From Planctomycetaceae bacterium (GTDB lineage: Bacteria; Planctomycetota; Planctomycetia; Planctomycetales; Planctomycetaceae), in assembly GCA_028284885.1 (NCBI GenBank), contig JANQQW010000270.1, positions 1 through 64,000 on the forward strand: DNA of 64,000 bases, in the 5' to 3' direction. A model generated the notes under the pieces. The model was given only the letters and a program-made list of their open reading frames with translations, was not told where the DNA came from and did no database searches. The position numbers and the translations under genes were made by a program. Positions 1 through 64,000 of the stretch are shown in pieces. Each line of letters starts with the position of its first letter. Positions within the stretch are counted from its first letter, which is position 1.

Positions 1-96
1 CCGTAGCGGCGAGGGGGGCCACTCTGGCGAACCGTCCTCGCCCCGCGCATGGCAGAGCGGCTGCAGGAATCGGAACTCGAGGTCGAGGTACGGCAT
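1..96 (-). CDS. csb2: Csb2 (type I-G Cas5-Cas6 fusion), N-terminus only
   Basis: Only the first 32 codons are inside the window; the gene continues off the left edge. The reading starts MPYLDLEFRFL and contains EWPPSPLR, the signature near the N-terminus of Csb2 (GSU0054 family), the fused Cas5/Cas6 subunit that processes crRNA in type I-G (old I-U) CRISPR-Cas systems. The ATG at 96 overlaps the TGA of csb1 (ATGA), as expected for the csb1-csb2 pair, so the two were translated together. Whether the rest of csb2 is intact cannot be seen. The neighbouring csb1 is truncated, so the operon may no longer work. Confidence 0.8.
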   Translation of the reverse strand, partial: MPYLDLEFRFLQPLCHARGEDGSPEWPPSPLR

Positions 97-862
97 CACG
101 CGCTCCCCTTCGCCTTCTTCTTGGCTTTCTTGGAGCCCTTCTTCTTCTGCGAGCCGCTCTCGCCGGCGACCTCTCTCCGGGCGCGGTCCTTGTCGAAGTC
201 GACCGTCCGGTCCTCACCCACGCCGAACGCCTCGGCGGCAGCCCGGGCGTAGGCCAGGGCGTCGTCGAGGGTGATCGACAGCGGCTCGCGGGTCCCGGTC
301 GGCAGGACGGCGACGAACTCGCAGTCGTCGGCCTTGTCCGGGTCGCGGACGAGCAGGCAACCCTGCCGCAGGTACGGGTCGGCGGGATGCGTCAGCGCGA
401 CGAGCGCGAGCCCGAGCACGTACCGCCGCAGCGCGAGCGTCTTCTCCGCATCGTCCCCGACGTGTAGCTGTCGCAGCGCGGCCAACCCGAGCGTCGCCTC
501 CCGGCGAACGCCCCCCTCGGCGATCACGCCGCCGTGCGTCCCGCTGGCCGGCACGTGTGTGAAGCCGCGTTCCGACAGACCGTCCTTCGCCTTGGTTCTG
601 GCCTTTGGATCTGCGAGACCATCCGGATCCTCAACGAGGCCGTCCTTGATATACTCCGTCGCCGGATTGAATTGGGCGGACCGCGTCAGCTTGCGGACGT
701 CGTAGGCGCGGATGGTCGACGCCACGACGCGGGGCACCTTGGCCTGCGTGTCGCGGGAGTCCCAGACGCCGAACACCAGCGACGTCGGGGCGATCTTCGC
801 GAGCGGCTTGGCATCCCCCTTCAGCAGCGACCGGAACGCCTCGCGGAGCGACGCGATCGACC
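96..862 (-). pseudogene. csb1: Csb1 (type I-G Cas7), N-terminally deleted
   Basis: The frame reads like the middle and end of Csb1 (GSU0053 family, the Cas7 backbone subunit of type I-G Cascade): LREAFRSLLKGDAKPL, VFGVWDSRD, PRVVASTIRAYDVRKLTRSAQFNPA, then RREATLGLAALRQL, and a lysine-rich tail. The first part of the family, roughly 100 residues, is absent. The homologous reading begins at about 862, exactly where a WYL regulator in another frame stops making sense. The open frame extends to a GTG/ATG-like start near 902 but those codons encode the WYL domain in a different phase, so no native start remains. I read this as a deletion scar. Confidence 0.78.
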
Positions 863-1479
863 TTGAAGTGCCGCAGCTCGTCGTGGTCGACGGAGAAGGC
901 AACGAGGTACAGAGAGTCGCGGTGCAGGACGAGGCCGTAGGGGTAGACCTCGTACTCGACCGGCTCGGTGGCCCGCTGCGACTGGTAGCCGATCAACGTG
1001 ATGCGGCGGTCCTCGACCCCTGTGCGGAGCGCCTCGACGACGTCCGCCCGGGCCGCGTAGTCCCCCTCGCCGAACGTCGTGCGGTGGACCCGTTCGGCGA
1101 GTTTCGCGAGGTAGTCGAGTGCCGTTTCCGGCAACCCGGCCCGAACCTTGGCGAGCGCCGGCCGCAGCGCCTCCCCGAACAAGGTGCCATCGAGCGAAGA
1201 CAGATGTGTCCGCGCAAGATGCAGCGCGGCGAGTTCGTCCCAGCTGAACGTCAGCGGCGGACCGGTCTCGGCCGCCAGCGACCAGTGCTTGCGGCCGTGC
1301 TGGTGCTCCTCGTCCCGGAGGGGGAAGCCGACGGCACGCAGGTCGTCGAGGTCGCGACGGACCGTCTTGATCGAGGCTCCCGTCTCGTCGACGAGATCCC
1401 GGACGGTCGCCCCGTGCCTACGCGCAGAGAGAATCCGCAGGATGGTCCACTGCCTGACGAGTTGCCGAGCGTCCGCCAT
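850..1479 (-). pseudogene. HTH-WYL transcriptional regulator, 3' end deleted
   Basis: Starts at the ATG at 1479 (MADARQLVRQWTILRIL). The N-terminus is a DeoR/YafY-like winged helix (residues about 5-60, with ASIKTVRRDLDDLRAVGF as recognition region), followed by a WYL domain including ITLIGYQSQ, YEVYPYGLVLHRDSLYLVAF and DHDELRHFKVDRV. After VDRV the frame turns into out-of-phase csb1 sequence, so the end of the WYL domain and the C-terminal extension are missing. WYL regulators often sit beside CRISPR-Cas loci, sense nucleotides and control cas expression; here the gene points the same way as csb1. Open frame continues to 631 but the last third is not WYL protein. Confidence 0.75.
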
Positions 1480-1646
1480 CGTGGTGGTCCGTGAGTTCGG
1501 TCGAGGGGACTCACGGTAACCGGACCGGCTGTCCAGGCAACGACCAACCTCCCGAACGTACACTCCACTGCGTTCGGGTCACCACCGTGCAGAGATTCCG
1601 ACGACTCGCCCGCGAAGTCCGGCATCAGTTCCGCCGTCGGCACTCG

Positions 1647-1662
1647 ACCTCCGTACGGAGGT
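1647..1662 (+). promoter_or_regulatory. Palindrome containing the recombinase Shine-Dalgarno
   Basis: ACCTCCGTACGGAGGT is a perfect 16-bp palindrome whose right half carries GGAGG six bases before the GTG at 1668. The same arrangement, with a compensating base-pair change, precedes the other recombinase at 52056-52071. It could fold in mRNA and hide the ribosome site, or bind a protein as an operator. Confidence 0.5.
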
Positions 1663-1667
1663 GTTGC

Positions 1668-1826
1668 GTGTCTCGACGTACCAAGAAGGAACTGAGTCCC
1701 CGCCATGGCCACACTCTCGTCGCGGGCGTCGTCTGCCGAGTCAGCGGATGCGAGTCTCAGTCGGACGTGAGTCTCGACGACCAGCTCGACCACGGCCGGG
1801 AAGAGGTGGTATGGCTCTACAAGGGC
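1668..1826 (+). pseudogene. Serine recombinase, 5' fragment (about 53 codons)
   Basis: GTG start at 1668 gives VSRRTKKELSPRHGHTLVAGV, then RVSGCESQSDVSLDDQLDH, which aligns with the N-terminus of the recombinase at 50084-52050 (MSRRRRSEHPNPENGHTLIV, RISGCQNQKELSLEDQVDH). Homology ends near 1826, in the equivalent of AELYDGP. From 1827 the sequence matches instead the upstream region of the other recombinase in the opposite orientation. The open frame runs on to a stop at 1886 but that tail is not recombinase. The resolvase Ser and all later catalytic and zinc-ribbon parts are missing or unreadable, so it cannot be active. Confidence 0.72.
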
Positions 1827-1986
1827 GAGGTGCCCAAGACTGTCACGGAGTTGTCCCAATGGGACATCTCCGATGAACACAGGTGACAACGGCTGACCAG
1901 CTGACCAAGCCAAAGTCTCGTGTCCGACACGGCTTTGTGCGGTAAGGACCGAGTTGCTCCAACCCCACGAAAGAAGCCCGGCTTCT
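1827..1986. repeat. Left copy of a recombinase-upstream repeat
   Basis: Matches 52067-52245 in the same orientation. Shared blocks in order: GAGGTGCCC; GTCCCAATGGGAC (1853-1865, an inverted repeat); GAACACAG-GACAAC-GCTGACCA; GTGCGGTA; and CGAAAGAAGCCCGGCTTCT. At the right-hand copy this is the 5' region of a leftward serine recombinase. Here no leftward recombinase follows; the sequence to the left is the rightward recombinase fragment. The 13-bp inverted repeat is a candidate operator or recombination site. The stretch 1987-2095 holds no gene that I can see. Confidence 0.6.
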
Positions 1987-2095
1987 TTGTCGTCCATTGA
2001 GCCTGCAGCGACAACCACAGTTCTCTCTTTGGGTTGTGGCGGCCGTTGCGAACGGCGTTTGTCAACTGGGACACGAACTGGGACATGGTCGCGGT

Positions 2096-3354
2096 CTACG
2101 CTGCGTTCTGGTCGTCGTGGGCACCCTCCTGCTGATGAAGTTCGGGGGCGGGATCGGCACTTTCGTCCGACGTCTCGTCCCCGAAGAAGTCGAGTCCATT
2201 CATGAGCCTCCGCCCATCCTGCAGGCGGAGATGACGATAGCGTGCGACGATTTTGGAGTCGCGGTGGCCAACCCACGCCATGATCTGTGGCTCGGGTACG
2301 CCCTTGCGGTAGCACTCCGAGACGAAGAAATGGCGGAAGGAGTGGAGCCGCGCGTTCGGGAACCGGTCTCGCCCTCGACGGCGGGGAACTTCGAGGTCAG
2401 CGGCGTGAGAAGGCCGCTCACCTACGAGTTCGTCCGAACGAAGTTCAACCGGGAGACGTCGGATCGACGGAAGACGGCCCCGGTGTGAGGGCCCGACATC
2501 GACGTCAAGACAGCATTGAGCTCAGGGTTCACGTCCAGCGCGCGAGGCCTTCCCCTTCGTTGTTCGCAACTTGACCGTGTTCCCCCGCGAGCGGTTGCCA
2601 CGTTCGTCCCGAATCCGGAGGACCCCCTCGCCCAGATCGACATCCCGCCACTGTGGTTCGAGGAGTTCCCCGATCCGCATGCCGGAGGTGGAGAGCGCCA
2701 CGATGATCGAATGGAGCCACCCCAGTTCCGGTGTCTCACCGGTGTAGTCGCGCATCGCCCGGACTTGACCGGCCGTGAAGCAGTAGGTGTCCGATTCGTC
2801 GAACTTCTGCACCCCGATCCGCAGCCTGAACTCCGTCGCGAGCAGGTCGTTGTCCACCAGCCACCGGTTCGCTGCCCGGATGACGTCTAGGTCGGTGGCC
2901 ACCGTCCGCGGCGCACGGCCCTGCCGCTTCCGCCACTTGGCGAACGCCGCCACGGAATCTCGGTCCACCTCGCTCCAGACGCTGACCCCAAAGTTGGTGC
3001 AGAACGTCTCGTGCACCTTCCGCACGCTTCGGTAGCGGGCCTGGGAACTTTCGGCCATGCCGCCGAGTTCGAGCGGCGCCGCACAGGCGTTGAGGTAGGC
3101 CCCCCACCCTTCAGCGATGGTCGGATTGGCCCCGGTTGGGCGGGGTTCGGAAGCCAGTCCGTGTTCGATCGCCCCTTGTAGGTCGACTTCGTGGAGTCGC
3201 GAGAGGGCTTCGTCCCGATCGCGTGTTCCGAGGGAGGACTTCCCCAACCGGGGATTGTTGCCCGACCGTCGGCGTAGAAGACTCCGCCGCGTTGGAACAA
3301 CGTCCACACGAAGTACTTGCAGATGTGTCGAGCCGAGTGGCTCGTGCGTCCCAT
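2096..3354 (-). pseudogene. Tyrosine recombinase (phage-type integrase), multiply broken
   Basis: Reading across frames gives a full integrase. It starts at 3354 with MGRTSHSARHICKYFVW, then a SAM-like arm and core domain, and the catalytic set: Arg in SGMRIGELL, Lys in TTKGKASR, HSFRH, VGHRDS and Tyr in ARYRHLR. It is broken by a one-base loss near 3268 (ADGR | GNNPRLG), a one-base gain near 2545 (KGKA | ALDVNPEL), an in-frame TAG at 2422-2424 and a one-base loss near 2365 (VEGETG | FPNARLHSFRH). It follows an excisionase-like gene by 14 bp, the usual xis-int order of an integrative element. Sequencing error cannot explain all four lesions easily. Confidence 0.8.
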
Positions 3355-3368
3355 TTTGACTCCTTCTG

Positions 3369-3629
3369 TCAGAGTTCAGTATCGAGGTTTTCGCCACTTC
3401 GGCTCGGGGCCAGGGAGTCGGGCCGGGCTTGGGGCAACGGGCTGTCGGAGACCACGTCGGCCTCGACGCGATCGAGAGCGTCGGCGGGGAACATCACTCG
3501 GCAGTTCCCACCACCCGGTTGGAGGAACGGGATCTTGCCCGCCCGCTTGAGCCGCCAGATCGTGCAGGTCGAGCAGCCCGTCCGCTTGCTCAACTCCGTT
3601 GCACTGAGACGTATCTCCGCGGCGTTCAT
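3369..3629 (-). CDS. Excisionase-like helix-turn-helix protein
   Basis: 86 residues. The N-terminal half, IRLSATELSKRTGCSTCTI followed by WRLKRAGKIPFLQPGG, is a MerR/excisionase-type HTH (helix_turn_helix_17 style, ending in a basic wing that reads CRVMFPADAL). The second half is a loose Pro/Ser-rich tail. Such proteins bind attachment-site DNA and steer an integrase towards excision. It lies directly upstream of the broken integrase on the same strand, so the pair is probably one element. The integrase is dead, so the function of this gene now is doubtful. Confidence 0.65.
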   Translation of the reverse strand: MNAAEIRLSATELSKRTGCSTCTIWRLKRAGKIPFLQPGGGNCRVMFPADALDRVEADVVSDSPLPQARPDSLAPSRSGENLDTEL

Positions 3630-3707
3630 GATTCGGTCGAGTTCGAGAAGGACGATTTCCCTCTCACTCTTCCGGAGCTGTGCACGAGAAAACCCGGCGC
3701 AGCCCAG

Positions 3708-4814
3708 CTACTCGGCGAACTCCTCGCGAAAACGCCGCACGCACCCCAGAAGTTGTTCGTCATCAGCGGGTAGCGAAAGGGCGCGAAGGACCTCTGCGTC
3801 GTCGTCGTGTCGGCCGAGAACGAACCGCAACTGGTCCCGGAACTCTGCCGACTCGACCCCTTCGCTTTCGTTGCCGTCCCCTTCGGCCGCAACTTCGAGG
3901 GGCACGCCTACCGTGGTCTCCGTGACCGGCTGGTTGGCGCGGGATCGCGTCGGGCGCGGCAACGCGGGAATCCCGCAATCCACTGCGAGCGGGGCCCCCA
4001 TGACGTGCCACCAGAGCTCAGGCGTGTAGGGATGCCCGATGATCAACTCGAAGGCCCGCCTCGAGTGGTCCCAAACGGTTGATCTCGGGCGCCCGAATTC
4101 CTCGCTGATCGCCATGATGCCGGTCGCCTGCCCGATGCCGTACCGACCCTCGCCCCACCCCTCTCGTCGGTCCCGGACCTTGAGGTAATCCGGAACGCGA
4201 TCGGCCTGCAGGCGGCGATCGCCGAGGTCTCGCTCCTCACGCCACTGGGCGTGAAGCGCCCTGATGGCCGCCAGCACCTGTTGCTGCGAGGCTGCCGGGT
4301 TGATCGTGACGATCGGCTCGTCGAGATAGCTGTCGAGTGACTCGCTGGTGAGCCCGTGCAGTTCCGTCATCGCTTGAAGACCATGCCCTGCTTCGTCGTC
4401 GCCAACACGGTGTCGACTACCGATCTCGAAGCACCGGGCCAATCGTTCGAGGTCATCGGGGGGCAGAGTCGCGAGCAGGAACATCGCCATCCCGCGCATC
4501 GACATCGGCTGCACCGCCCCGGTGAGCCATCCCTCGTCCAACTGGTCGAAGTCGAGGTCGTCGCGGGCGGGGTCTACGGGTTGTCCGGTAACTCCGATGG
4601 CTCGCAGAACCACCAGGGCCGCAGCGCGCAGGTGTTCCTCCGCCGGCTGACGAACCGGACGATCCTCGTAGAAGTCGTCCGCCAATTGCCACCAATGCTG
4701 GTAGTAAGGGTGCCGCCGAGTTACCTCCCACCGCAGTGGGATCGGAAGGCTTCGAAGCTGAAACGGGGGCCTCGGGATGACGCCCGTCGGGATCTCGGCT
4801 GTCATGGTGGCCAT
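3708..4814 (-). CDS. Hypothetical protein of the integrative element
   Basis: I do not recognise the family. The chosen start is the ATG at 4814 (MATMTAEIPTGVIPRPPFQL), giving 368 residues; an upstream start at 4946 adds 44 residues of low quality. The protein is soluble, acidic and Leu-rich, with a tryptophan-rich stretch near the N-terminus (YYQHWWQLADDFYEDRP). A possible helix-turn-helix lies in the middle (GIMAISEEFGRPRSTVWDHS). The C-terminal third is low-complexity Glu/Asp-rich. It sits 78 bp upstream of the excisionase-like gene on the same strand, so it may belong to the same cargo. A replication or regulation role would be a guess. Confidence 0.55.
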   Translation of the reverse strand: MATMTAEIPTGVIPRPPFQLRSLPIPLRWEVTRRHPYYQHWWQLADDFYEDRPVRQPAEEHLRAAALVVLRAIGVTGQPVDPARDDLDFDQLDEGWLTGAVQPMSMRGMAMFLLATLPPDDLERLARCFEIGSRHRVGDDEAGHGLQAMTELHGLTSESLDSYLDEPIVTINPAASQQQVLAAIRALHAQWREERDLGDRRLQADRVPDYLKVRDRREGWGEGRYGIGQATGIMAISEEFGRPRSTVWDHSRRAFELIIGHPYTPELWWHVMGAPLAVDCGIPALPRPTRSRANQPVTETTVGVPLEVAAEGDGNESEGVESAEFRDQLRFVLGRHDDDAEVLRALSLPADDEQLLGCVRRFREEFAE

Positions 4815-5387
4815 CGACGGCAAGGGGGAGAAACACCCGACATCCGTCGGTCCTAGCCGGTTCCTCAAGTAGACATGCCAGGATTCCTGGCCCGGGTTTA
4901 GCACAGCGGTTGCATTTGCAAGTTGTGATCCACGGTTCCCGACCACCGGGGCTCACAATCTCCGTAAGCAAGCCTCGAAGTGCGGCTTCGTGAAGGACGC
5001 TGGCCGAACACCAAGGGCTTGCCTCCTTCCCTCAGGTTACATGACGCGGATCCGGCCCCAATTTAGCACCGCTGCTACGCTTGTGAGTCGGGGGCCACTG
5101 GGGCCACTCCGCCAAGGGCGTACGGCTCGTCGAAGCCCCGTGGTCGGAGCGGATCGGGACGTTCGGCCTGACTCTACGTCCGCTGTACTGGAGAAGGCTT
5201 TCGCCGATGAGCCTAGCGCGGCAGTGGATCGAGAAGAACTTGTTGGGTGAGTTCTTGGAGGACTTGAGACAGCAATCGGGGCCCGTGGCTTCCGGTTGGG
5301 ACTCTCCCGGTCAGGAACGGTGGGTACCCCGCGGAGCCGCGGCGTCACAACCTACTACGGCGCTGCGTGTTGTGTCGGTCTCACGCG

Positions 5388-5437
5388 ATCAAGGAATCAT
5401 GCGCGCCCTCTTCCGCGGGCGCGCACGATTCCTTGAT
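5388..5437. repeat. 20-bp inverted repeat, 10-bp loop
   Basis: Left arm ATCAAGGAATCATGCGCGCC (5388-5407) and right arm 5418-5437 are reverse complements except for one base. There is no T-run on either side, so a simple terminator is unlikely. It may be a recombination site or a folded RNA. Confidence 0.55.
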
Positions 5438-5887
5438 TGCTTTGTGCGACGCGTTGAGTCTGCCTCACAGGTGCTGCTCGAACCACGCCGGGGAGTGACG
5501 GCCGTTGACCGTTTCTTCGGCCACCAGCAGGGCGGTCGGCCCAGCTGTCCGCGGATCCGTCTGTTAGGTCCGTCGCACTTCCTCGCAAGTCGGGGCGTTC
5601 CCGTTCCGTCGCGACCACCGTCTCTTCTTGAGCGTTGGCATCGACTGCCGTAGCGCCCAACGGAAGCCGTCCACGATCGGACCTCAATTCGGCGTGCGGT
5701 CTCGGGGCGGTCTAGTCGGTCCCGACGCTCCGGCCTGATCCGCACACACGAATTGCCGACGCGAAACCGCGTCGTCACTTCCCGCCACAGAGGTCACACG
5801 CCACGAGCACGTCCCACCTGGACCTCGTTGAGTACACGTGCACGAGCAACTCCCTGCCGACGCCCAATCTGCCACCCCCACCCGATT

Positions 5888-5915
5888 GCGCCAGTGTCCT
5901 CGAGGACACTGGCGC
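5888..5915. terminator. 28-bp perfect palindrome downstream of P450
   Basis: GCGCCAGTGTCCTC (5888-5901) is followed at once by its exact reverse complement. It lies about 90 bp beyond the P450 stop on the minus strand. No U-tract follows, so it is either a weak terminator or 3'-end stabiliser, or a binding site for a dimeric protein. Confidence 0.45.
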
Positions 5916-6004
5916 GGCGTTCCTCTTCCGGTACGAGGGTTGGTTCGACCGAACCGAGCGTCTGGAACGTGTCGTCGCGGCCGCCGACACTCTGGCCGTT
6001 CTGC

Positions 6005-7231
6005 TCAGCGAATGCGGAGTGGTAGTGACTGCAGGCAGCGGATCGCCGGATTGTCCAAGTGGGTGAGTGATCCCGTCGTGTCGATGCGAAGTTCGCGGCA
6101 ACGCTCGAAGAGCACCTCGAACACGACGCGTGCTTCGAGCCGGGCAAGTTGTGCCCCAACACAGAAGTGTTGTCCGTGACCGAACGAGAGGTGTTGCACA
6201 CGAGGGCGGCGGACGTCGAGTCGGTCTGGTTCGTCGTGCCACTCGGGATCGCGATTCGCGGACGCGATCACGGCCACGATCACGTCCCCACGACTCACCT
6301 CGGCTCCCCGCAGTTCGACGTCCTCGGTGGCGACGCGACCCAGGAACTGGACGGGGGCGTCGAAGCGTAGGAGTTCCTCGACGGCATTCGGAAGCAGACT
6401 CGGGTCTTCTCGTATCAGCGCGAGTTGTTCCGGATGTCGCAGCAAAGCCGCCAAGCCGGAACCGAGAAGGCACGTCGTCGTTTCGTTTCCGGCCGCGAGG
6501 AGCAGCAGGACGTTGGACAGAAGTTCGTCGACGGAGAGTCGGTCCTTCTCGTGCTGAACGGCGACGAGTGAACTCAACAGGTCGTTGCCGGGGCTGCGTT
6601 CGACGATCGACACGCGTTCGCGGAGGAACTCGCGGAACTCGGTGACGGCCTCGAGGCCGCGACGGAGTTGGTCTTCCGGGAGTCCGGCGAAGAAGCCGAG
6701 GGCGACCTTGGAGAACTCGTCACTCCACACCTTCACGCGATCGCGTTCCTCTGCGGGGATTCCGACCAGGTCGAGAATCACCGACAATGGCAGAGGAATC
6801 GCCACGTCGGCCATGAACTCGCAGCGCCCCGTCCGCAGTGGCTCGTCGAGCAGGTCTTCGATCCGCCGGCGGACGAACGGCTCCCACTTCTCGACCTCCG
6901 TGCGGATGAAGGCGTCGTGGACCAGCGATCGCACTCGCCTGTGCGGAGCACCGTCGTACTCGGACATCCGCCCGGCGAGCACGCCGAGCAGTGGCTGGAG
7001 TCCTTCGTCGAACCGGTCTCGCACCCGCTCCACCCGCCTCGAGGAGAACCGCGGGTCGTTCAGGACGAGCGCGACGTCGTCGTGCCGAGTCAGTATCCAA
7101 GCACCGACTGCCTCGTCCCGGTGAACGGGGTCGGAGCGACGAAGTTCGTCGTAGACGGCGTAGCGATCCTCGCGCATCTCGGGGCCGAACAGCCGCCCGC
7201 CGCGCAGGATGTCTGCGATCCAGGTCTTCAT
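6005..7231 (-). CDS. Cytochrome P450 monooxygenase
   Basis: 408 residues, the normal length for a soluble bacterial P450. Visible landmarks: the I-helix oxygen-binding motif AAGNETTT, the K-helix ExxR pair in VEELLRFDAP, and the haem-binding loop FGHGQHFCVGAQLAR with the axial Cys at about residue 357. No signal peptide or membrane anchor. It needs a separate ferredoxin and reductase, neither of which is nearby. It starts 24 bp after the stop of the glutamate decarboxylase on the same strand, so the two are probably co-transcribed. The substrate cannot be read from sequence; the CYP107/CYP105-like look suggests hydroxylation of a small organic molecule. Confidence 0.93.
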   Translation of the reverse strand: MKTWIADILRGGRLFGPEMREDRYAVYDELRRSDPVHRDEAVGAWILTRHDDVALVLNDPRFSSRRVERVRDRFDEGLQPLLGVLAGRMSEYDGAPHRRVRSLVHDAFIRTEVEKWEPFVRRRIEDLLDEPLRTGRCEFMADVAIPLPLSVILDLVGIPAEERDRVKVWSDEFSKVALGFFAGLPEDQLRRGLEAVTEFREFLRERVSIVERSPGNDLLSSLVAVQHEKDRLSVDELLSNVLLLLAAGNETTTCLLGSGLAALLRHPEQLALIREDPSLLPNAVEELLRFDAPVQFLGRVATEDVELRGAEVSRGDVIVAVIASANRDPEWHDEPDRLDVRRPRVQHLSFGHGQHFCVGAQLARLEARVVFEVLFERCRELRIDTTGSLTHLDNPAIRCLQSLPLRIR

Positions 7232-7255
7232 GGGATCGTGCTCCGGGTCCTGGTG

Positions 7256-8653
7256 TCAGTGCCGGAAACCGGAGGCCTCCTCCTCGGTCAGCGGTTTCCT
7301 GACGGGGTGCTTCGCGAAGTGGTCGATGGCGCGGGAGACGTCCTTCAGCAGGAGCGCACCGAGGTCGCGGCTGACACCGTGGCGCACGAGGATTCGTTGG
7401 ATCACCAAGTCCTGACGGTTCGGGGGCAGCGAGTAGGCCGGAACCTGCCAGCCCCGCGAGCGGAGCCGGTCGGCGAGGTCGTACAGCGTGAATCCGGGGT
7501 CCGCGTCCTCTTCGATCCGCCAGCAGAGCGCCGGGAGTCCTGCGTCCATCGCCCCGCCGTACAGCATCTCGAACGGGCCGAGCTTCGCGATCTCGCGAGC
7601 GAGGAACTCGGCGGTCTCGTAGCATGCCGTGTGAATCCGGCGGTAGCCCTCGCGTCCCAACCGCAGGAAGTTGTAGTACTGGCAAACGACCTGCCCGCCC
7701 GGACGCGAGAAGTTGAGTGCGATGTCCTTCATGTTCCCACCGAGGTAGTTGACCCAGAACACCAACTCGTCCGGCAGGTCACTCGCCTCCCGCCACACGA
7801 TCCAGCCGACACCCAGCGGCGCGAGTCCGAACTTGTGCCCAGAGGCGTTGATCGACTTGACCCGCGGAAGTCGGAAGTCCCATGGCAGATCCGACGCACA
7901 GAACGGCGCGAGAAACGCACCGCTCGCCCCGTCGACGTGGATCGGCACGTCGATGCCCTTGTCACGGTGGAGCGCGTCGAGGGCGTCGGCGACGGCCCGG
8001 ACCGGTTCGTACTGACAAGTGAACGTGACACCCAGCGTCGGGACGACGCCAATGGTGTTCTCGTCGCAGCGAGCGACCGCCTCCTCGGGCGTCATGATCA
8101 GTCGCCCGTCTTCCATTGGAATCTCGCGGAGCTCGATGTCCCAGTATCGTGCGAACTTGTGCCAGCAAACCTGGACCGGGCCGGTGACGAGATTTGGCCT
8201 GTCGATCGACTGCCCCGCCGCCCTCCGCTTCGCCTCCCATCGTCGCTTCATCGCCATTCCGCCGAGCATGGCCGCCTCGCTCGAGCCGTTCGTCGAGCAG
8301 CCGACGGTGTTCGCCCCGTCCGGCGAGTTCCACAAGTCGGCGAGCATGTGGACGCAGCGAGCCTCGATCTCCGCCGTCTGCGGGTACTCGTCCTTGTCCA
8401 CCATGTTCTTGTCGAGGCACTCGTCCATCAGACGGTGGACCTCCGGCTCGACCCACGTCTGGCAGAAGGTTGCGAGGTTCTGTCGCGAGTTGCCGTCGAG
8501 CATCAACTCGTCGTGGACGAGCGAGTACGCGTGCCGCGGGTCCCGTTCGTCCGCGGGGAAGCGGTGCTTGGGGATGCTCGTCGAGAGGTCCGTCGAGGCG
8601 TAGACGTCGTCGTCGAGTTCCTCGCGGACGTCGTCGAGTTCGTGAAGGGCCAT
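7256..8653 (-). CDS. gadB: Glutamate decarboxylase (PLP-dependent)
   Basis: 465 residues, close to the 466 of E. coli GadB. It converts glutamate to GABA and CO2, consuming a proton. Signs of the family: the substrate/PLP region [32 protein letters not shown] with the PLP-stacking segment, the Schiff-base lysine in [13 protein letters not shown], and the C-terminal VRHGVSRDL. No glutamate/GABA antiporter is present in the window, so an acid-resistance role is not supported by context. It lies 44 bp downstream of the PAAR gene and 24 bp upstream of the P450, all leftward, so a PAAR-gad-P450 transcript is likely. Confidence 0.93.
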
Positions 8654-8697
8654 CGTTCCCTCGCTCCTTCTTGCGATCCGTTGCGTTTGGAACCGGC

Positions 8698-8991
8698 TCA
8701 GCTGCCTATCACGACGGTCAGGGCGCCCGGCGGAGCCACTGCCGTGCTGACCGGAACCCCGGTTGCCGGATTCGTTCCGACGACGACGCTTCCGACGGTC
8801 GCCGCCGGCTTCTTCTCGACGAGAACCGTCACGCTCCCCAGCGTGATCGTCCCGACACAGGCGGCCCCACTGACGGAGTCGCCGACGACCGAGGCCGGCA
8901 TCTTCGCCATCAAGACGGTCGCGGCCCCGGGACCGACGATCGCGTCACCCGTCAGCGTGAGGCCTGCGACTTGTGCTGCGGGGCCGGGCAT
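8698..8991 (-). CDS. PAAR-domain T6SS spike tip protein
   Basis: 97 residues, a bare PAAR protein with no effector extension. The sequence is almost entirely Gly/Ala/Val/Pro with the repeat style of the cone-shaped fold ([20 protein letters not shown], then a [19 protein letters not shown] segment near the end). PAAR proteins cap the VgrG trimer and sharpen the spike, often recruiting effectors. It is 155 bp downstream of the first short TssM gene and upstream of glutamate decarboxylase. Metal-binding His/Cys residues typical of PAAR are not obvious, which is odd; the family assignment rests on length, composition and context. Confidence 0.78.
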
Positions 8992-9146
8992 GACGCTGTA
9001 CCTCGTGGGGCCAGTCTGTTGGACCTGCGTCGCCCGATGGCTGCAACCGAGCGAGATCGAACTCGATCATAGCGAGCCGCCGCTGCGCCGTCCCGGTCCA
9101 GCGGACGAATCCGAACTCTCGCCTGCGCGAAGCCCGTGGTCCCGTC

Positions 9147-10550
9147 TCATTGCGACGGCATCATCGCGAACACGATGCCGACGATCAGACTCACGGTGAG
9201 TCCGACGACCAGAGTCAGACCGACTGTCCCCCACGCCCGCCATCGGCGGTCGTCGCGGGTCGCGGACGTCATCCACGTGAGTTCCTCCTGTTCGGCCTCG
9301 AGCTTCTCGAACACACCCTGGACGAAGGCCTGCCGGTCCTCCGTACTCCCGGTCGCGGCGAAGAAACAGCCGCCGAACAGTGGTCGCTGGTCGACGGGCA
9401 CAGCGGTGGCTGCGGCACCGGAGAGGACGTGCAGCAACTCGGCATGGTCCCTCGTACGGAGTCGGCACAGCAACGCGTACAGGCGCTCGTTGTTCGGTCG
9501 GGTGAGGACGTCGGGTTGCCGGAACGACTCGTGGATCTGGTCGCCGATCGCTCCGACGACGGATTCCGAGAACGGCACGACGGCCGACTCGTCGAGCTCG
9601 CTCTCCAGGTCGAACCCGACACCGATGCAGTCACGCACGGCCCCTTCGGGACCGACCCGTCTGACGAGTTCACGGAAGCCGTCGTCCTCGTCGCACTGGC
9701 TCACGAGAAGTGTCGCCGGACTCCGCAGTCGCGACGCGCGACCGACAACCGTCGTGTCCTCCAGCACGGCTGCCCGCACTGCGTCGACCTCCTCGTCTGG
9801 GCCCGTGACCGCGGCGAGCGGGACGACGACCAGGCATCCGTTGACTGGACAAAGCGGGTGGCGGACTGAGGCGAGGTACTGAACGACGTCTCCGAGTCGG
9901 CGGGTCTCCTCGATCGTCTCACCGGTCGAGATGGAAGCTGCACGGCGCGTGGTACCCGCGTTCTCCTCGGTCGTGCCGGACTCGACTCGTAGTCGTTCGA
10001 TCGCCACGGCGACGGCCGACGCACACCCGACCCCCGTACACACGACGAAGACCGCGTTCTCGGTCGCGTACCACTGCAGCGCCGCGGCTCCTTCGGGGAC
10101 TCCGTTCAGGCGGAACGCCAGTCCGCTCGCGGAGAAGAGAGCCCGGGCCGCCTCACCGCTGGTCGGACCGCACACGACGAACACTGGCACGGCGTCGATC
10201 TCGATTCCCGCCGCCCGCAGCGCTCGCGCTCCGGCCCGCAGGGCCGCGTCGACGTCCGCATACCGCGATCGCCGTGCCTCCAAGAGGGCCCCGACGAGCA
10301 GATAGGAAGTGAGCGGAATCGTAACGAGCAGCGTGCCGACGACGGCGAGGCGGGCCGGCGTCAGCACGAGTTCCAGGTCGATCAGGTTCGGATTCGTGCT
10401 GCGAACGAGAACCAAGAGCCCGACGAGAAGGAGTTCGCCGACCACGCTGAACGCTGCCGCCCGCACGGCGAGCGACGTCCGCGGCAACCGCACACGCGTC
10501 GGTAGCCGCGGGGTCTTGGGGATCGACGAGACGTTCGGCACGACGTCCAT
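9147..10550 (-). CDS. tssM: TssM-like (IcmF) inner-membrane protein, short form 1
   Basis: 467 residues against about 1,100 for standard TssM. Two N-terminal membrane segments (about residues 33-52 and 66-88), a cytoplasmic domain with LPVFVV-like core (VPVFVVCGPTSGEAARALF; the position of the optional P-loop, here without GK[ST]), further conserved-looking IcmF segments, and a third membrane helix close to the C-terminus (WGTVGLTLVVGLTVSLIVG). The protein stops seven or so residues later, so the whole periplasmic domain that normally contacts TssJ is absent. It follows tssL by 39 bp in the tssK-tssL-tssM order. A second copy with the same architecture lies at 14631-16193. Confidence 0.75.
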   Translation of the reverse strand: MDVVPNVSSIPKTPRLPTRVRLPRTSLAVRAAAFSVVGELLLVGLLVLVRSTNPNLIDLELVLTPARLAVVGTLLVTIPLTSYLLVGALLEARRSRYADVDAALRAGARALRAAGIEIDAVPVFVVCGPTSGEAARALFSASGLAFRLNGVPEGAAALQWYATENAVFVVCTGVGCASAVAVAIERLRVESGTTEENAGTTRRAASISTGETIEETRRLGDVVQYLASVRHPLCPVNGCLVVVPLAAVTGPDEEVDAVRAAVLEDTTVVGRASRLRSPATLLVSQCDEDDGFRELVRRVGPEGAVRDCIGVGFDLESELDESAVVPFSESVVGAIGDQIHESFRQPDVLTRPNNERLYALLCRLRTRDHAELLHVLSGAAATAVPVDQRPLFGGCFFAATGSTEDRQAFVQGVFEKLEAEQEELTWMTSATRDDRRWRAWGTVGLTLVVGLTVSLIVGIVFAMMPSQ

Positions 10551-10589
10551 GCGGCCTCGAGTTCTCGGCCGTCGTCCGGCCGAAGGCGG

Positions 10590-11225
10590 TTAGTCGTTCA
10601 CCAGGAGGAACAGCAGTCCGTTCGCCGCGGCCAACAGGGCCACGACCAGCCAGGTCCAAACCACGGTCGCTCGGCTGTGCATCGGTGGAGCCCCGCGTAG
10701 CGAACGCCCGGTCGGCAGCGGTTCGCTGCGGTCGTCGTGCCGCACCCCACGAGCGGCCCGCGCCAACCACTCTTCCAGCGTCAGTGGAAGTTCCTTTGCC
10801 TCTGCAACCGTGCGGGCGTACTCGGGATCCCGGTAGAAGCCGCGGAATCCGAGGATCACGCAGTCGTGGAACATCTCGAGCGCGTCACGTCCGGGGAGAC
10901 CTGCGGCCTCTTCGGCCCGGTCGTAGAACAACTCGTTGCAAAGCCGACTGTTGAACAGCTCGACTTCGAGCACGTTGTTGCTCCACCAGTCGCGGCCGGA
11001 CCACGTCGTGTCCACCATCATCTCGTCGATCCACGACACGATCGCGTACTTCGCCAGCTCCCACTCGCGATCCGATCCGAGTCGTCCCTCGGCTTCCTCG
11101 AAGAGCTTGACGATCCGTCGTCGCGACTCCTCCGGCGAGGGACTCTCGCCGGCGTCGATGCGTTGCATGAGGTCGATCACGCAAAGCAGCACGGGATCGA
11201 CGGCGTTGGCGAATCGAGGGGTCAC
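10590..11225 (-). CDS. tssL: TssL / DotU inner-membrane protein
   Basis: GTG start at 11225 overlaps the TGA of tssK (GTGA), so translation is coupled; 211 residues. DotU-family motifs: NAVDPVLLCVIDLMQRID, KYAIVSWIDEMMVDTTW, NSRLCNELFYDRAEEA and MFHDCVILGFRGFYRD. A single C-terminal transmembrane helix (WTWLVVALLAAANGLLFLL) ends the protein, so there is no periplasmic peptidoglycan-binding extension. TssL forms part of the membrane complex and its cytoplasmic hook contacts TssK. Gene order tssK-tssL-tssM is the usual one. Confidence 0.88.
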   Translation of the reverse strand: MTPRFANAVDPVLLCVIDLMQRIDAGESPSPEESRRRIVKLFEEAEGRLGSDREWELAKYAIVSWIDEMMVDTTWSGRDWWSNNVLEVELFNSRLCNELFYDRAEEAAGLPGRDALEMFHDCVILGFRGFYRDPEYARTVAEAKELPLTLEEWLARAARGVRHDDRSEPLPTGRSLRGAPPMHSRATVVWTWLVVALLAAANGLLFLLVND

Positions 11226-12691
11226 GTGCGATTGGGAACCGCGAAAAGGGAGAACTGCAGGGAGGCATCGCGACCGTCGGACGAGACGACGAGCGTCCGG
11301 TTCCCCTGGAGGCGATCGGAGTTCAGGATCAGTGAGTCCTTCAGGCGGACGGCGAGCGTCTGAGTCTGCTGGACGTCCCGCCAAGCCGGGTTGTCCTTCT
11401 TCGAGACCTCGTAGAACAGCCAGTCGTCACCGGCAGGGAGCGAGCGGACCGCTCGGTCGAGCGGCTTCAGCGACAGTCCCTCGGCTCGTTGCGTGAACAA
11501 CGTCTCGACCTGCCGGGCGCTGCCGAACTTCCAGTCGAGGTGACCTGGCGAGAGCAGGCGTCGGCACTCGTCGGTCGAGAGGTCGCCCTTCCTCACACCG
11601 ATGTACCACTCCCAGTCGGAGTTGAACCACTTCGCCTCGAGCGAGACCTGCATGCCGAGCCCGACCCCCTCGAAGTAGCGCTGCTCGAACTCGTAGTCGA
11701 GCACGCTGTTCAGCAGCCGGTCGAGTTCGGCGTAGACGGTGTGGAAGATGCGGGCCAGGTCGTCGTGGTCGTAGCGAGGGAGTTCCGGAACCCGTCGTGT
11801 ACCGGCGAAGACCGACAGTCGGCCGACCGCGCGACACAACTCGGTGTACGCCTCGAGAGGATGCGTCCCCGAGCAGAAGGCCTTCACACCCAAGACCGCG
11901 TAGACGGAGTTCAGTTCGGAGAGCATCAACATGCGATCGAGGTCACCCGGGTGCCGGCTGTCGAATCCGACACCGCGGTTCACGAGTTGCTGGCCGAGGA
12001 CCTCGGACTTCTGGCCGACGACGTCGTAGGCGGCCCGGACGTACTCTCGAACGAGACTGGGCCACGCGTCGATTCGCAGCAGCGGCGGAACGAACGCGGA
12101 ATCGAGATGCGGAACGGGGCGTTCGTCGCTGCCACGCTTGATCTGCGCGATCGGCAGGACCTCGTACCCGGACAGGTTCTGCGTGGACAGCAGCAGTCGA
12201 ACGTTGAGGTGCCGAAACTCGATCTCTTGCTCGTCACCACCCTGCGTCTCGTCCTGGACAGGCACGACGGCGGTCGAGTAACGCCGTTCGCGGTCCCCCA
12301 CACCGCTGCCGCCCACGTTCGCCTGCCCGAGCCGCAACTTGGGAACCGCCAGGTAGACCCGGACGACGGCAGCAGCGTCGAACGGCTCGGCCAGATCGAC
12401 GGAGCGGCCAACGTCGTGGACGGCGGCCCTCAGATCGACGCGGTCCGGCTCTTCCCCGACCTGCAGATCGACGAGCGTCCCGTCCGGCATCCGGGCCCTC
12501 AGGGCCTGGACCTCGAACTGGTTGTTCTCCAGAGCCGCATGGCTGATCTCGAGCGTGTGCAGTCCATAGCCGTAAGGGGCGTCGTACGACCTCGAGGTGG
12601 CCTGCAGCTCCTCCCAGAAGCGGTCGGCAGCCTGAAAGTGTTGCGGCCGCAGAAACAGCCCCTCGTACCAGTGAACTGGGGGATTTCGCAT
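11222..12691 (-). CDS. tssK: TssK baseplate-membrane adaptor
   Basis: 489 residues from the ATG at 12691 (MRNPPVHWYEGLFLRPQHFQ), the classic N-terminal motif of TssK (VasE/ImpJ). Further family features are NNQFEVQALRARMPDGTLV near residue 60 and LPIAQIKRGSDERPVP in the middle. TssK trimers link the baseplate wedge (TssE/F/G) to TssL/TssM. First gene of a leftward unit with tssL, short tssM and probably PAAR; it is divergent from the outer-membrane gene at 12891 across a 199-bp region that should hold both promoters. Longer upstream open frame to 13045 overlaps that region and is not credible. Confidence 0.93.
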   Translation of the reverse strand: MRNPPVHWYEGLFLRPQHFQAADRFWEELQATSRSYDAPYGYGLHTLEISHAALENNQFEVQALRARMPDGTLVDLQVGEEPDRVDLRAAVHDVGRSVDLAEPFDAAAVVRVYLAVPKLRLGQANVGGSGVGDRERRYSTAVVPVQDETQGGDEQEIEFRHLNVRLLLSTQNLSGYEVLPIAQIKRGSDERPVPHLDSAFVPPLLRIDAWPSLVREYVRAAYDVVGQKSEVLGQQLVNRGVGFDSRHPGDLDRMLMLSELNSVYAVLGVKAFCSGTHPLEAYTELCRAVGRLSVFAGTRRVPELPRYDHDDLARIFHTVYAELDRLLNSVLDYEFEQRYFEGVGLGMQVSLEAKWFNSDWEWYIGVRKGDLSTDECRRLLSPGHLDWKFGSARQVETLFTQRAEGLSLKPLDRAVRSLPAGDDWLFYEVSKKDNPAWRDVQQTQTLAVRLKDSLILNSDRLQGNRTLVVSSDGRDASLQFSLFAVPNRT

Positions 12692-12890
12692 AGGAGATGG
12701 AAGCGTCCCGCTGCCGACTCGAAGTGGCCGAGTTCGTCCGGAATCTAGCAACGCCAAGGGGTTCTGTCCACGAGCGTGGATTTGCCGGAGTCTGCCTCGC
12801 GCGCTGATTTCCGTGAACTCGGCGGCCCCGTACAACCGATAGAACCGATACGGGCTACACCGTCTTCCACACTGTCCCGAATTCGCCATC

Positions 12891-14768
12891 GTGACGCGCT
12901 TCGCCCACACAATACTCGGATCGCTGTTGCCGGTCCTCGCCATCTCAGCGCTGTGGCTGGTCGCGGCTGTTGCAGGCGAAGACTGGTCCGCCGTGCTCGA
13001 TCTCGAGCGAGAGCCGGGCGAGTTCGTCGAGTGGGAGGACACCAAGGCCGTGGGGGCCGATCCACCGGAGTGGTCCTACGTGCCGCCAAGTCCGCGCCTG
13101 ATCGACGGCAGCGAGCACTCGGAGCACTCGGAGCCCGTCCTGTTGGGCAGCAGCGATGCCAAGCCGCAAGGCTGGGTTCCGCGGCGTTACGAATCGCCGG
13201 GGTCGTTCATGCTCCCGGTTGCCGCGTTGGACGAGCAACCGCCGCGTGACCCAGGCGACGTGACAACGCTGGACGGCATGCTTGCCGAGCCGTTGCCCGC
13301 ATCGTCTGAGACGAGACTCCACTCGACGATCGACTTGTCCCCGTTGCCTCCCGTGGAAGAGCCGGCACTGCTTCCAGTCCCGACCCTCCTGCAACTACCG
13401 GCTCCCTCGCCGCTGCCCGACGAAGCGGCTCCCACGCTGGCCAGGCTCCCGGCCCCCCCCTCGCTGATGACCGACCTGCCGACTGCAACGGCCCCGTTGC
13501 CGTTCGTGGACAGTGTGATCGCGGTCTCGACACCACTCGAGCCGCCAGACGTTGCCGGACCTGAACCGACGGAGAGCACTGTCGAGCCGAGCGATCGAGA
13601 CGTGGCAGCGCTCGTGCCCGTCTCTCCCACCACGGAAGAGTCCGTGGCTGTAGTCGGAGCGAACCAGAAGCGCCCCCCCCTGCCGCCGGAGCCAGCCTCG
13701 ACCAAGCCGACACTCCCCGAACCCCGACCGGCGGAACCACCGCTGTTGCCGACGGTCGATCCACTGGTGCTCGACGTCGGATCCGACTGCCCGCTGTGCC
13801 AGCCAGGGCAGGCGATGCCCATCCTCGAGCAGATTCTCGCCGACGGGACGGAGTACGTCGAGGCGGAGTACGAGGCCAGTTGTTGGATCGACGAGTGCTC
13901 GCCTTGGCGGAAGCTGTTCGGCTGGGACGTCTGCCGGACATCCGGTCAACCGGGCATCGGCCGTGAGCGGCTCGACTGGGCCGGGTTCGACATCGACTAC
14001 GCGATTCCGTCCAACTACGTCGCGTTGCGGTACGAGTCGGCGGACAATCTGTTCGGACCAGATCGATCCGCGTACTTCTGGTCACCGCCACCCAGCGGGC
14101 CGAGCCGCCCGGAGACCGGGGTCGACTACCAGAACCTCTGGGTGCACTTCGAGACGGGCAACGACAGCTTCTCGATGTTGACCGAGCTCCCGATTCGCTT
14201 CGTCACCCCGGACGTCAACGAGAACACGTCCGGACTCGGTGATCTCCGGCTGGCCACGAAGACGGTTCTGGTCGACGGTCGCGACTGGAAGCTGACGAAC
14301 GTCTTCCGCACGTATCTCAGCACCGGTTCGAGCAGCCGTGGTCTCGGTACCGGGCACGTCTCTCTCGAGCCCGGACTTCTGGTGCGGTACCAGTTCTCGG
14401 AGCGAATGACCTGGAACGGCGAGCTGAAATTGTGGATCCCGCTCGGGGCCGAGAAACAGTACAGCAGCACGGTGATCGAGTACGGGTTCGGGGCGAACTA
14501 CCTGCTCTGTGACACGGACTCGTTTGCGATCATCCCGACGCTCGAGTTCACCGGCCTGGCCTACAACGGCGGGGCGTTCACACGGTCGGACGGTCTCGTC
14601 GTCTCCGGAAGCACGAACACGTTCGTCGTTTCACCCGGTGCCCGGTTCGTGCTCGGGCCGGCGGGAGACTTCGGCCTGTTCGAAGTCGGAGTCAACGGCG
14701 GGCTCGCGATCGGTTCGAGCGCACAGTTCGAGTCCGTGTTTCGCGTCGAGTTCCGGTGGAACTTCTGA
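12891..14768 (+). CDS. Secreted proline-rich outer-membrane beta-barrel protein
   Basis: 625 residues from a GTG at 12891. Signal peptide (residues 1 to about 28, ending LVAAVAG), a Pro/Glu/Ser-rich spacer (about 50-295), a Cys-containing segment (GSDCPLCQPG, CWIDECSPW), then about 250 residues of alternating strands ending in ...FRWNF. A C-terminal aromatic Phe and this strand pattern fit a porin-like barrel; the family resembles MetA-pathway/alpha-amylase-like outer-membrane proteins but I cannot name it. It is the only rightward gene among tssK, tssL and two tssM copies. An outer-membrane partner for the T6SS, spanning the periplasm with the Pro-rich region, is inference. Confidence 0.7.
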   Translation: MTRFAHTILGSLLPVLAISALWLVAAVAGEDWSAVLDLEREPGEFVEWEDTKAVGADPPEWSYVPPSPRLIDGSEHSEHSEPVLLGSSDAKPQGWVPRRYESPGSFMLPVAALDEQPPRDPGDVTTLDGMLAEPLPASSETRLHSTIDLSPLPPVEEPALLPVPTLLQLPAPSPLPDEAAPTLARLPAPPSLMTDLPTATAPLPFVDSVIAVSTPLEPPDVAGPEPTESTVEPSDRDVAALVPVSPTTEESVAVVGANQKRPPLPPEPASTKPTLPEPRPAEPPLLPTVDPLVLDVGSDCPLCQPGQAMPILEQILADGTEYVEAEYEASCWIDECSPWRKLFGWDVCRTSGQPGIGRERLDWAGFDIDYAIPSNYVALRYESADNLFGPDRSAYFWSPPPSGPSRPETGVDYQNLWVHFETGNDSFSMLTELPIRFVTPDVNENTSGLGDLRLATKTVLVDGRDWKLTNVFRTYLSTGSSSRGLGTGHVSLEPGLLVRYQFSERMTWNGELKLWIPLGAEKQYSSTVIEYGFGANYLLCDTDSFAIIPTLEFTGLAYNGGAFTRSDGLVVSGSTNTFVVSPGARFVLGPAGDFGLFEVGVNGGLAIGSSAQFESVFRVEFRWNF

Positions 14769-16193
14769 CGTAGTCCGCCGGGACGGCAGCGGTCCGGTCA
14801 ACTGCAGCACTGCCAGCCCGACGAGCAAGATCGAGAGAAGAATGCCACCGAACACCGCGAGCCGACGGCGGTTCGCGCGGCGACGCCCGTCCGGCCCCCA
14901 CTCAATCTGACTCTGGCGCGACCACTGCTCGTCGAGCACGCCGCCGACGAACGTCGCCGTCCCGTCGGCTCCGCCGAGACGGCATCCGGCCAGGCGCGGA
15001 ACGGGCGTTCCCGGAGGGACCTGCGTGGCGAACACGCGAGTGAGAAGACTCCCGAGTTGCGCGTGCGTTCGCGACCGCATGGTCGCGAGAAGCCCGTACA
15101 GGGACGCAGCCGTGACGGCGTCCTCCCACCGCGTCCGAAGCACTTCGCCGACCCCTCTCTGAAGATCGCGGCAGGCTTGCCGCGCGACCGCCTGACAAGC
15201 CGCGTCGTCGGCAACCGCCGGGACGGGGAGGCTCACCCCGAATGTCCTCGTCTGAAAGCCGGCCGGGCCCACGAGACGTCGGAACTCGTCGTAGCCAGAC
15301 GTACGTTCGATCCCGAGCAGCACGAGGGTCACGGGCACGTCCAACCCGGAGAACTCGAGTGTGCCTGCCAGGTCGTTCCGCGCCGCCTTCGCGACAACGG
15401 CTCGGAGCGACTCGTCGCCGAGGACCCGAAAGTCGACTTGCAAGAGGACACCGTTCAGCGGAGTCCGCGGGTCGCGGGTCCGTCGCAGCAACTCCACCAT
15501 GCGGTGCAGCCTCGCCACCGAACGATGGGCGTCCCGGAGCGATCCGGCCGTGAACGCCGCGTCGTCGACGAGCGCGAGGCTGCCCACTCGACGGACCACG
15601 AGGTACAAGGCCCGCCGCGACTGAAACCACTGCAGCGTCGCTTCGCGACCAGCGGTCCCGATCGGCTCGGCCGGCTCGCCGGCCGCACCGAGGAGGTTCG
15701 TGTCCCGACTCGCCGACTTCGAGCCGAGAACGACGAACACTGGCAGTCGCTCGAGCGAAACGCCGTTCACCCGGAGCAGGTCGAGGCCGCGTTGCCACTC
15801 GGCATCGAGGTCCGCGAACGGCGTTACGGCCGTACGGCGCGTCTCGGCCACGGCACGGCGGACGACGAGCGGGATCACGAACACCAGAGAGACGAGCGTT
15901 GCGATCGTTTGCCAGCCGAACCGGTCGCTCCACGGGTCGTTGTCGGCATCCTGGTGGAACCGCCACCACGCGAGGAGCACCGCGAGTGCGAGTACGACGA
16001 AGAGCCCGACCGCGAGCCAGGTCTCGAGTCGGATCGAGTAGAAGAACCGGCCGACACGGACCGGCCACCCACGCCAGCCCTTGGGCGGTTCCTTCAGACC
16101 GCGGACGCGGTCGAGAAACTGCTGCAGCACACCGCTCGAGTCAAGCGGCGGTGGCGGCGGGGCGAGGGGCGGAATCTGCTGGTCAACGCTCAT
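14631..16193 (-). CDS. tssM: TssM-like (IcmF) inner-membrane protein, short form 2
   Basis: 520 residues from the ATG at 16193 (MSVDQQIPPLAPPPPP). A Pro-rich cytoplasmic start is followed by two membrane segments (about 55-75 and 92-110) and an IcmF-like cytoplasmic domain (LPVFVVLGSKSASRDTNLL, again without a P-loop). A third membrane helix (VFGGILLSILLVGLAVLQL) comes near the end, then a 45-residue tail. As in the first copy, the periplasmic half of TssM is missing. The final 138 bp overlap the 3' end of the convergent outer-membrane gene. It lies 55 bp after vgrG on the same strand, so the two are probably co-transcribed. Confidence 0.72.
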   Translation of the reverse strand: MSVDQQIPPLAPPPPPLDSSGVLQQFLDRVRGLKEPPKGWRGWPVRVGRFFYSIRLETWLAVGLFVVLALAVLLAWWRFHQDADNDPWSDRFGWQTIATLVSLVFVIPLVVRRAVAETRRTAVTPFADLDAEWQRGLDLLRVNGVSLERLPVFVVLGSKSASRDTNLLGAAGEPAEPIGTAGREATLQWFQSRRALYLVVRRVGSLALVDDAAFTAGSLRDAHRSVARLHRMVELLRRTRDPRTPLNGVLLQVDFRVLGDESLRAVVAKAARNDLAGTLEFSGLDVPVTLVLLGIERTSGYDEFRRLVGPAGFQTRTFGVSLPVPAVADDAACQAVARQACRDLQRGVGEVLRTRWEDAVTAASLYGLLATMRSRTHAQLGSLLTRVFATQVPPGTPVPRLAGCRLGGADGTATFVGGVLDEQWSRQSQIEWGPDGRRRANRRRLAVFGGILLSILLVGLAVLQLTGPLPSRRTTSEVPPELDAKHGLELCARTDREPAVDSDFEQAEVSRRPEHEPGTG

Positions 16194-16248
16194 CCGGCCA
16201 CCCACACGCTCCCTCGACCCGTTCGCCGGGCTCTCCGTGTCCCGATCG

Positions 16249-18342
16249 TCAGTTGATCATCACCATGCCGCCCTTGAGCGTCAATTCGGCATCCGCCTGA
16301 AGCGACGCCAACGGGGCCTTCAAGTCGAGTTGCATGTCGCCCGACACGGCCACCTGAATCCCCTTGATGGTGACCCCCTGCTGGTCGATCGTGATCTCGT
16401 TGGAACCGACCTTCAGGCTGATGCCCTGCATCGCCTCGACGGATGCCTGCCCGGCCGAGACGGAGATGCTCAGGTCGCCCGAGTTGACGGTCAGGCTGTC
16501 GTCACTCTGCACCGTTACCGAGCGACTGCCAGAACTGATCTTCACCGTCCGGTCACCGGAGTTCACGGTGAGCGAGTCGTCCTTCTCGATGCTGACCGTC
16601 CGCCCGCCGGAGTTCACGGTCAACGAGTCTTCCTGTTCGACGGTGACGTTCCGGCTGCCGGTGTTCAACGTGAGTGAGTCGTCACCCTGGTCGATCTCGA
16701 CCGTGCGGTTGTTGTAGACCTTGATCGTCTGGTCGCCGGGGTCCTGGGCGTCGTAGCCGACCGTCAGCGTGTCGTCGTTCTCGACGACACGCTCGAAGTC
16801 GCGCTCGGCGTGCAGCGAGAACATCTCGCTTCCCTGCGTGTCGTCGAACACCAGCTCGTTGTAGTTGTCGTCCCCGCCGTTGAAGGACTGCGTGCGGATC
16901 GCCGTCTTCACGTTGTCGGTCGGCAGGTCGTACGGGAGGGTCTGGTCGGCGTTCCAGGCGGAGCCGACGACGATCGGCCTGTCCGGGTTGCCCTGAAGGA
17001 AGTCGACGAGCACCTCGTCACCCACCCGCGGCAGGAACATCGTGCCGACCTGCTTTCCGGCCCACGGCTGGGCGACACGAATCCAACAGCTGCTGTTCTC
17101 GTCGAGCTCGCCCACACGGTCCCAGTGGAACTGCACGCGGACGCGGCCGTACTCGTCGGTGTAGACGACCTGGTCCGACGGTCCCACGACGACCGCCGAC
17201 TGCAGTCCGTGCACCCGCGGAACCGGCGTGACGCGGGGGGGCCGGTAAGCCGTCGGCGCCGGGACGCACTCGAACTCGCCCAGGTACCCCTCACCGCCTC
17301 CGCCGCCGCCGGACAGCCGCAGCGGTGCACGCGCCGAGTGACTCACGCGGACGAGTGCGTACTTCTGCTGCTCGTCCGAGACGACGTGGGTCGCCAGCGT
17401 GAACGCCCCGCCGGCCCCGAAGGAGGCACACGTCCCCTTGCCGGTCACGACCTCGTAGGTCGCCTCTTGCTCCTCCATGCGAGCCTTGGCGAGTCCCGAG
17501 CCGACGGACGTCTGCGTGTAGAGGCCCGGGTACTCGTACCGTTCGTAGTCCGTCGATCCGGAGAGCGGGATGACGGTGTCCGTCGTCGCGGTCAGGTCGT
17601 TCGTCGGGGCCGTGAAGTCGTAGTCGTCGAGCGTCACGGTGCCGGGCCGGAACGAGAAACCGTGGGCCCAGTCGCTGATCGTTCCCGGCGTGCGGTCCGA
17701 GTCGTCCTCCGAGTAGTCGACGCTCGACTCGTCGCAGTCGTAGTACGCGCTGGCGTTGTCGGAGACGACGAGCGTGTGCTTCCCGTCCTCGTGCAGGAAG
17801 TAGTAGAACAGGCCCTCCTGCTCCAGCAGCCGCGAGACGAACGCGAGGTCGGACTCGAAGTACTGCAGGCAGTAGTCCAGCGTGGCCGGCGAGCCCTGCA
17901 GCTTCAGCTGGTAGTCGGAGAACCCGGCCGCGTCGAACACCTTCTGCACGATGTCCGTCCGCGACATCTCCTGGAAGACGAGCGCGTTCTCGTTCGTTCC
18001 CAACAGCCACAACCAGGGAACCATCTCCGCGCGATACACGCGCAGGTCGACGTCGTCCTCGTCTTGCAGGACGTCGCCTGCTTCGAGGCGACTCACGTAG
18101 CCGTTGAAGTACCGTGGGCTGTCGGAGTCCCCGCCGAGCGTCACCGTGACCGCCTTGCCGACGAGATCCTCCGGGGCGATCGACGACTCGCTCGAGAACA
18201 TCTCGAGCTCGTACCGAAAGAGCTGCGAGAGCCCCTCCGTGCCCGTGAACGAGACGAGCGTCAGCACGCCGTCGCCGAGCGGGGTGTCGATCTCGAGGAA
18301 TCTGGAGTCGGAGGAGTCGTCCGAGGAGCCGTCTGTGGACAC
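16249..18342 (-). CDS. vgrG: VgrG spike protein
   Basis: 697 residues from a GTG at 18342. The N-terminal gp27-like half contains FLEIDTPLGDGVLTLVSF, SRLLEQEGLFYYFLHEDGKH and YEYPGLYT. The gp5-like OB region has YTDEYGRVRVQFHWDR and WAGKQVGTMFLPRVGDEVLV. The C-terminus is a beta-helix needle built from repeats of the type DDSLTVNSGDRTV (at least five in a row, about residues 530-615) and stops without an added effector domain. A Gly-rich insert (SGGGGGGEG, about residue 345) is unusual. It is divergent from the six-gene hcp array across a 287-bp region. Confidence 0.95.
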   Translation of the reverse strand: MSTDGSSDDSSDSRFLEIDTPLGDGVLTLVSFTGTEGLSQLFRYELEMFSSESSIAPEDLVGKAVTVTLGGDSDSPRYFNGYVSRLEAGDVLQDEDDVDLRVYRAEMVPWLWLLGTNENALVFQEMSRTDIVQKVFDAAGFSDYQLKLQGSPATLDYCLQYFESDLAFVSRLLEQEGLFYYFLHEDGKHTLVVSDNASAYYDCDESSVDYSEDDSDRTPGTISDWAHGFSFRPGTVTLDDYDFTAPTNDLTATTDTVIPLSGSTDYERYEYPGLYTQTSVGSGLAKARMEEQEATYEVVTGKGTCASFGAGGAFTLATHVVSDEQQKYALVRVSHSARAPLRLSGGGGGGEGYLGEFECVPAPTAYRPPRVTPVPRVHGLQSAVVVGPSDQVVYTDEYGRVRVQFHWDRVGELDENSSCWIRVAQPWAGKQVGTMFLPRVGDEVLVDFLQGNPDRPIVVGSAWNADQTLPYDLPTDNVKTAIRTQSFNGGDDNYNELVFDDTQGSEMFSLHAERDFERVVENDDTLTVGYDAQDPGDQTIKVYNNRTVEIDQGDDSLTLNTGSRNVTVEQEDSLTVNSGGRTVSIEKDDSLTVNSGDRTVKISSGSRSVTVQSDDSLTVNSGDLSISVSAGQASVEAMQGISLKVGSNEITIDQQGVTIKGIQVAVSGDMQLDLKAPLASLQADAELTLKGGMVMIN

Positions 18343-18629
18343 GAGTCGTTCCCGGCGAGGATGGTCGAACGACCGATCCTAACCCGTGACGTTCGGTCGG
18401 CAAGTCCGTTGAGCGGGCGCGAGCGGCATCGGCAATGTCGTTCGAATTCCCGTTCGAACGGTGGGACCGCTTCCGATTGACCTGTAGAATGCCGCCGCGG
18501 GGTCCGGGCCGTCCCGCCGATTCAACACATTCGATCCAACGCCCGAGGGCTCGACGACGTTCGAGAGTACGGGGCCGCGGGTCGCGGCACGGCGAACGAG
18601 AACGGCGAACACGAAGGATCTCACCGCGG

Positions 18630-19160
18630 ATGCGATTCGACGGATTCCTGTATTCGACCGACGTCGCCGGCGAGAGCTCGGACGGCCGCGACAACAACGC
18701 GAACGAAATCGAGATCCTCTCGTACTCGCTCCGGATCTTCCGGAACGACACGCTCTCCCAGAACAACGGCAATCCCATCCTCGCCACTCATGGTGTTCTG
18801 ACCGTCATCAAGTACGTCGACGTGGCGACGCCCGCGCTCGCGAAGCTCTTGTACACGAACAAGCGCGTCGACGAGATGACGCTGATCGTCCGTGGGATGA
18901 TGACGCCCAACGCGGCGGCGGCCGCTGTCGACGACGAGCTGCTGAAGATCACGATCAAGAAGGTGCTTCCCACCCGGATTCACCACGTCGGCAACCCCCG
19001 CTTGCACCTGTTCGGCAGAGATCTCGAGACCGCCCGCCCGATCCCCTCGGGTTCCGTGCTCGAGTGCGGCCCGCTCGAGGAAGTCGATCTGCACTACTTT
19101 CAGAGCGTCAAGTGGGAGTCCGGCAACACCCAGTACACGTGGAACGACCCCGACCACTGA
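18630..19160 (+). CDS. hcp: Hcp-family protein 1 of the rightward array
   Basis: 176 residues from the ATG at 18630, preceded by AAGGA. The N-terminus has the Hcp pattern GESSDGRDNNANEIEILSYS; the middle matches the Hcp strand set LTVIKYVDVATPALAKLL, followed by VDEMTLIVRG and LLKITIKKVLPTRI. Hcp hexamers stack into the T6SS inner tube. This copy is about 15-30 residues longer than canonical Hcp, with extra loops. It opens an array of six tightly spaced genes (10-46 bp gaps). The frame upstream of 18630 is open but Arg-rich and not credible. Confidence 0.85.
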   Translation: MRFDGFLYSTDVAGESSDGRDNNANEIEILSYSLRIFRNDTLSQNNGNPILATHGVLTVIKYVDVATPALAKLLYTNKRVDEMTLIVRGMMTPNAAAAAVDDELLKITIKKVLPTRIHHVGNPRLHLFGRDLETARPIPSGSVLECGPLEEVDLHYFQSVKWESGNTQYTWNDPDH

Positions 19161-19179
19161 CGAGCACACGGCGGAGCGC

Positions 19180-19860
19180 ATGGATCTCGACGCCTTCATG
19201 AAGATCGAAACGGCGGCGAACGTCCGCCTCGACGGGGAGTCGTCCGACGCGGATCTTCAGCACCCGCACGAGATCGAGATCATCAGCTTCGAGCACACCA
19301 TCAAACGGACGCCGAATCGGGAACTGACGGCACACCATCTCGACCTGGACAGATCGATCGCGGAACTTCTGCAGCGTGAGAACCCGAACATCGCGCGAGG
19401 CATCCTGCCGATCCTGGTGCGACTGGCGAAGCCCGACTTGGAGGAGCGACTCGCGCACAATCTCGAGGAGGGGCGGCTCGTCGTCTACAAGTGCGTCGAC
19501 AACACGACTCCGACGCTCTGCGACTGGGCCGGGCGGGCCGCGTTCCTGGCCTCGGTCGCGGTCACCGTCCGGGCTCCCATGGCGGACAACGTCCAGGCGG
19601 TCCAGGCCGTCCAGAGGGACATGTTCACGATCGTGCTCGGCTCCCCCTGGATCGTCGACTACGAGATGGTCGGCGACTACCAGGTCCAACCCTGGGGGAA
19701 GCCCAACATGCACCCGCTCGTTGCCCATCCTCTGATGGAGTTCGGCCCCGTCGAGCGGATCGAGTTCGCCTACAAGACGGTCGGCTGGAAGTACGGGGCA
19801 CAGGCCGCCAACAAAGTGGGTTGGGACTTCGCGAACAAGCGCGAACAGATACCGCAGTGA
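19180..19860 (+). CDS. hcp: Hcp-family protein 2 of the rightward array
   Basis: 226 residues, larger than canonical Hcp (about 160-170). Start ATG at 19180 with GGAG seven bases before. Family signs: FMKIETAANVRLDGESSDAD, EIEIISFEHTI, then an inserted helix-rich stretch of about 50 residues (ARGILPILVRLAKPDLEERL) before the usual LVVYKCVDNTTPTLCDWAG and MEFGPVERIEFAYKTVGWKY. The insert sits where canonical Hcp has the loop between early strands and could change the hexamer surface. Nineteen bp from the preceding hcp gene. Confidence 0.82.
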   Translation: MDLDAFMKIETAANVRLDGESSDADLQHPHEIEIISFEHTIKRTPNRELTAHHLDLDRSIAELLQRENPNIARGILPILVRLAKPDLEERLAHNLEEGRLVVYKCVDNTTPTLCDWAGRAAFLASVAVTVRAPMADNVQAVQAVQRDMFTIVLGSPWIVDYEMVGDYQVQPWGKPNMHPLVAHPLMEFGPVERIEFAYKTVGWKYGAQAANKVGWDFANKREQIPQ

Positions 19861-19885
19861 CCGGATCCACCGGGGAGAGTCGAAG

Positions 19886-20713
19886 ATGTCCGAGGCAGGT
19901 TCGCAAATCTACATGTTCCTCCTGCGGGGATCCGACTTCTGGAAGAGCAACACGCTCGGCCTGGCGGCGTTGAATCCGCTCAGCCTCGTCAAGAACATCG
20001 TCCGCGGCGACTCGCTCGACCTCCCCTTCACGAGCTTCATCAACGTCCACGAGGTCGATCACGAGATCCACTTCCACCACGAGGAAGACCAGGCGGAGTA
20101 CGAGCAGTTCCACCCTCCCGCCAGGAATCTCCTGCGTGGCCAACGGACCGCCTCCGTGCACGACGCGATCTTTCGTTGGGACACCGCACGCCACCACGCC
20201 CCGGCCCCCCCCGCGCCCACGGTGGGGAGATGGACCGGAAAGCGGAGGCAGCCCGTGCCCGGAACGATCTTCGGGCACCTCCCGACGCACAACACCTTCT
20301 GTTTCACCAAGGGAATCGACTCGGCGACACCCCAACTCGCCTTCGGCTGCAGTGCCCAAGAGAAGTTTCCGCTCGCGGCGTTCTACTTCCGGCGGCGGAT
20401 CGGGCCGGGCATCCACGGCATTCGCATGCCCTATCTGGTTGTCGGCCTGCGGCGGGTGATGATCTCCGCCTGGGGCATCAAGGGAAGCGACCACGAGCAC
20501 GTGGAACTCCGCTACGAGAAGATCTGCTGGTTCGCGATGAGCCAGGTCGGCGACGCCGACGCCCCGCAGGGCGTCAGCATCCGGTACTGGGATCGAGACC
20601 GAAGCTCCGGTGGCGAGGCCGGGATGAACTGGGCCACGCTCCTCTCCTCGTTGACGACGGCCTTGGTGCTCGGGGCCGGCGGCGTCGTCGCGGCCACCGA
20701 CCCGGGAACCTGA
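19886..20713 (+). CDS. hcp: Hcp-family protein 3, with C-terminal hydrophobic tail
   Basis: 275 residues from the ATG at 19886, preceded by GGGGAG. The early part (IYMFLLRGSDFWKSNTLGLA) and later part (FTKGIDSATPQLAFGCSAQ, YLVVGLRRVMISAWGI) follow the Hcp strand order, but there are long insertions, including a Pro-rich segment (HAPAPPAPTVGRW). The last 28 residues form a likely membrane helix (LLSSLTTALVLGAGGVVA). A membrane-seeking tail on an Hcp-like protein is unusual and could mark a cargo function. Assignment to Hcp is by pattern and neighbours; it is the most divergent member. Confidence 0.7.
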   Translation: MSEAGSQIYMFLLRGSDFWKSNTLGLAALNPLSLVKNIVRGDSLDLPFTSFINVHEVDHEIHFHHEEDQAEYEQFHPPARNLLRGQRTASVHDAIFRWDTARHHAPAPPAPTVGRWTGKRRQPVPGTIFGHLPTHNTFCFTKGIDSATPQLAFGCSAQEKFPLAAFYFRRRIGPGIHGIRMPYLVVGLRRVMISAWGIKGSDHEHVELRYEKICWFAMSQVGDADAPQGVSIRYWDRDRSSGGEAGMNWATLLSSLTTALVLGAGGVVAATDPGT

Positions 20714-20723
20714 GGAACGCGAC

Positions 20724-21341
20724 ATGCCCGATTTGTACATGCGCATCGAGTCGGCCAACGGTCCGCCGGCTCAACCGGACATCCCCGCCACGTGGCCCAT
20801 CGGCGGATATCCCCAGGCCGGGGGAATCGGGGCTCCCGACCCGGCGCAGTTGATGAAGATCACCGGATTCGACCATCACGTGAAGGCACAGATCGCACCG
20901 ATGCGCCCCAGCGCTCTCAAGGCCCAGGTGCGGCGGTCCTACACGGAACACCTGCCGATGACCGTCCACCGGTCGATGGACAACGGCAGCCCCTATCTGT
21001 TCGACGCCTGCACGACCGGCAAGGTGTTCAAGGCGGTCCAGCTCTACTCCTGCCGTTCCGAGGAGAACAACGGTGTTGTCAGGCCGAAACCGTTCATGAC
21101 GATCCAACTGTCGAACGTGATCCTCGCCGACTACGCCTATCGCGCAACGGAGTCGGAGATGCCGGCCGAGACGATGCAGTTGCACTACACGTCGATCAAG
21201 CTCCTGCTCGCCTCGTACAACTACACCACGGAGCAGTTCGGAGCGAACGAGGACAAGACCTGGAACGGCCAGACGAACAAGTCCGAGAACGACCAAACGC
21301 TCAACAACGCCGTCACCGCCGAGAACACGCTCTTCACCTGA
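20724..21341 (+). CDS. hcp: Hcp-family protein 4 of the rightward array
   Basis: 205 residues from the ATG at 20724, with GAGGA eight bases before. Pattern: LYMRIESANGPPAQPD, LMKITGFDHHVKAQI, HLPMTVHRSMDNGSPYLFDA, then FKAVQLYSCRSEENNG, FMTIQLSNVILADY and MQLHYTSIKLLLASY. This is the standard Hcp order with a longer N-terminal loop. The C-terminus is Asn/Thr-rich (TWNGQTNKSENDQTLNN) and probably disordered. Ten bp after the previous gene, so translation may be coupled. Confidence 0.78.
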   Translation: MPDLYMRIESANGPPAQPDIPATWPIGGYPQAGGIGAPDPAQLMKITGFDHHVKAQIAPMRPSALKAQVRRSYTEHLPMTVHRSMDNGSPYLFDACTTGKVFKAVQLYSCRSEENNGVVRPKPFMTIQLSNVILADYAYRATESEMPAETMQLHYTSIKLLLASYNYTTEQFGANEDKTWNGQTNKSENDQTLNNAVTAENTLFT

Positions 21342-21377
21342 ACGTCCGGACCCGAATCGCACCCGCGGAGAACTCCC

Positions 21378-22001
21378 GTGCCGCAGCCCGACATGTTCCT
21401 CGCCCTCTCGGAGGGCGGCTGTGACATCGACACGGACGCGCAGACCGGCAGTACCGACGCCCGTTGCCCCGGGGCGATCGAGGTGCTCGCGATCAAGCAC
21501 GAGATCGAGCAGATCGGCTCCGAGGGGGGCGGACGACCCCGGTCCGTCGAGGCCGTTGAGCACGGCGAGCTGAAGATTCTCAAGCACATTGACCCGCGTT
21601 CCCCAAAACTCCTCAAGTTCTGCTGCATGGGGGAGTTCATCAACGAGGCCCGACTCCTCGTCTACTCCGCGCACGGCAAGTACTCCTGGGACTCGACGAG
21701 CCACGCCGTCACGTTGCCCAAGCCCTGCATGGAGTACCTCATGCGGTGGGTCCACATCAGCAGCATCGAACTGGAGGGAGCGGACGAGGGGGCCCCGACG
21801 GAGTGGATCGGGTTGAAGTACGGGCAGATCAAGGTGACGTGGTCCGAGTCCGGGATCATCAGCGCCGAGGAGCACTCCGACGGAGACATCACCGAGTACT
21901 GGTCCCACATCATGGAGGCCCCACTCGGCACGTTCGTCATCGGTGGCACGACGACCGGTCCACAGTCCACCTACACACCACCCACACCCCACTGGGCCTA
22001 G
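21378..22001 (+). CDS. hcp: Hcp-family protein 5 of the rightward array
   Basis: 207 residues from a GTG at 21378 with CGGAG upstream. Pattern: MFLALSEGGCDIDTDAQTGS, GAIEVLAIKHEIEQIGSE, GELKILKHIDPRSPKLLKFC, INEARLLVYSA, then WVHISSIELEG and LKYGQIKVTW. The two-residue Cys patch in LLKFCCMG resembles the HCC seen in both canonical Hcp copies at 22.8-23.9 kb. The C-terminal tail is Thr/Pro-rich (GTTTGPQSTYTPPTPHWA). Confidence 0.82.
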   Translation: MPQPDMFLALSEGGCDIDTDAQTGSTDARCPGAIEVLAIKHEIEQIGSEGGGRPRSVEAVEHGELKILKHIDPRSPKLLKFCCMGEFINEARLLVYSAHGKYSWDSTSHAVTLPKPCMEYLMRWVHISSIELEGADEGAPTEWIGLKYGQIKVTWSESGIISAEEHSDGDITEYWSHIMEAPLGTFVIGGTTTGPQSTYTPPTPHWA

Positions 22002-22047
22002 ACCCCAGCCACCGCGAACATCGCGAGAACGCTCCGGGAGCACGCCG

Positions 22048-22773
22048 GTGACGACGACAGCCAGCCTACAGTCGACCGCCTTCATGCAGGTCTACGAAGA
22101 GATCAGCGAAGAGGGGACGGGCACGCCCTGGGCGGGCGACGCAACGCACCCCGCCTACGACAGCGTCTGGTCAAATGTCCGCTACATGCAACTGCCGGTC
22201 GTGCAGGAGGTGACGTCCGCCGAGAGTTCCGACACGCCCCGCGCGGCCGGCCGTGCGGAGTTTCCCGACCTCACGGTCATCAAGGACAGCGACCAGATGT
22301 CGCCCAAGCTGTTCGCCACATGTGCCAGCGGCGGGGAACTCGACCTCGTCGTCCTCGAGTACACCGTCTACGACGGGGTGGCAAGCGACCTAGACACCTG
22401 CACGCCTCGCTACGTCGTGTTCCTGCAGGGTGTGAAGATCTGTCGCTTCGAGATCGACGAACATCGGCTCCACCGCCGGGACTTCGACATCACCCAGGCG
22501 ACGACGTCGTCGGGGTTGGCGACGACGTTCAAGGGACCGGAGACGGTTGACATACCCACCGGCACGCACGGGCAGCTCTACGAGGACGCGATTGCCTCCT
22601 CGATCGACAAGCTGAAACTGACCTACGACCAGATTTCCATCAGCTTCTACTCCAGCGGCACACACCAGAGCACGAACGGCTGGGACCGGGCCCACAACGT
22701 CCCGTTCGACTTCTTGCCCGGCTCGCCGGATTCGACCGGCCCGCGGATCTGGCTCGGCTCCGGGTCGGAGTGA
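22048..22773 (+). CDS. hcp: Hcp-family protein 6 of the rightward array
   Basis: 241 residues from the GTG at 22048, chosen because GGGAG precedes it by seven bases; the frame is open back to 21943 but that part overlaps the preceding hcp gene. Pattern: STAFMQVYEEISEEGTGT, YMQLPVVQEVTSAESSD, DLTVIKDSDQMSPKLFATC, LDLVVLEYTVYDG and IDKLKLTYDQISISFY. Several loops are expanded relative to canonical Hcp. It converges with the leftward hcp at 22781 with only 7 bp between stop codons and no terminator visible. Confidence 0.78.
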   Translation: MTTTASLQSTAFMQVYEEISEEGTGTPWAGDATHPAYDSVWSNVRYMQLPVVQEVTSAESSDTPRAAGRAEFPDLTVIKDSDQMSPKLFATCASGGELDLVVLEYTVYDGVASDLDTCTPRYVVFLQGVKICRFEIDEHRLHRRDFDITQATTSSGLATTFKGPETVDIPTGTHGQLYEDAIASSIDKLKLTYDQISISFYSSGTHQSTNGWDRAHNVPFDFLPGSPDSTGPRIWLGSGSE

Positions 22774-22780
22774 GGCCCGT

Positions 22781-23272
22781 TCAACCGCCCTTGGCCGTCC
22801 GCCGGTCCCAGAACGCCGGAACGGGTGGGATCGGCTTTCCCTGCCCGTCGATCCCCGTGTACCGCCAGTCGATTCGGCCGTAGACGAACGCGACCTCCTC
22901 GCGGGGGTGACCGTCCTGTTCGTCGTTGCCGACGACCACGACGCGGATCGGCTTCGCGTCGCTCAGTTCCACCCGCATGTAGGGCGTCTTCTCGCCGGCC
23001 GCCTTGCAGATCTCGACGACGACCTGGGCGAACACCGACCCTTGGCAGCAGTGCCGAGAGAGAAGTGGCGAAGACTGGTCGACCCGCTTGCGGATCGTGA
23101 AGTCCCCGTGTTCGGCCCCGCCGCTCGTGGGCCGTCCTTTGTCGTCGAACCCGCCCAGCTTGCGATGCGAGAGAACGTGTTCGTATCCCTCGATCTCGAT
23201 CCAACCGGAGTGTTGAGAGTCCGTACTTCCGCCTGGAAGCTCCTCGATCTTCACGAAACCGTCGAACGCCAT
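22781..23272 (-). CDS. hcp: Hcp tube protein, canonical copy A
   Basis: 163 residues, normal Hcp length, from the ATG at 23272. Reads MAFDGFVKIEELPGGSTDSQ, GWIEIEGYEHVLSHRK, GDFTIRKRVDQSSPLLSRHC, FAQVVVEICKAAGEKTPYMR, then VAFVYGRIDWRYTGID. Last gene of the main leftward T6SS operon, 90 bp after another canonical hcp; a strong hairpin lies between them and may lower its expression relative to the first. Confidence 0.93.
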   Translation of the reverse strand: MAFDGFVKIEELPGGSTDSQHSGWIEIEGYEHVLSHRKLGGFDDKGRPTSGGAEHGDFTIRKRVDQSSPLLSRHCCQGSVFAQVVVEICKAAGEKTPYMRVELSDAKPIRVVVVGNDEQDGHPREEVAFVYGRIDWRYTGIDGQGKPIPPVPAFWDRRTAKGG

Positions 23273-23297
23273 GACTCGCCGCTCCGAGCAAGGGGAG

Positions 23298-23330
23298 AAC
23301 CGGCGTCCCGACGGTTGCGGGACGCCGGTT
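23298..23330 (-). terminator. Hairpin between the two canonical hcp genes
   Basis: Perfect 12-bp stem AACCGGCGTCCC / GGGACGCCGGTT with a 9-base loop. On the minus strand it is followed by CTCCCCTTG, only partly U-rich. It could act as a leaky terminator or as a 3'-end stabiliser for the upstream hcp mRNA, tuning the ratio of the two tube proteins. Confidence 0.6.
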
Positions 23331-23362
23331 CGTGGTCACGTGGTGTTCCGCGGACGGACAGA

Positions 23363-23857
23363 CTACACCGACTTGTTGTGGGTGAAGTCCCAGCCGAAGT
23401 CGACGTTGCCCTTGCTGGCCCCGGTCTCGGGGTCGGTCTGAGTGTAGGTCAGCTTCAGCGTGCCACAGCTGAACGAGACCTTCTCCATCGGGACCGGGTC
23501 GTCGCCGGCGGCTGCGGCGACCGGGCGGTACGAGGTGACGAGACAGTTCGTCATCTCGTACTTCGCGTAGACCTGCTTCTCGCCGGTCGCCCGGCAGAGT
23601 TCGATCTCGATCGTTGCGATGTTCTCGCCTTTGCAACAGTGGTCGGCGAGTTTGGCGCTCGCCTTGTCCAGCCGCTTCTCGATGACGAAGCTCTCCTGGG
23701 TGACCCGTTCGCCGCCGCGGGCCCCGGAGCTCTCGCTCGCCCCGGTCGGCTGCAGCAGCCCGTGTTGGAACCCGGTCAGCTCGATCCACTCCGCGTGCTT
23801 GTCGTCGGTGCTCTCACCGGGAATGTCGGCGATTTTGCAGAAAACGTCGTAGGACAT
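23363..23857 (-). CDS. hcp: Hcp tube protein, canonical copy B
   Basis: 164 residues. The ATG at 23857 is preferred over the GTG at 23863 because GAGGAG stands at a normal distance. Motifs: DVFCKIADIPGESTDDKHAE, WIELTGFQHGLLQPTG, SFVIEKRLDKASAKLADHCC, IATIEIELCRATGEKQVYAK and KVSFSCGTLKLTYTQTD. This copy is closest to the textbook Hcp and is likely the main tube subunit. It follows clpV by 57 bp on the same strand. Confidence 0.94.
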   Translation of the reverse strand: MSYDVFCKIADIPGESTDDKHAEWIELTGFQHGLLQPTGASESSGARGGERVTQESFVIEKRLDKASAKLADHCCKGENIATIEIELCRATGEKQVYAKYEMTNCLVTSYRPVAAAAGDDPVPMEKVSFSCGTLKLTYTQTDPETGASKGNVDFGWDFTHNKSV

Positions 23858-23914
23858 CCTCACTCCTCGTTCGTGTTGGGGGCTCGCTCGGTTCGGCGAC
23901 TCGAGACGCTCGAG

Positions 23915-26650
23915 TCAGGTCAGGTCGTAGGCGAACCGGCGGTCCTCGCCGATCCCCACGTGCACTCTCGAGACGGCCTCTCCGTCGGCCATCTTGGACA
24001 GGAACTCGCTGGAGAGTTCCGGCAGCAGGGTGTGGGAGAGAATGTGGTCGACGTTGCGGGCCCCGCTCTCCACCTCGGTGCACCGCTCGCGTATCGTCTC
24101 GACGACCTCGGGATCGTACTCGAAGGTCGCCTTGTAGTTCTCCACGACGCGGCGACGGACCTTGCCGAGCTTCAGCTCGACGATCTTCCGCATCACCTCG
24201 TCCCCCAACGGGTAGTAGGGGATGATGTTCACCCGACCGAGGAACGCCGGCTTGAACGTCTTCAACAGCTCCTCGTGCAACGCCTCCGCCAGTGCTCCAG
24301 GCTCCGGTGCCGTCTCCGGATCGGCACAGAGCTTGGCGATCAGGTCGGTGCCCGCGTTCGACGTGGCGATGACGACCGTGTTCTTGAAGTCGATGTCGCG
24401 CCCCTCGCCGTCGTGCAGCGACCCCTTGTCGAACACCTGGTAGAAGATCTCCTGCACGCCCTCGTGCGCCTTCTCGAGTTCGTCGAGGAGGACAACGCTG
24501 TAGGGACGACGGCGGACCGCCTCGGTCAGCACGCCACCCTCGCCGTAGCCGACGTACCCGGGCGGCGAGCCCATCAGCAGCGAGACCTTGTGCTCCTCCT
24601 TGTACTCGGACATGTTGATGGTGGTCATGTTCTGCGCGCCGCCGTACAGGAGCTCGGCGAGCGTGATCGCGGTCTCCGTCTTGCCCACGCCGCTGGGGCC
24701 CGCCAACAGGAACACGCCGATCGGCGTCCGCGGATCGGACAGTTTTGCCCGCGACGTGCGGATACTCTCGGCGATCGCGTTGATCGCGTAGTCCTGTCCG
24801 ATGATCCGCTCCTCCATCCGCTGCGGGAGTTCGAGCACGGTCCGAACCTCGTCCGCGACCATTCGTCCGACCGGAATCCCCGTCCAAGAGGAGACAACGT
24901 CCGCCACGACCTGAGAGTCGACGCACACCTGCATCAGCGGCGAGTCTCCCTGGAGCGTGGCGAGTTCCCCGTTCAGTCCGTCCAACTCGGCCCGCAGCGC
25001 GTCGGAGTCGGGCTCCGCCGCATCCGTCTCGGCCTCCGCCTTGTCCGGCACGGAGTCCGAGTCGGCAGTCGGGGGGCCGCCAGACGCGTCCTCGTTCGCC
25101 ACGTCCGGCGTTCCTCCCTCCAGACTTACGCGAATCTCACGAATCCGTTGGACGAGATCACACTCCTTCTGCCAACGTTCCTCCAACTTCGCCAACTCCA
25201 CCCGAGCGGTTTCGTGCTGGGAACGCAGGTCGGGGAGCGACTCGTCTGGGGCAGCGGTCTTCGCCTCGCGCTCCAACACGCGAATCGCGACCTCCAACTG
25301 CTCGACGCGACGACGGGCGTCCTCGACTTCGGGGGGCACGGCCGACTGCTCGATCGCCACCCGCGCACTCGCCGTGTCGATCAGACTGACCGCCTTGTCC
25401 GGCAACTGGCGGCCGGTGATGTAACGCCGCGAGAGTTTCACCGAGTCGACGACCGCCTCGTCGAGGATGCGGACGTGGTGGTGCTTCTCGAGCATCGTTG
25501 CGATCCCGCGGATCATGGAGATCGCCGCGTCGTCGTTCGGTTCCTCGACCTTGACGACCTGGAATCGGCGGGCGAGCGCCGCGTCCTTCTCGAAGTACTT
25601 CTTGTACTCCGCCCACGTGGTTGCGGCGATCGTGCGGAGCTCGCCGCGGGCGAGGGCCGGCTTCAACAGGTTGGCCGCGTCGCCTTGGCCGGCCTGACCG
25701 CCCGCACCGATCATCGTGTGGGCTTCGTCGATGAACAGTACAATCGGGCTCGGCGAGGACTTGACTTCTTCGATGACCCCCTTCAGCCGGTTCTCGAACT
25801 CTCCCTTGACCCCCGCCCCGGCCTGCAGGAGACCGAGGTCGAGCGAACGAATCGAGACGTCCCGCAACGGCTCGGGCACGTCCCCGTCGACGATGGCGAG
25901 CGCGAACCCCTCGACGACCGCCGTCTTCCCCACGCCGGCCTCGCCCGTGAGGATCGGGTTGTTCTGACGTCGCCTGGTCAGGATGTCGACGATCTGCCGA
26001 ATCTCGGCGTCTCGCCCGAGCACGGGGTCGATCTTGCCCTCCCGCGCCCGGCCGGTCAGGTCGATCGTGTACTGGTCGAGCGAGGGGGTCTTGGAGGGCT
26101 TGCCCGGTTGTCCCGGCATGCCGGGCGAAGTCGTCGCTCCGCCGGGTGGGCGGCTCGCGTACGCCTCGTTCGCCTCACCGGTCTCCGCCGTCACCCGGGC
26201 CAAGTCTGCCAGCAGCGACTGCGAGTTGATCTTGTCGAACTCCGGCGAGGCCGACGACGCAGTTCGCGACACCGTGTCGTCCGAGAGCAACGCTGCGAGT
26301 ACGTGCCCGGACCGCGTCACTGCAGAGTCGAACTGCACCGACGCGAGCAGCCACGCCTGTCGCACGAGGTGAACGAGATCGGGAGCGAGCCCGGGTTGAC
26401 GCGCGTTGCCCGTCTTGAAGCCGTCGAGCGACTTGTTCAGGCCTTCGACGACCCGCGCGGGATCGACCTCGAAGTACGCGAGGATCGCGGCAAGGTCGGT
26501 CTCCTGCTCGTCGAGCAGTTTCAACAACCAGTGCTCGATCTCGACGTTGTAGTGCGTCCGCGAGAGACAGAGCCCGGCCGCCCCCTCGAGGGTTCGGCGG
26601 CACGTTCCGTCGAGGCGGGCGACGAGCGACTTCAGATCAACAGGAACCAT
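23915..26650 (-). CDS. clpV: ClpV (TssH) AAA+ sheath-recycling ATPase
   Basis: 911 residues, usual length. N-domain with [20 protein letters not shown], two AAA+ modules with Walker [11 protein letters not shown] and [10 protein letters not shown], Walker B VLFIDEAH and [12 protein letters not shown], and the coiled-coil middle domain rich in Glu/Arg. The segment around residues 520-545 ([20 protein letters not shown]) is an acidic insertion within the middle domain that I would not expect in ClpV. ClpV unfolds the contracted TssB/TssC sheath. TagJ and TssB are in the same operon. The gene follows tssG by 31 bp. Confidence 0.96.
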
Positions 26651-26681
26651 GTTTCACCTAGGGCCCGCGGGACAGAGCTTA

Positions 26682-27731
26682 TCATTCGACCGAACGACGA
26701 TCCAACGAGAACACCGCGTCGTCGCGATCCTCTTGCGACGGGCGGCCGAGAAGCCAGCTGTTCCTGCCGAGGCTCGACGGGGATGCTTGCGAACCGATTC
26801 TGGTTCTCGGTACGTCTTCGGCCCGCAGTACGGGTTGAACGTCGAAGTCGAACTCGACACCGGCGTACAGTCGCGTGACGGCGAAAACACGATCCTGTAG
26901 CTCGCGGCCGGGCAGGCAGCCTTCGAACGTCTGAACGTCCACCGGTCCAACTCGAAGCCGAAATCCGCCTTGGACGTCGAGAATTCGAGCCCCCAACGTC
27001 GTGTTGCGACCGAGTTGGTTGAAGGCCTGTGCGTGTTCGTCGCGACGAGGTAGCCGCGATCGCTCACGCGTCTCGAGCCGGGTCCGTTGGGGGCGAAACT
27101 CCTCGACGGCCGTGGGGGTTCCGAGGTACTCCTCGAGTAGCCGCCGCAGTCCGACAGGAGAGCGGACCCGCCGTCGAAACAAACCCGCGTAGAACACGAC
27201 GTCGAGGTCGCCGACACCCAGGCGGGCCCGCTTCCCGGGTTCGCCGAGGCCGACGAGGCACCGGAGCAGCGTCGTGAAGCGGTCGTCGGCCTTCCCGGCG
27301 TCGGACCTCTCCTCGAACTCGACCGGGAAACGGTGCTTCCGCCATGCTCGATAGAACAACGAGAGCAGCCGGTGGTTGAACTGGTCGAGGAAGCGGCGAA
27401 GCGTGTCGTCCCGCGCTCGCAGCCGCTCCAACAGCAGCGTCGTGTAGTGGGCAGGCAGCGCCCCGGCTGGTCCGGCCAGGCCGAATGCCCCCGTGGTCAC
27501 CTCCACACGACCGCTCCCCGAGTCCGAGGCGTCTCGTACGGAGTCGACTTCGGCGGAGGCGAATCGTTCCGTGACGGCCATTCGGAAGCGAATCGCCTCC
27601 CGGTCGGGACGCTCGTCGTCTCCAACGCGGCCTGTCTTCGATGCGCCGGATCGCGCGAGCGACCTTTCAAGCAGTCGTATCAGCTGGAAGAGCTCGAAAC
27701 GCTCGGGTTCGTCGCGGAGGCGGTCGATCAC
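26682..27731 (-). CDS. tssG: TssG baseplate protein
   Basis: 349 residues. The N-terminal family motif PERFELFQLIRLLERSL, followed by EAIRFRMAVTERFASAEV, ALPAHYTTLLLERLRARD and FLDQFNHRLLSLFYRAWRKH, is typical TssG (VasB/ImpH). Its ATG overlaps the tssF stop by four bases, so translation is coupled. TssG joins TssE, TssF and TssK in the baseplate wedge. The final part (RNTTLGARILDVQGGFRLRV) matches the C-terminal domain of the family. Confidence 0.94.
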   Translation of the reverse strand: MIDRLRDEPERFELFQLIRLLERSLARSGASKTGRVGDDERPDREAIRFRMAVTERFASAEVDSVRDASDSGSGRVEVTTGAFGLAGPAGALPAHYTTLLLERLRARDDTLRRFLDQFNHRLLSLFYRAWRKHRFPVEFEERSDAGKADDRFTTLLRCLVGLGEPGKRARLGVGDLDVVFYAGLFRRRVRSPVGLRRLLEEYLGTPTAVEEFRPQRTRLETRERSRLPRRDEHAQAFNQLGRNTTLGARILDVQGGFRLRVGPVDVQTFEGCLPGRELQDRVFAVTRLYAGVEFDFDVQPVLRAEDVPRTRIGSQASPSSLGRNSWLLGRPSQEDRDDAVFSLDRRSVE

Positions 27732-29563
27732 AGAAGCACCTCCGTTCCGCTCCGTGCCGGCCAGCGACGCACGATCCCCTCCCGTCCCTCGTAACGAAGA
27801 ACGAGTCGGACGAAAGAGTTGATCGAGCAGAACTCGCCGAGAAACCGCTCGAGCACGGTGGCGAACAGGAACTGGTGGCCAGCCGTGTAGCTGGCCGGGT
27901 CGAGGACGAGTTCGACCTCGATCCCACGGCAGACGGCCCCCGAGAGGTCACCGGGAACGCGTGAGACGACCTGACGATGGGACACCGACGAGATGCCTGC
28001 GATGACGGCCCGCGACTCACCGGAGTCGCGACAGTCGTGCTGTCGGAGCACTTCCTGCAGGGTCGCGGCACCTTCCTTTCCCCCCGAGAGCCCGAGATGG
28101 TCCAGTGACAGACTGGAAATCAGTCTCCACACGTCCGCACGACCGGTACGGCCGCGGATCGTGGGGGTAGGTAGCGTCAGCAGGCGGATTTCCTTGACGA
28201 GCCCCTCGCCGTCGACGAGTTGCATTCGCGGCTGAGCACCTCCGACGGGAATCCGGTGCGCGAGGTCTCGGTTCGTGCAGGTCGTCATCACGTCGACGTA
28301 GACACCGTCGAGTTCCGCACGTGCCTGGTCGAGGTCGACGAACGAGAGCGACGTCTCCGTTCCGTGGTCGACTCCGTCGACCGACTGCGACGATTCCCGC
28401 TGCGCGGCGTGCCAGAACGCTCGAGTGTCCTCGCCAGCATGTCGCAGAGAGTAGAACGGGCGGATCGGAAAGTGCTCGCCGTCCGGCGAAACGCCGTTGA
28501 CCTCGTCGACGGAGAAGACCTCCGTCGATTCGGGACGACGAGCGTCTGGGACGAGTCGGTACTCGTATGTCGTGCCGGTCAACGAGATCGGCTCGGCTCG
28601 TTGTCGGAACAAGTTGACGACGGTGGCGCACCCCAGCCGGAACGTGTCGGCGTCCACGTGCCGCTCGAGCTCGATGATCGTGCGATTCAGGTAGAGAAAC
28701 ACCTCGAGCCGCTGCCCGCTCGTCTCGGTGTCGAGTCGGTCGAAACCGCTCAGGTCGCAGAACGAGAACTTCTGGGGGAAGGCAAAGAACTCGGTGAGCA
28801 GTTGGAATCCCGGACCCCAACGTGCATCCGACGGAAGCAGCCCTTCGTCTTCACCGAATCCCCCTGGCGCGATGGCGGTCGGAGGGAGCACGACCGGCCG
28901 AGCGTCCTGCGGATCCGTCGCGAGCGCAACTTCGATGCAGTGGTTGAACAGCAACTCGTACAGCTGGGCGATGTGCTGCGGAAGCCCCTGCAGATGGAAT
29001 CGCAGGGTCTCCACGTCGAGGTCCTTGAACGTGACCTCACTGGACCGCGTCGACAGGGACAGGTGCACGACCGCCTGCGCCTCGTCGGACCGAGGCGTGT
29101 TCGGCGCCGGGTACGGGCGTGCGGCCAGCCGTGCGGAGACGACGTCGACCGGCCACAAGGTCGTCGGGAAGCAGGTTCGGAACCGACAGACGCTCCCGGA
29201 CAGCGGCTCGGTCTCGATCGGCGATCCGGCCGGGAGGTGGCAGCCCGAGACGAGGTCGGCCTGGTCCGGGTCGAGCAGGAACTGCACGATCGCGACCGAT
29301 GGGATCGGCCGTGTCGCATGTGGGTAGACGATCTGGAGAATCGAGTCCGTGATCTCCGGGAAGTCGTCGTCGAGCTTCATCCGCGTGCGCGCGTTCAAGA
29401 GCGCGAATGCCTCGATCAGTCGCTCGACGTGGGGATCCTCGCTGATCCCCTCGGCGAGCTGCAGCCGCCCTGCGATCTTGGGATGGGCAGACGCGAACTC
29501 CCCGGCCATGTGCCGGATGAACGACAGTTCGCGGTCGTAGTACTCGAGGAGCTCAGGCGTCAC
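27728..29563 (-). CDS. tssF: TssF baseplate protein
   Basis: 611 residues from a GTG at 29563 (VTPELLEYYDRELSFIRHMA), the hallmark start of TssF (VasA/ImpG). Also present: HPKIAGRLQLAEGISEDPHV, RLIEAFALLNARTRMKLDD and a C-terminal region with GHQFLFATVLERFLGEFCS and NSFVRLVLR. The start overlaps the end of tssE by 11 bp and its stop overlaps tssG. An upstream extension of the frame to 29815 is antisense-phase to tssE and is not used. Confidence 0.95.
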   Translation of the reverse strand: MTPELLEYYDRELSFIRHMAGEFASAHPKIAGRLQLAEGISEDPHVERLIEAFALLNARTRMKLDDDFPEITDSILQIVYPHATRPIPSVAIVQFLLDPDQADLVSGCHLPAGSPIETEPLSGSVCRFRTCFPTTLWPVDVVSARLAARPYPAPNTPRSDEAQAVVHLSLSTRSSEVTFKDLDVETLRFHLQGLPQHIAQLYELLFNHCIEVALATDPQDARPVVLPPTAIAPGGFGEDEGLLPSDARWGPGFQLLTEFFAFPQKFSFCDLSGFDRLDTETSGQRLEVFLYLNRTIIELERHVDADTFRLGCATVVNLFRQRAEPISLTGTTYEYRLVPDARRPESTEVFSVDEVNGVSPDGEHFPIRPFYSLRHAGEDTRAFWHAAQRESSQSVDGVDHGTETSLSFVDLDQARAELDGVYVDVMTTCTNRDLAHRIPVGGAQPRMQLVDGEGLVKEIRLLTLPTPTIRGRTGRADVWRLISSLSLDHLGLSGGKEGAATLQEVLRQHDCRDSGESRAVIAGISSVSHRQVVSRVPGDLSGAVCRGIEVELVLDPASYTAGHQFLFATVLERFLGEFCSINSFVRLVLRYEGREGIVRRWPARSGTEVLL

Positions 29564-30050
29564 GGTCGGGACTCCGCACTTCGCAGTTGCCGGTCGAGCG
29601 GTCGAGAACGGAGTCGTAGACGACCGGCTCCGGCGCAGGCGAGGCGTGCAACATCGCCTCGATGCGGAAGCGCAGCGTGCGGTCGAGTGAGTCGACGTTC
29701 TCGAGCGGAACGACGCGCACCTTGACGAACCGCGGCTCGAACATCGTGATCGCGCGTTCGACGAGTTCGAGGAACCGGTTCCGCCCCTCCGCCGCCCCGA
29801 GATTGGCGGCGGCAACGTCGGGGATTCCGTAGCCGACCACGCTCTTGCCGATCTCGCTCAGGTTCCCCGGCCAGGATCTCGCGAACCATCGCGTGTTGAG
29901 CAGGTTCTCGAGATCCCGTCGGACGGAGGCGTGCAGTTCCGACGTGCGCTGGCCTCGCATCCGGGCGGGCTCCCTCTCGGTCTCGGGAGCCTCGTCCAGC
30001 AGCCGGTCCAGAACCGAGGGTTGTAGAGGTTGATTGCCCTCACTGCGCAC
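29553..30050 (-). CDS. tssE: TssE gp25-like baseplate protein
   Basis: 165 residues from a GTG at 30050. The N-terminal motif QPSVLDRLLDEAPETE, then LHASVRRDLENLLNTRWFAR, VVGYGIPDVAAANLG and MFEPRFVKVRVVPLE are standard for TssE, the homologue of phage T4 gp25 that starts sheath assembly. The EPR motif of the lysozyme-like fold is present. It overlaps tssF by 11 bp and begins 11 bp after tagJ. Confidence 0.94.
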   Translation of the reverse strand: MRSEGNQPLQPSVLDRLLDEAPETEREPARMRGQRTSELHASVRRDLENLLNTRWFARSWPGNLSEIGKSVVGYGIPDVAAANLGAAEGRNRFLELVERAITMFEPRFVKVRVVPLENVDSLDRTLRFRIEAMLHASPAPEPVVYDSVLDRSTGNCEVRSPDRDA

Positions 30051-30061
30051 GCGCGGTCTCC

Positions 30062-30862
30062 TCAGCCCACACCCGGCTCGAACGTCACGTCGGGGAGTTC
30101 GAGAAGCGGTCGAGCTTCCTCACCCGTCAGAAAAGACCGCTGCCCGAGTCCGCGGACCGGTTCGCCGGCTTCGTCACACCAGTCGGTGGCCCGACCCAAC
30201 CGGAGAGCTTCGTCGGCCGCGGCATGTGAGCCGGCGTAGAGACTCGGCAGGAAGACCTCCCCGTCGGGCCCGTCACGCACCTCGACTCTTGCCGGTACCC
30301 AGAGGAAGTCGCGGACGTACTCGCGAGGTCGCCGGGAAATCGAAGAGATTCGTTCGAACGGAATCCAGTAGAACTTGCCGTTGTTGGTGAGCACTTCGAG
30401 GGAACCAGCCACCAAGTCGTCGAGGTCGCGGAAGTCGTCGAACACCTCGTCACCGGCGCGACCGCTCGTCTCCGGCCTCTCCTCCTCCGCCTGTCCGAGC
30501 AACTCGACTGCCTCGGCCCCGTTCCCCTCGCGAATCGCCACGAGTGCCCGAAACTGCAGTTCCTGCGACGGCGTCGGCTCCGTCAACACGTCGGGCAGTC
30601 TCCCCTGCTCGTAGAACTCGCGGCGGGACGTCTCGGCCCGAATCAACTGGCGGAACAGGGCCACGCCGACCGCTGCCTCCGGCGTCTGAGTGGAGAGCAC
30701 GTCGAGTTGCTTGTCCGCACGCTGCAGTTCCCCTTGGAAGCAGAGCAGCTCCGCGAGCAGACAACGGGCCTCGACGTCGGTCGGCTTGCCCTTCACCTCT
30801 GCCGTCGCGGCCTCCACGGCGTCGGCCAACCGTCCCTCCTGGAAGGACTCGATCGTCGTCAT
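30062..30862 (-). CDS. tagJ: TagJ / ImpE accessory protein
   Basis: 266 residues. Two helical repeats at the N-terminus (FQEGRLADAVEAATAEVKGK, DVEARCLLAELLCFQGELQR) give a TPR-like scaffold, followed by the ImpE C-terminal domain with FDDFRDLDDLVAGSLEVLTN, GKFYWIPFERI and RDFLWVPARVEV. TagJ binds the N-terminal helix of TssB and helps recruit ClpV in other systems. It lies 22 bp after the second tssC and 11 bp before tssE. Confidence 0.92.
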   Translation of the reverse strand: MTTIESFQEGRLADAVEAATAEVKGKPTDVEARCLLAELLCFQGELQRADKQLDVLSTQTPEAAVGVALFRQLIRAETSRREFYEQGRLPDVLTEPTPSQELQFRALVAIREGNGAEAVELLGQAEEERPETSGRAGDEVFDDFRDLDDLVAGSLEVLTNNGKFYWIPFERISSISRRPREYVRDFLWVPARVEVRDGPDGEVFLPSLYAGSHAAADEALRLGRATDWCDEAGEPVRGLGQRSFLTGEEARPLLELPDVTFEPGVG

Positions 30863-30884
30863 CGGTGGAACCTCTGTGGAGCGG

Positions 30885-32384
30885 TCAACCGGCCGCGCGG
30901 GTGAGTTGCGTTACGAGTTGGATCGTACTGGCGAGGTCGTCGAGCTGAAAGTGCGGTCGCAACTCGACGACACAGCCGTAGGAACCGGGCTGTCCGGGCA
31001 TCTCGTGAATCTCGATCCGGGCCTCGCGGAGCGGGTACCGGGCCTTCGTCTCGAGCGTCGCCTCCGGGTCGTCGATGACGTACGTTCGAAGCCAGTCGTC
31101 GAGAAACCGTTGGACGTCTGACGCCTCGGCGAAGCTGCCGACCTTGTCCCGGCACATCACCTTCAGGTAGTGGGCGAACCGCGAGACGCAGAGCACGTAG
31201 GGCATCATCGAGGAAATGAGCGCGTTCGCCGTCGCGTCCTGCCGGTCGTACACCCTCGGCAACTGCAACGACGGATGTGAGTAGAAGGCCGACCAGTCCG
31301 TGCCACGGCACGGACAAAGAGCGATCAGGCCGACGGCTGCGAGGTCGTCCTCGAGAGCATCGCCGATCAGCACGTCGGTCGAGCCGCTCGACGCCACGCC
31401 GGGGGCGTCCACTCCGAAGTCGCGAACCGGGAGTTCCGTGACCACGCCCCCGGCAACCTCGTTCCTTCGCACCCCTCGGATGTCGGCCAACCAGCCGGTC
31501 TCGGCGAACGTCCGACACAGGACCGAACCGTAGGCGTAGACGGCGGTGCCCCACAGGTACTGTTCGTGCTCGAGCCCGCCGCCCGTCTCGAAGCAGCGAA
31601 ACCCGCGGTCTCGGCCAGGACCGTCGAACCACGGGCGCCGAACGAGAACGCGAGGCATGACGAGACCGACGAAGCGAGAGTCCTCGGTGGCGCGAAGCGA
31701 ACGAAGCGGGCGGAACTCGGGCTGGCCGTAGATCCCGGAGACGTTCATGGGTCGTTCGAGTTCGCCGAACTCGTCGACTCCGAGCATCGCCGGGTGTGCG
31801 GCCGTGACGAAGGGGGCGAATGCCGCCGCTGCGACCTGCGAAATGCCACGGACTGCCGACATGTCGTCGGTCGAGTGTCCGGCAGCTGGGCGTGGTCGAA
31901 TCTCGTAGTCGCCGAGCAGAACCGAGAACGGCGCCCCGCCGGCGACACCGTACTCCTCGCTGTAGACCTTGCGGAACAGCTGACTCTGGTCGAACTCCAT
32001 CGCCCGGTCGACGTCGCGTACCAGTTCCTGCCAGGAGGCGTCGAGCACGCGGACCCGAACGTTCGCACCCTCCGGCACGCCGTCCACGAGGAACTCGAGC
32101 CCCCGCCAACTCGCCTCCAGTTTCTGAAACCGCGGGTGGTGGAGGATCGCGTTGACCTGACGGGTGACGACGTCGTCGATCAGCCCCACGTCCCTGCTGA
32201 TTCGCAGGAGGAGCTCGCCAACGGTCTTGGGGCGTTCGCCGGCCGTTCTCAGCCACGCCCGGACGACTTCCTCCGGAGTCCGCGCAGCACGCAGCTCGTC
32301 ACCGGGCGAGACGGACCGGGCCTCCTCGAGTATCGACTCGAGAAGGCCCGTCGCGCGCGTGTGGGAGGTCGGCGGGTTCGCCAT
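30885..32384 (-). CDS. tssC: TssC-like sheath protein, second copy
   Basis: 499 residues, homologous along its length to the gene just upstream (TssC1). Shared blocks include RQVNAILHHPRFQKLEASWR, MEFDQSQLFRKVYSEEYGV, YAYGSVLCRTFAETGWLADI and [16 protein letters not shown], ending in RYPLREARIEIHEMPGQPG. The first 60 residues differ. Two adjacent tssC genes (as with ImpC/ImpD pairs in some proteobacteria) suggest a mixed sheath or a second role at the base or cap. Thirteen bp after tssC1. Confidence 0.92.
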   Translation of the reverse strand: MANPPTSHTRATGLLESILEEARSVSPGDELRAARTPEEVVRAWLRTAGERPKTVGELLLRISRDVGLIDDVVTRQVNAILHHPRFQKLEASWRGLEFLVDGVPEGANVRVRVLDASWQELVRDVDRAMEFDQSQLFRKVYSEEYGVAGGAPFSVLLGDYEIRPRPAAGHSTDDMSAVRGISQVAAAAFAPFVTAAHPAMLGVDEFGELERPMNVSGIYGQPEFRPLRSLRATEDSRFVGLVMPRVLVRRPWFDGPGRDRGFRCFETGGGLEHEQYLWGTAVYAYGSVLCRTFAETGWLADIRGVRRNEVAGGVVTELPVRDFGVDAPGVASSGSTDVLIGDALEDDLAAVGLIALCPCRGTDWSAFYSHPSLQLPRVYDRQDATANALISSMMPYVLCVSRFAHYLKVMCRDKVGSFAEASDVQRFLDDWLRTYVIDDPEATLETKARYPLREARIEIHEMPGQPGSYGCVVELRPHFQLDDLASTIQLVTQLTRAAG

Positions 32385-32397
32385 CGCGTCCCCGAGC

Positions 32398-33897
<1,500 letters not shown>

Positions 33898-33901
33898 CGC
33901 G

Positions 33902-34420
33902 TCACTCTCCCTTCTCACCGGAGTCGTCGACACCGAGCTGCGACTTCAGCTCGTTCAACTGGTCCTCGTCCTGCAGGATGTTCTCGAGCAGCGTTTCGAG
34001 GTCGTCCGAGCGATCGACTTTGGTGAGCAGATCCCGGAGCTTGTCGCGCGTGTCGAGCAGGTGGTCCAGTGGTTCGACCTGCCTGGCGACGTTCGCCGGG
34101 TCGAAGTCGTCCATCTTCTGGAACTTGAGCTGCACGCCCATCTCGCTGCCGTCGTCCTTGAGAGTGTTCTCGACCTTGAGGTCGAGCCCCGGCGTCATGC
34201 GAGCCATCACGTCGTCGAAGTTGTCCCGGTCGATCTGGACGAACTTGCGGTCCCGGAGAGGCTTGAGCGGCTCGCTCGGGTCGCCGGAGAAGTCGCCCAT
34301 GACTCCCATCACGAACGGGAGCTCCTTCTTGACGACGGCACCGCCCGTCTCGACTTCGTATGAGATGTGCACGCGCGGCTTTCGCACGCGGCTCAACTTG
34401 TCGTGGACACCCTTGGCCAT
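33902..34420 (-). CDS. tssB: TssB small sheath protein
   Basis: 172 residues. [56 protein letters not shown] and [20 protein letters not shown] are the standard VipA/ImpB motifs. The C-terminal helix ([20 protein letters not shown]) interlocks with TssC. TssB also carries the binding site for TagJ in systems that have it, and tagJ is in this operon. Confidence 0.96.
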
Positions 34421-34476
34421 CTTCCGTCTCCGAGGTCCGTTGTCTGGTTGTACGCAACGATCGGGCCGAGTATCGG

Positions 34477-34497
34477 CTGACGGTCACGAGCCGTCAG
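34477..34497 (-). other. Hairpin at the end of tssA
   Basis: CTGACGG, a 7-base loop, then CCGTCAG; the stop codon of tssA lies in one arm. No U-tract follows. It may reduce read-through or protect the mRNA between tssA and tssB (73-bp gap, the largest between tssA and clpV). Confidence 0.4.
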
Positions 34498-35600
34498 TCG
34501 TTCTGCCCCTCATCCGGCGGGATCCCGACCAGTCGGAACATCTGCAACATGCTCGACTGGTCCGGCAGCAGTTCCCGCATCAGCTGCGGCAGCGGAAGCT
34601 GGCCCCACTTCACGATCCGCTCAAGTGCGTACGATAGCGGTGAGTGCGGCTCCGTGCGACGAAAGAACTCCGCAATACGCAGGATCGCCTGAAACGCTTC
34701 CTCCCGAGTCTGAACCTGGCCGGGCACGCCGGTCGACTCGGATCGGACACTCGTGTCACCGGTTTGATCGCCCGACTCGTCTTCCAGATCGTCCGAAGCA
34801 CTGCTGGTGAGCTTGTGTCCCGCGACGGCCTCCAGTGTGCTCAGACACTCGTCGAGCGCGTGTTGTACGTTCGAGGAAGGCGGCGAGTCGGCGCCGTAGG
34901 CCGAGTCGGCCGTCGCCGTCAACTCCTTGAACGCGTCGACGCAGTCCATCAGGTCCACGTGAACGACGTCGAAGAACGACGACTCGGTCTCGGCGACAGC
35001 CGTGCGAAACATCTCGAGGCTGACTGCCCCCTGGTCGAGCCGCCGTTGCTTCTGCTCCGGAGTGAGCCTCTCCAGTTCGAGCGCCTGTTTGTAGTCCGCC
35101 GTCGAGAACTGACCGATGCTGCTGCGGTCCGTGAGCGGGACGGTCTGGATCGGCCGGACCAACGTCCCTTCGGCGTCCGACCCGTTCAGCCCGGCCATCG
35201 GGGCGACACGCGTCGAGACTCCGTCCTCGTCAGGGAGTGGGTAGAGGTCGTCCGCGAACTGCTCGATCAGTCCCTGAAGCATGTCGAACCCGTCGCGGAG
35301 CCCGGCGAATCCGTGTTCGCGAACGAGTGCCTCGACGAGGTACGCAGCGAGTTCGAGGTCCTTCGACCGGTTGGCGAGCACTCCGGGGGTGAGCGAGACG
35401 ATCGGACTCCAGTCCGGTGGGTCGCCGTCGCCGGACATGAGCGCGTGCCGCTCGGCCGCCCGTGCGGTCGATCGCAGGTCCTTGATCTCGTAGTAGACCG
35501 ACGTGGGGGAAGCGTCCTGGCGCAGGTCCTCGCCGGCGGGCTGGTCTGCCGACACGGGCTCCAGGATCGGTCCGAGGTCAAGCACCGGGGGGGAGGACAT
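34494..35600 (-). CDS. tssA: TssA assembly cap/baseplate protein
   Basis: 368 residues from the ATG at 35600 (MSSPPVLDLGPILEPVSADQ). The ImpA_N domain reads PAGEDLRQD, IKDLRSTARAAERHAL, DLELAAYLVEALVREHGFAG and LRDGFDMLQGLIEQFADDLYP. The C-terminal region (AILRIAEFFRRTEPHSPLSY) is the short-type TssA ending. It coordinates baseplate docking and sheath growth. It precedes tssB in the same direction and follows the giant VWA gene by 99 bp. Confidence 0.92.
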   Translation of the reverse strand: MSSPPVLDLGPILEPVSADQPAGEDLRQDASPTSVYYEIKDLRSTARAAERHALMSGDGDPPDWSPIVSLTPGVLANRSKDLELAAYLVEALVREHGFAGLRDGFDMLQGLIEQFADDLYPLPDEDGVSTRVAPMAGLNGSDAEGTLVRPIQTVPLTDRSSIGQFSTADYKQALELERLTPEQKQRRLDQGAVSLEMFRTAVAETESSFFDVVHVDLMDCVDAFKELTATADSAYGADSPPSSNVQHALDECLSTLEAVAGHKLTSSASDDLEDESGDQTGDTSVRSESTGVPGQVQTREEAFQAILRIAEFFRRTEPHSPLSYALERIVKWGQLPLPQLMRELLPDQSSMLQMFRLVGIPPDEGQND

Positions 35601-35699
35601 CAGGCTTGCTCTTCCGTACTGCCACACCGGCGGGAAGCGACGACCACTCGACCACTCGATCCTAACACAGGAGTGTGAACCGGCAATCGAGGGGCCGAC

Positions 35700-38600
35700 T
35701 TAGTTGGAGGCCGGTCCTCGCAGGTCGATCACGTCGTTCTCACCGGGAATCGACAGGTTCCACGGTCGAGACAGTCGCCAGACACGGTCGGACGGCGGAC
35801 GGCCGCTCGTGACGCGGACGGACACAGGCGAGGGAACCTGCCCCCCTGCGAACAGCCACTCGTGGGATGCGACATGTCGCTTGCCGTCGAACCGCCGGGT
35901 GATCTTCTCGATCCGGTCCGACGTCGACGTCGTGACGGCGAGCGACGGGACGGTCGTCCCGTCGCCGTAGAACTCGTTGACGAGGACACGACCCGGTCCG
36001 ACGACGGCCTCGACGGTCGTTCCGGGCAGGTTCCCGATCGACTTGGTCGTCCGAGTCGAACTCGCGACGAGTTCGAGTGTCTCGACGACCGGTGCCTTGT
36101 CGAAACGGCACCACGTGGTGACGGAGGCGGACTTCGCCTTCGCAGGCCAGTCCGCGACGGTCCAGGCCGCCACCGGGTTGGCCGTGCCCTCCACGAAGCG
36201 GCGATCGTAGAAGACGTAACGTGACTCGTACGGTCGCCCGTCTTCGAGCAGTGGGACGACTTCGATCCAGAACGCAGCCGGGCGACGCGTGAACGCCCGC
36301 GCTCCCGCCCGCCAAGAGAACTCGAACCTGAGGCCGTCAGGAGTGCGAAACGGTCCGTGCAGACCGAACTGCAACGACAGCGGGTCGTTCGGTGTCCCCG
36401 GCGCCTGCGTCGGTGCCGTGAGCGGTAGCAGTTTCAGCGGCTCGCGAGAGTAGGGGACGAGTTCGAGTCGTCGATCGGTCTCGTTCACCTCGAGGACGAC
36501 ACCCTCGCCCCCCTCGAGGACGATGGTCTCCGAGAGATCGTCGAGGCTGACGACGCGTGTCAACGGTTGTCCCGGGACGGTGGTCTTCGCAGCCGAGTTC
36601 ACCGGCACCTGGTTCCCGTCGAGGGTGAACACGTCAGGCCCACGTCCGCGTTCGATGGTGCCGAGCATGGCGATGGCCGTCGCGGGCGTGTTCTCGTAAC
36701 TGCCACCGGTTTCGCGCGCCAGCCGGCCGTACTCCTTCTCGGCTCGTTCACGTTCGGCCGACTCGACTTCGAGTCCGACGACGTGCACCTCGACGCCGCT
36801 GTTGCGAAAGGCCTGGAGAGCGTCGTCGAGTTTCTTGTCCTTGTCGGCCGGCGGATCGAACTGGTCGTTCACACCGTCGGTGAGGACGACGATGGCCCGC
36901 TTGCCGCCCGTGCCGGCGGGCGACTCGCCGCCAGCGGACGGAAACTGACCGAGTGCTTCGACGAGCGCGAGATACAGCGGGGTCTCGCCGTACGGTCGAA
37001 CTTTCTCGAGCTTCCCGCGAACGAGGCTGGCGGCTGCCGCGTCGAACCGGCCCAGTGGGAGGACGAACTCGACGTCCTCGTACGGCTTCAAGTTGGCCGG
37101 TACGTCGCCGTAGCGGCGGTTGACGAGCAGAACGTTCTCTTTCATCGGCTGCCAGCCGACACGGTGGCCGAAGAAGGCGACGCCGACCTCGACCTGTTCG
37201 CGTCCTTCGAGGGAGCCGAGCATTCGCTGGAGCGCGAGACGTGCAAGATCGAGACGAGTCGCTGGACCGCTCACCGACTCCAACGTCGCCGGCTGGCTCG
37301 TGCTCTGCGAGCAGTCGAGGACGAACACGACCGAGAGCCGCTCCTCTCGCCGGCTCCTCACCAGGACAGTCGAAGTCTGCGAACGAACCGGAACGTCGAC
37401 GAGTTGAAGGCCGCGAACCCGCTCGAAGGCGAACCGCGTGGAGAACCGGTTCCCACGAAAGAGAACGTCGGCCTCGACCGAGTTGGCGAACGCTCCGAGG
37501 TTCCCGGTCGCCAGCGGGAACTTGACCTGCTTCGTTCGGCCCACGAGGTCGGACGGAATCGACAACACCTGACCGTCGGAGCCGGGGACGACGACCCGGG
37601 CAAGCCCGGTCGGGAGTCCGCGTACGCCCTCCCCCGGAGCGATCGTGACCGTCGTGTCCGCAGCCACGGAGCCCTCGATCTCGACGGCATTGTCCGCGCT
37701 GACCAGCAGTCCGTTCGCAGCTGCACCGAGGCGGCTGTCGCGGAGCCGCTCCAGTTCGCGGATCCGTTCGCGGGAGAAGCCCGGACTGGGCGCCAGCGAC
37801 TTGGCGAAGTCGAGAAGGTCGTTGCCCACGCGGGCGAAGTACGGTTCAGCCGTCTCGCCGTTCGAGCCCCAGAAGTCGGTGAGTACGCGCTCGCACTCCC
37901 AAGTCTCGAGCCGCTGCAGGTCGAGTCGTCGTCGCCGTCGGACCGGGCTGTCCGCGCCGGGCGGCAGCCAGAAGCCCGCCGTCACACGTGCGAGCAGGTC
38001 CGCATCCTCAAGTCGACGACGGAAGTCGGTCCGTGTCGTGTTCGGTCCGAACACCGGCGTCGTGAACTCTCCGGGGACGCCGATCATCGCCTGACGGAAC
38101 TGCTCGCCGACCTCCCAGGAAGCTCCGGGGACCCGCGGAGCGTCTTCGGAGCGGTCGGACAGACGGATCAGCAGTTGAAGCAGAGGATGGACCGTCCCTT
38201 TCGCGTAGGCATCGGCGGCTGCTGCCGGCGTTGTCGCGGGTTCGGGCCTGCCGACCGAGGGGACCGGCGACTCGGTCAACTGCTCGTCGAGCGCAAGCAC
38301 CAGCGCTTTCAGCTCGGTACGCTGCTGCACCATCTCGTCAACGGACCGGCCCTCCACCTCCGGGAGGAGGGGAACGTCGAGGAGGGCACGGGCGCGTCGG
38401 ACGAGACCACCGGCACGGGTTCGTTCTTCGGCCGTCGCGCGGTCCACTCGCACGCTCTCTCTTGCTCGAGACAGCAGCTGGTCGTACTCCGCGACGAGTT
38501 GCCCACGGAGTCCCACCATGGTCTCGCGGAGCTTGTCGGCCGGCGACGCGAACGCCAAGGTGTCCGTCGCCGGTGCGTCGTAGGCCGAGAGGAGGGCCGT

Positions 38601-40505
38601 CACGTCGCGAATGCCGGCGGCGACGGTGTCGATCTCGGAATGCGATCGCGGCTCCGAGTTCGATCCACCGCTCAGCCACTCTGCGATTGGCGGCAGGTCT
38701 TGAACGGCGCGGTCACGAGTCCGATACGCGGCGGCTACGAGGTCGGAACGCTTCTGGGCCTCGCCGTAGGCTGCGGCCGCGCGACTCCAGGAGTCTTTCT
38801 CCGGCCGACGAGCGAGCAACGCGTCCTCTGCCTGCCGTCGAAGTCGGTCGGCTCGCTTCACGTCGGAGGTGATCCAACCGAGAACCCGTTCGTCGACCGG
38901 GAGCGCAGCCACGTTGGCCAGGCGTCGAATGCGGACGGCCTCGGCGGTCGACCGCGGCGCGACGCCGGACCAGTCGGCGAGCCGCTGAAACTGCAACTGG
39001 TCGAAGCCCTCGGCGAATCGCACGCCTCCCGCCGCGGACACCGCTTTCGCAGTCGACTGCAAGTCGGTCGCGCCGACGCGCTGGTCGATGGCGGCACGGA
39101 TCCGCGTCGTGACCGTCGGGTCGGCGAACAGTCCCAGTCGCTCGGCCATGCGCAACGTTGCCGCCGCTCGCTCCGCAGGGAGCGGACTGCCCGTGTGCGG
39201 GAACAAGCTCCACTCCGTGGAGAGGGGCAGTGGTTGTCCGGACTTCGTCGAGTCGACGGCTCGTCGCACCGCGTCGGCACGCGACCGAAGTCGTTCGAAG
39301 AGTCGACGCGCGGGTTGCCGGTACTGGCGGCCGGCGACGAGCATCTGTTCGAGATCGACCACGCGACGACGAAAGCGAGACCAGCCAACCGGGTCGAATC
39401 GAGTCGGTTCGATCGCTCGCGACTCAGCGACAACCGTCCACAGTCCGGCGACTTCGTCCGCGGACACGGGAAGTGTGGGTTCCCCGTCGGCCGCCTCGAG
39501 CGACTTCCACTCCTGCTCTTCCAGTGGCCACGAGACTCCGCCGTCACCAGCCGTGGGGGCGATGAGCTGCGGGGACTGCGAAGCATCCCGATTCGACCTC
39601 GCCCACGCACTGACGTGCGTCTGCACGTAGGCGTGCAGCTCGTCCACGGAAACCTGTCGGTCACGATCACCGTCCAGTTCGGAGTCGGCAGCGCCGGCCA
39701 GCCCCTCGAAGAAGTAGCGGCCGAAGGGACTGCCCCCTAGGGACGGCGACGCCCACGACCTCTCGCCCGTCCCCGCCGCCGTCATCAAAGCCAGTCCGGG
39801 TACGCGTTCGTCGTCGGCCACCACTCGAACGCGATCCGAGAACGAGCCGTCGAACTGGCCGAGATCCCAGTCGACGAGGACTCGGTTGCAGTCGAGGACG
39901 AGCAGGACGGTGCTCCGCTTCGGCAACGATTGCTTGCCGATCTCGCGGATCACCTCTCGAACCGGCAGCCAGGTGCTGGAGTCGTAGGGTGATGCCCCGG
40001 GCGGAGCCAGGCACGGCTCGCCCCGGCCGTCCACCACGCCGTGCACGCTGAGATAGACGACGATCGCTCCCTCCCGGCGGAGCCGGGCCACCTCGCGCTC
40101 GACCGTGCGGGCCAGCACCGTACTCAGCGAGTCCCTGGTCCGTGCGTCGTCCGACACGTCCGTCAGGTCGATCGTGAGGCCGTCCAGCCGCGCGAGACGG
40201 TCGACGTCCTCCTCGGCCCAGCCGTTGACGGGCATCGGCCACTCGTACGGAGGCGCGACTGCGACGATCACGGCCGTTCGCCGCTGTTGAATGTCCAGCC
40301 AGTAGACGAACAGTCCAAGCTGCGCGACGAAGCACACGACCAGCGCGAGCACCCGCAGCCGATGGGGCCAAGCCGTGGTCCGACTCGTCGGTTGAGTCTG
40401 TCTCGCCTGCTGCCAGCGGTGACTCGGCTCTCGCGACGGATCGCCACTCCGGGAACCTCGCCAGTCCGGGGCGGGCGAAACGTCGTCTGGGGGAACCGAT
40501 GACAC
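35700..40505 (-). CDS. Giant caspase-like/VWA membrane-anchored protein
   Basis: 1601 residues from a GTG at 40505. One membrane helix (residues about 51-70) follows a basic N-terminus, so most of the protein should be periplasmic. Residues about 78-310 look like a caspase/peptidase C14 fold: VVYLSVHGV with His155 and LLVLDCNRV with Cys206, a plausible catalytic pair. An EF-hand-like loop (DGDRDRQVSVDE, about 278-289) follows. A long central region has helices and no family I can name. Near residues 1055-1240 is a von Willebrand A domain with MIDAS DCSQS and LTDGVND. It is in the T6SS operon between the parvulin lipoprotein and tssA. Proteolytic, scaffold or regulatory roles are all possible. 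Confidence 0.78.
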   Translation of the reverse strand: MSSVPPDDVSPAPDWRGSRSGDPSREPSHRWQQARQTQPTSRTTAWPHRLRVLALVVCFVAQLGLFVYWLDIQQRRTAVIVAVAPPYEWPMPVNGWAEEDVDRLARLDGLTIDLTDVSDDARTRDSLSTVLARTVEREVARLRREGAIVVYLSVHGVVDGRGEPCLAPPGASPYDSSTWLPVREVIREIGKQSLPKRSTVLLVLDCNRVLVDWDLGQFDGSFSDRVRVVADDERVPGLALMTAAGTGERSWASPSLGGSPFGRYFFEGLAGAADSELDGDRDRQVSVDELHAYVQTHVSAWARSNRDASQSPQLIAPTAGDGGVSWPLEEQEWKSLEAADGEPTLPVSADEVAGLWTVVAESRAIEPTRFDPVGWSRFRRRVVDLEQMLVAGRQYRQPARRLFERLRSRADAVRRAVDSTKSGQPLPLSTEWSLFPHTGSPLPAERAAATLRMAERLGLFADPTVTTRIRAAIDQRVGATDLQSTAKAVSAAGGVRFAEGFDQLQFQRLADWSGVAPRSTAEAVRIRRLANVAALPVDERVLGWITSDVKRADRLRRQAEDALLARRPEKDSWSRAAAAYGEAQKRSDLVAAAYRTRDRAVQDLPPIAEWLSGGSNSEPRSHSEIDTVAAGIRDVTALLSAYDAPATDTLAFASPADKLRETMVGLRGQLVAEYDQLLSRARESVRVDRATAEERTRAGGLVRRARALLDVPLLPEVEGRSVDEMVQQRTELKALVLALDEQLTESPVPSVGRPEPATTPAAAADAYAKGTVHPLLQLLIRLSDRSEDAPRVPGASWEVGEQFRQAMIGVPGEFTTPVFGPNTTRTDFRRRLEDADLLARVTAGFWLPPGADSPVRRRRRLDLQRLETWECERVLTDFWGSNGETAEPYFARVGNDLLDFAKSLAPSPGFSRERIRELERLRDSRLGAAANGLLVSADNAVEIEGSVAADTTVTIAPGEGVRGLPTGLARVVVPGSDGQVLSIPSDLVGRTKQVKFPLATGNLGAFANSVEADVLFRGNRFSTRFAFERVRGLQLVDVPVRSQTSTVLVRSRREERLSVVFVLDCSQSTSQPATLESVSGPATRLDLARLALQRMLGSLEGREQVEVGVAFFGHRVGWQPMKENVLLVNRRYGDVPANLKPYEDVEFVLPLGRFDAAAASLVRGKLEKVRPYGETPLYLALVEALGQFPSAGGESPAGTGGKRAIVVLTDGVNDQFDPPADKDKKLDDALQAFRNSGVEVHVVGLEVESAERERAEKEYGRLARETGGSYENTPATAIAMLGTIERGRGPDVFTLDGNQVPVNSAAKTTVPGQPLTRVVSLDDLSETIVLEGGEGVVLEVNETDRRLELVPYSREPLKLLPLTAPTQAPGTPNDPLSLQFGLHGPFRTPDGLRFEFSWRAGARAFTRRPAAFWIEVVPLLEDGRPYESRYVFYDRRFVEGTANPVAAWTVADWPAKAKSASVTTWCRFDKAPVVETLELVASSTRTTKSIGNLPGTTVEAVVGPGRVLVNEFYGDGTTVPSLAVTTSTSDRIEKITRRFDGKRHVASHEWLFAGGQVPSPVSVRVTSGRPPSDRVWRLSRPWNLSIPGENDVIDLRGPASN

Positions 40506-40538
40506 GGGGGACGGCCTTCTTCGGTGTCGGGGTCCGCT

Positions 40539-42137
40539 TCAGTCTATCGCGCTCGGTGACGGCTCCGAGTCGCGATTCGTGACCGACGCTCCGAACAGAG
40601 TCTCCACCTCGGCCTTGCTCCACAGCTCAGCCACGACCTGCTCCCGAAGGCGACGGTCGCGATCGGCGAGCAGGTCGCGCCGCGCCCGCTCCAAGAGCCG
40701 TTCACGGTCTTCCCGGTCGCGCCGCTCGAGCACGCGGATCAGTTGCAGCGAGTCGGGCGTCTCGACGACCTCGCTCAACTCGCCGACTGATCCGTCGAAG
40801 ACGGCGGTTGCGAGGGCGGGGGCGGTGATCTCGTCCGGCGTCGTCCAGTCGACGTTCTCGGCCCGAAGGCCCTGCGACAGCTTCGTCGCCCGGGCGTCAG
40901 CCTCGTTGGGACGCCTGGCGATCGCGAGCCGCACCTCGTCGAGCGCGGCTCGCGCCTCCTCGACGGAGTCGAAGTCGTCGAAGCCTGCGATCACCCGCTC
41001 CCACCGGACCGCCTCGGCTCGCATGCGGTACTTCGGGTTGGCCTCGATCCACGCGGAAACCTCTTCGACCGAGACGTCGGTTTCGTCCTCGACGTGCACG
41101 GCGAGCTCGACAGGGTCGGCCCCCGACTCGGACTCGGCCTGGCGCAGAAGCTCCACTTCGACAAGCTCTCGAGTGCGCTCGCGGACGAAGTCGACCAGAG
41201 TCGCTTCCCGCTCGGCGGACGAGAGTGACTTCGGCAGCAAGTCGGCACGATCGCGCAGCTCCTCCGCGATCTCGTGCCCGTAGATCCGGTGCCCGTTCAC
41301 AGTGGCCAGCACGACGTCGCCACGGCGCTCCACGGCAGAGGTCGTGGGGGCGTCGGGGCCCGGTGGTGGCGTGTTCCCGCCAGTCGGGGTGGCTTTGGCA
41401 GGTGTCCCGAGTTCTGGGCCAGTCGCCGGAAGGGGGTCCGGTTGCGGGCCCTCGGTCGGCAGGGCCACGGCGATCGCGGGGGGCGGGCCGCACCCGCGGA
41501 GGGCGAGTCGCGCCATTCGGCGGACGCGAACCGACTCCTCCTTGTAGCAACCGACCTTCGTCAGCCCGAAGGCAACGTCCCTCAGCTTCTCTCGGACTCG
41601 TTCGCTGCAGCAGCTGTTCGCCTTGCAACTCCCGCACGGCGAGCCCGCGGCATCCTTGAAGGCCTTGGCGGCCGCAAAGCGTACGGACTCCGTCGGGTCG
41701 TCGAGGCTGGCGAGGATCGACTTCTCGACGTCGGGATAGCGTCCACTGCAACCGACCTTGGAGAGTTCCTGAAGCGCCTGGATCTTCGCCGGCGCCGCCG
41801 CCTCGTCCTGCTTGATGGCCTCGTTCGTACCCACGGCCGGGTTCGTCGAAGTCAGGTCGCCGAGGTCGGTCGTCGGGAAGACGTTCGGAAACGCCTTCGC
41901 AAGGCAGTTGTACTTCGCGGTCTCGCACTGCTGGACGGCCGCGCCGATCTGCGTGACGCCGAGGAAGTCGAGAAGCGTCTGCTGTGGAGCGGCTGGCGGG
42001 GCGACCGCGACGATCGTCGTGCCGTTCGCCCCAGCGGCAGACGTCGGTGCGGCCGGCGCATCGCTCGCCGACGGTGCAGCGCAACCAGCGCACACCACCA
42101 CGGCCAGCACGAGCAAGCGACAACCAACGAACGACAC
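40539..42137 (-). CDS. Probable lipoprotein with parvulin/SurA-like region
   Basis: 532 residues from a GTG at 42137; other in-frame GTGs slightly upstream are possible. A signal peptide with lipobox-like VVVCAGC suggests lipidation, though Cys at -3 is not ideal. HEAT-like helices and many Cys pairs (SPCGSCKANSCC) follow, then a Pro/Thr linker, then a SurA/PpiC-like chaperone region (VLATVNGHRIYGHEIAEEL, FVRERTRELVEVELLRQA, VGELSEVVETPDSLQLIRVL). It lies between two giant genes of the T6SS operon. A role in folding or assembling periplasmic T6SS parts, or in replacing the missing TssJ lipoprotein, is inference. Confidence 0.7.
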   Translation of the reverse strand: MSFVGCRLLVLAVVVCAGCAAPSASDAPAAPTSAAGANGTTIVAVAPPAAPQQTLLDFLGVTQIGAAVQQCETAKYNCLAKAFPNVFPTTDLGDLTSTNPAVGTNEAIKQDEAAAPAKIQALQELSKVGCSGRYPDVEKSILASLDDPTESVRFAAAKAFKDAAGSPCGSCKANSCCSERVREKLRDVAFGLTKVGCYKEESVRVRRMARLALRGCGPPPAIAVALPTEGPQPDPLPATGPELGTPAKATPTGGNTPPPGPDAPTTSAVERRGDVVLATVNGHRIYGHEIAEELRDRADLLPKSLSSAEREATLVDFVRERTRELVEVELLRQAESESGADPVELAVHVEDETDVSVEEVSAWIEANPKYRMRAEAVRWERVIAGFDDFDSVEEARAALDEVRLAIARRPNEADARATKLSQGLRAENVDWTTPDEITAPALATAVFDGSVGELSEVVETPDSLQLIRVLERRDREDRERLLERARRDLLADRDRRLREQVVAELWSKAEVETLFGASVTNRDSEPSPSAID

Positions 42138-42259
42138 GGTTCCATCCACTTGAAGAGGACGCACGGCGACCCCGTCGAGGGGACCGCCCCACGTCGTCCA
42201 TCGGCTCGGCCCGCACACTGACTTGAGCGGTTGTGACGATTCCGACGAATCGGACGACG

Positions 42260-45200
42260 TCAGCGGGGAAGCTTCAAGTCGAGATCGGGCAATCCGCTCC
42301 CGTTCACCGGTACGACCAGCTTCTGCGTCAGCGTGCGAATCTTGTTGCGCGAGACGCCTTTGGCCTGCAACTCGTACGTCCCGGGTGGCACGGCGGGGAG
42401 TCGAAACCGTCCGTTCTCGTCCGTCGTCACACTGGGCAGAGGCTTGCCGTTCTCGGGCGCCAGGCTGACGGTCACGTCGGCGACCGGATCCCCGCCGAAC
42501 GACACGCGACCTCCGACGTCGACGGCTTTCGACCTCGCGAGTTTCTCGAGTTCTCCCGCCGTTGCCAGTCTCACGCTGGCGGACAACGGCTCCGAGACGT
42601 TTCCTGCGTGGTCGGTCGCCTCGACGAGAACTCGGTAGCCGCCAGTCTCGAGTCCCTTGGTGGGGACCGTCGCCTGCCAACGTCCCGCCTCGCCCATCAT
42701 CGCCGCTGTCACGGGTGGCTTCTTTGCGAACTGCCCTGTTCCGTCGTCGAAGCCGACGCGGACGCTCGCGACCCCGCTCAGTGCACCGTCGTCCGCTTCG
42801 ACCGAAACCGTGAGTGCCGTCCCGGGCGCCACGGCCGCGGACGGTCCAATCTCCACCTTGGAGACACTCGGAGGAGTACCGTCGAAGACGACTTCGTGCG
42901 GCACACTCCAGGACTCTCGCCCTCCGCCGACCGCGTGTGCCAACAGGTTGACGCGCCCGTTGGAGACCGCCGGTGGTGTCAACGAGACCGTCAGGTCAGT
43001 CACGTTCGACGCCAGCTGAAGTCGGCCGAGTGCGTCGAAACCTCCCCAGAGGACCTGGACGCTCCGGTCGATCATCAGTCGCTTCGTGGCTTCGTTCGGT
43101 CCGAACCGACGATCTCGGTTCGTGTCGAAGCCGACTTCGACGAACCTTGCCGTGGAACCGCGGGACGTCGGCAGGTCCGCCGACAGCCGAAGTGGAATCA
43201 CCCGGCCAGACGGGGCAAAGGCGGCCCCGTCCGACGGCGAGTTCAAACGCGCTCGAGGCCTTGTCACGTCGACGGCGACCGGTCCGGTCTCGAGCTCCGG
43301 TCCGAGGCGGAAACGGAAGGCCCGCGGATATCCGCCGACGTCGACGCCGAACTCGAGTGCGCCGGACAAGTTCTCCGGCACGTTCAGGAACAGGTCGGCC
43401 TCCCCGCTGTCGCGGTCGATCGTCGCGACGAAGTGCTGCAGAGTCGAGTCGGGCAGAGTCGGGTCCGTCGCACCGCGGACGGCAAGGCCGCCCTCCGGCA
43501 GGAATCGGTCGTCGGTGACGACGAACCTCGCATGGAGCCTACGGAGCTTGGCGTCGAACTCGGCCGAAGCTCGCACGAAGCCGCGCGGATGCAACACGGC
43601 GACCGAGATCGGATGGAACGAAACCCGACCGGACGAGGACTCCACGACGACCACGAGTCCGTGCGGCAGAGCATCCGCGGCGCTACGTCCGGCGACCTTC
43701 GTCGTCGAGGCGGCCGGCGCTGGCGTCTGCGTGGGGCCTCCCGCTCCAGCGGTCTTCGGGGCGGTGAACGCAACCCGGGTCACGCCTCTCGCCGGGAGCT
43801 TCACCTTGGTCACCGCGCCGAGGACCCGCGACCGCATGTCGGCGACGACCGCTGCAGCCTCTCGCTTCGACAGCGAGTAGTCGGGCAGCGTTACGGCGCG
43901 GCCCGGCGCGTGGAGCGCAACCTGCAGTGTGTCGTCCACGTCGACGAGACTCCGGACTTCGGCTGCGTACGCGGTCTGGCGGTTCGGAAACGCACGAACC
44001 TCCAAGGTCCCGGCGACCGGTCGGACGTCGAACGGACCGGAGAACTCCAGGGCGGTCGTCACCGGATGGGGAACGGCCACGGTCGTGTCGTGCCGCGCGA
44101 CATGCGTCGCAGTCAGCGCTCGGAACACGACGTTTGCCGAAGTCGGAGCCGTTCCCACCCGCCGTACGTCGAAGTCGATCTCCTTCGTCTCACCCGGTTC
44201 GAGCACGAACGCCGGACGCAGTCCAGGTGGAAGGGCAACCCGGCTACCGACTCTGGACACGCCGAGCTTCTGAAGGTGTGCAGCCGACGAGACCGCAAGG
44301 TCGTCCCTGGGCGTGACCCTCACGAGTCCCGCGTCGAAGTCCAGCAGGAGCGACACGGCCTGCGGTTTCGTGTCGCCGTTCTGCACGCGAACGGTCATCT
44401 CCCCTTGGACACGGGTCACCAGCTCGATCACACTCGTTCCCTCGGCCGTGAAGGTCGACCCCACGGACGGCGGAAGAGTCCTCCGGCCTGGAAGGGAGGC
44501 TGCCATACGTGCGACTCGTAGAAGATCGTCGTCCAACGACTGTCGCTCGGCTGCGGGCGCGTCGACGAGCCGCCCGACGAGTCGGCGCCGGTGCCAGTCG
44601 AGGAACTCGTAGGTCTCGGCGACGGCGAGCTGCGTTGTGATCGTCCACTGGTTGCTGCCGCCGACGGTCCGGGAGTCCATCAACGCGCTCCCCAGCCACG
44701 CCCGTCGCAAATCGTCGATTCGCTCCACACCGTCCGTCTGGGACGTGAGCATGGCGGCAATACGGGTCTTCTGGGCTCGCTGGTAGTCCCGAAGCAAGCG
44801 GCCGAACGAGGCGGTCGAGTCCCAGTCGAGCTCGACGTCTCCCGTCGCCGGATGGCGCTCGACGATCGACTTCGCGGTGGCGTCGAGCTGGCTCAGGCGG
44901 TCGTCACTCGACGGCGTCGTCAAGCGCGCGACGCGGACCTCTGCAGCGGCTCGCCGCGTGAACTGAGCGCGGCGGCGGCGGCTTGCCGGTGGTTCCGAAG
45001 GGGAGTGCCGAATCGTGGGGATGCGCCCGAGGAGCCGCTCGAGTCGCTCGTCCGCCGCCACGGCATCCGCCCACATCTCACGGCGACGGGAAGCGGCCGC
45101 GTACGGGGTCGCCAGGAGGCGAAGCGCACGCTGTACGTCGCCCGGGACGACGGGCGGTGTGTCGGCGTCACGATCACTTCGAACGAGATCGTCTCCGTTG

Positions 45201-47494
45201 AGCGCCGAGTCGGCACGCTCGAGGATGGCGAGGAGTTCTGCGGCCTTCGTGTCGATCTGCTCACGGTTCTCCTGGCGACGCGAGGAAGTCAACTCGTCGA
45301 GTTCCTCGAAGGCCATGACCAGCTCGTCAACGAGGTCTCTCGTAGACGCCTCGGCGGCCAAGTCCGAGAAGCCGTAGGCGAGAAGTGGCGGAAGGACGTA
45401 GGCTGCACGGGCTTGGACCCGTTTCGCGCGTTCCAGGTCGTCTTGCGTGCGGTCCGCTCGCCCGTACGCAGTGTTCGCCTGGTCGAGGAGCCGTTCTGCG
45501 TCAACGGCGCGAACTCGCCAAGGTTCGGTCGTCACCAGCCGAACGACCTCGTCGAGCAGGCTGTCCGCGAGCGCTACGTCGCCGACGATCCACTCGTGAC
45601 CCCAGGTTGAACGGGCCGCGACACGTTCGCCGAACCGCTGGACACGCAGAATGCGACGGGTCGTCGACCAGTCGACCGACGCACCGACCAGTCGACGAGC
45701 GAGACGGACTTCTGCACAGCGGTCGGCGGCCGGCCCGAGCTTCGCGAGGCCCGCCCGGAACTCGTCGAAGCTGGTCGAATCGAGCAGGCCGTCGTAGACG
45801 GTCGGCAGGAGTGCCGGCTTGCTCGCTGCAGTCGCGGGCTGGTCGAATAGTTCCTGCATCCCGAGTGTCGTCGGGTCGTCCACCGTCACCAGTGGAAGCC
45901 GCGGGAAACGACCGGGACCGAAGTCCACCGTGGTCGACGAGCGGTCGGCCAGCAGACTGCGAAGTGTCGTCGTCAGACGACGGACTGCATCACCCTGCGC
46001 AGGGTGGTAGGACGCAAAGTGCGCCTGCTGCTCCAACCGCAGCAGTTCGAGTTCGAGCCGTCGCCAGGTGTGCGGAGCGACCTCGAACGGCGTGAGAGAC
46101 GGCGACGACCAGTCGACGAGGTCGTCCCGCAGACGAAAGGCCGAGTCGACTGCAGTCGCGAGGGTCGCCGGACTGGTGGGTTGCGGCAAGGACTGCTTCG
46201 GCTGCGGAGTCGTCCGCGGGGACTCGGGTCGACTCGGCCCGTTCGCCGACGGGGACCTCCCGGTGGAACCGTCTTCCGCCTCGGACGGCCCTCCGTTCGG
46301 TACCAGCCCCGAAGCTGCTGGTGCGTCGGCGGCGGGAGCCTTCGCAACCTTCTCGGCACTGGACGAGCCGTCCCTCGGCTCCGACGGCGCGCCGGGCATG
46401 CCTCCTGAACCGCCGGGCGACGAGTTCCCACCTGCGTCCGAGCCCGCAGCAGTGTCCGGCGTGTTCGCTACGTCCTCGTCGCCCGTCGTCGAGTCCTTCG
46501 GCGCACTCGCACTGCCGACAGGTGTCGTCACGCTCTGAAGTGTCGCCACGGAGATGATCGTCGGCATCTCTCCGTTGGGCGAACTGCTGGTCCCGGACCG
46601 AAGCAGCATGGGGGTCTGGCGAGTTGCGCCGCCCGACGAGTTGTCGACGCGAGAGCCGACCTCGCGGATCACGTACCTCTCCAACTCCCCGAGATCGACG
46701 ACGGCGTCACCGTCCTCGTCTGCATCGCCAACCAGGCCGCGGACCACGAACTCGGTGAATCGGCTGCGGCGGGTGGACGGCGAGAAGCTGGAGCCCTGGA
46801 AGGTGGCGTTCGAGACGAACGCCCAAACCGCGTCGTCGTTCAGCGTTCGGAGTTCCGTTGCGAGCAGTCGTGAGAAGTCGTTCACGAGCATCCCGAGTTC
46901 TGGAGCGCTCGTGACGTGTCCGACGTCGAACAGAATGAGCTTCGTGCGGGCGTCCTGCGACGCCACGGCCTGCAGGAGTTCTGCGACGAGAATCGAACTC
47001 GCCGGGTCTCCGCTGGGGAACTCTCCCCACGTGAGATAGGCGCGGCCGTCGTACGAGACACCGTGAGCAGAGACGTACAACACGAGAACGTCCGACTCCT
47101 CGGTTCCAAGCGCCTGCAGCCGTCCAGCCAGGTCGTCTAGACCACGGCCGGGCGAGACCCTCAGCCTCGGGAGGCCGTTCTCGGAAACCGTCTCTGCGAG
47201 TGCCGGACGCAGTACGTCGAACTCTGCGAGATTCCGGGACTGGAACGGAACCGGTGGCAGTTCGAGGGGACGATCGCGTTCCGACTCCAAGGTCGGGATC
47301 AGGTGCGCGATGTACACCCGAGGATGGTCGAACGGATGCCGTAGTGCACTCGCGAACCAGGCGAGTAGCAGCACTGCCGTCGACCACCACAGAACAAGCC
47401 CCCAGCGCGATGAACGAGTGTGGGGATCGGGGCTTCCGCCCCGTCGCCACGAGGGTAGGTCGCCGAGGGCCGGAGAACGGACCGGTTGGGTCAT
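42260..47494 (-). CDS. Giant pseudo-caspase membrane-anchored protein
   Basis: 1744 residues from the ATG at 47494 (MTQPVRSPALGDLPSW). A single membrane helix at about residues 32-50, then a caspase-like domain paralogous to the protein at 35700-40505: LVLYVSAHGVSYDG keeps the His (144) but the Cys position reads LILFDVGHV, so the dyad is lost. An EF-hand-like loop (DADEDGDAVVDLGE) follows at about 257. A Pro/Ser/Gly-rich linker comes next (about 310-460), then a long unknown region. Near the C-terminus are Ig-like strands (YRVLVEATDHAGNVSEPLS) and a carboxypeptidase-regulatory-like domain (PPGTYELQAKGVS). No VWA domain. Second gene of the main T6SS operon, 99 bp after the FHA gene. Confidence 0.75.
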   Translation of the reverse strand: MTQPVRSPALGDLPSWRRGGSPDPHTRSSRWGLVLWWSTAVLLLAWFASALRHPFDHPRVYIAHLIPTLESERDRPLELPPVPFQSRNLAEFDVLRPALAETVSENGLPRLRVSPGRGLDDLAGRLQALGTEESDVLVLYVSAHGVSYDGRAYLTWGEFPSGDPASSILVAELLQAVASQDARTKLILFDVGHVTSAPELGMLVNDFSRLLATELRTLNDDAVWAFVSNATFQGSSFSPSTRRSRFTEFVVRGLVGDADEDGDAVVDLGELERYVIREVGSRVDNSSGGATRQTPMLLRSGTSSSPNGEMPTIISVATLQSVTTPVGSASAPKDSTTGDEDVANTPDTAAGSDAGGNSSPGGSGGMPGAPSEPRDGSSSAEKVAKAPAADAPAASGLVPNGGPSEAEDGSTGRSPSANGPSRPESPRTTPQPKQSLPQPTSPATLATAVDSAFRLRDDLVDWSSPSLTPFEVAPHTWRRLELELLRLEQQAHFASYHPAQGDAVRRLTTTLRSLLADRSSTTVDFGPGRFPRLPLVTVDDPTTLGMQELFDQPATAASKPALLPTVYDGLLDSTSFDEFRAGLAKLGPAADRCAEVRLARRLVGASVDWSTTRRILRVQRFGERVAARSTWGHEWIVGDVALADSLLDEVVRLVTTEPWRVRAVDAERLLDQANTAYGRADRTQDDLERAKRVQARAAYVLPPLLAYGFSDLAAEASTRDLVDELVMAFEELDELTSSRRQENREQIDTKAAELLAILERADSALNGDDLVRSDRDADTPPVVPGDVQRALRLLATPYAAASRRREMWADAVAADERLERLLGRIPTIRHSPSEPPASRRRRAQFTRRAAAEVRVARLTTPSSDDRLSQLDATAKSIVERHPATGDVELDWDSTASFGRLLRDYQRAQKTRIAAMLTSQTDGVERIDDLRRAWLGSALMDSRTVGGSNQWTITTQLAVAETYEFLDWHRRRLVGRLVDAPAAERQSLDDDLLRVARMAASLPGRRTLPPSVGSTFTAEGTSVIELVTRVQGEMTVRVQNGDTKPQAVSLLLDFDAGLVRVTPRDDLAVSSAAHLQKLGVSRVGSRVALPPGLRPAFVLEPGETKEIDFDVRRVGTAPTSANVVFRALTATHVARHDTTVAVPHPVTTALEFSGPFDVRPVAGTLEVRAFPNRQTAYAAEVRSLVDVDDTLQVALHAPGRAVTLPDYSLSKREAAAVVADMRSRVLGAVTKVKLPARGVTRVAFTAPKTAGAGGPTQTPAPAASTTKVAGRSAADALPHGLVVVVESSSGRVSFHPISVAVLHPRGFVRASAEFDAKLRRLHARFVVTDDRFLPEGGLAVRGATDPTLPDSTLQHFVATIDRDSGEADLFLNVPENLSGALEFGVDVGGYPRAFRFRLGPELETGPVAVDVTRPRARLNSPSDGAAFAPSGRVIPLRLSADLPTSRGSTARFVEVGFDTNRDRRFGPNEATKRLMIDRSVQVLWGGFDALGRLQLASNVTDLTVSLTPPAVSNGRVNLLAHAVGGGRESWSVPHEVVFDGTPPSVSKVEIGPSAAVAPGTALTVSVEADDGALSGVASVRVGFDDGTGQFAKKPPVTAAMMGEAGRWQATVPTKGLETGGYRVLVEATDHAGNVSEPLSASVRLATAGELEKLARSKAVDVGGRVSFGGDPVADVTVSLAPENGKPLPSVTTDENGRFRLPAVPPGTYELQAKGVSRNKIRTLTQKLVVPVNGSGLPDLDLKLPR

Positions 47495-47593
47495 GACATG
47501 GACACCGTGGGCAGGGGTCTCGTGGGCTATAGCCCATCCCGCGGCACCGAACAAGACGGCTCCGCGGTGTCTGGCAACCCCTACCGTCTCCTG

Positions 47594-48439
47594 TCAGTCG
47601 GCCGCATCGGTCGGTCCCCGGCTACGGCCCCACTCGACGAACCTTCGCAAGCAGGCCGACGGATCCTCGTCGGACGCATTGGACACGAGCCGAAGCGCAC
47701 TGGTAATCGCAGTCGAAGTCAGGCGGTCGTCCGGGGGAACCTCGCCGAAATCCGCGGGGGCAATGCTCCGGCCGCTCCAGAAAGCCGCCAGCGCGATCCA
47801 CCTCTGCGGACCGGCGGATTCGGCCGCAGCGGACTCTGCTGCCCTTCGATGCTCCTCGTTCGGCTCACGGGCCCACGAGTCGGCAGCCAAGAGTGCTGGA
47901 TCGCCGTCGGGTACTGTACCGGTCGAACGCGCACACTCCACGGACCAGTGAACGGCGGCGGGACGGGGCAGCGTGTAGGCCAAGACACGCACGGCGTCTT
48001 CGTAGAGCGCTCCGTCCACCAACTGGGCGAGGTAGTCGGCGAGTTCTTGATCACCGAGCAGTTCGAGCGCTGTTGGAGTGAGCTCGAGAGTGCCAAGTCG
48101 TTCACGAACCGTAGCCTGCATGGAACCACCGTCCGGCGCCGAAGGGCCTGGCCCGTGGACGATGACGGCGAAACGAGTCGATGCAACACGCAGTTCGTCA
48201 CCGTTGGTGATCGGCCCCTCCTTGATTGGTTGCTCGTTCACAGTCACACCCGGTTCGCCATCAGTGCGATCCGCGACCTCGCATCCCGCCGGACCGCAAC
48301 GCAGTTCGACGTGTACCTCCTTCATCGCCGAGTCCTCTCGAAACACGAAGTCCGCCCACTCCGAGCTACCGATCGTTGCGGATTGGCCATCCCGAAGCCG
48401 AATTCGCTTTCCCTCGCGGGTTCTGAGCTCGAGCTGCAT
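47594..48439 (-). CDS. FHA-domain protein, first gene of the main T6SS operon
   Basis: 281 residues from the ATG at 48439 (MQLELRTREGKRIRLRDGQS). The first 100 residues are a forkhead-associated domain: ATIGSSEWADFVF, MKEVHVELRCGPAG and PITNGDELRVASTRF. It would bind phosphothreonine, as in TagH/Fha1, which controls T6SS firing after PpkA phosphorylation. The C-terminal part (VLAYTLPRPAAVHWSVECAR, ALAAFWSGRSIAP) resembles a domain often joined to FHA in such loci, which I cannot name with certainty. No Ser/Thr kinase or phosphatase is in the window. Longer upstream frame to 48730 is not credible. Confidence 0.82.
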   Translation of the reverse strand: MQLELRTREGKRIRLRDGQSATIGSSEWADFVFREDSAMKEVHVELRCGPAGCEVADRTDGEPGVTVNEQPIKEGPITNGDELRVASTRFAVIVHGPGPSAPDGGSMQATVRERLGTLELTPTALELLGDQELADYLAQLVDGALYEDAVRVLAYTLPRPAAVHWSVECARSTGTVPDGDPALLAADSWAREPNEEHRRAAESAAAESAGPQRWIALAAFWSGRSIAPADFGEVPPDDRLTSTAITSALRLVSNASDEDPSACLRRFVEWGRSRGPTDAAD

Positions 48440-48781
48440 TGTAAGACCGGAGTTGGTGGTCGAACCGCGGGATGGCCGGTGCCACAACCTGGCAACGTCC
48501 GCTGCCCGTCGAAGAAGAGGGGTCCTGGATTTGTCATCAAGGGGCCCGCCCTTCGCAAGGCCGAAGTATCGTTCGCAACAACGAGGACGACATCGACGTG
48601 ACAGCGGACGCACACCGCAGGAGCCGACGTGACGGTCCGGAGAACGGCTCAACGTACCTCCCGTAGGCGGAGGGCACCGCTTGCTGCCCACCCACCGCAG
48701 GATGGGCCGTGGCCAAGGCGTCGTGGTCATGGACGTGCTCTTTCGTCGGGCACGCGGGTCCGCACGTCTGGACCGCGATTC
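48440..48781. other. Region upstream of the T6SS operon, no gene seen
   Basis: About 340 bp upstream of the FHA gene. Short frames here show no motifs. It should contain the promoter of the leftward T6SS operon, but I cannot identify promoter elements by eye. Confidence 0.5.
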
Positions 48782-48994
48782 TCAACGACCGGAGCGGCCC
48801 GCCCTGGTCGGGTCGGGGTCGTCCTCGTCGTAGTCGGGCATCAATTCCGCCATCGGCAGGTCGAGGGCGTTGGCGATCTTCTCGACGGTGGCCAGGGTCA
48901 CGTTGCGTTCGCCCCGTTCGACCATGCTGACGAAGGTGCGGTGGAGGCCGGCGAGTTGGCCGAGTTTCTCTTGGGAGTGACCGGCACGGGTCCG
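48782..48994 (-). pseudogene. XRE-family HTH remnant, N-terminus lost
   Basis: The last 70 codons of an XRE regulator are readable: RTRAGHSQEKLGQLAGLHRT, FVSMVERGERNVTLATVEKI and ANALDLPMAELMPDYDEDDP. The usual first 10-15 residues and any start codon in frame are missing. In frame upstream there is only out-of-phase sequence of the next gene. It overlaps the end of the hypothetical gene at 48898-49644 by 97 bp. I read it as the product of a deletion or insertion joint; translation by frameshift from the upstream gene cannot be excluded. Confidence 0.6.
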
Positions 48995-49644
48995 TCGAGA
49001 TTGGCGTAGACGTCCGTCGCCTGCTCGACGGCGTGGCTGACCCACGCCAGCGGCAGCAGGACGTGGTCCTCGTAGGTCCGTCGCGTCATGGCAACGAGGT
49101 CGGCAACCGACCGTCCCGTCTCGTGGACGAGACCGTTCAGCTCCGGTCCCTCGCAGGTGATCTCGCTCAGGACGTCCTCCGTGAATGCGGCCCAGAACGC
49201 GGGGAGGACCGGACGGTCCCACCCGACGGGACACCTCGTACGAGCGTGCCGCTCGATGCGACGGTCCATCCGCAGGGCCGTCTGCAACATCCAGTCGGAC
49301 GAGGCGTCGAGACGCTCGCCGCGGGCCCAGCCGAGCGGCTCGAGCACGAGGTTCTTCTCGAAGGCGTGTGACTCCGCCCCGCCGAGGGCGACGCCCCACG
49401 GGATTCGCCGAGCCCCGTAACCGGCGAAACGAAGTCGATGTGCTCCGCACTCGTCGACGACGTCGTGCAACAGGACGAGCGTCAGACGCTCGACGGGGAC
49501 GAGCGTCTCCTGGCGGCCGGGGTTGACGATGTCGAACGCGGCGAACGGCCGCGGAAGCGGGAGGTCGAGACGGACCCGCCGACCGATCTGGCGATGCCAG
49601 CGGTCGACGAGCGGGGAGAGAGTCGGCAGCGTAGCCGTGTTCAC
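48898..49644 (-). CDS. Hypothetical protein, probably with a chimeric C-terminus
   Basis: 248 residues from a GTG at 49644; AAGGAG stands six bases before, which fixes the start. I do not recognise the family. Features: WHRQIGRRVRLDLPLPRPFA near the start, a middle segment LTLVLLHDVVDECGAHRLRF, and two helices in the last third (FTEDVLSEITCEGPELNGLV, VADLVAMTRRTYEDHVLLPL). The final 33 or so residues are out-of-phase XRE coding sequence, so the true C-terminus is probably lost. Between two mobile-element relics. Confidence 0.5.
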   Translation of the reverse strand: MNTATLPTLSPLVDRWHRQIGRRVRLDLPLPRPFAAFDIVNPGRQETLVPVERLTLVLLHDVVDECGAHRLRFAGYGARRIPWGVALGGAESHAFEKNLVLEPLGWARGERLDASSDWMLQTALRMDRRIERHARTRCPVGWDRPVLPAFWAAFTEDVLSEITCEGPELNGLVHETGRSVADLVAMTRRTYEDHVLLPLAWVSHAVEQATDVYANLDGPVPVTPKRNSANSPASTAPSSAWSNGANAT

Positions 49645-49725
49645 GATGGTCTCCTTGTTGTCACGTCGGATGGGCAGTCGGCTTCGGCCGAGTGGTTGGC
49701 GGTCGCGGACCGCGCAACGAGAAAC

Positions 49726-49753
49726 GGCCGGCCCCCCAAAAGGGTGACCGGCC
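49726..49753 (-). terminator. Hairpin with short U-tract
   Basis: GGCCGG arms with an inner CCC/GGG stem and an AAAA loop; on the minus strand it is followed by GTTTCTCGTT. It lies between the recombinase relic and the gene starting at 49644, so it could end an upstream transcript or attenuate that gene. Confidence 0.45.
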
Positions 49754-50021
49754 TTTGACGGAGTGGGTGGTCGTGGACTCGCCGGCTCCCGCCCCCGCCG
49801 GGGTCGGGGAGAACATCATCGGGACGACTCCGGTCGATCCTGACGCTTCGGACGACTCGGGCCGCTCCGATCCCGAGGTCGCCCCGACGTGCTGGCACTC
49901 GGACGGGATAGCCGACCGTCGACGACCGCGCGAGCAGCAATTGTCATTACCTGGTGCAGGGAGGACTCCGGGGTCACGACCAGTCGTTCGTGGTCGATGG
50001 GCAGCTCCTCGACTTGGGGAC

Positions 50022-50058
50022 TGAAAACGAAACGACCCCGGCCATGTGACCGGGGTCG
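50022..50058 (-). terminator. Rho-independent terminator of the serine recombinase
   Basis: Perfect 9-bp stem CGACCCCGG / CCGGGGTCG (50033-50041 and 50050-50058) with an 8-base loop; the minus strand continues TTTCGTTTTC. It lies 26 bp after the recombinase stop at 50084. The stretch from here to 49754 holds only a possible short fragment (EELPIDHERLVVTPESSL) without a usable start. Confidence 0.75.
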
Positions 50059-50083
50059 AGCGTCGTCGTGGACTCGCTTCCAA

Positions 50084-52050
50084 TCAGAGCGCGGGACGTT
50101 CGTAGTCGGCGCTCGGCTCGAACTCGTACCGATGGTGGAGATGACGGCGCAACTTACCGTCGTCGTCCGGCGGTTCGAGCAGGACGTCGTAGGCCGATGC
50201 GAGCCCGCGTTCGAAGCGCACCCGTTCGAGGTGCAACGCGTTGCCGACCGCGGTCGTCGTCGGCCGCGACTCATTCGGGCGGCGATCTGCTTCTGAGAGA
50301 GCCCGCCTCGCGACAACCGGGCGGCCTCTTCGCGGATCGCCTCCTTCTGCACGGGCTCGAAGAGGTCGATCGTCTCGACGCCCCGGAGGATCTGCTAGAG
50401 TTCCGAGTTTGCCGCGAGTTCCTCCATGCCGGCGGCGAGGTCGACGACCACCCGGGCCCGGGGAAGCGGATGGCCGGTCCCGTCGCAGAGTCGGACTGTG
50501 TAGACGTGGATCGAGGGAACGAGCTGTCGCAGCAGTCCCATCTGCCACGAGTCGATTGCGAGGCGGTGGAGGCTCTCGTCGAACTCCTCGCGAAGTTCGG
50601 CGACCGACCCAGGGAGGCCCGGCTCCTCGGCCGCGCGCCGCTCGAGGAGCCGCTCCCGACGTTCGAGATCACGTTCGCGCTCGTCGAGTTCCTCTAGGCG
50701 GTCCGCGAACTCGTCTCGGATCCCGTACTCGGCAATCGCGTCCACGAGGTTTTTGCGGAACGATTCGAGGCGATCGCGGTCGGCACTCAGTTGAGACCGT
50801 TCCCGACCGACGTCGACGCGGTCCTCATAGGTCGAGCGGACGAGGTCGGCCCACTGGTCGTCGAACCCGTCCAGGGCGTCGAGCCGAAGGAGGATGCGGT
50901 CCACGATCCGTCCCGCCAGGAGGCCTCCTGGCACCCCGATCGAGTTCCAGCACCGATGCTCGCGCGACCCGTTGCACATCAGGGCGTCCTTCTTGCCGTT
51001 CGCCCCCCAGACCAGTTGCCGGCCGCAGTACCAGCAAACCGCATGCTGGCCGGGAAACCGCGTCCGTGTCCTCGGCCCTCGCGTGAACGGACCGCCGGAC
51101 TCGCGACGACCCAGCCTCGCGTTCTTCTCTCGCAGTCGATGCTCGTGTTCGTCGAACTCGTCCGCGTTGATGATCGCGAGGTGTGGCACCTCGTAGAAAC
51201 TCGGGCCATCCGGGTTGTCGACCGGGATGCGGCGGCCGGTCTCGTGGTGTTTGACCGTCATCCGCTTGTCGCGATACGGCATCCCCTTCAGGATCGTGTT
51301 CGAGTACAGACCGCGGACGAGCCTTCCCGTCCACTTGTTCCCTTTTGCACAAGGGCCGGTTGGGACATCGCTCTTGTTGAAGAAGTCGGCGACCGCCGAG
51401 CAGTCGAGCGTTCTCGACAAGAGGGCCTTGCCCTCCCTGATCCACTCGACCGCGGTCTTCTCTCCGTACATGCGGTCGTCCACATGCCACTCGTCATACG
51501 ACTTCGCTCCGTCCGGTTTGACGACTCCGAAGATCGGGGCAGCGGTTGCTTCGCCACGCCTTCGGAATCGGTTCATCTGCTTCTGCTTGATCCGCTTGGA
51601 GGTGTGGGCGTTATGGGCGACATGGTCCCGGCAGGCGGCGATCGTGTCCTCCTCCCAGTTGGCGTCGGCTGTATCGAGACAGTCGTTCGGAGCAATGCAC
51701 CGGGTGCCATGATCGACCGCGACACCCCAGAGGTCCTTGGCGGCGGTGCCGCGTACAAACCGACCGACGTCGTCCATCACCAACAGGTCGAGTTCGCGCG
51801 ATCGCAACATCGCCTCGACCTCTGCAAGTTCCGGCCGGTCGAGTCGCTTCCCCTTCCCCTTCGTCGCAATCACCCGGTATTCGATCGGGCCGTCGTAGAG
51901 TTCGGCGACCCCCTCCTTCGCGTGATCGACTTGATCCTCGAGGCTCAGTTCCTTCTGGTTCTGGCAGCCGCTGATCCGGGCGACGACGCCCACGATCAGG
52001 GTGTGTCCGTTCTCAGGATTCGGATGTTCACTTCTTCGACGTCTAGACAT
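50084..52050 (-). pseudogene. Large serine recombinase, amber stop and frameshift near C-terminus
   Basis: ATG at 52050 gives MSRRRRSEHPNPENGHTLIV. The resolvase domain contains VARISGCQNQKELSLEDQVD; a recombinase domain follows, with NAHTSKRIKQKQMNRFRRRG and a zinc-ribbon (CWYCGRQLVWGAN, ALMCNGSREHRCWNSIG), then a long coiled coil. The frame meets a TAG at 50395-50397 but continues in the same frame as QILRGVETIDLFEPVQKEAI and LSQKQIAARM. A one-base shift near 50278 moves it to TTTAVGNALHLERVRFERG and HRYEFEPSADYERPAL, ending at 50084. The intact family of this type ends with that same sequence, so the gene has decayed. The N-terminal 551 residues may still be made. Confidence 0.82.
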
Positions 52051-52055
52051 GGGAA

Positions 52056-52071
52056 ACCTCCCGAGGGAGGT
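52056..52071 (-). promoter_or_regulatory. Hairpin containing the recombinase Shine-Dalgarno
   Basis: On the minus strand ACCTCCCTCGGGAGGT stands six bases before the ATG at 52050, with GGAGG in the 3' arm. Compared with 1647-1662 one inner pair has changed from G-C to C-G, preserving the stem. Confidence 0.5.
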
Positions 52072-52245
52072 GCCCACGACGCAGGACTCGTCCCAATGGG
52101 ACATTTCCCGTGAACACAGACGACAACAGCTGACCACGCGCGACAACACATGATCGACCCAAATCCAGTGCCAAACCAACCTTCGTGCGGTAGCGTGCAC
52201 GTATTCAACGACATGCACCGAACCAACGAAAGAAGCCCGGCTTCT
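52067..52245. repeat. Right copy of the recombinase-upstream repeat
   Basis: Same block order and orientation as 1827-1986: GAGGTGCCC, GTCCCAATGGGAC (52090-52102), GAACACAG, GACAAC, GCTGACCA, GTGCGGTA, CGAAAGAAGCCCGGCTTCT. Here it is the 5' region of the decayed serine recombinase and ends in the terminator of the neighbouring peroxidase gene. The copies differ by small indels and substitutions, so they are not recent duplicates. Confidence 0.6.
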
Positions 52246-52264
52246 CGGGAGAAGCCGGGCTTTT
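52233..52264 (-). terminator. Terminator of the DUF1111 gene
   Basis: 14-bp perfect stem AAGCCCGGCTTCTC with a 2-base centre, flanked by CTTTCG on the minus strand and TTTT on the plus strand, so it may work both ways. It is 24 bp after the stop of the leftward peroxidase gene. Confidence 0.75.
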
Positions 52265-52287
52265 GAGCGGTACGATCCTCGAGCTGC

Positions 52288-53958
52288 CTACTCGCGGGAC
52301 GCCACGGCTTCCGGGGCGACGAGCGCGTTGAGGAAGCCGAGGAGTTGCTTCTGCTCGGCCGGCTTCAGCAGCAGGAACCGCAGGCGGGACTCGGAGGCCT
52401 CGCCGCCGTGGAAGGCGATCGCCTGTTCGATGGTCTTCGCGCGGCCGTCGTGCAGGTACGGGGCCGAGGAGCCGACGCCCCACAGCGGCGGCGTCCGCCA
52501 CTCACGCGAGGTCGGTGGGACCGGCTTCGTCTTCTCGCCTTCGGCACTCGCGATCGGCACGTCCTGCGGGTCGGGCTCGGGCGTCATCGGCACGCCGTAC
52601 GACCCGACCGAGCCGAGGGCCGGCCCCATGTCGTGCAGCAGCAGGTCCGTGAACACGCCCTTTGCCTCGCCGACGTCCTCGACGTGGCACTCGGCACAGC
52701 CGATCGAGACGAACAGCTCGTGACCGCTGGTGATCGCGGCGACGGTGTCCCGCTTCACCTGCTTCGCCGGCACGGGCAGGCTGCCGATGTAGTCGACGAG
52801 GGCGTCGAGCTCCTTCTCGTCGAGGTCGAGCCCCTTCGCCTCGTAGTCGGGCGTGTAGGCGACGGTCGCCTGCTTCGCACCGGGCACCTCGAGGCCGAGT
52901 TCGTTGGCGCAGGCGGCGATGGTGAAGTCCTTGAGGCTCCCCTTCTGGGCCTTCCAGCCGAAACGGCCGAGCGACCCGTCGGCGAGTCGGTGCGGCCGAC
53001 CGGAGATGCGACCCCCCGCCTCCTGCTGCTTCTTCGCGAGCGCCTCGATGGCCTCGCTCGGGATGCGGTCGATGACGCCGGCGCCCCAGAGGGCCGTCGT
53101 GTTCCGCTGGGCCCGCTGCAGCGACCCGCCGTGGAACGGAACGGCGAACGAGGCCATCGGGTTCGCCTGCGACTGAATGACCCGAGTCTTGCCCTGAAGC
53201 TCCGACAGTACGGGAAAGTCGTTGCCGACGACGCCGTTGAACGCCAGGGTCTGCACCTCCACACCGATCGGCCCGCCAAGCTGCATCGTCTCGAACTGGT
53301 TGACCCCCACCGGGTCGAAGGACATGGTCTGCTGCGGGACGAGGTTTCCGTGAAGTCCGGTGTTGGCGTTCGTCAGTCGCTGCTTCCACCTGGCGTGAGC
53401 CGCCGTGTCGGTTCCCTTGGCGTGGAGCACGACCGTGTCGGACGTCTCGAACTCGGGGTGCAGCTTCGCGACCAGTTGCTTGCGGAGCTCGACCCGCTGC
53501 CTCTTCACCGCGGCGAGGGCGTTCTCGAACTGCCGCTTCGCCTGCTCCTCGGTGACCTCGAGATCGGCCGGCTCCACGACGGACGGCACGGGGTCGGGCG
53601 ACGGCAGGAACGACTCCAGGATCGCCCCGAGCGGACCACGGTCCGGTCTCGCGGCGGGGGCGGCCCGCGGCGGTTCGGGAATCGCCTGAAAGTGTTCTCG
53701 TCGCGGCAGCGCGGGCTGCTGGACGGTCAGCAGGTGGACGTTCTTGTCGAGCGCCCCGCCGCCGCCGGCCCCGCCCTGGTCGTGACAGGCGACGCAGGAG
53801 TTCGCGTTGAAGACCGGCCCGAGGCCGTCCCCCCCGTGGCTGCGTTCGTCGTTCGCCGTCCAGACGCGTTCGAAGATCTCCTTGCCGTCGGGCTCGCCTC
53901 CGAAAGCCGTTCCGGCCGCCATCGCGACCACGACGCTCCAGCACACGGTTCGCATCAT
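52288..53958 (-). CDS. Di-haem oxidoreductase (DUF1111), secreted
   Basis: 556 residues from the ATG at 53958 (MMRTVCWSVVVAMAAGTAFG, a signal peptide). Two haem c sites: NSCVACHDQGG near residue 60 and IGCAECHVEDV in the last third. GLGPVFNANSCVACH and RTPPLWGVGSSAPYLHDGRA with its distal-haem region are typical for the DUF1111/thiol oxidoreductase branch of MauG/cytochrome c peroxidases. A Gly-rich linker follows the first haem. Periplasmic electron transfer, exact reaction unknown. Divergent from the glucose dehydrogenase across 241 bp. Confidence 0.9.
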   Translation of the reverse strand: MMRTVCWSVVVAMAAGTAFGGEPDGKEIFERVWTANDERSHGGDGLGPVFNANSCVACHDQGGAGGGGALDKNVHLLTVQQPALPRREHFQAIPEPPRAAPAARPDRGPLGAILESFLPSPDPVPSVVEPADLEVTEEQAKRQFENALAAVKRQRVELRKQLVAKLHPEFETSDTVVLHAKGTDTAAHARWKQRLTNANTGLHGNLVPQQTMSFDPVGVNQFETMQLGGPIGVEVQTLAFNGVVGNDFPVLSELQGKTRVIQSQANPMASFAVPFHGGSLQRAQRNTTALWGAGVIDRIPSEAIEALAKKQQEAGGRISGRPHRLADGSLGRFGWKAQKGSLKDFTIAACANELGLEVPGAKQATVAYTPDYEAKGLDLDEKELDALVDYIGSLPVPAKQVKRDTVAAITSGHELFVSIGCAECHVEDVGEAKGVFTDLLLHDMGPALGSVGSYGVPMTPEPDPQDVPIASAEGEKTKPVPPTSREWRTPPLWGVGSSAPYLHDGRAKTIEQAIAFHGGEASESRLRFLLLKPAEQKQLLGFLNALVAPEAVASRE

Positions 53959-54199
53959 CGTTCGACTCCCTGAGGGTGAGGGCCCGGTTGTACGGACGTT
54001 AGGCGGAGCGCCGCGATCCGGCAACAAGAATCCGCCGGGAAAGGTCCCCGGTGGGAAGACGCCCGGTCGCTCGGTTCCTTGGAGGAAATCCGCGAATCCG
54101 TCTCGAACGACGACGATCGCCTCTTGGTCGGTCGTGCGGGCTGCCGGGCACGGTTAGAATGCCGGGCCTTCCACCGAGAGAAACCCGAGGACACGCGCC

Positions 54200-55306
54200 G
54201 TGAAAGCCGTTGCCGTCAAGCCGGGGACGCCGAACAGCGTCCATCTCGCCGAGCAGCCCGTGCCGTCGGTCGGCGACGTCCCCGAGGGCCGGGGCGTGCT
54301 CGTCCGCACGTTGAAGGTCGGCGTCGACGCGACCGACCGCGAGATCAACGACGCCCTCTACGGCAACGCCCCGCCCGGGTTCGAGCACCTCACCATCGGC
54401 CACGAGTGCTTCGGCGTCGTCGAGGAGGTGGGACCGGCCGTCACGAAGGTGAAGCCGGGCGACTACGTCACCTGCACCGTCCGCCGGCCGGGCGGATCGA
54501 TCTACGACAAGATCGGCCGCAGCGACATCACCAGCGAGGAGACCTACTACGAGCGGGGCATCAACCTGCTGCACGGGTTCCTCACCGAGTACTTCGTCGA
54601 CGACGAGGAGTTCATCGTGCGGATGCCGGTGGGGCTGAAGCACCTGCACGTGCTGGCCGAGCCGATGAGCTGCGCGGCCAAGGCGGTCGAGCAGGCGTAC
54701 GAGGCCCAGAAGCGGCTGCAGGTGTGGGAGCCGAAGCGGGCCTTCGTCACCGGGGCCGGCCAGATCGGCCTGCTGACGACGTTGGTCCTCCGGCTCCGCG
54801 GCCTCGACGTCTACACCTGTGCCCGGTCGCCGAAGGAGGGGAACCTGAAGGCCGAGATCGCCGAGGGGTACGGGGCGACCTACGTCAGCACGTCCGGCAC
54901 CACGCTCCCGGACCTCGCGAACGAGGTGGGCAAGCCGGACCTGATCGTCGAGGCGACCGGGTCGTCCGCGGTCGCCTACGAGACGATGGAGGTCGTGGGC
55001 CACAACGGGGCCGTCGTCTGGACCAGCATCACCGGAGGCAACCGCCGGACCGAGGTCCCGACCGACCACGTGAACCTCAACTGGGTGCTCGGCAACAAGC
55101 TGCTGCTCGGGTCGGTCAACGCGAACTACCGCCACTTCGAGTCCGGCATCGCCGACATGGCCCTCGGCGAGGTCACCTTCCCCGGCGTCACCGAGAAGAT
55201 CCTCACCAACCCGGTCGACGGCATGGACGAGTACGCCGAGATGATGCGGCTCCTCGTCGAGGACAAGGACGCGCTGAAGGTGTACGTCAACGTGGCGGAT
55301 GGGTGA
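54200..55306 (+). CDS. gdh: Glucose 1-dehydrogenase, zinc-type MDR family
   Basis: 368 residues from a GTG at 54200 ([20 protein letters not shown]). Catalytic zinc ligands appear as DATDRE (Asp43 in place of the usual Cys, as in haloarchaeal enzymes), GHECFG (His68, Glu69) and the Glu in [10 protein letters not shown]. The Rossmann turn [13 protein letters not shown] is present. This is the archaeal-type glucose dehydrogenase of the non-phosphorylated Entner-Doudoroff route, oxidising glucose to gluconolactone with NAD(P)+. The rest of that route is not in the window. Structural zinc lobe cysteines are absent. Confidence 0.88.
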
Positions 55307-55350
55307 CCGCCCGCGAACGCGACGACGCCGTCCAACCGCGGACCCGTGCG

Positions 55351-56349
55351 ATGTCTCGAGCAGGGTACACGACAGTGAGTCTCGATCCACCATCGTTGTC
55401 CAGCACGCTCGGTCGAAGAGAAGAGCTGCTCTTATGCCTGCTGTCGATCACGATCCTGCTCGCCCCGAGTGGTGTCCTCGCGGCGGATCCCCCGGCCCCG
55501 ATGCCCGTGCCGAAGCACTTTCACCGGGCGGTCGCGTTCGACGGCAAGATCTTCGTCTTCGGTGGTGGCACCGGTCGCCGGTTCCCCGTGCTCGACGTCG
55601 AGTCGCAGAGGTGGAGCGAACGGGAGTCGCCGTTCACGCAGCGTCCGGCACTCGTGACCGCGGTGGCGGGAGAGACGCTGTACGTTCTCGACCCGTTCAC
55701 ACCCGCACTGCGGAGCTACGATCCCGAGAAGGACGAGTGGAACACGCTGGCACGACCGCCCCGCAAGCGAGCCAACACCTCGCTCGCGGCGTTCAAGGGT
55801 CGGCTGTACCTCGTCGGCTCGTACCTGGGCGTCGCCGCGGAGCACTCCGTCGAGATCTACGACCCGAAGTCGAACTCTTGGTCGACGGGGCCACCGCTCC
55901 CGGGGATCGAGAAGGAGGACCACTTTCATCTCACCGCCGTTCTCGGCGATCGGCTGCACGTCGTCGGCCACTACTTCGGCGGGAAGAGCCACTGGGTCTT
56001 CGACGGGAAGACGTGGGAGAGCCGGGCGGACGCGCCGGTGGCCTGTGGCTGGAAGTCCGACGGCCTCGAAGCCGTGCGTGACGGCCTGCTGCTCTTCAAG
56101 CCGGCCGCCCCCACACCGGGAGAGAACGCCGAGCGTCCGGACGAGATCTTCCACTACGACGCGAAGAAGGATCGTTGGAGGTCGCTCGGCTCCCTGCCGA
56201 AGGGCTACCCCGTGATCTTCGGCGCGACAGCCCGCCTCAACGACCAGGTCTACGTGCTCGGCGGTCATCCCGACCCCACCGCGGTCTTCCGGTACGATGT
56301 CACCTCGCGAGCTTGGGAGCGGTCGGGCGACGGGAAGCCGGAGTCGTAG
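55351..56349 (+). CDS. Secreted kelch-repeat protein
   Basis: 332 residues from the ATG at 55351. A signal peptide (LLLCLLSITILLAPSGVLAA) is followed by about five kelch motifs with the paired aromatic pattern: IFVFGGGTGRRFPVLDVESQ, LYVLDPFTPALRSYDPEKDE, LYLVGSYLGVAAEHSVEIYD, HFHLTAVLGDRLHVVGHYF and VYVLGGHPDPTAVFRYDVT. These build a beta-propeller. No enzyme motif is seen; binding of sugar or protein outside the cytoplasm is likely. The frame is open upstream but is shadow of the dehydrogenase. Confidence 0.85.
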   Translation: MSRAGYTTVSLDPPSLSSTLGRREELLLCLLSITILLAPSGVLAADPPAPMPVPKHFHRAVAFDGKIFVFGGGTGRRFPVLDVESQRWSERESPFTQRPALVTAVAGETLYVLDPFTPALRSYDPEKDEWNTLARPPRKRANTSLAAFKGRLYLVGSYLGVAAEHSVEIYDPKSNSWSTGPPLPGIEKEDHFHLTAVLGDRLHVVGHYFGGKSHWVFDGKTWESRADAPVACGWKSDGLEAVRDGLLLFKPAAPTPGENAERPDEIFHYDAKKDRWRSLGSLPKGYPVIFGATARLNDQVYVLGGHPDPTAVFRYDVTSRAWERSGDGKPES

Positions 56350-56423
56350 CCGTCCGAACCGTCACCGCGCTGCCCCGATCGGGAGCGCGACTGCCTTGTT
56401 CCCTCTGTGACCCCGTTGCCTCC

Positions 56424-57305
56424 ATGACCACTCGCCGCCTCCAGACCGGTAACGAACGTCTCGACGCCCTCCTCGGCGGCGGCCTGTTGCCGGGGACGAT
56501 GACCGTCGTGCTCGGGGCGACCGGGATCGGGAAGACGCAACTCGGGCTCGCGTTCGCCAAGCACGGCGAGAAGCAGGAGGGCGAGACCGGCATCCTGTTC
56601 GACATGACGACCCGCGGCGACTCGCAGCACCACGGCGAGTACGCCAAGCGGATGTTCGACTGGGACCTCACCCGCTGGCCGATCGAGGACAACTTCGACC
56701 CGGCCCACCTCTGGGACCGCGAGGCCGTGCGGCGGGACCACCTGCACGTCTTCGCCCGCAGCGGCCGCCGGGTGACCCGCGGCGACGTGGACACCGAGGG
56801 CTGGCAGGAGTGGAAGGCGGACCTCAACCGCAAGCTGCAGCAGACGGTCGCCTTCTTCTACGGCAACTTCGCCCAAGGCGTGCGGCGGTGCGTCGTGGAC
56901 GGCGTCGAGCCGGTCGATCGGCAGAGCGAGTCGTTCCAGATGCACGTCTTCGACTACGTCTACCACCAAATCCTGCGGAAGGAGTCCGAGTGGGTCGCCC
57001 GCGACGTGCTGCGGGAGAAGTACCGGGTGAACGAGGCCGAGGTGGCCGCCCGGGCCTACGAGCACACCGACGTCGGCTGCCTGCTGCTGCTGACCAGTCA
57101 CGAGGTGCTGCTGGACGACCTGCTGGCCCGGCCGATCGAGACGGGCGACGTGCTCTCGAACGCGAACACGATCGTCCTGATGGGCAAGGTCCGCGACGGC
57201 CTGAAGATGACCCGCGCCCTCCACGTCGCCAAACACCGCGGCAGCCCCTGCGACGACGCGATCGTGCCGTTCGACATCGACGAGGGTGGGCTGGTGCTTC
57301 AATAG
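56424..57305 (+). CDS. KaiC/RadA-like RecA-fold ATPase
   Basis: 293 residues from the ATG at 56424 (MTTRRLQTGNERLDALLGGG). LLPGTMTVVLGATGIGKTQL holds the Walker A motif; VRRCVVDGVEPVDR is the Walker B region; TSHEVLLDDLL and VLSNANTIVLMGKV match later KaiC-like strands. It is a single-domain member, shorter than KaiC (two domains). A long insertion rich in Trp/His (HLWDREAVRRDHLHVFARSG) is between Walker A and B. Function unknown. It follows the kelch gene by 74 bp. Confidence 0.85.
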   Translation: MTTRRLQTGNERLDALLGGGLLPGTMTVVLGATGIGKTQLGLAFAKHGEKQEGETGILFDMTTRGDSQHHGEYAKRMFDWDLTRWPIEDNFDPAHLWDREAVRRDHLHVFARSGRRVTRGDVDTEGWQEWKADLNRKLQQTVAFFYGNFAQGVRRCVVDGVEPVDRQSESFQMHVFDYVYHQILRKESEWVARDVLREKYRVNEAEVAARAYEHTDVGCLLLLTSHEVLLDDLLARPIETGDVLSNANTIVLMGKVRDGLKMTRALHVAKHRGSPCDDAIVPFDIDEGGLVLQ

Positions 57306-57519
57306 CCGGTCTGCCGCGCAACGGATCGACCCACTGAATCCTGCTTGCCCTTAGCCGTCGCCGGAGGATGGACGCCCAACCTGCGAGTGACCGCTAAGCA
57401 CAAGCAGGACTCCAACGCTTCTGGTTGCGTCGACCGCGAGAACGCCGGCTGATTGCAGTCGCCCACGCGTTGCCGGATACTCGACCGACCGCACGACGAC
57501 TCCTTCGAGGCACTCCACG

Positions 57520-58920
57520 ATGCTGCGACCGCTTCTCCTCGCCGTCCTCACGGCGTTCTCCGTTCTGCTCCCGTCGACCACGCACGCTGCCGAGCGGCCG
57601 AACATCGTTTGGATCATGGCCGACGACCTCGGCTACGGGGATCTCGGCTGCTACGGGCAGGAGCGGATCAAGACGCCGCACCTCGACCGGATGGCGGCCG
57701 AGGGGACGCGGTTCACCGACTTCTACGCCGGCAGCACCGTCTGTGCTCCCTCCCGGTGCGTGCTGATGACGGGCCTGCACACCGGCCACTGCTACATCCG
57801 CGGGAACGGCAAGACGAACCTGAAGCCGGAGCACGTGACGGTCGCCAACGTCCTGCAGGACGCCGGCTACGCGACCGGGCAGTTCGGCAAGTGGGGGCTC
57901 GGCCACGAGGGATCGACCGGCATCCCCACCAAGCAGGGCTTCGACACCTTCTTCGGCTACCTCGACCAGCACCACGCCCACAACTACTACCCGACCTTCC
58001 TCGTCAAGGACGGCCAGCGGTTCCCACTCAAGAACGTGGTTCCGAAGGAGGGCCAGTGGGGCCAGGGCGTCGCCAGCGAGAAGGTCGACTACTCGGCCCA
58101 CCTGATCACCGAGCACTGCCTGAGGTGGGTGAACGAGGTCGCGGCGGACGAGTCGAAGCCGTTCTTCCTGTACTGGTCGATGACGCTGCCGCACGCGAAC
58201 AACGAGGCCGGGCGGAAGGGCATGGAGATTCCCAGCCACGGCCAGTACGCCGACGAGGACTGGCCCGAGCCGCAGAAGGGGCTGGCGGCCATGATCAGCC
58301 AGCTCGACTCGGACGTCGGCCAGTTGTTCGAGGTGCTGAAAAAGCACGGGGCGGACGAGAACACGGTCGTCTTCTTCACCAGCGACAACGGGCCACACGC
58401 CGAGGGAGGCAACAACCCGGACTTCTTCGACTCGAACGGCCCGCTGCGGGGCATCAAGCGGGCGTTGTACGAGGGAGGCATCCGGGTGCCGATGATCGTC
58501 CGCTGGCCGGGCCACGTGCCGGCCGGGAAGACGAGTGACCACGCCGCCTACTTCGGCGACTTCCTGGAGACGGCCGCCGATCTCGCCGGCGTCGAGGAAC
58601 TGCCGGAGACCGACGGCCTCAGCTTCCTGCCGGCCTGCCTCGGCAAGGACCAGCGGGCTCACGACTTCCTCTTCTGGGAGTTCTACGAGCAGGGGGGCCG
58701 GAAGGCCGTCCGCATGGGCGACTGGAAGGGCGTGCTGCAAGGCTTCGACACCGACGGGCATATCGAGGTCTACAACCTCGCGATCGACCTCGGCGAGCAG
58801 ACCGACGTCTCCAAGGAGCACCCGGAGATCGCCGAGAAGATCCGCAAGATCATGATCGCCGAGCACGAACCGACGGACCTGTGGTCGGTGCGGGGCAAGC
58901 CGGCGAAGCGGAAGAAGTGA
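57520..58920 (+). CDS. Secreted sulfatase (formylglycine type)
   Basis: 466 residues from the ATG at 57520. Signal peptide to about residue 24 (MLRPLLLAVLTAFSVLLPST). Metal-binding ADDLGYGD and the active-site CAPSR (Cys75, converted to formylglycine) are present, followed by LMTGLHTGHC and, later, VVFFTSDNGPHAEGG. C-terminal beta-sheet with WKGVLQGFDTDG. Planctomycetes carry many such enzymes for sulfated polysaccharides. The maturase is not in the window. Length is normal for the arylsulfatase A family. Confidence 0.95.
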   Translation: MLRPLLLAVLTAFSVLLPSTTHAAERPNIVWIMADDLGYGDLGCYGQERIKTPHLDRMAAEGTRFTDFYAGSTVCAPSRCVLMTGLHTGHCYIRGNGKTNLKPEHVTVANVLQDAGYATGQFGKWGLGHEGSTGIPTKQGFDTFFGYLDQHHAHNYYPTFLVKDGQRFPLKNVVPKEGQWGQGVASEKVDYSAHLITEHCLRWVNEVAADESKPFFLYWSMTLPHANNEAGRKGMEIPSHGQYADEDWPEPQKGLAAMISQLDSDVGQLFEVLKKHGADENTVVFFTSDNGPHAEGGNNPDFFDSNGPLRGIKRALYEGGIRVPMIVRWPGHVPAGKTSDHAAYFGDFLETAADLAGVEELPETDGLSFLPACLGKDQRAHDFLFWEFYEQGGRKAVRMGDWKGVLQGFDTDGHIEVYNLAIDLGEQTDVSKEHPEIAEKIRKIMIAEHEPTDLWSVRGKPAKRKK

Positions 58921-58941
58921 ACCGCGGACGGACGCACCACG

Positions 58942-58981
58942 CCTGTAGGGGCCGGACTCCGTGCCGGCCCTGCGCGTGGCA
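58942..58981. repeat. REP element, left of RAYT 1
   Basis: 40 bp that is the reverse complement of 59584-59623 with one mismatch. It contains the hairpin core GGGCCGG / CCGGCCC. Together the copies bracket the transposase as an inverted pair. Confidence 0.8.
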
Positions 58982-59011
58982 CATCTCGAACGACCGAACT
59001 GGCCGTCCAAC

Positions 59012-59548
59012 GTGACCGAGGTGCCGAACTACCAGTCGCTCCGCCCCGAACGCCGGTCCCACCGGCTGCCAGCCGACGTCTACACCCATGCCGGCCACGA
59101 GTTCCACTTCACGGTCTGCGCTCGACATCACGGTTCCCCGTTCTCGGACGACCGACTTGCCGATGTCGTCGTCGATTCACTGATGTGGACACGCGAGCGT
59201 TACGACTGGATCCTGTTCTGCTACTGCCTGATACCGGACCATCTGCACTTGCTGTGTCGACTCACGGCACGACAGGCTGCACACTTCGACGGCAGTCCTC
59301 GCGGCGAGGTTCCGGGGGGCGTGCTCGATCATCTCAGGCGGTTCAAGAGCTACACGACGTCTCAGTCGTGGAGGCTGGGTCTCGAGGGGCCGCTCTGGCA
59401 GCGGAGCAGCTACGACCGAGTGTTCGACTTGCAGCGGCCCTTCGAGGAGACGGCCGCGTACGTGTTGGAGAATCCGGTGCGGAAGGGGTTGGTCGAACGG
59501 TGGCAGGACTGGCCGTACTCGCAGATCGTTGATCCTTGGGAAGCGTAG
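59012..59548 (+). CDS. REP-associated tyrosine transposase (RAYT 1)
   Basis: 178 residues if started at the GTG at 59012; a GTG at 58961 lies inside the REP. Y1/IS200-like fold: HEFHFTVCARHHGSPFSDDR, the HUH motif LIPDHLHLLCRL, and LDHLRRFKSYTTSQSW with the likely catalytic Tyr. C-terminus ENPVRKGLVERWQDWPYSQI is typical for RAYT. Such enzymes cut and paste REP single strands. The gene is bracketed by two inverted REP copies of one family, the normal REPtron layout. Confidence 0.88.
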   Translation: MTEVPNYQSLRPERRSHRLPADVYTHAGHEFHFTVCARHHGSPFSDDRLADVVVDSLMWTRERYDWILFCYCLIPDHLHLLCRLTARQAAHFDGSPRGEVPGGVLDHLRRFKSYTTSQSWRLGLEGPLWQRSSYDRVFDLQRPFEETAAYVLENPVRKGLVERWQDWPYSQIVDPWEA

Positions 59549-59562
59549 GCGGGAGTGAAGAC

Positions 59563-60897
59563 ATGATGGGACGGGTTTCAGACTGCCAAGCGCAGGGCCG
59601 GCACGGAGTCCGGCCCCTACAGGTGCTTCTGCTCTTGTTCTTTGCCGCACCGCTTCTGGCCGACGAACCCGCCGAGCCGCCGGCGTTCGAGTTGAAGGAC
59701 GGGGACCGGGTCGTGTTCCTCGGGAACACGCTGATCGAGCGGATGCAGCGGTACGGCTACGTGGAGGCGGCGCTCACGGCTCGGTGGCCGGACCGGAACG
59801 TCACGTTCCGCAACCTCGGCTGGAGCGGCGACACCGTCTGGGCCGAGTCCCGCGGCCTGTTCGACCCACCCGCCAAGGGCTACCAGCGGATGATCAAGCA
59901 CGTCGGCGAACTGAAGCCGACCGTGATCTTCCTCGGCTACGGCAACGTCGAGGCGTTCGACGGAGAGAAGCGGCTGCCCGCGTTCGTGAAGCAGTACGAG
60001 AAGCTGCTGGACGACTTGGAGAAGGTGAGCGCGAAGGGCGTTCGGTTCGTGTTGATCGGGCCAAACGATGGGCCGAAACGGATTGGCGGTCACTTGGGTA
60101 ACGAAGTCCTGACGAGGGCCGAGCAATCGCAACTGAAGAATGTTCGGCTCTACGCCGACGCGATCTCGGCCATCGCCGCGCGACGGACGTTTCGCTTCTT
60201 CGATCTCGCCACACCGGTTTTCGAGAATTCCGAGTTTAGAACGCCAAGGGCCAGCATGGGGCTCGACGAACGCGAGTTTCCTCGCGTCGCCTACCTTCTC
60301 TTGAGCGATACGATGCCCCGGAAAGCGGGCAAGACACCTACGTGGCTTGACTCCGTGGAAGCACTCGGGGCGATCCTGTGGTGGAGGCGTTCTGTGTGCC
60401 TCGTCGTGAAGGACGGGAGGATGGAGGTGAACGCGGACGACACATTCTGCGGTCCTTCTCGGGGCAATGCCCGAGCGGAGGCGGGTGAGGGAGGATTCCG
60501 AGTGACAATCGAGGCGGAGCCGCTTCTCTCTGGGACGAGTGACGTGGTCGTCACGGGCCTTGCCGATGGCACCTACGCGTGGATGCACAATGGGGAGGAA
60601 CTGTCTCGGACAACGATTGGCGAGGACGACGAGCAACTCCTCCTTGACCGAGTCAGTCAGTTCGAGGCCCTTCGCAAGGCGATCGTCGAGAAGAACCGGC
60701 TCTACTTCCTGAAGTGGCGGCCGCAGAACGTGACGTACCTGACGCTGTTCCGGAAGCACGAGCAGGGGAACAACGCGGCCGAACTCGCCGAGTTCGACAA
60801 GCTCGTCGCCGCGAAGGAGGTCGAGATCGCCAAGCTGCGGAAGCCGGTGAAGCGGACGTACGAGTTGATCCGCGTCGAGCCGCAGAAGAAGAAGTAG
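59563..60897 (+). CDS. Secreted SGNH/GDSL-like hydrolase
   Basis: 444 residues from the ATG at 59563 (GGGAG eight bases before). Signal peptide core VLLLLFFAAPLLADEP; the residues before it are encoded by a REP element (59584-59623). Hydrolase block I reads VVFLGNTLIERMQRYGY, with block II RNLGWSGDTVWAESRG; GYGNVEAF takes the place of the GxND block. This GNTLIER variant is common in planctomycete secreted hydrolases. From about 60060 to 60690 base composition and codon choice look less GC-rich than in the flanks. The C-terminal part (FLKWRPQNVTYLTLFRKHEQ) returns to the host style. Confidence 0.8.
   Translation: MMGRVSDCQAQGRHGVRPLQVLLLLFFAAPLLADEPAEPPAFELKDGDRVVFLGNTLIERMQRYGYVEAALTARWPDRNVTFRNLGWSGDTVWAESRGLFDPPAKGYQRMIKHVGELKPTVIFLGYGNVEAFDGEKRLPAFVKQYEKLLDDLEKVSAKGVRFVLIGPNDGPKRIGGHLGNEVLTRAEQSQLKNVRLYADAISAIAARRTFRFFDLATPVFENSEFRTPRASMGLDEREFPRVAYLLLSDTMPRKAGKTPTWLDSVEALGAILWWRRSVCLVVKDGRMEVNADDTFCGPSRGNARAEAGEGGFRVTIEAEPLLSGTSDVVVTGLADGTYAWMHNGEELSRTTIGEDDEQLLLDRVSQFEALRKAIVEKNRLYFLKWRPQNVTYLTLFRKHEQGNNAAELAEFDKLVAAKEVEIAKLRKPVKRTYELIRVEPQKKK
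59584..59623. repeat. REP element, right of RAYT 1, inside the hydrolase start
   Basis: Inverted partner of 58942-58981 (39 of 40 bases). In the plus frame it encodes the residues around CQAQGRHGVRPLQV, the part of the hydrolase just before its hydrophobic signal-peptide core. Confidence 0.8.
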
Positions 60898-60918
60898 CTG
60901 CGTTGCCACGCAACGCAG
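60898..60918. repeat. REP-like hairpin after the hydrolase
   Basis: CTGCGTTG, 5-base loop, CAACGCAG. Its core GTTGCCACGCAAC is the reverse complement of that in 61024-61044. May also end the hydrolase transcript. Confidence 0.6.
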
Positions 60919-61023
60919 TCGGGCGCGGCGTCGGCACTGCAGGTGTTCAATCGTGCGATCTCGCCTTCGACACCGATCGCGAGACCGCACGACTCTCGAC
61001 TGCCACGTACTCTCCGCGCTCGT

Positions 61024-61044
61024 CCGCGTTGCGTGGCAACGCGG
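61024..61044. repeat. REP-like hairpin upstream of leuA
   Basis: CCGCGTTGC, GTG loop, GCAACGCGG. Inverted partner of 60898-60918; both lie near an AAGAAG/CTTCTT motif on the hydrolase side or its mirror. Confidence 0.6.
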
Positions 61045-61124
61045 CCGCCGGTTCTTCTTGACCTCCCATTTCCACGCGGCTACCGTGAACCCGCTGGACG
61101 AAACCGCGTCCACGGTACGGAACC

Positions 61125-61190
61125 ATGACCAGGCAGCCCCTACTCGACCTTGGCCTTCTGCTTGCCCTCCTTACGAGAGGGAAGGTCTAG
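61125..61190 (+). CDS. leuL: Leucine leader peptide
   Basis: 21-codon frame: ATG at 61125, TAG ending at 61190. Eight of 21 residues are Leu (positions 6, 7, 9, 11-13, 15, 16), written CTA, CTC, CTT, CTT, CTG, CTT, CTC, CTT. CTT and CTA look rare in neighbouring genes. It lies 120 bp upstream of leuA and is followed by an attenuator hairpin. Ribosome pausing at Leu codons when charged tRNA-Leu is low would free the antiterminator. No strong Shine-Dalgarno is visible (ACGGAACC precedes). Confidence 0.82.
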   Translation: MTRQPLLDLGLLLALLTRGKV

Positions 61191-61245
61191 GTTCCGCAAC
61201 TTCGCGATTCAGAACCCCGAGACCTTCCCGGTCCCGGGGTTTTTT
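61146..61245 (+). promoter_or_regulatory. leuA attenuator: pause, antiterminator and terminator stems
   Basis: Segment 1: GACCTT (61146-61151) and CCCTC (61165-61169) can pair with segment 2, GAGGGAAGGTC (61177-61187). Segment 2 (GGGAAGGTC, 61179-61187) is also the exact reverse complement of segment 3, GACCTTCCC (61221-61229). Segment 3 overlaps the terminator: AACCCCGAGACC (61213-61224), loop, GGTCCCGGGGTT (61230-61241), one mismatch, then a run of T to 61245. The 2:3 and 3:4 stems exclude each other, the standard attenuation layout. Confidence 0.82.
61213..61245 (+). terminator. Intrinsic terminator of the leuA leader
   Basis: 12-base arms with a single A-C mismatch, 5-base loop and six T residues. 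It stands 64 bp before the leuA start and after the leader peptide stop, so it ends transcription when leucine is plentiful. Confidence 0.85.
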
Positions 61246-61309
61246 CGTGCACGGCCGAGCGGCCGGCCCCCCGAAGACCGGCGGCCTCCACGACCCGAGA
61301 GACGAGACC

Positions 61310-62863
61310 ATGTCCGACGACGCCTCCCCCGCGATCGACGATCCCGTCATCGTGTTCGACACGACGCTCCGCGACGGCGAGCAGTCTCCCGGCTGCAGCA
61401 TGACGCAGCCCGAGAAGCTGCAGATCGCCGAGGCGCTCGTCGATCTCGGCGTGGACGTCATCGAGGCCGGTTTCCCGATCGCCTCGCCGGGCGACTTCCA
61501 GGCCGTCCGCGAGATCGCCAACTCCTTCGGGGACCGGACCACGATCGCAGGACTCGCCCGCTGCCGGGCCGAGGACGTCGACCGGGCGGCCGAGGCGCTC
61601 GAGGGGGCGGCCCACAAGCGGCTGCACGTCTTCCTCGCCACCTCGGCCATCCACCGCGAGCACAAGCTCAAGATGGGCAAGGAGCAGATCGTCGAGCGGG
61701 CCGTTGAGATGGTCCGCCGGGCGAAGGGGTTCGTCGACGACGTCGAGTTCTCCCCCGAGGACGCGGTGCGGACGGAGCTCGACTTCCTGACCGAGGTGGT
61801 GACGGCCGCCATCGACGCCGGGGCGACGACCGTCAACATCCCGGACACCGTCGGCTACGCCACGCCGCACCACTACCACCGGGTGATCACGCACCTCAAG
61901 GAGAACGTGCCGAACATCGACCGGGCCGTCATCAGCGTGCACTGCCACGACGACCTCGGCATGGCGGTCGCCAACAGCCTCGCCGGCGTGGAGGCGGGGG
62001 CCCGGCAGATCGAGTGCACGGTCAACGGCATCGGCGAACGAGCCGGGAACGCGGCGCTCGAAGAGGTCGTGATGGCGCTCCGCACCCGCCGGGACTACTA
62101 CGGCACGGAGACGCACGTCAACACGCGGAAGCTGTTCCCCACGAGCCAGCTGCTGCAGACCATCACCGGCGTGAAGGTGCAGCGGAACAAGGCGATCGTC
62201 GGACGGAACGCCTTCGCCCACGAGGCGGGCATCCACCAGCACGGCGTGCTGCAGTCCCGCGAGACCTACGAGATCATGCGGTCCGAGGACGTGGGCTACG
62301 TCGGCACGAACCTCGTGCTCGGCAAGCACTCCGGCCGCCACGCCTTCCGCGACCGCGTCGGACAACTCGGCTACGAGCTCGACGAGGAGACCTTCCAGCA
62401 GGTCTTCGAGGACTTCATCGACCTCGCCGACAAGAAGAAGGAGGTCTACGACTCGGACATCGTGGCCCTCATCGAGAACCGGACCGGCACCACGAAGGAC
62501 TACTGGACCCTGGAGCACTGCCAGGCGATGGCCGGTCCGGGCATGGTGCCGACGGCGACCGTGCAACTCGTCGACGAGAACGGCGTGCACCACCGCGACG
62601 CCGCGACCGGCGGTGGTCCGGTCGAGGCGGTGCTGCACGCGATGGAGCGGGTGATGGGCTTCGGCGCGAAGCTCGAGGACCTGCAGATTCGCAGCGTCTC
62701 GAAGGGGAAGGACGCGCTCGGCGAGGTCTCCGTCGAGGTCAACGTCGACGGCCGGACCTTCACCGGCAAGGGGGTCAGCGTCGACATCATCGAGGGTTCC
62801 GCCCGGGCGTACCTGAAGGCCCTCAACAAGGCGATCGCCGCGCGCCCCGTCGCGACGGCGTGA
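61310..62863 (+). CDS. leuA: 2-isopropylmalate synthase
   Basis: 517 residues from the ATG at 61310 ([20 protein letters not shown]). HMGL-like catalytic barrel with [33 protein letters not shown] and [16 protein letters not shown], then the LeuA regulatory (allosteric) domain near residues 390-510 with [20 protein letters not shown]. It makes 2-isopropylmalate from 2-oxoisovalerate and acetyl-CoA, the first step of leucine synthesis, and is usually inhibited by leucine. Expression is probably also controlled by the leader/attenuator upstream. The frame is open upstream to 60953, but that region holds REP hairpins and the leader. Confidence 0.97.
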
Positions 62864-62874
62864 TGACGTTCACG

Positions 62875-62978
62875 GGCGAGCGGGGGGTGTCAGCCCCCCG
62901 GTTTCGCGTTGCAGCAGGTTCGACGCGCGAAACGAGTGGAGCCCGTATCCGGCCGGCTGACACCGGCCGCTCGACGGG
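62875..62978. repeat. REP family 2, left copy
   Basis: About 104 bp with GGGGGGTGTCAGCCCCCC hairpin, GTTCGACGCGCGAAACGAGT and GGCCGGCTGACACCGGCC. A direct copy lies at 63525-63628, on the other side of RAYT 2. Confidence 0.8.
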
Positions 62979-62987
62979 GACGTGGCG

Positions 62988-63539
62988 ATGTCACTCGAAC
63001 TCGACCGCTACTGGTTGCTGACCTGGACGACGTACGGGACGTGGTTGCCGGGCGACCGCCGCGGGTTCGTGTCCGAGCATCGCGACGCAGACGGAGACAA
63101 GATCCTCCACAATCGACCCACCGAACCGTACGACGCCGATGACGCGGCGCTCCGACGGTACGCCGAGTTTCGGATGGCGAGCGATGCCTTCCGGCTCGAA
63201 GTCGAGCAGGCTGACGCACTCGTCGAGCAGTTTCGAGAGACGGCCGACTTCCGCGGCTGGTCGCTCTTCGCAGCGGCCGTCATGTCGAACCACGTGCACG
63301 TCGTCGTCGGTGTGCCCGGCGACCCGGAACCGGAGTTGCTACTCCGCGACTTCAAGAGCTACGGCAGCCGTCGCCTCAATCGGCGATTCGGAAAGCCGAC
63401 CTCCGGGACGTGGTGGACGGAGTCCGGCTCGCGACGCAAACTGCCGAACGAACAGGCGGTCGCGTCCGCGATCACGTACGTCGAGCAGCAGCGATCACCG
63501 CTGGCGACATGGTCCATCACCGAAGCGAGCGGGGGATGT
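62988..63539 (+). CDS. REP-associated tyrosine transposase (RAYT 2), open into epmA
   Basis: ATG at 62988. Different subfamily from RAYT 1: YWLLTWTTYGTWLPGDRRG, MSNHVHVVVGVPGD (HUH motif) and LLLRDFKSYGSRRLNRRF with a likely catalytic Tyr, then WWTESGSRRKLPNEQAVASA. The transposase homology ends near 63520 (QQRSPLATWSI). There is no stop codon: the same frame passes through the right REP copy and into epmA, staying open to the window edge. It has presumably lost its own stop, or was inserted so that its frame joins the next gene. Confidence 0.85.
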
Positions 63540-63680
63540 CAGCCCCCCGGTGACGCGTTGCTGGAGGTTCGACGCGCGAAACGAGTGGAACCCGTAACCG
63601 GCCGGCTGACACCGGCCGCTCGCCCGGTCGAGCGAAGCGGGGGCGCGAATCCGACCGGCTCACACCGGCCGCTCGCCGGA
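63525..63680. repeat. REP family 2, right copies
   Basis: A full direct copy of 62875-62978 (63525-63628) followed by a shorter partial copy with GACCGGCTCACACCGGCCGC (to 63680). The insertion ends immediately before the EpmA reading begins. Confidence 0.8.
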
Positions 63681-64000
63681 GACGACTGGAAGCCGGCGAT
63701 CTGCCTCGAGCGGCTGCGGAAGCGGGCGTTGGCGATGGACGCCGTGCGGGAGTTCTTCCGCAGCCGTGGCTACCTCGAGGTCGACACGCCGATTCTCTCG
63801 CACGACGTGGTCGTCGACGCCCATCTCGACCCGTTCACGACGCGATTCCGGCCGGAGCCGGGCGTCGAGCGGGACGAGCTGTTCCTGCAGACGTCGCCCG
63901 AGTTCCACGTGAAGCGACTGCTCTGTGCGCTCGCGGAGGACCAGGATCCGCCGGCCGGACTCTGGCAGGTCTCGCGGGTGATGCGGCAGGGGGAACTCGG
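63585..64000 (+). CDS. epmA: EpmA-like (GenX/PoxA) EF-P lysine ligase, 5' part
   Basis: Partial at the right edge. Class II lysyl-tRNA-synthetase paralogue without anticodon domain: DDWKPAICLERLRKRALAMD, VREFFRSRGYLEVDTPILS, VDAHLDPFTTRF and LFLQTSPEFHVKRLL match the EpmA N-terminus from its first residues. EpmA attaches beta-lysine to elongation factor P. The reading starts at about 63681, directly after a REP copy, and no ATG lies close. In-frame candidates are GTG at 63585 and TTG at 63558, both inside REP sequence, or an ATG at 63735 that would cut into the fold. The frame is continuous with RAYT 2. Confidence 0.82.
   Translation, partial: MEPVTGRLTPAARPVERSGGANPTGSHRPLAGDDWKPAICLERLRKRALAMDAVREFFRSRGYLEVDTPILSHDVVVDAHLDPFTTRFRPEPGVERDELFLQTSPEFHVKRLLCALAEDQDPPAGLWQVSRVMRQGEL

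Follow-up and report, generated by a model that had tools for sequence, protein, structure and literature searches.

Eight open reading frames occupy positions 18630-23857 of the window, the whole stretch of 64,000 nucleotides of planctomycete DNA analysed here, and each of the eight, scored as a whole protein, lies above the curated Pfam cut-off of 23.5 bits for PF05638 (T6SS_HCP). Six of them, encoded on the forward strand, are divergent Hcp paralogues: A1 (18630-19160; 176 aa; 47.9 bits), A2 (19180-19860; 226 aa; 33.4 bits), A3 (19886-20713; 275 aa; 44.1 bits), A4 (20724-21341; 205 aa; 64.3 bits), A5 (21378-22001; 207 aa from a GTG start; 60.0 bits) and A6 (22048-22773; 241 aa; 37.9 bits), the last of which probably starts at the GTG at 22048. 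Because they share one strand and are separated by gaps of only 10-46 bp, A1-A6 look like one operon. Facing them on the reverse strand are A7 (22781-23272; 163 aa; 96.4 bits), an ordinary-sized Hcp that ends 7 bp from A6, and A8 (23363-23857; 164 aa; 116.2 bits), the canonical Hcp tube protein, which matches PDB 7fcf (E 1.9e-42). The start of A8 is probably the ATG at 23857; an alternative GTG at 23863 would give 166 aa. Within the array only A7 (66.6 bits) and A8 (69.9 bits) passed the NCBIfam model of canonical TssD, TIGR03344, whereas A1-A6 reached 21-44 bits against its cut-off of 58.9. Identity from paralogue to paralogue is 18-32%.

A reading of the sequence alone had proposed eight Hcp-family genes in 5.2 kb, with six enlarged rightward relatives (176-275 residues) facing two leftward canonical copies, and the coordinates and the scores under both models agree with it. 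An array of unrelated families is excluded. The HMM scores and the one-to-one correspondence with another genome also rule out chance open reading frames. Searches of Pfam and NCBIfam at E up to 10 found no non-Hcp domain in any of the eight members, the one sub-threshold match being spurious. The genome that holds the window (6.47 Mb in 399 contigs, estimated completeness 100%; array on contig C380) has nine Hcps in a whole-genome search, of which eight belong to this array of 5.2 kb. A lone Hcp gene on contig C373, accompanied by a TssB and a TssC of its own, makes up the nine.

The array occupies the slot between ClpV and VgrG in a complete type VI secretion system (T6SS), whose other genes are all on the reverse strand. 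On one side, VgrG/TssI, the spike (16249-18342; 697 aa; TIGR03361 574.6 bits, PF05954), is divergent from A1, and the vgrG-A1 intergenic region (18343-18629) presumably carries divergent promoters; a scan of it returned no sigma-70-like site, a negative that carries little weight in this phylum. On the other side, the ClpV/TssH ATPase (23915-26650; 911 aa) adjoins A8 and was assigned from sequence and synteny, being 66% identical to the ClpV at the same place in the planctomycete genome G068. Genes for TssG, TssF, TssE, TagJ/ImpE, two TssC, TssB and TssA follow at 26682-35627 (Pfam matches and synteny with G068), and TssK, TssL and two short IcmF-N (TssM-like) proteins are encoded at 9147-16205 (Pfam matches). 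Thus TssA-C, TssE-L and VgrG were found beside the Hcps, ClpV by synteny, and TssM is represented only by the two short IcmF-N proteins. No effector or immunity gene could be recognised inside or beside the array in either the window genome or G068.

Conservation of the array in a second genus

A search with A3 through 170 genomes of the family returned a full-length relative (38% identity, E 3e-51) in one genome, G068, a planctomycete MAG of another genus whose array lies on contig JANSXP010000011.1 (loci L021 and L025). The layout there is the mirror image: ClpV is followed by B8 and B7, next come B6 to B1 on the other strand, and VgrG closes the row. By best match A1-B1 through A6-B6 pair in order, with identities of 24-47% (46% for A5/B5), and A8 pairs with B8 at 47%. 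Gene-for-gene conservation, which the sequence-only reading had suggested as a check, is thus seen: every one of A1-A6 has a separate orthologue in G068, and the gene order is kept. Within the window there are indeed two canonical Hcps, yet of these A8 alone has a true counterpart in G068: A7 and B7 do not correspond, the sequences closest to A7 being A8 and B8. In a maximum-likelihood tree of 66 proteins, five A/B pairs were starred clades, and A1/B1 together with A2/B2 made a starred group of four; the A6/B6 clade was weaker (88/57) and carried a long-branch warning, and B6 is assigned as the orthologue of A6 by synteny and best match. The remaining T6SS is syntenic with G068, its two TssC genes included, as are three large flanking proteins.

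Each orthologue pair retains its own loop or tail enlargement when sizes are compared between the two genera (strands numbered as is customary for Hcp and by alignment to A8). The β2-β3 loop measures 58 and 65 residues in A2 and B2 and 76 and 85 in A3 and B3, against 22 and 23 in A8 and B8. Likewise, the β5-β6 loop has 30 and 27 residues in A1 and B1, 28 and 29 in A2 and B2, and 50 and 43 in A6 and B6, against 12 in both A8 and B8. The C-terminal tail is lengthened in A3 and B3 (58 and 61 residues) and in A4 and B4 (43 and 45), compared to 26 in both A8 and B8; A4 also has a lengthened N-terminal loop, and A5 a lengthened C-tail. A hydrophobic C-terminal stretch is common to A3 and B3 and forms a helix in the AF2 model of A3. 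Of the features by which the members had been said to differ, the loop insertions and the hydrophobic tail were thereby measured, but proline-rich segments were not found beyond a local APPAP stretch of A3, overall proline being 5-8% in A1-A6 and 4-6% in A7 and A8. Since the pairs are orthologous in order and each keeps its own enlargement, the duplications are older than the split of the two genera. On this sequence comparison, A1-A6 are old, specialised subunits that have been retained as distinct parts.

Two members, A3 and A6, were folded with AF2. The mean pLDDT was 72.8 for A3 and 75.3 for A6, with confident Hcp cores and low confidence in most of the insertions, and the top PDB matches of both models were all T6SS Hcps, at TM-scores of about 0.8-0.87 by target length. 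The alignments given to AF2 included canonical Hcps and so lean the models to an Hcp fold; they are support, rather than independent proof, for A3 and A6 keeping the Hcp β-barrel.

Rarity of the array and Hcp genes in the same slot

The array is present in 2 of 170 genomes of the family, most of which have zero to two Hcps. Across the phylum, 87 of the 392 genomes sampled have any Hcp, and with the window genome set aside no genome among the 392 exceeds four Hcp matches. A profile of A3 and B3 matched only the window genome and G068 among 398 genomes of the class, and when 84,980 species genomes were scanned with the A3/B3 alignment the array contig of G068 was the only match. A scan of the same number of species genomes with A4 as a single protein found no relative. 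Searched singly against the 392 phylum genomes, A3 gave one weak match, in G308, a genome with two Hcps that both score as canonical. A genome of the family sample with seven matches (G046) is a different case, its similarly scoring Hcps being scattered over six contigs.

In related systems the ClpV-VgrG slot holds one, two, three or four Hcps; among planctomycetes we counted one (L039, L044), two (L050, L052) and four (L045, G272). Where there are four, the last Hcp is 248 aa long and contains a long insertion, and only 2-3 bp separate its end from the VgrG match. In three genomes, all from another family, an Hcp domain is joined in frame to the VgrG N-terminus, giving proteins of 939 aa (G506), 924 aa (G855) and 902 aa (G845) in which both Pfam domains are above cut-off in every case. 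These genomes have two stand-alone Hcps followed by the Hcp-VgrG fusion, and the fused Hcp part has an enlarged β2-β3 loop in G506 and G855. Neither the phrase itself nor wider terms led to a published Hcp-VgrG fusion of this type in the literature searched. Such a chimera of Hcp and VgrG must lie at the tube-spike junction, and since VgrG forms trimers and Hcp forms hexamers, the fusion implies mixed Hcp contacts at that junction. That the VgrG-proximal Hcp is fused to VgrG in three relatives speaks for a hetero-oligomeric assembly of Hcps close to the tip. None of A1-A6 is itself fused to VgrG, and the fused Hcps are not their nearest sequences.

Comparison with known systems

All eight proteins resemble the Hcp/TssD family (PF05638, TIGR03344) in passing PF05638, in the match of the A3 and A6 models to solved Hcps and in lying in a complete T6SS; A1-A6 differ from canonical TssD in failing TIGR03344 and in carrying long loops or tails. 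The locus also departs from the typical planctomycete T6SS, which has one or two Hcps against the eight found here. In phage tails and extracellular contractile injection systems, tube-type subunits also come in more than one kind, and those near the hub (tube-initiator, hub-proximal) are special. Here, by contrast, the A3 and A6 models find their best structural matches among T6SS Hcps, and the cluster is a full membrane-anchored T6SS.

The nearest precedent is found in Bacteroidales, whose T6SS loci (GA1-GA3) typically have 2-6 Hcps, for a reason unknown as of 2016 (PMC4714493). Hcp homologues of one Bacteroides system form heterohexamers, according to a 2026 paper (PMC13323088, citing the primary work PMC13035841), so that several Hcps per T6SS are already known in principle; there, as here, the hetero-oligomeric ring is the leading idea. 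The same paper describes Hcp subunits as assembling around cargo, with luminal residues setting the specificity of loading into the ring, and Bacteroides with several Hcps as showing effector specificity (PMC13323088). The present locus differs from Bacteroidales in having eight Hcps rather than 2-6, and its expansion falls inside the planctomycete Hcp tree. It also encodes TssK, TssL and IcmF-N proteins, whereas Bacteroidota reportedly have no homologues of the canonical membrane-complex genes (PMC10781749). The novelty lies in the phylum, the size of the set, its one-to-one conservation, the architecture of its loops and the fusion of Hcp to VgrG in the corresponding slot of relatives.

Possible roles of the six divergent Hcps

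The gene-for-gene conservation, the ClpV-VgrG slot and the Hcp-VgrG fusions of relatives favour a hetero-oligomeric, tip-proximal assembly. We tentatively put first, among the explanations considered, that A8 makes the tube while A1-A6 co-assemble in one or a few rings near its tip, with loops that dock VgrG and hold cargo. A1-A6 would then be ancient, functionally distinct Hcp paralogues serving one T6SS; the bulk of the tube would consist of canonical A8, and perhaps also of A7, and A1-A6 would be structural subunits that share one or few hetero-oligomeric rings at the VgrG end. The ring itself would be supplied by the conserved Hcp fold, and the β2-β3 loops (A2, A3), the β5-β6 loops (A1, A2, A6) and the tails (A3-A6) would give it a non-uniform surface or lumen, suited to docking VgrG and to holding cargo before firing. 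Co-assembly, tip position and cargo holding are all points that we infer. The homology of all eight proteins, the match of the A3 and A6 models to solved Hcps, the enlargement proper to each pair, the one to four Hcps that occupy the slot in related systems and the Bacteroides heterohexamers (PMC13323088) were counted for tip assembly. The presence of the array in two genomes only, which makes the set of six rest on one lineage, was counted against it, as were the fact that A1-A6 are unfused and not closest to the fused Hcps and the lean of the AF2 models to the Hcp fold. Of the roles offered by the sequence-only reading, namely a mixed tube, a specialised tip or base ring, or Hcp-linked cargo, a hetero-oligomeric assembly near the tip is thus favoured; toxin-bearing cargo Hcps are not supported, as no Pfam or NCBIfam domain except Hcp passes in any member.

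The sharpest special case of tip assembly is an obligate single ring of six different subunits in fixed order, which would act as an asymmetric, pseudo-sixfold adaptor from the trimeric VgrG to the sixfold tube and position cargo. To our knowledge, no such fully heteromeric ring is known from a contractile injection system. The idea is made attractive by the exactly six divergent members that are conserved one to one and in fixed order in both genomes, unlike the seventh (A7/B7); an Hcp ring is a hexamer, heterohexamers are described in Bacteroides (PMC13323088), and the fusion of Hcp to a spike that is trimeric implies that rings are mixed. We nevertheless regard an obligate ring as doubtful, because two genomes of one lineage are no statistical sample and the slot in other planctomycetes holds 2-4 Hcps rather than six. 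About equally likely is a loading toolkit with no tip role, in which each paralogue, alone or with A8, would form cargo-specific rings along the tube with its own effector in the lumen. Paralogues of 18-32% identity must differ in their lumens, and luminal residues set the specificity of cargo loading; Bacteroides with several Hcps show effector specificity (PMC13323088). However, neither genome has a recognisable effector or immunity gene in or beside the array, and one would expect a set matched to effectors to differ from genus to genus, which the six do not.

It is unlikely that the insertions or tails serve as toxins or as target-binding domains in their own right, in the manner of 'evolved' or extended Hcp effectors (Hcp-ET). 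The proteins are enlarged as those effectors are, and the conserved hydrophobic C-terminal helix predicted in A3 could act on membranes. Unlike Hcp-ET, however, they have no C-terminal toxin domain or immunity gene: Pfam and NCBIfam domains are Hcp only, and most of the additions are internal loops without a predicted fold. Redundant or decaying duplicates with no specific role, to which the high divergence of the paralogues might point, are very unlikely. Pseudogene decay is contradicted by reading frames that are intact in both genera, by pairs that retain their order, loop sizes and core motifs, and by a codon GC3 of 0.87-0.89 in all six genes, like that of ClpV.

The usual picture of a T6SS tube is that of a single protein in many copies. 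With seven Hcps conserved one to one between two genera, six of them strongly specialised, heteromeric rings and a specialised spike-tube junction become directly testable outside Bacteroides, and the Hcp-VgrG fusions are a natural construct for seeing how a sixfold tube meets a threefold spike.

Hcp gene expansions in related planctomycetes

In the ClpV-VgrG slot of G272, another planctomycete genome, four Hcp genes lie in tandem on the forward strand (locus L045, 5987-8400). The product of the last one measures 248 aa and contains a long insertion that is charged. This tandem apparently represents a separate expansion. The expansion in G046, a member of the family, is of a different kind; its seven canonical Hcp genes, with similar scores, are scattered across six contigs (C14, C22, C23, C33, C68, and C126).

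Hcp-VgrG fusions and possible multi-domain Hcp proteins

An Hcp domain is joined in frame to the N-terminus of VgrG in three genomes that belong to a single planctomycete family, namely in G506 (L049, 6316-9135, reverse strand), G855 (L066, 4084-6858, reverse strand), and G845 (L065, 6290-8998, forward strand), and each fusion is preceded by ClpV and two stand-alone Hcps. A search of one literature collection found no description of such a fusion. Hcp and amidohydrolase domains share a single open frame of 719 aa in G500 (L059, 2402-4561, forward strand), which is possibly an extended Hcp effector or else an assembly artefact. A 407-aa protein of G502 (L067, 3404-4627, reverse strand) contains two Hcp-like segments.

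Other components and neighbours of the window T6SS

Three large proteins are encoded beside the T6SS on the reverse strand (35700-47554): one of 1601 aa with a VWA domain, one of 713 aa with a PPIase domain, and an Ig/carboxypeptidase-regulatory-like protein of 1764 aa. All three are matched at the equivalent position in G068, a planctomycete genome of another genus. Two short reverse-strand proteins carry only the IcmF N-terminal domain (467 aa, 9147-10550; 524 aa, 14631-16205), and a full-length TssM was not found among the window ORFs checked. Two differing genes for the large sheath subunit TssC are arranged in tandem (30885-33933, reverse strand). Since both also have counterparts in G068 (77% and 48% identical), the sheath of this T6SS may be heteromeric too.

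Follow-up and report, generated by a model that had tools for sequence, protein, structure and literature searches.

RAYT transposase and EpmA in one open reading frame in a planctomycete, with related REP-RAYT insertions in other housekeeping genes

Introduction

Short palindromic repeats can be read in frame as parts of host proteins, as is the case for the RPEs of Rickettsia. Intragenic REPs have been described in a study that we take to be that of Di Nocera et al. 2013, referred to below by its accession, PMC3733652. In the available part of that text, REPs are reported within genes, those for tRNA synthetases included, and at the N-termini of housekeeping proteins; the REPs alone encode 20-82 residues, and many of the N-terminal cases may be the result of mis-annotation (PMC3733652). 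The REPtron, or RAYT (TnpA-REP) unit, consists of an HuH/Tyr transposase with REPs on either side that also occur dispersed over the genome, with the RAYT stop codon just before or at the REP (PMC2817692, as far as its accessible text goes); the strings "fus" and "in-frame" are absent from that portion. Unusually long TnpAY1 proteins were set aside as fusions or annotation errors in a survey that was available in part (PMC6006769). A looser analogue is the ShiLan domain of a phage methylase, a mobile insertion that is translated in frame and lacks splicing domains, its nuclease being encoded in another frame (PMC11855218, accessible sections).

The locus presented here shares with REP-decorated proteins the in-frame palindromic repeats and with REPtrons the HuH/Tyr transposase and its genome-dispersed flanking REPs. 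Unlike the former, it contains a whole RAYT together with REPs, and the start codon of the host gene is lost; unlike the latter, its RAYT has no stop codon and enters the host gene. The transposase is in the frame of the host and is flanked by REPs, which sets it apart from ShiLan. In contrast to the discarded long TnpAY1 proteins, those treated below come with a record of host partners, frames and copy number, and in one case of an empty site. RAYT-epmA would extend the known REP-decorated proteins, the new element being a whole RAYT coupled to a host gene. Among the papers searched, subscription journals aside and judged by title and opening of the abstract, none was found to describe a whole RAYT lying in the frame of a host gene.

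Layout of the RAYT-epmA locus

The window, which is the whole stretch of 64,000 nucleotides that was analysed, belongs to contig C380 of a planctomycete draft genome (G000) in 399 contigs. Near its right edge a frame of 563 codons runs without a stop from ATG 62988, or from the alternative GTG 62982 just upstream in the ORF listing, and ends in the continuation of the contig at TGA C380:64677-64679 (L009:4677-4679). It holds an intact RAYT transposase (residues ~1-179), a linker that REP sequence supplies, about 53 codons long (residues ~180-231, from REPIN2 and a further REP half) and a complete EpmA (residues 232-563). The REP half ends at 63677, directly followed by the first codons of epmA, GGA GAC GAC TGG (Table 1). 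The REP-encoded residues are in frame with EpmA, and a REP-decorated protein is predicted. A sequence-only reading of this DNA had proposed a stop-free frame from 62988 to the window edge, an element abutting the first conserved residues of EpmA, the lack of a nearby ATG and the possibility to read epmA as a transposase fusion. The ORF listing and direct reading confirmed the open frame, also from 62982, and the sequence confirmed the junction; the nearest ATG is 63735, inside epmA, and a single frame of 563 codons allows the fusion to be read.

Table 1 Features of the RAYT-epmA locus (window coordinates unless preceded by C380)
Feature	Position	Strand	Evidence or remark
leuA (2-isopropylmalate synthase)	61310..62863	+	Pfam HMGL-like, LeuA_dimer; upstream of cassette
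leuA stop TGA	62861-62863	+	overlaps ATG at 62863
REPIN1, 5' border of cassette	62876..62973	.	inverted pair of REPs with variable middle; genome copies
RAYT frame	62988..63524	+	Pfam Y1_Tnp, family relatives, AlphaFold model, PDB fold match
HuH motif NHVH	63288..63299	+	H102 and H104 invariant in both RAYT alignments (A1, A3)
Presumed catalytic Tyr Y164 (YVEQQ)	63477..63479	+	invariant in alignment A1, at least 90% in A3
REPIN2, read through in RAYT/EpmA frame	63525..63622	.	holds in-frame TTG 63558 and GTG 63585
Additional REP half, directly adjoining epmA	63654..63677	.	sequence
epmA (EF-P lysine ligase), own start codon absent	63678..64000, on to C380:64679	+	profile and structure matches
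First ATG within epmA, rival start	63735..63737	+	18 codons past first conserved residue

A complete EpmA and a transposase with intact motifs

The identity of EpmA was established with two profiles, both matched over the full model (TIGR00462, 319 bits against a cut-off of 286.9; NF006828, 299.7 bits against 264), and the solved EpmA chains 3g1z and 3a5z align with it from end to end. A genome-wide search showed it to be a single copy. The same genome encodes EF-P with a PGKGQ loop, the lysine of which we take to be the modified residue, and an EpmB that scores above its cut-off. As the sole EpmA is accompanied by EF-P and EpmB, a loss of its function would be unexpected.

The N-terminal ~179 residues of the fused frame match Pfam Y1_Tnp. 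The score with the NCBIfam model NF047646 (REP_Tyr_transpos) is 36.4-37.6 bits, below the cut-off of 80, so that the protein was named RAYT on the basis of its motifs, its flanks and its fold, as a divergent planctomycete type. An AlphaFold model with a mean pLDDT of 84.8 gave PDB matches to the IS200/ISDra2/IS608 transposases and to TnpA-REP (4er8). The conserved residues H102, H104 and Y164 provide the HuH motif and the single Tyr, presumably the catalytic one, of a Y1-type fold, and the RAYT motifs thus appear intact. The flanking REPs are dispersed over the genome: the query region gave 38 matches, most of which are REPIN copies. A stop codon of its own, situated 4-31 codons past the domain, is present in all 29 related RAYTs and is absent from the frame in the window.

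Several other RAYTs were seen alongside. A relative from the same genome, about 60% identical (L002, G000:C208), reaches the edge of its contig and carries a substitution at the second His of its HuH motif (HVY). In four further planctomycete loci (L042, L046, L051, and L064), the RAYT appears to enter the flanking REP, and its stop is a TGA within or at the edge of the REP. The window itself holds a second, unrelated RAYT-like ORF (58961-59548), which has no Pfam match and is called RAYT-like for its HxH motif and flanking REPs; the flanks in the region 58945-59660 are inverted GTAG-type REPs. The 3' REP of this ORF adjoins the signal peptide of a GDSL-like hydrolase ORF (59536-60897), which has either a GTG start just past the REP or a REP-encoded N-region.

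Candidate start codons and the open linker

No in-frame ATG, GTG or TTG is found between -31 and +15 codons around the first conserved residue of EpmA. The nearest upstream candidates, GTG 63585 (-32 codons) and TTG 63558 (-41 codons), both lie within REPIN2. Further inside epmA, TTG 63729 (+16) and ATG 63735 (+18) are in frame, and their use would cost 16-18 residues.

REPIN1 and REPIN2 share about 93% identity over 98 nt and are direct copies. Their middle part is common to both and absent from 20 other aligned REPIN copies, and REPIN2 therefore belongs with this RAYT. The 168-nt linker remained free of stops in 917 of 2000 dinucleotide shuffles (46%), and 57 of 120 frames were open in 20 other REPIN copies. 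With a further factor of one in three for the phase, by our own estimate, chance alone would leave a linker both open and in phase roughly 15% of the time. Openness being ordinary in shuffles and in other REPIN frames, the open linker was rejected as stand-alone proof of a fusion. The missing start codon carries more weight, and what is out of the ordinary, judged by sequence comparison with relatives, is a RAYT without a stop next to an EpmA without a start.

The frequency with which REP frames are open also favors the main rival of a fusion, namely that EpmA starts within REPIN2, at TTG 63558 or GTG 63585, with a REP-encoded tail of 32-41 residues behind a RAYT frame that is open by chance. 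Both codons are in frame, and the argument that mis-annotation of leaders accounts for many 5' REPs points the same way (PMC3733652, available part). These codons are, however, non-ATG codons in a strongly folded REP RNA (63520-63680, -84.9 kcal/mol), and any translation of RAYT would still enter EpmA. A start within REPIN2 is considered rather unlikely. Shine-Dalgarno energies were -7.7 kcal/mol for ATG 62988 and -7.3 kcal/mol for TTG 63558, with the 5th percentile of random positions at -8.4 kcal/mol; as these values are unremarkable, Shine-Dalgarno strength was rejected as arbiter of the start. Of the earlier proposal that epmA is now read either as a fusion or from a GTG/TTG supplied by the REP, the loss of the native codon was upheld, while the energies did not decide between the two modes.

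epmA in relatives

A search for the EpmA family matched 168 of 170 genomes, LysRS-type proteins included, and 30 loci among the matches listed were compared. The conserved EpmA motif is preceded by ATG, GTG, or TTG within 15 codons in 28 of 29 relatives. The exception (L017) has its sole upstream start 38 codons ahead of the motif; a tail of 32 codons from GTG 63585 is therefore not unheard of, which supports a start within REPIN2 and counts against a fusion. The same comparison bears on the internal codons TTG 63729 and ATG 63735, the latter being the first ATG of the gene. Starting there, EpmA would lose its first 16-18 conserved residues, a DDWKP...LRKRA segment on which family members agree and with which the solved EpmA chains align, whereas the 28 relatives begin upstream of this segment, and an internal start is regarded as improbable.

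No RAYT was present within the compared flanks of epmA in any of the 29 relatives, and no locus spanning both RAYT and EpmA was found among 80 listed of 211 confirmed loci in a contig search; a plasmid search gave no match. Among the loci compared, the fused RAYT-EpmA frame is thus known from one genome, the genus being represented by this genome alone, and conservation of the fused frame, which the sequence-only reading had raised, could not be demonstrated. The 29 loci offered no empty epmA site, since none of them has leuA ahead of epmA. For the same reason, the idea that translation originally began at ATG 62863, which overlaps the leuA stop (TGATG), and led into GGAGACGACTGG is attractive but stays a guess. 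In one relative (G004, L029), a REP adjoins epmA as well, yet the ATG is retained.

A REP-RAYT-REP unit at the start of bioA

In genome G140, a single frame of 667 codons consists of a truncated RAYT, REP sequence and BioA, the only copy above cut-off in that genome. ATG, GTG, and TTG are absent from -28 to +10 codons around the aligned BioA motif. Its congener G142 has at the same place ATG ACC GAT CGG CTG CGT CAA CTC, with the bioA start kept. The flanks of the two genomes are conserved on both sides (1365 nt at 93.6% and 2815 nt at 89.3%). Between them, G142 has 109 nt, in which the first four bioA codons are contained, where G140 has 666 nt of REP-RAYT-REP. Read from this alignment, bioA is a second 5' case, with an empty site, in which REP-RAYT-REP has replaced the start codon. 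The RAYT of G140 is truncated at its N-terminus, and its function is therefore not what is kept there. An insertion at the start of the gene, as had been suggested for epmA, thus has direct comparative evidence from the same kind of event at bioA, the empty epmA site itself not having been found.

Whole RAYTs in frame inside host proteins

RAYT ORFs were present in 63 of 80 loci (L070-L149), and five of the 63 have the RAYT embedded in frame in a host protein, with host sequence on either side: an MmeI-type methyltransferase (L095), LeuS (L106), ValS (L110 and L118), and PurH (L112). A search of the phylum (392 genomes, 169 of which gave a RAYT match) added RAYT-in-ValS cases in G513, G517 and G358, and the family search yielded a RAYT in an Eco57I methyltransferase of G088 that we take, by eye, to be PglX-like. 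As frames of at least 600 aa and some shorter ones were inspected, these counts are a minimum from a biased choice.

ValS with an in-frame RAYT occurs in five genomes (L110, L118, L166, L167, and L168), in the same loop and with RAYTs of two groups. In each genome, one frame alone exceeds the ValS cut-off and the pieces share one frame. In G513, G517, and G358 the match to the ValS model breaks off near 365-385 and is taken up again at about that position; in the remaining two genomes the RAYT is within the same loop. PurH of G536 (L112) is split at model positions 263/265, and G535 carries both a ValS and a LeuS insert. The host-embedded RAYTs fall into two groups, YxxxQ and YxxxxQ, all of them with HuH and Tyr. 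Inverted REP-like palindromes lie beside the RAYTs of L110, L118, L106, L112, L166, and L167 and are less clear in the others.

Some neighboring cases are of a different kind. The PurH insert of L112 contains, besides the RAYT, a tandem REP-derived GRGSSE repeat. A ValS frame of 1145 aa in G486 (L182) is longer than usual and may carry a REP-only insertion at the same site. In L115 (52-1323), a long in-frame tandem VPKDATTTPGPN repeat interrupts the RAYT frame; this locus and L122, L108, and L139, all with long flanks, were left out of the counts of host fusions. Long frames in G003, G425, G243:C54, and G004:C348 were dropped, the upstream part being GC-rich and seemingly non-coding by eye with no host domain noticed. 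An HsdR-RAYT frame in G166 ends soon past the RAYT and may represent a disrupted HsdR, and the nucleotidyltransferase that follows a RAYT in G069 carries its own methionines close to the start; neither was counted.

These loci bear on two further explanations. At epmA, the frame could be an artefact of assembly, RAYT and epmA having been wrongly joined at a repeat, or of a start or stop codon called in error, given the 399-contig draft, the 38 matches of the query region and a leuA-epmA adjacency that is absent in the 29 relatives. The unique middle of REPIN1 and REPIN2 nevertheless ties REPIN2 to the RAYT, the bioA arrangement is backed by synteny on two sides, and in-frame RAYTs also occur in single-contig assemblies (G513 and G088), which makes such an error quite improbable. 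For the RAYT-fused enzymes, annotation error is likewise an improbable origin. Group I introns that carry a transposase are known as IStrons. Removal of the RAYT part as an intron, IStron or intein, after transcription or translation, would account for its tolerance in essential genes. Against this, no Rfam intron was detected in 11 loci at gathering thresholds, nor in seven loci at E up to 1, and no intein/Hint Pfam domain is present in the window protein or in the scanned host-embedded frames. At epmA the junction coincides with the gene start and leaves no exon upstream of it, and removal is held to be highly improbable.

Discussion

Our preferred reading, to which we give a probability of roughly 0.6, is that EpmA is made as a RAYT fusion. 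A REPIN-RAYT-REPIN cassette with a further REP overlies the 5' end of epmA, the native start codon having disappeared. Since the RAYT lacks its own stop, any ribosome starting at ATG 62988 would continue through the REP linker into EpmA, and the product, a RAYT-EpmA protein of 563 residues, would be the most likely cellular source of EpmA. ATG 62988 would then be the start in use, driving EpmA synthesis; the fusion may fold with a flexible Pro/Gly/Arg-rich linker and be either active or cleaved, and the need for epmA function would keep the frame open. The in-frame RAYTs in sole copies of ValS and in PurH, LeuS, and methyltransferases show that coupled frames recur in housekeeping proteins. 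The ease with which a linker is open by chance, the unremarkable Shine-Dalgarno energies, the failure to find a conserved fused frame or an empty epmA site, and the N-terminal truncation of the RAYT in G140 speak against a fusion.

On a wider scale it is tentatively proposed, at less than even odds, that whole REP-RAYT units in the Planctomycetota persist as translated domains within or 5' of the single-copy genes for ValS, LeuS, PurH, EpmA, and BioA and are thereby shielded from decay. When the host gene depends on the frame of the element, any frameshift or stop that broke the transposase would also deprive the host of its enzyme, which would shield the element. An annotation warning follows, as at least one survey, in its accessible part, threw out such long proteins (PMC6006769). 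If the proposal is true, REP-RAYT units would have an intein-like way of life without splicing. RAYTs have been called domesticated, and the coupling of their frame to that of an indispensable gene would be a simple candidate reason why single-copy RAYTs stay intact.
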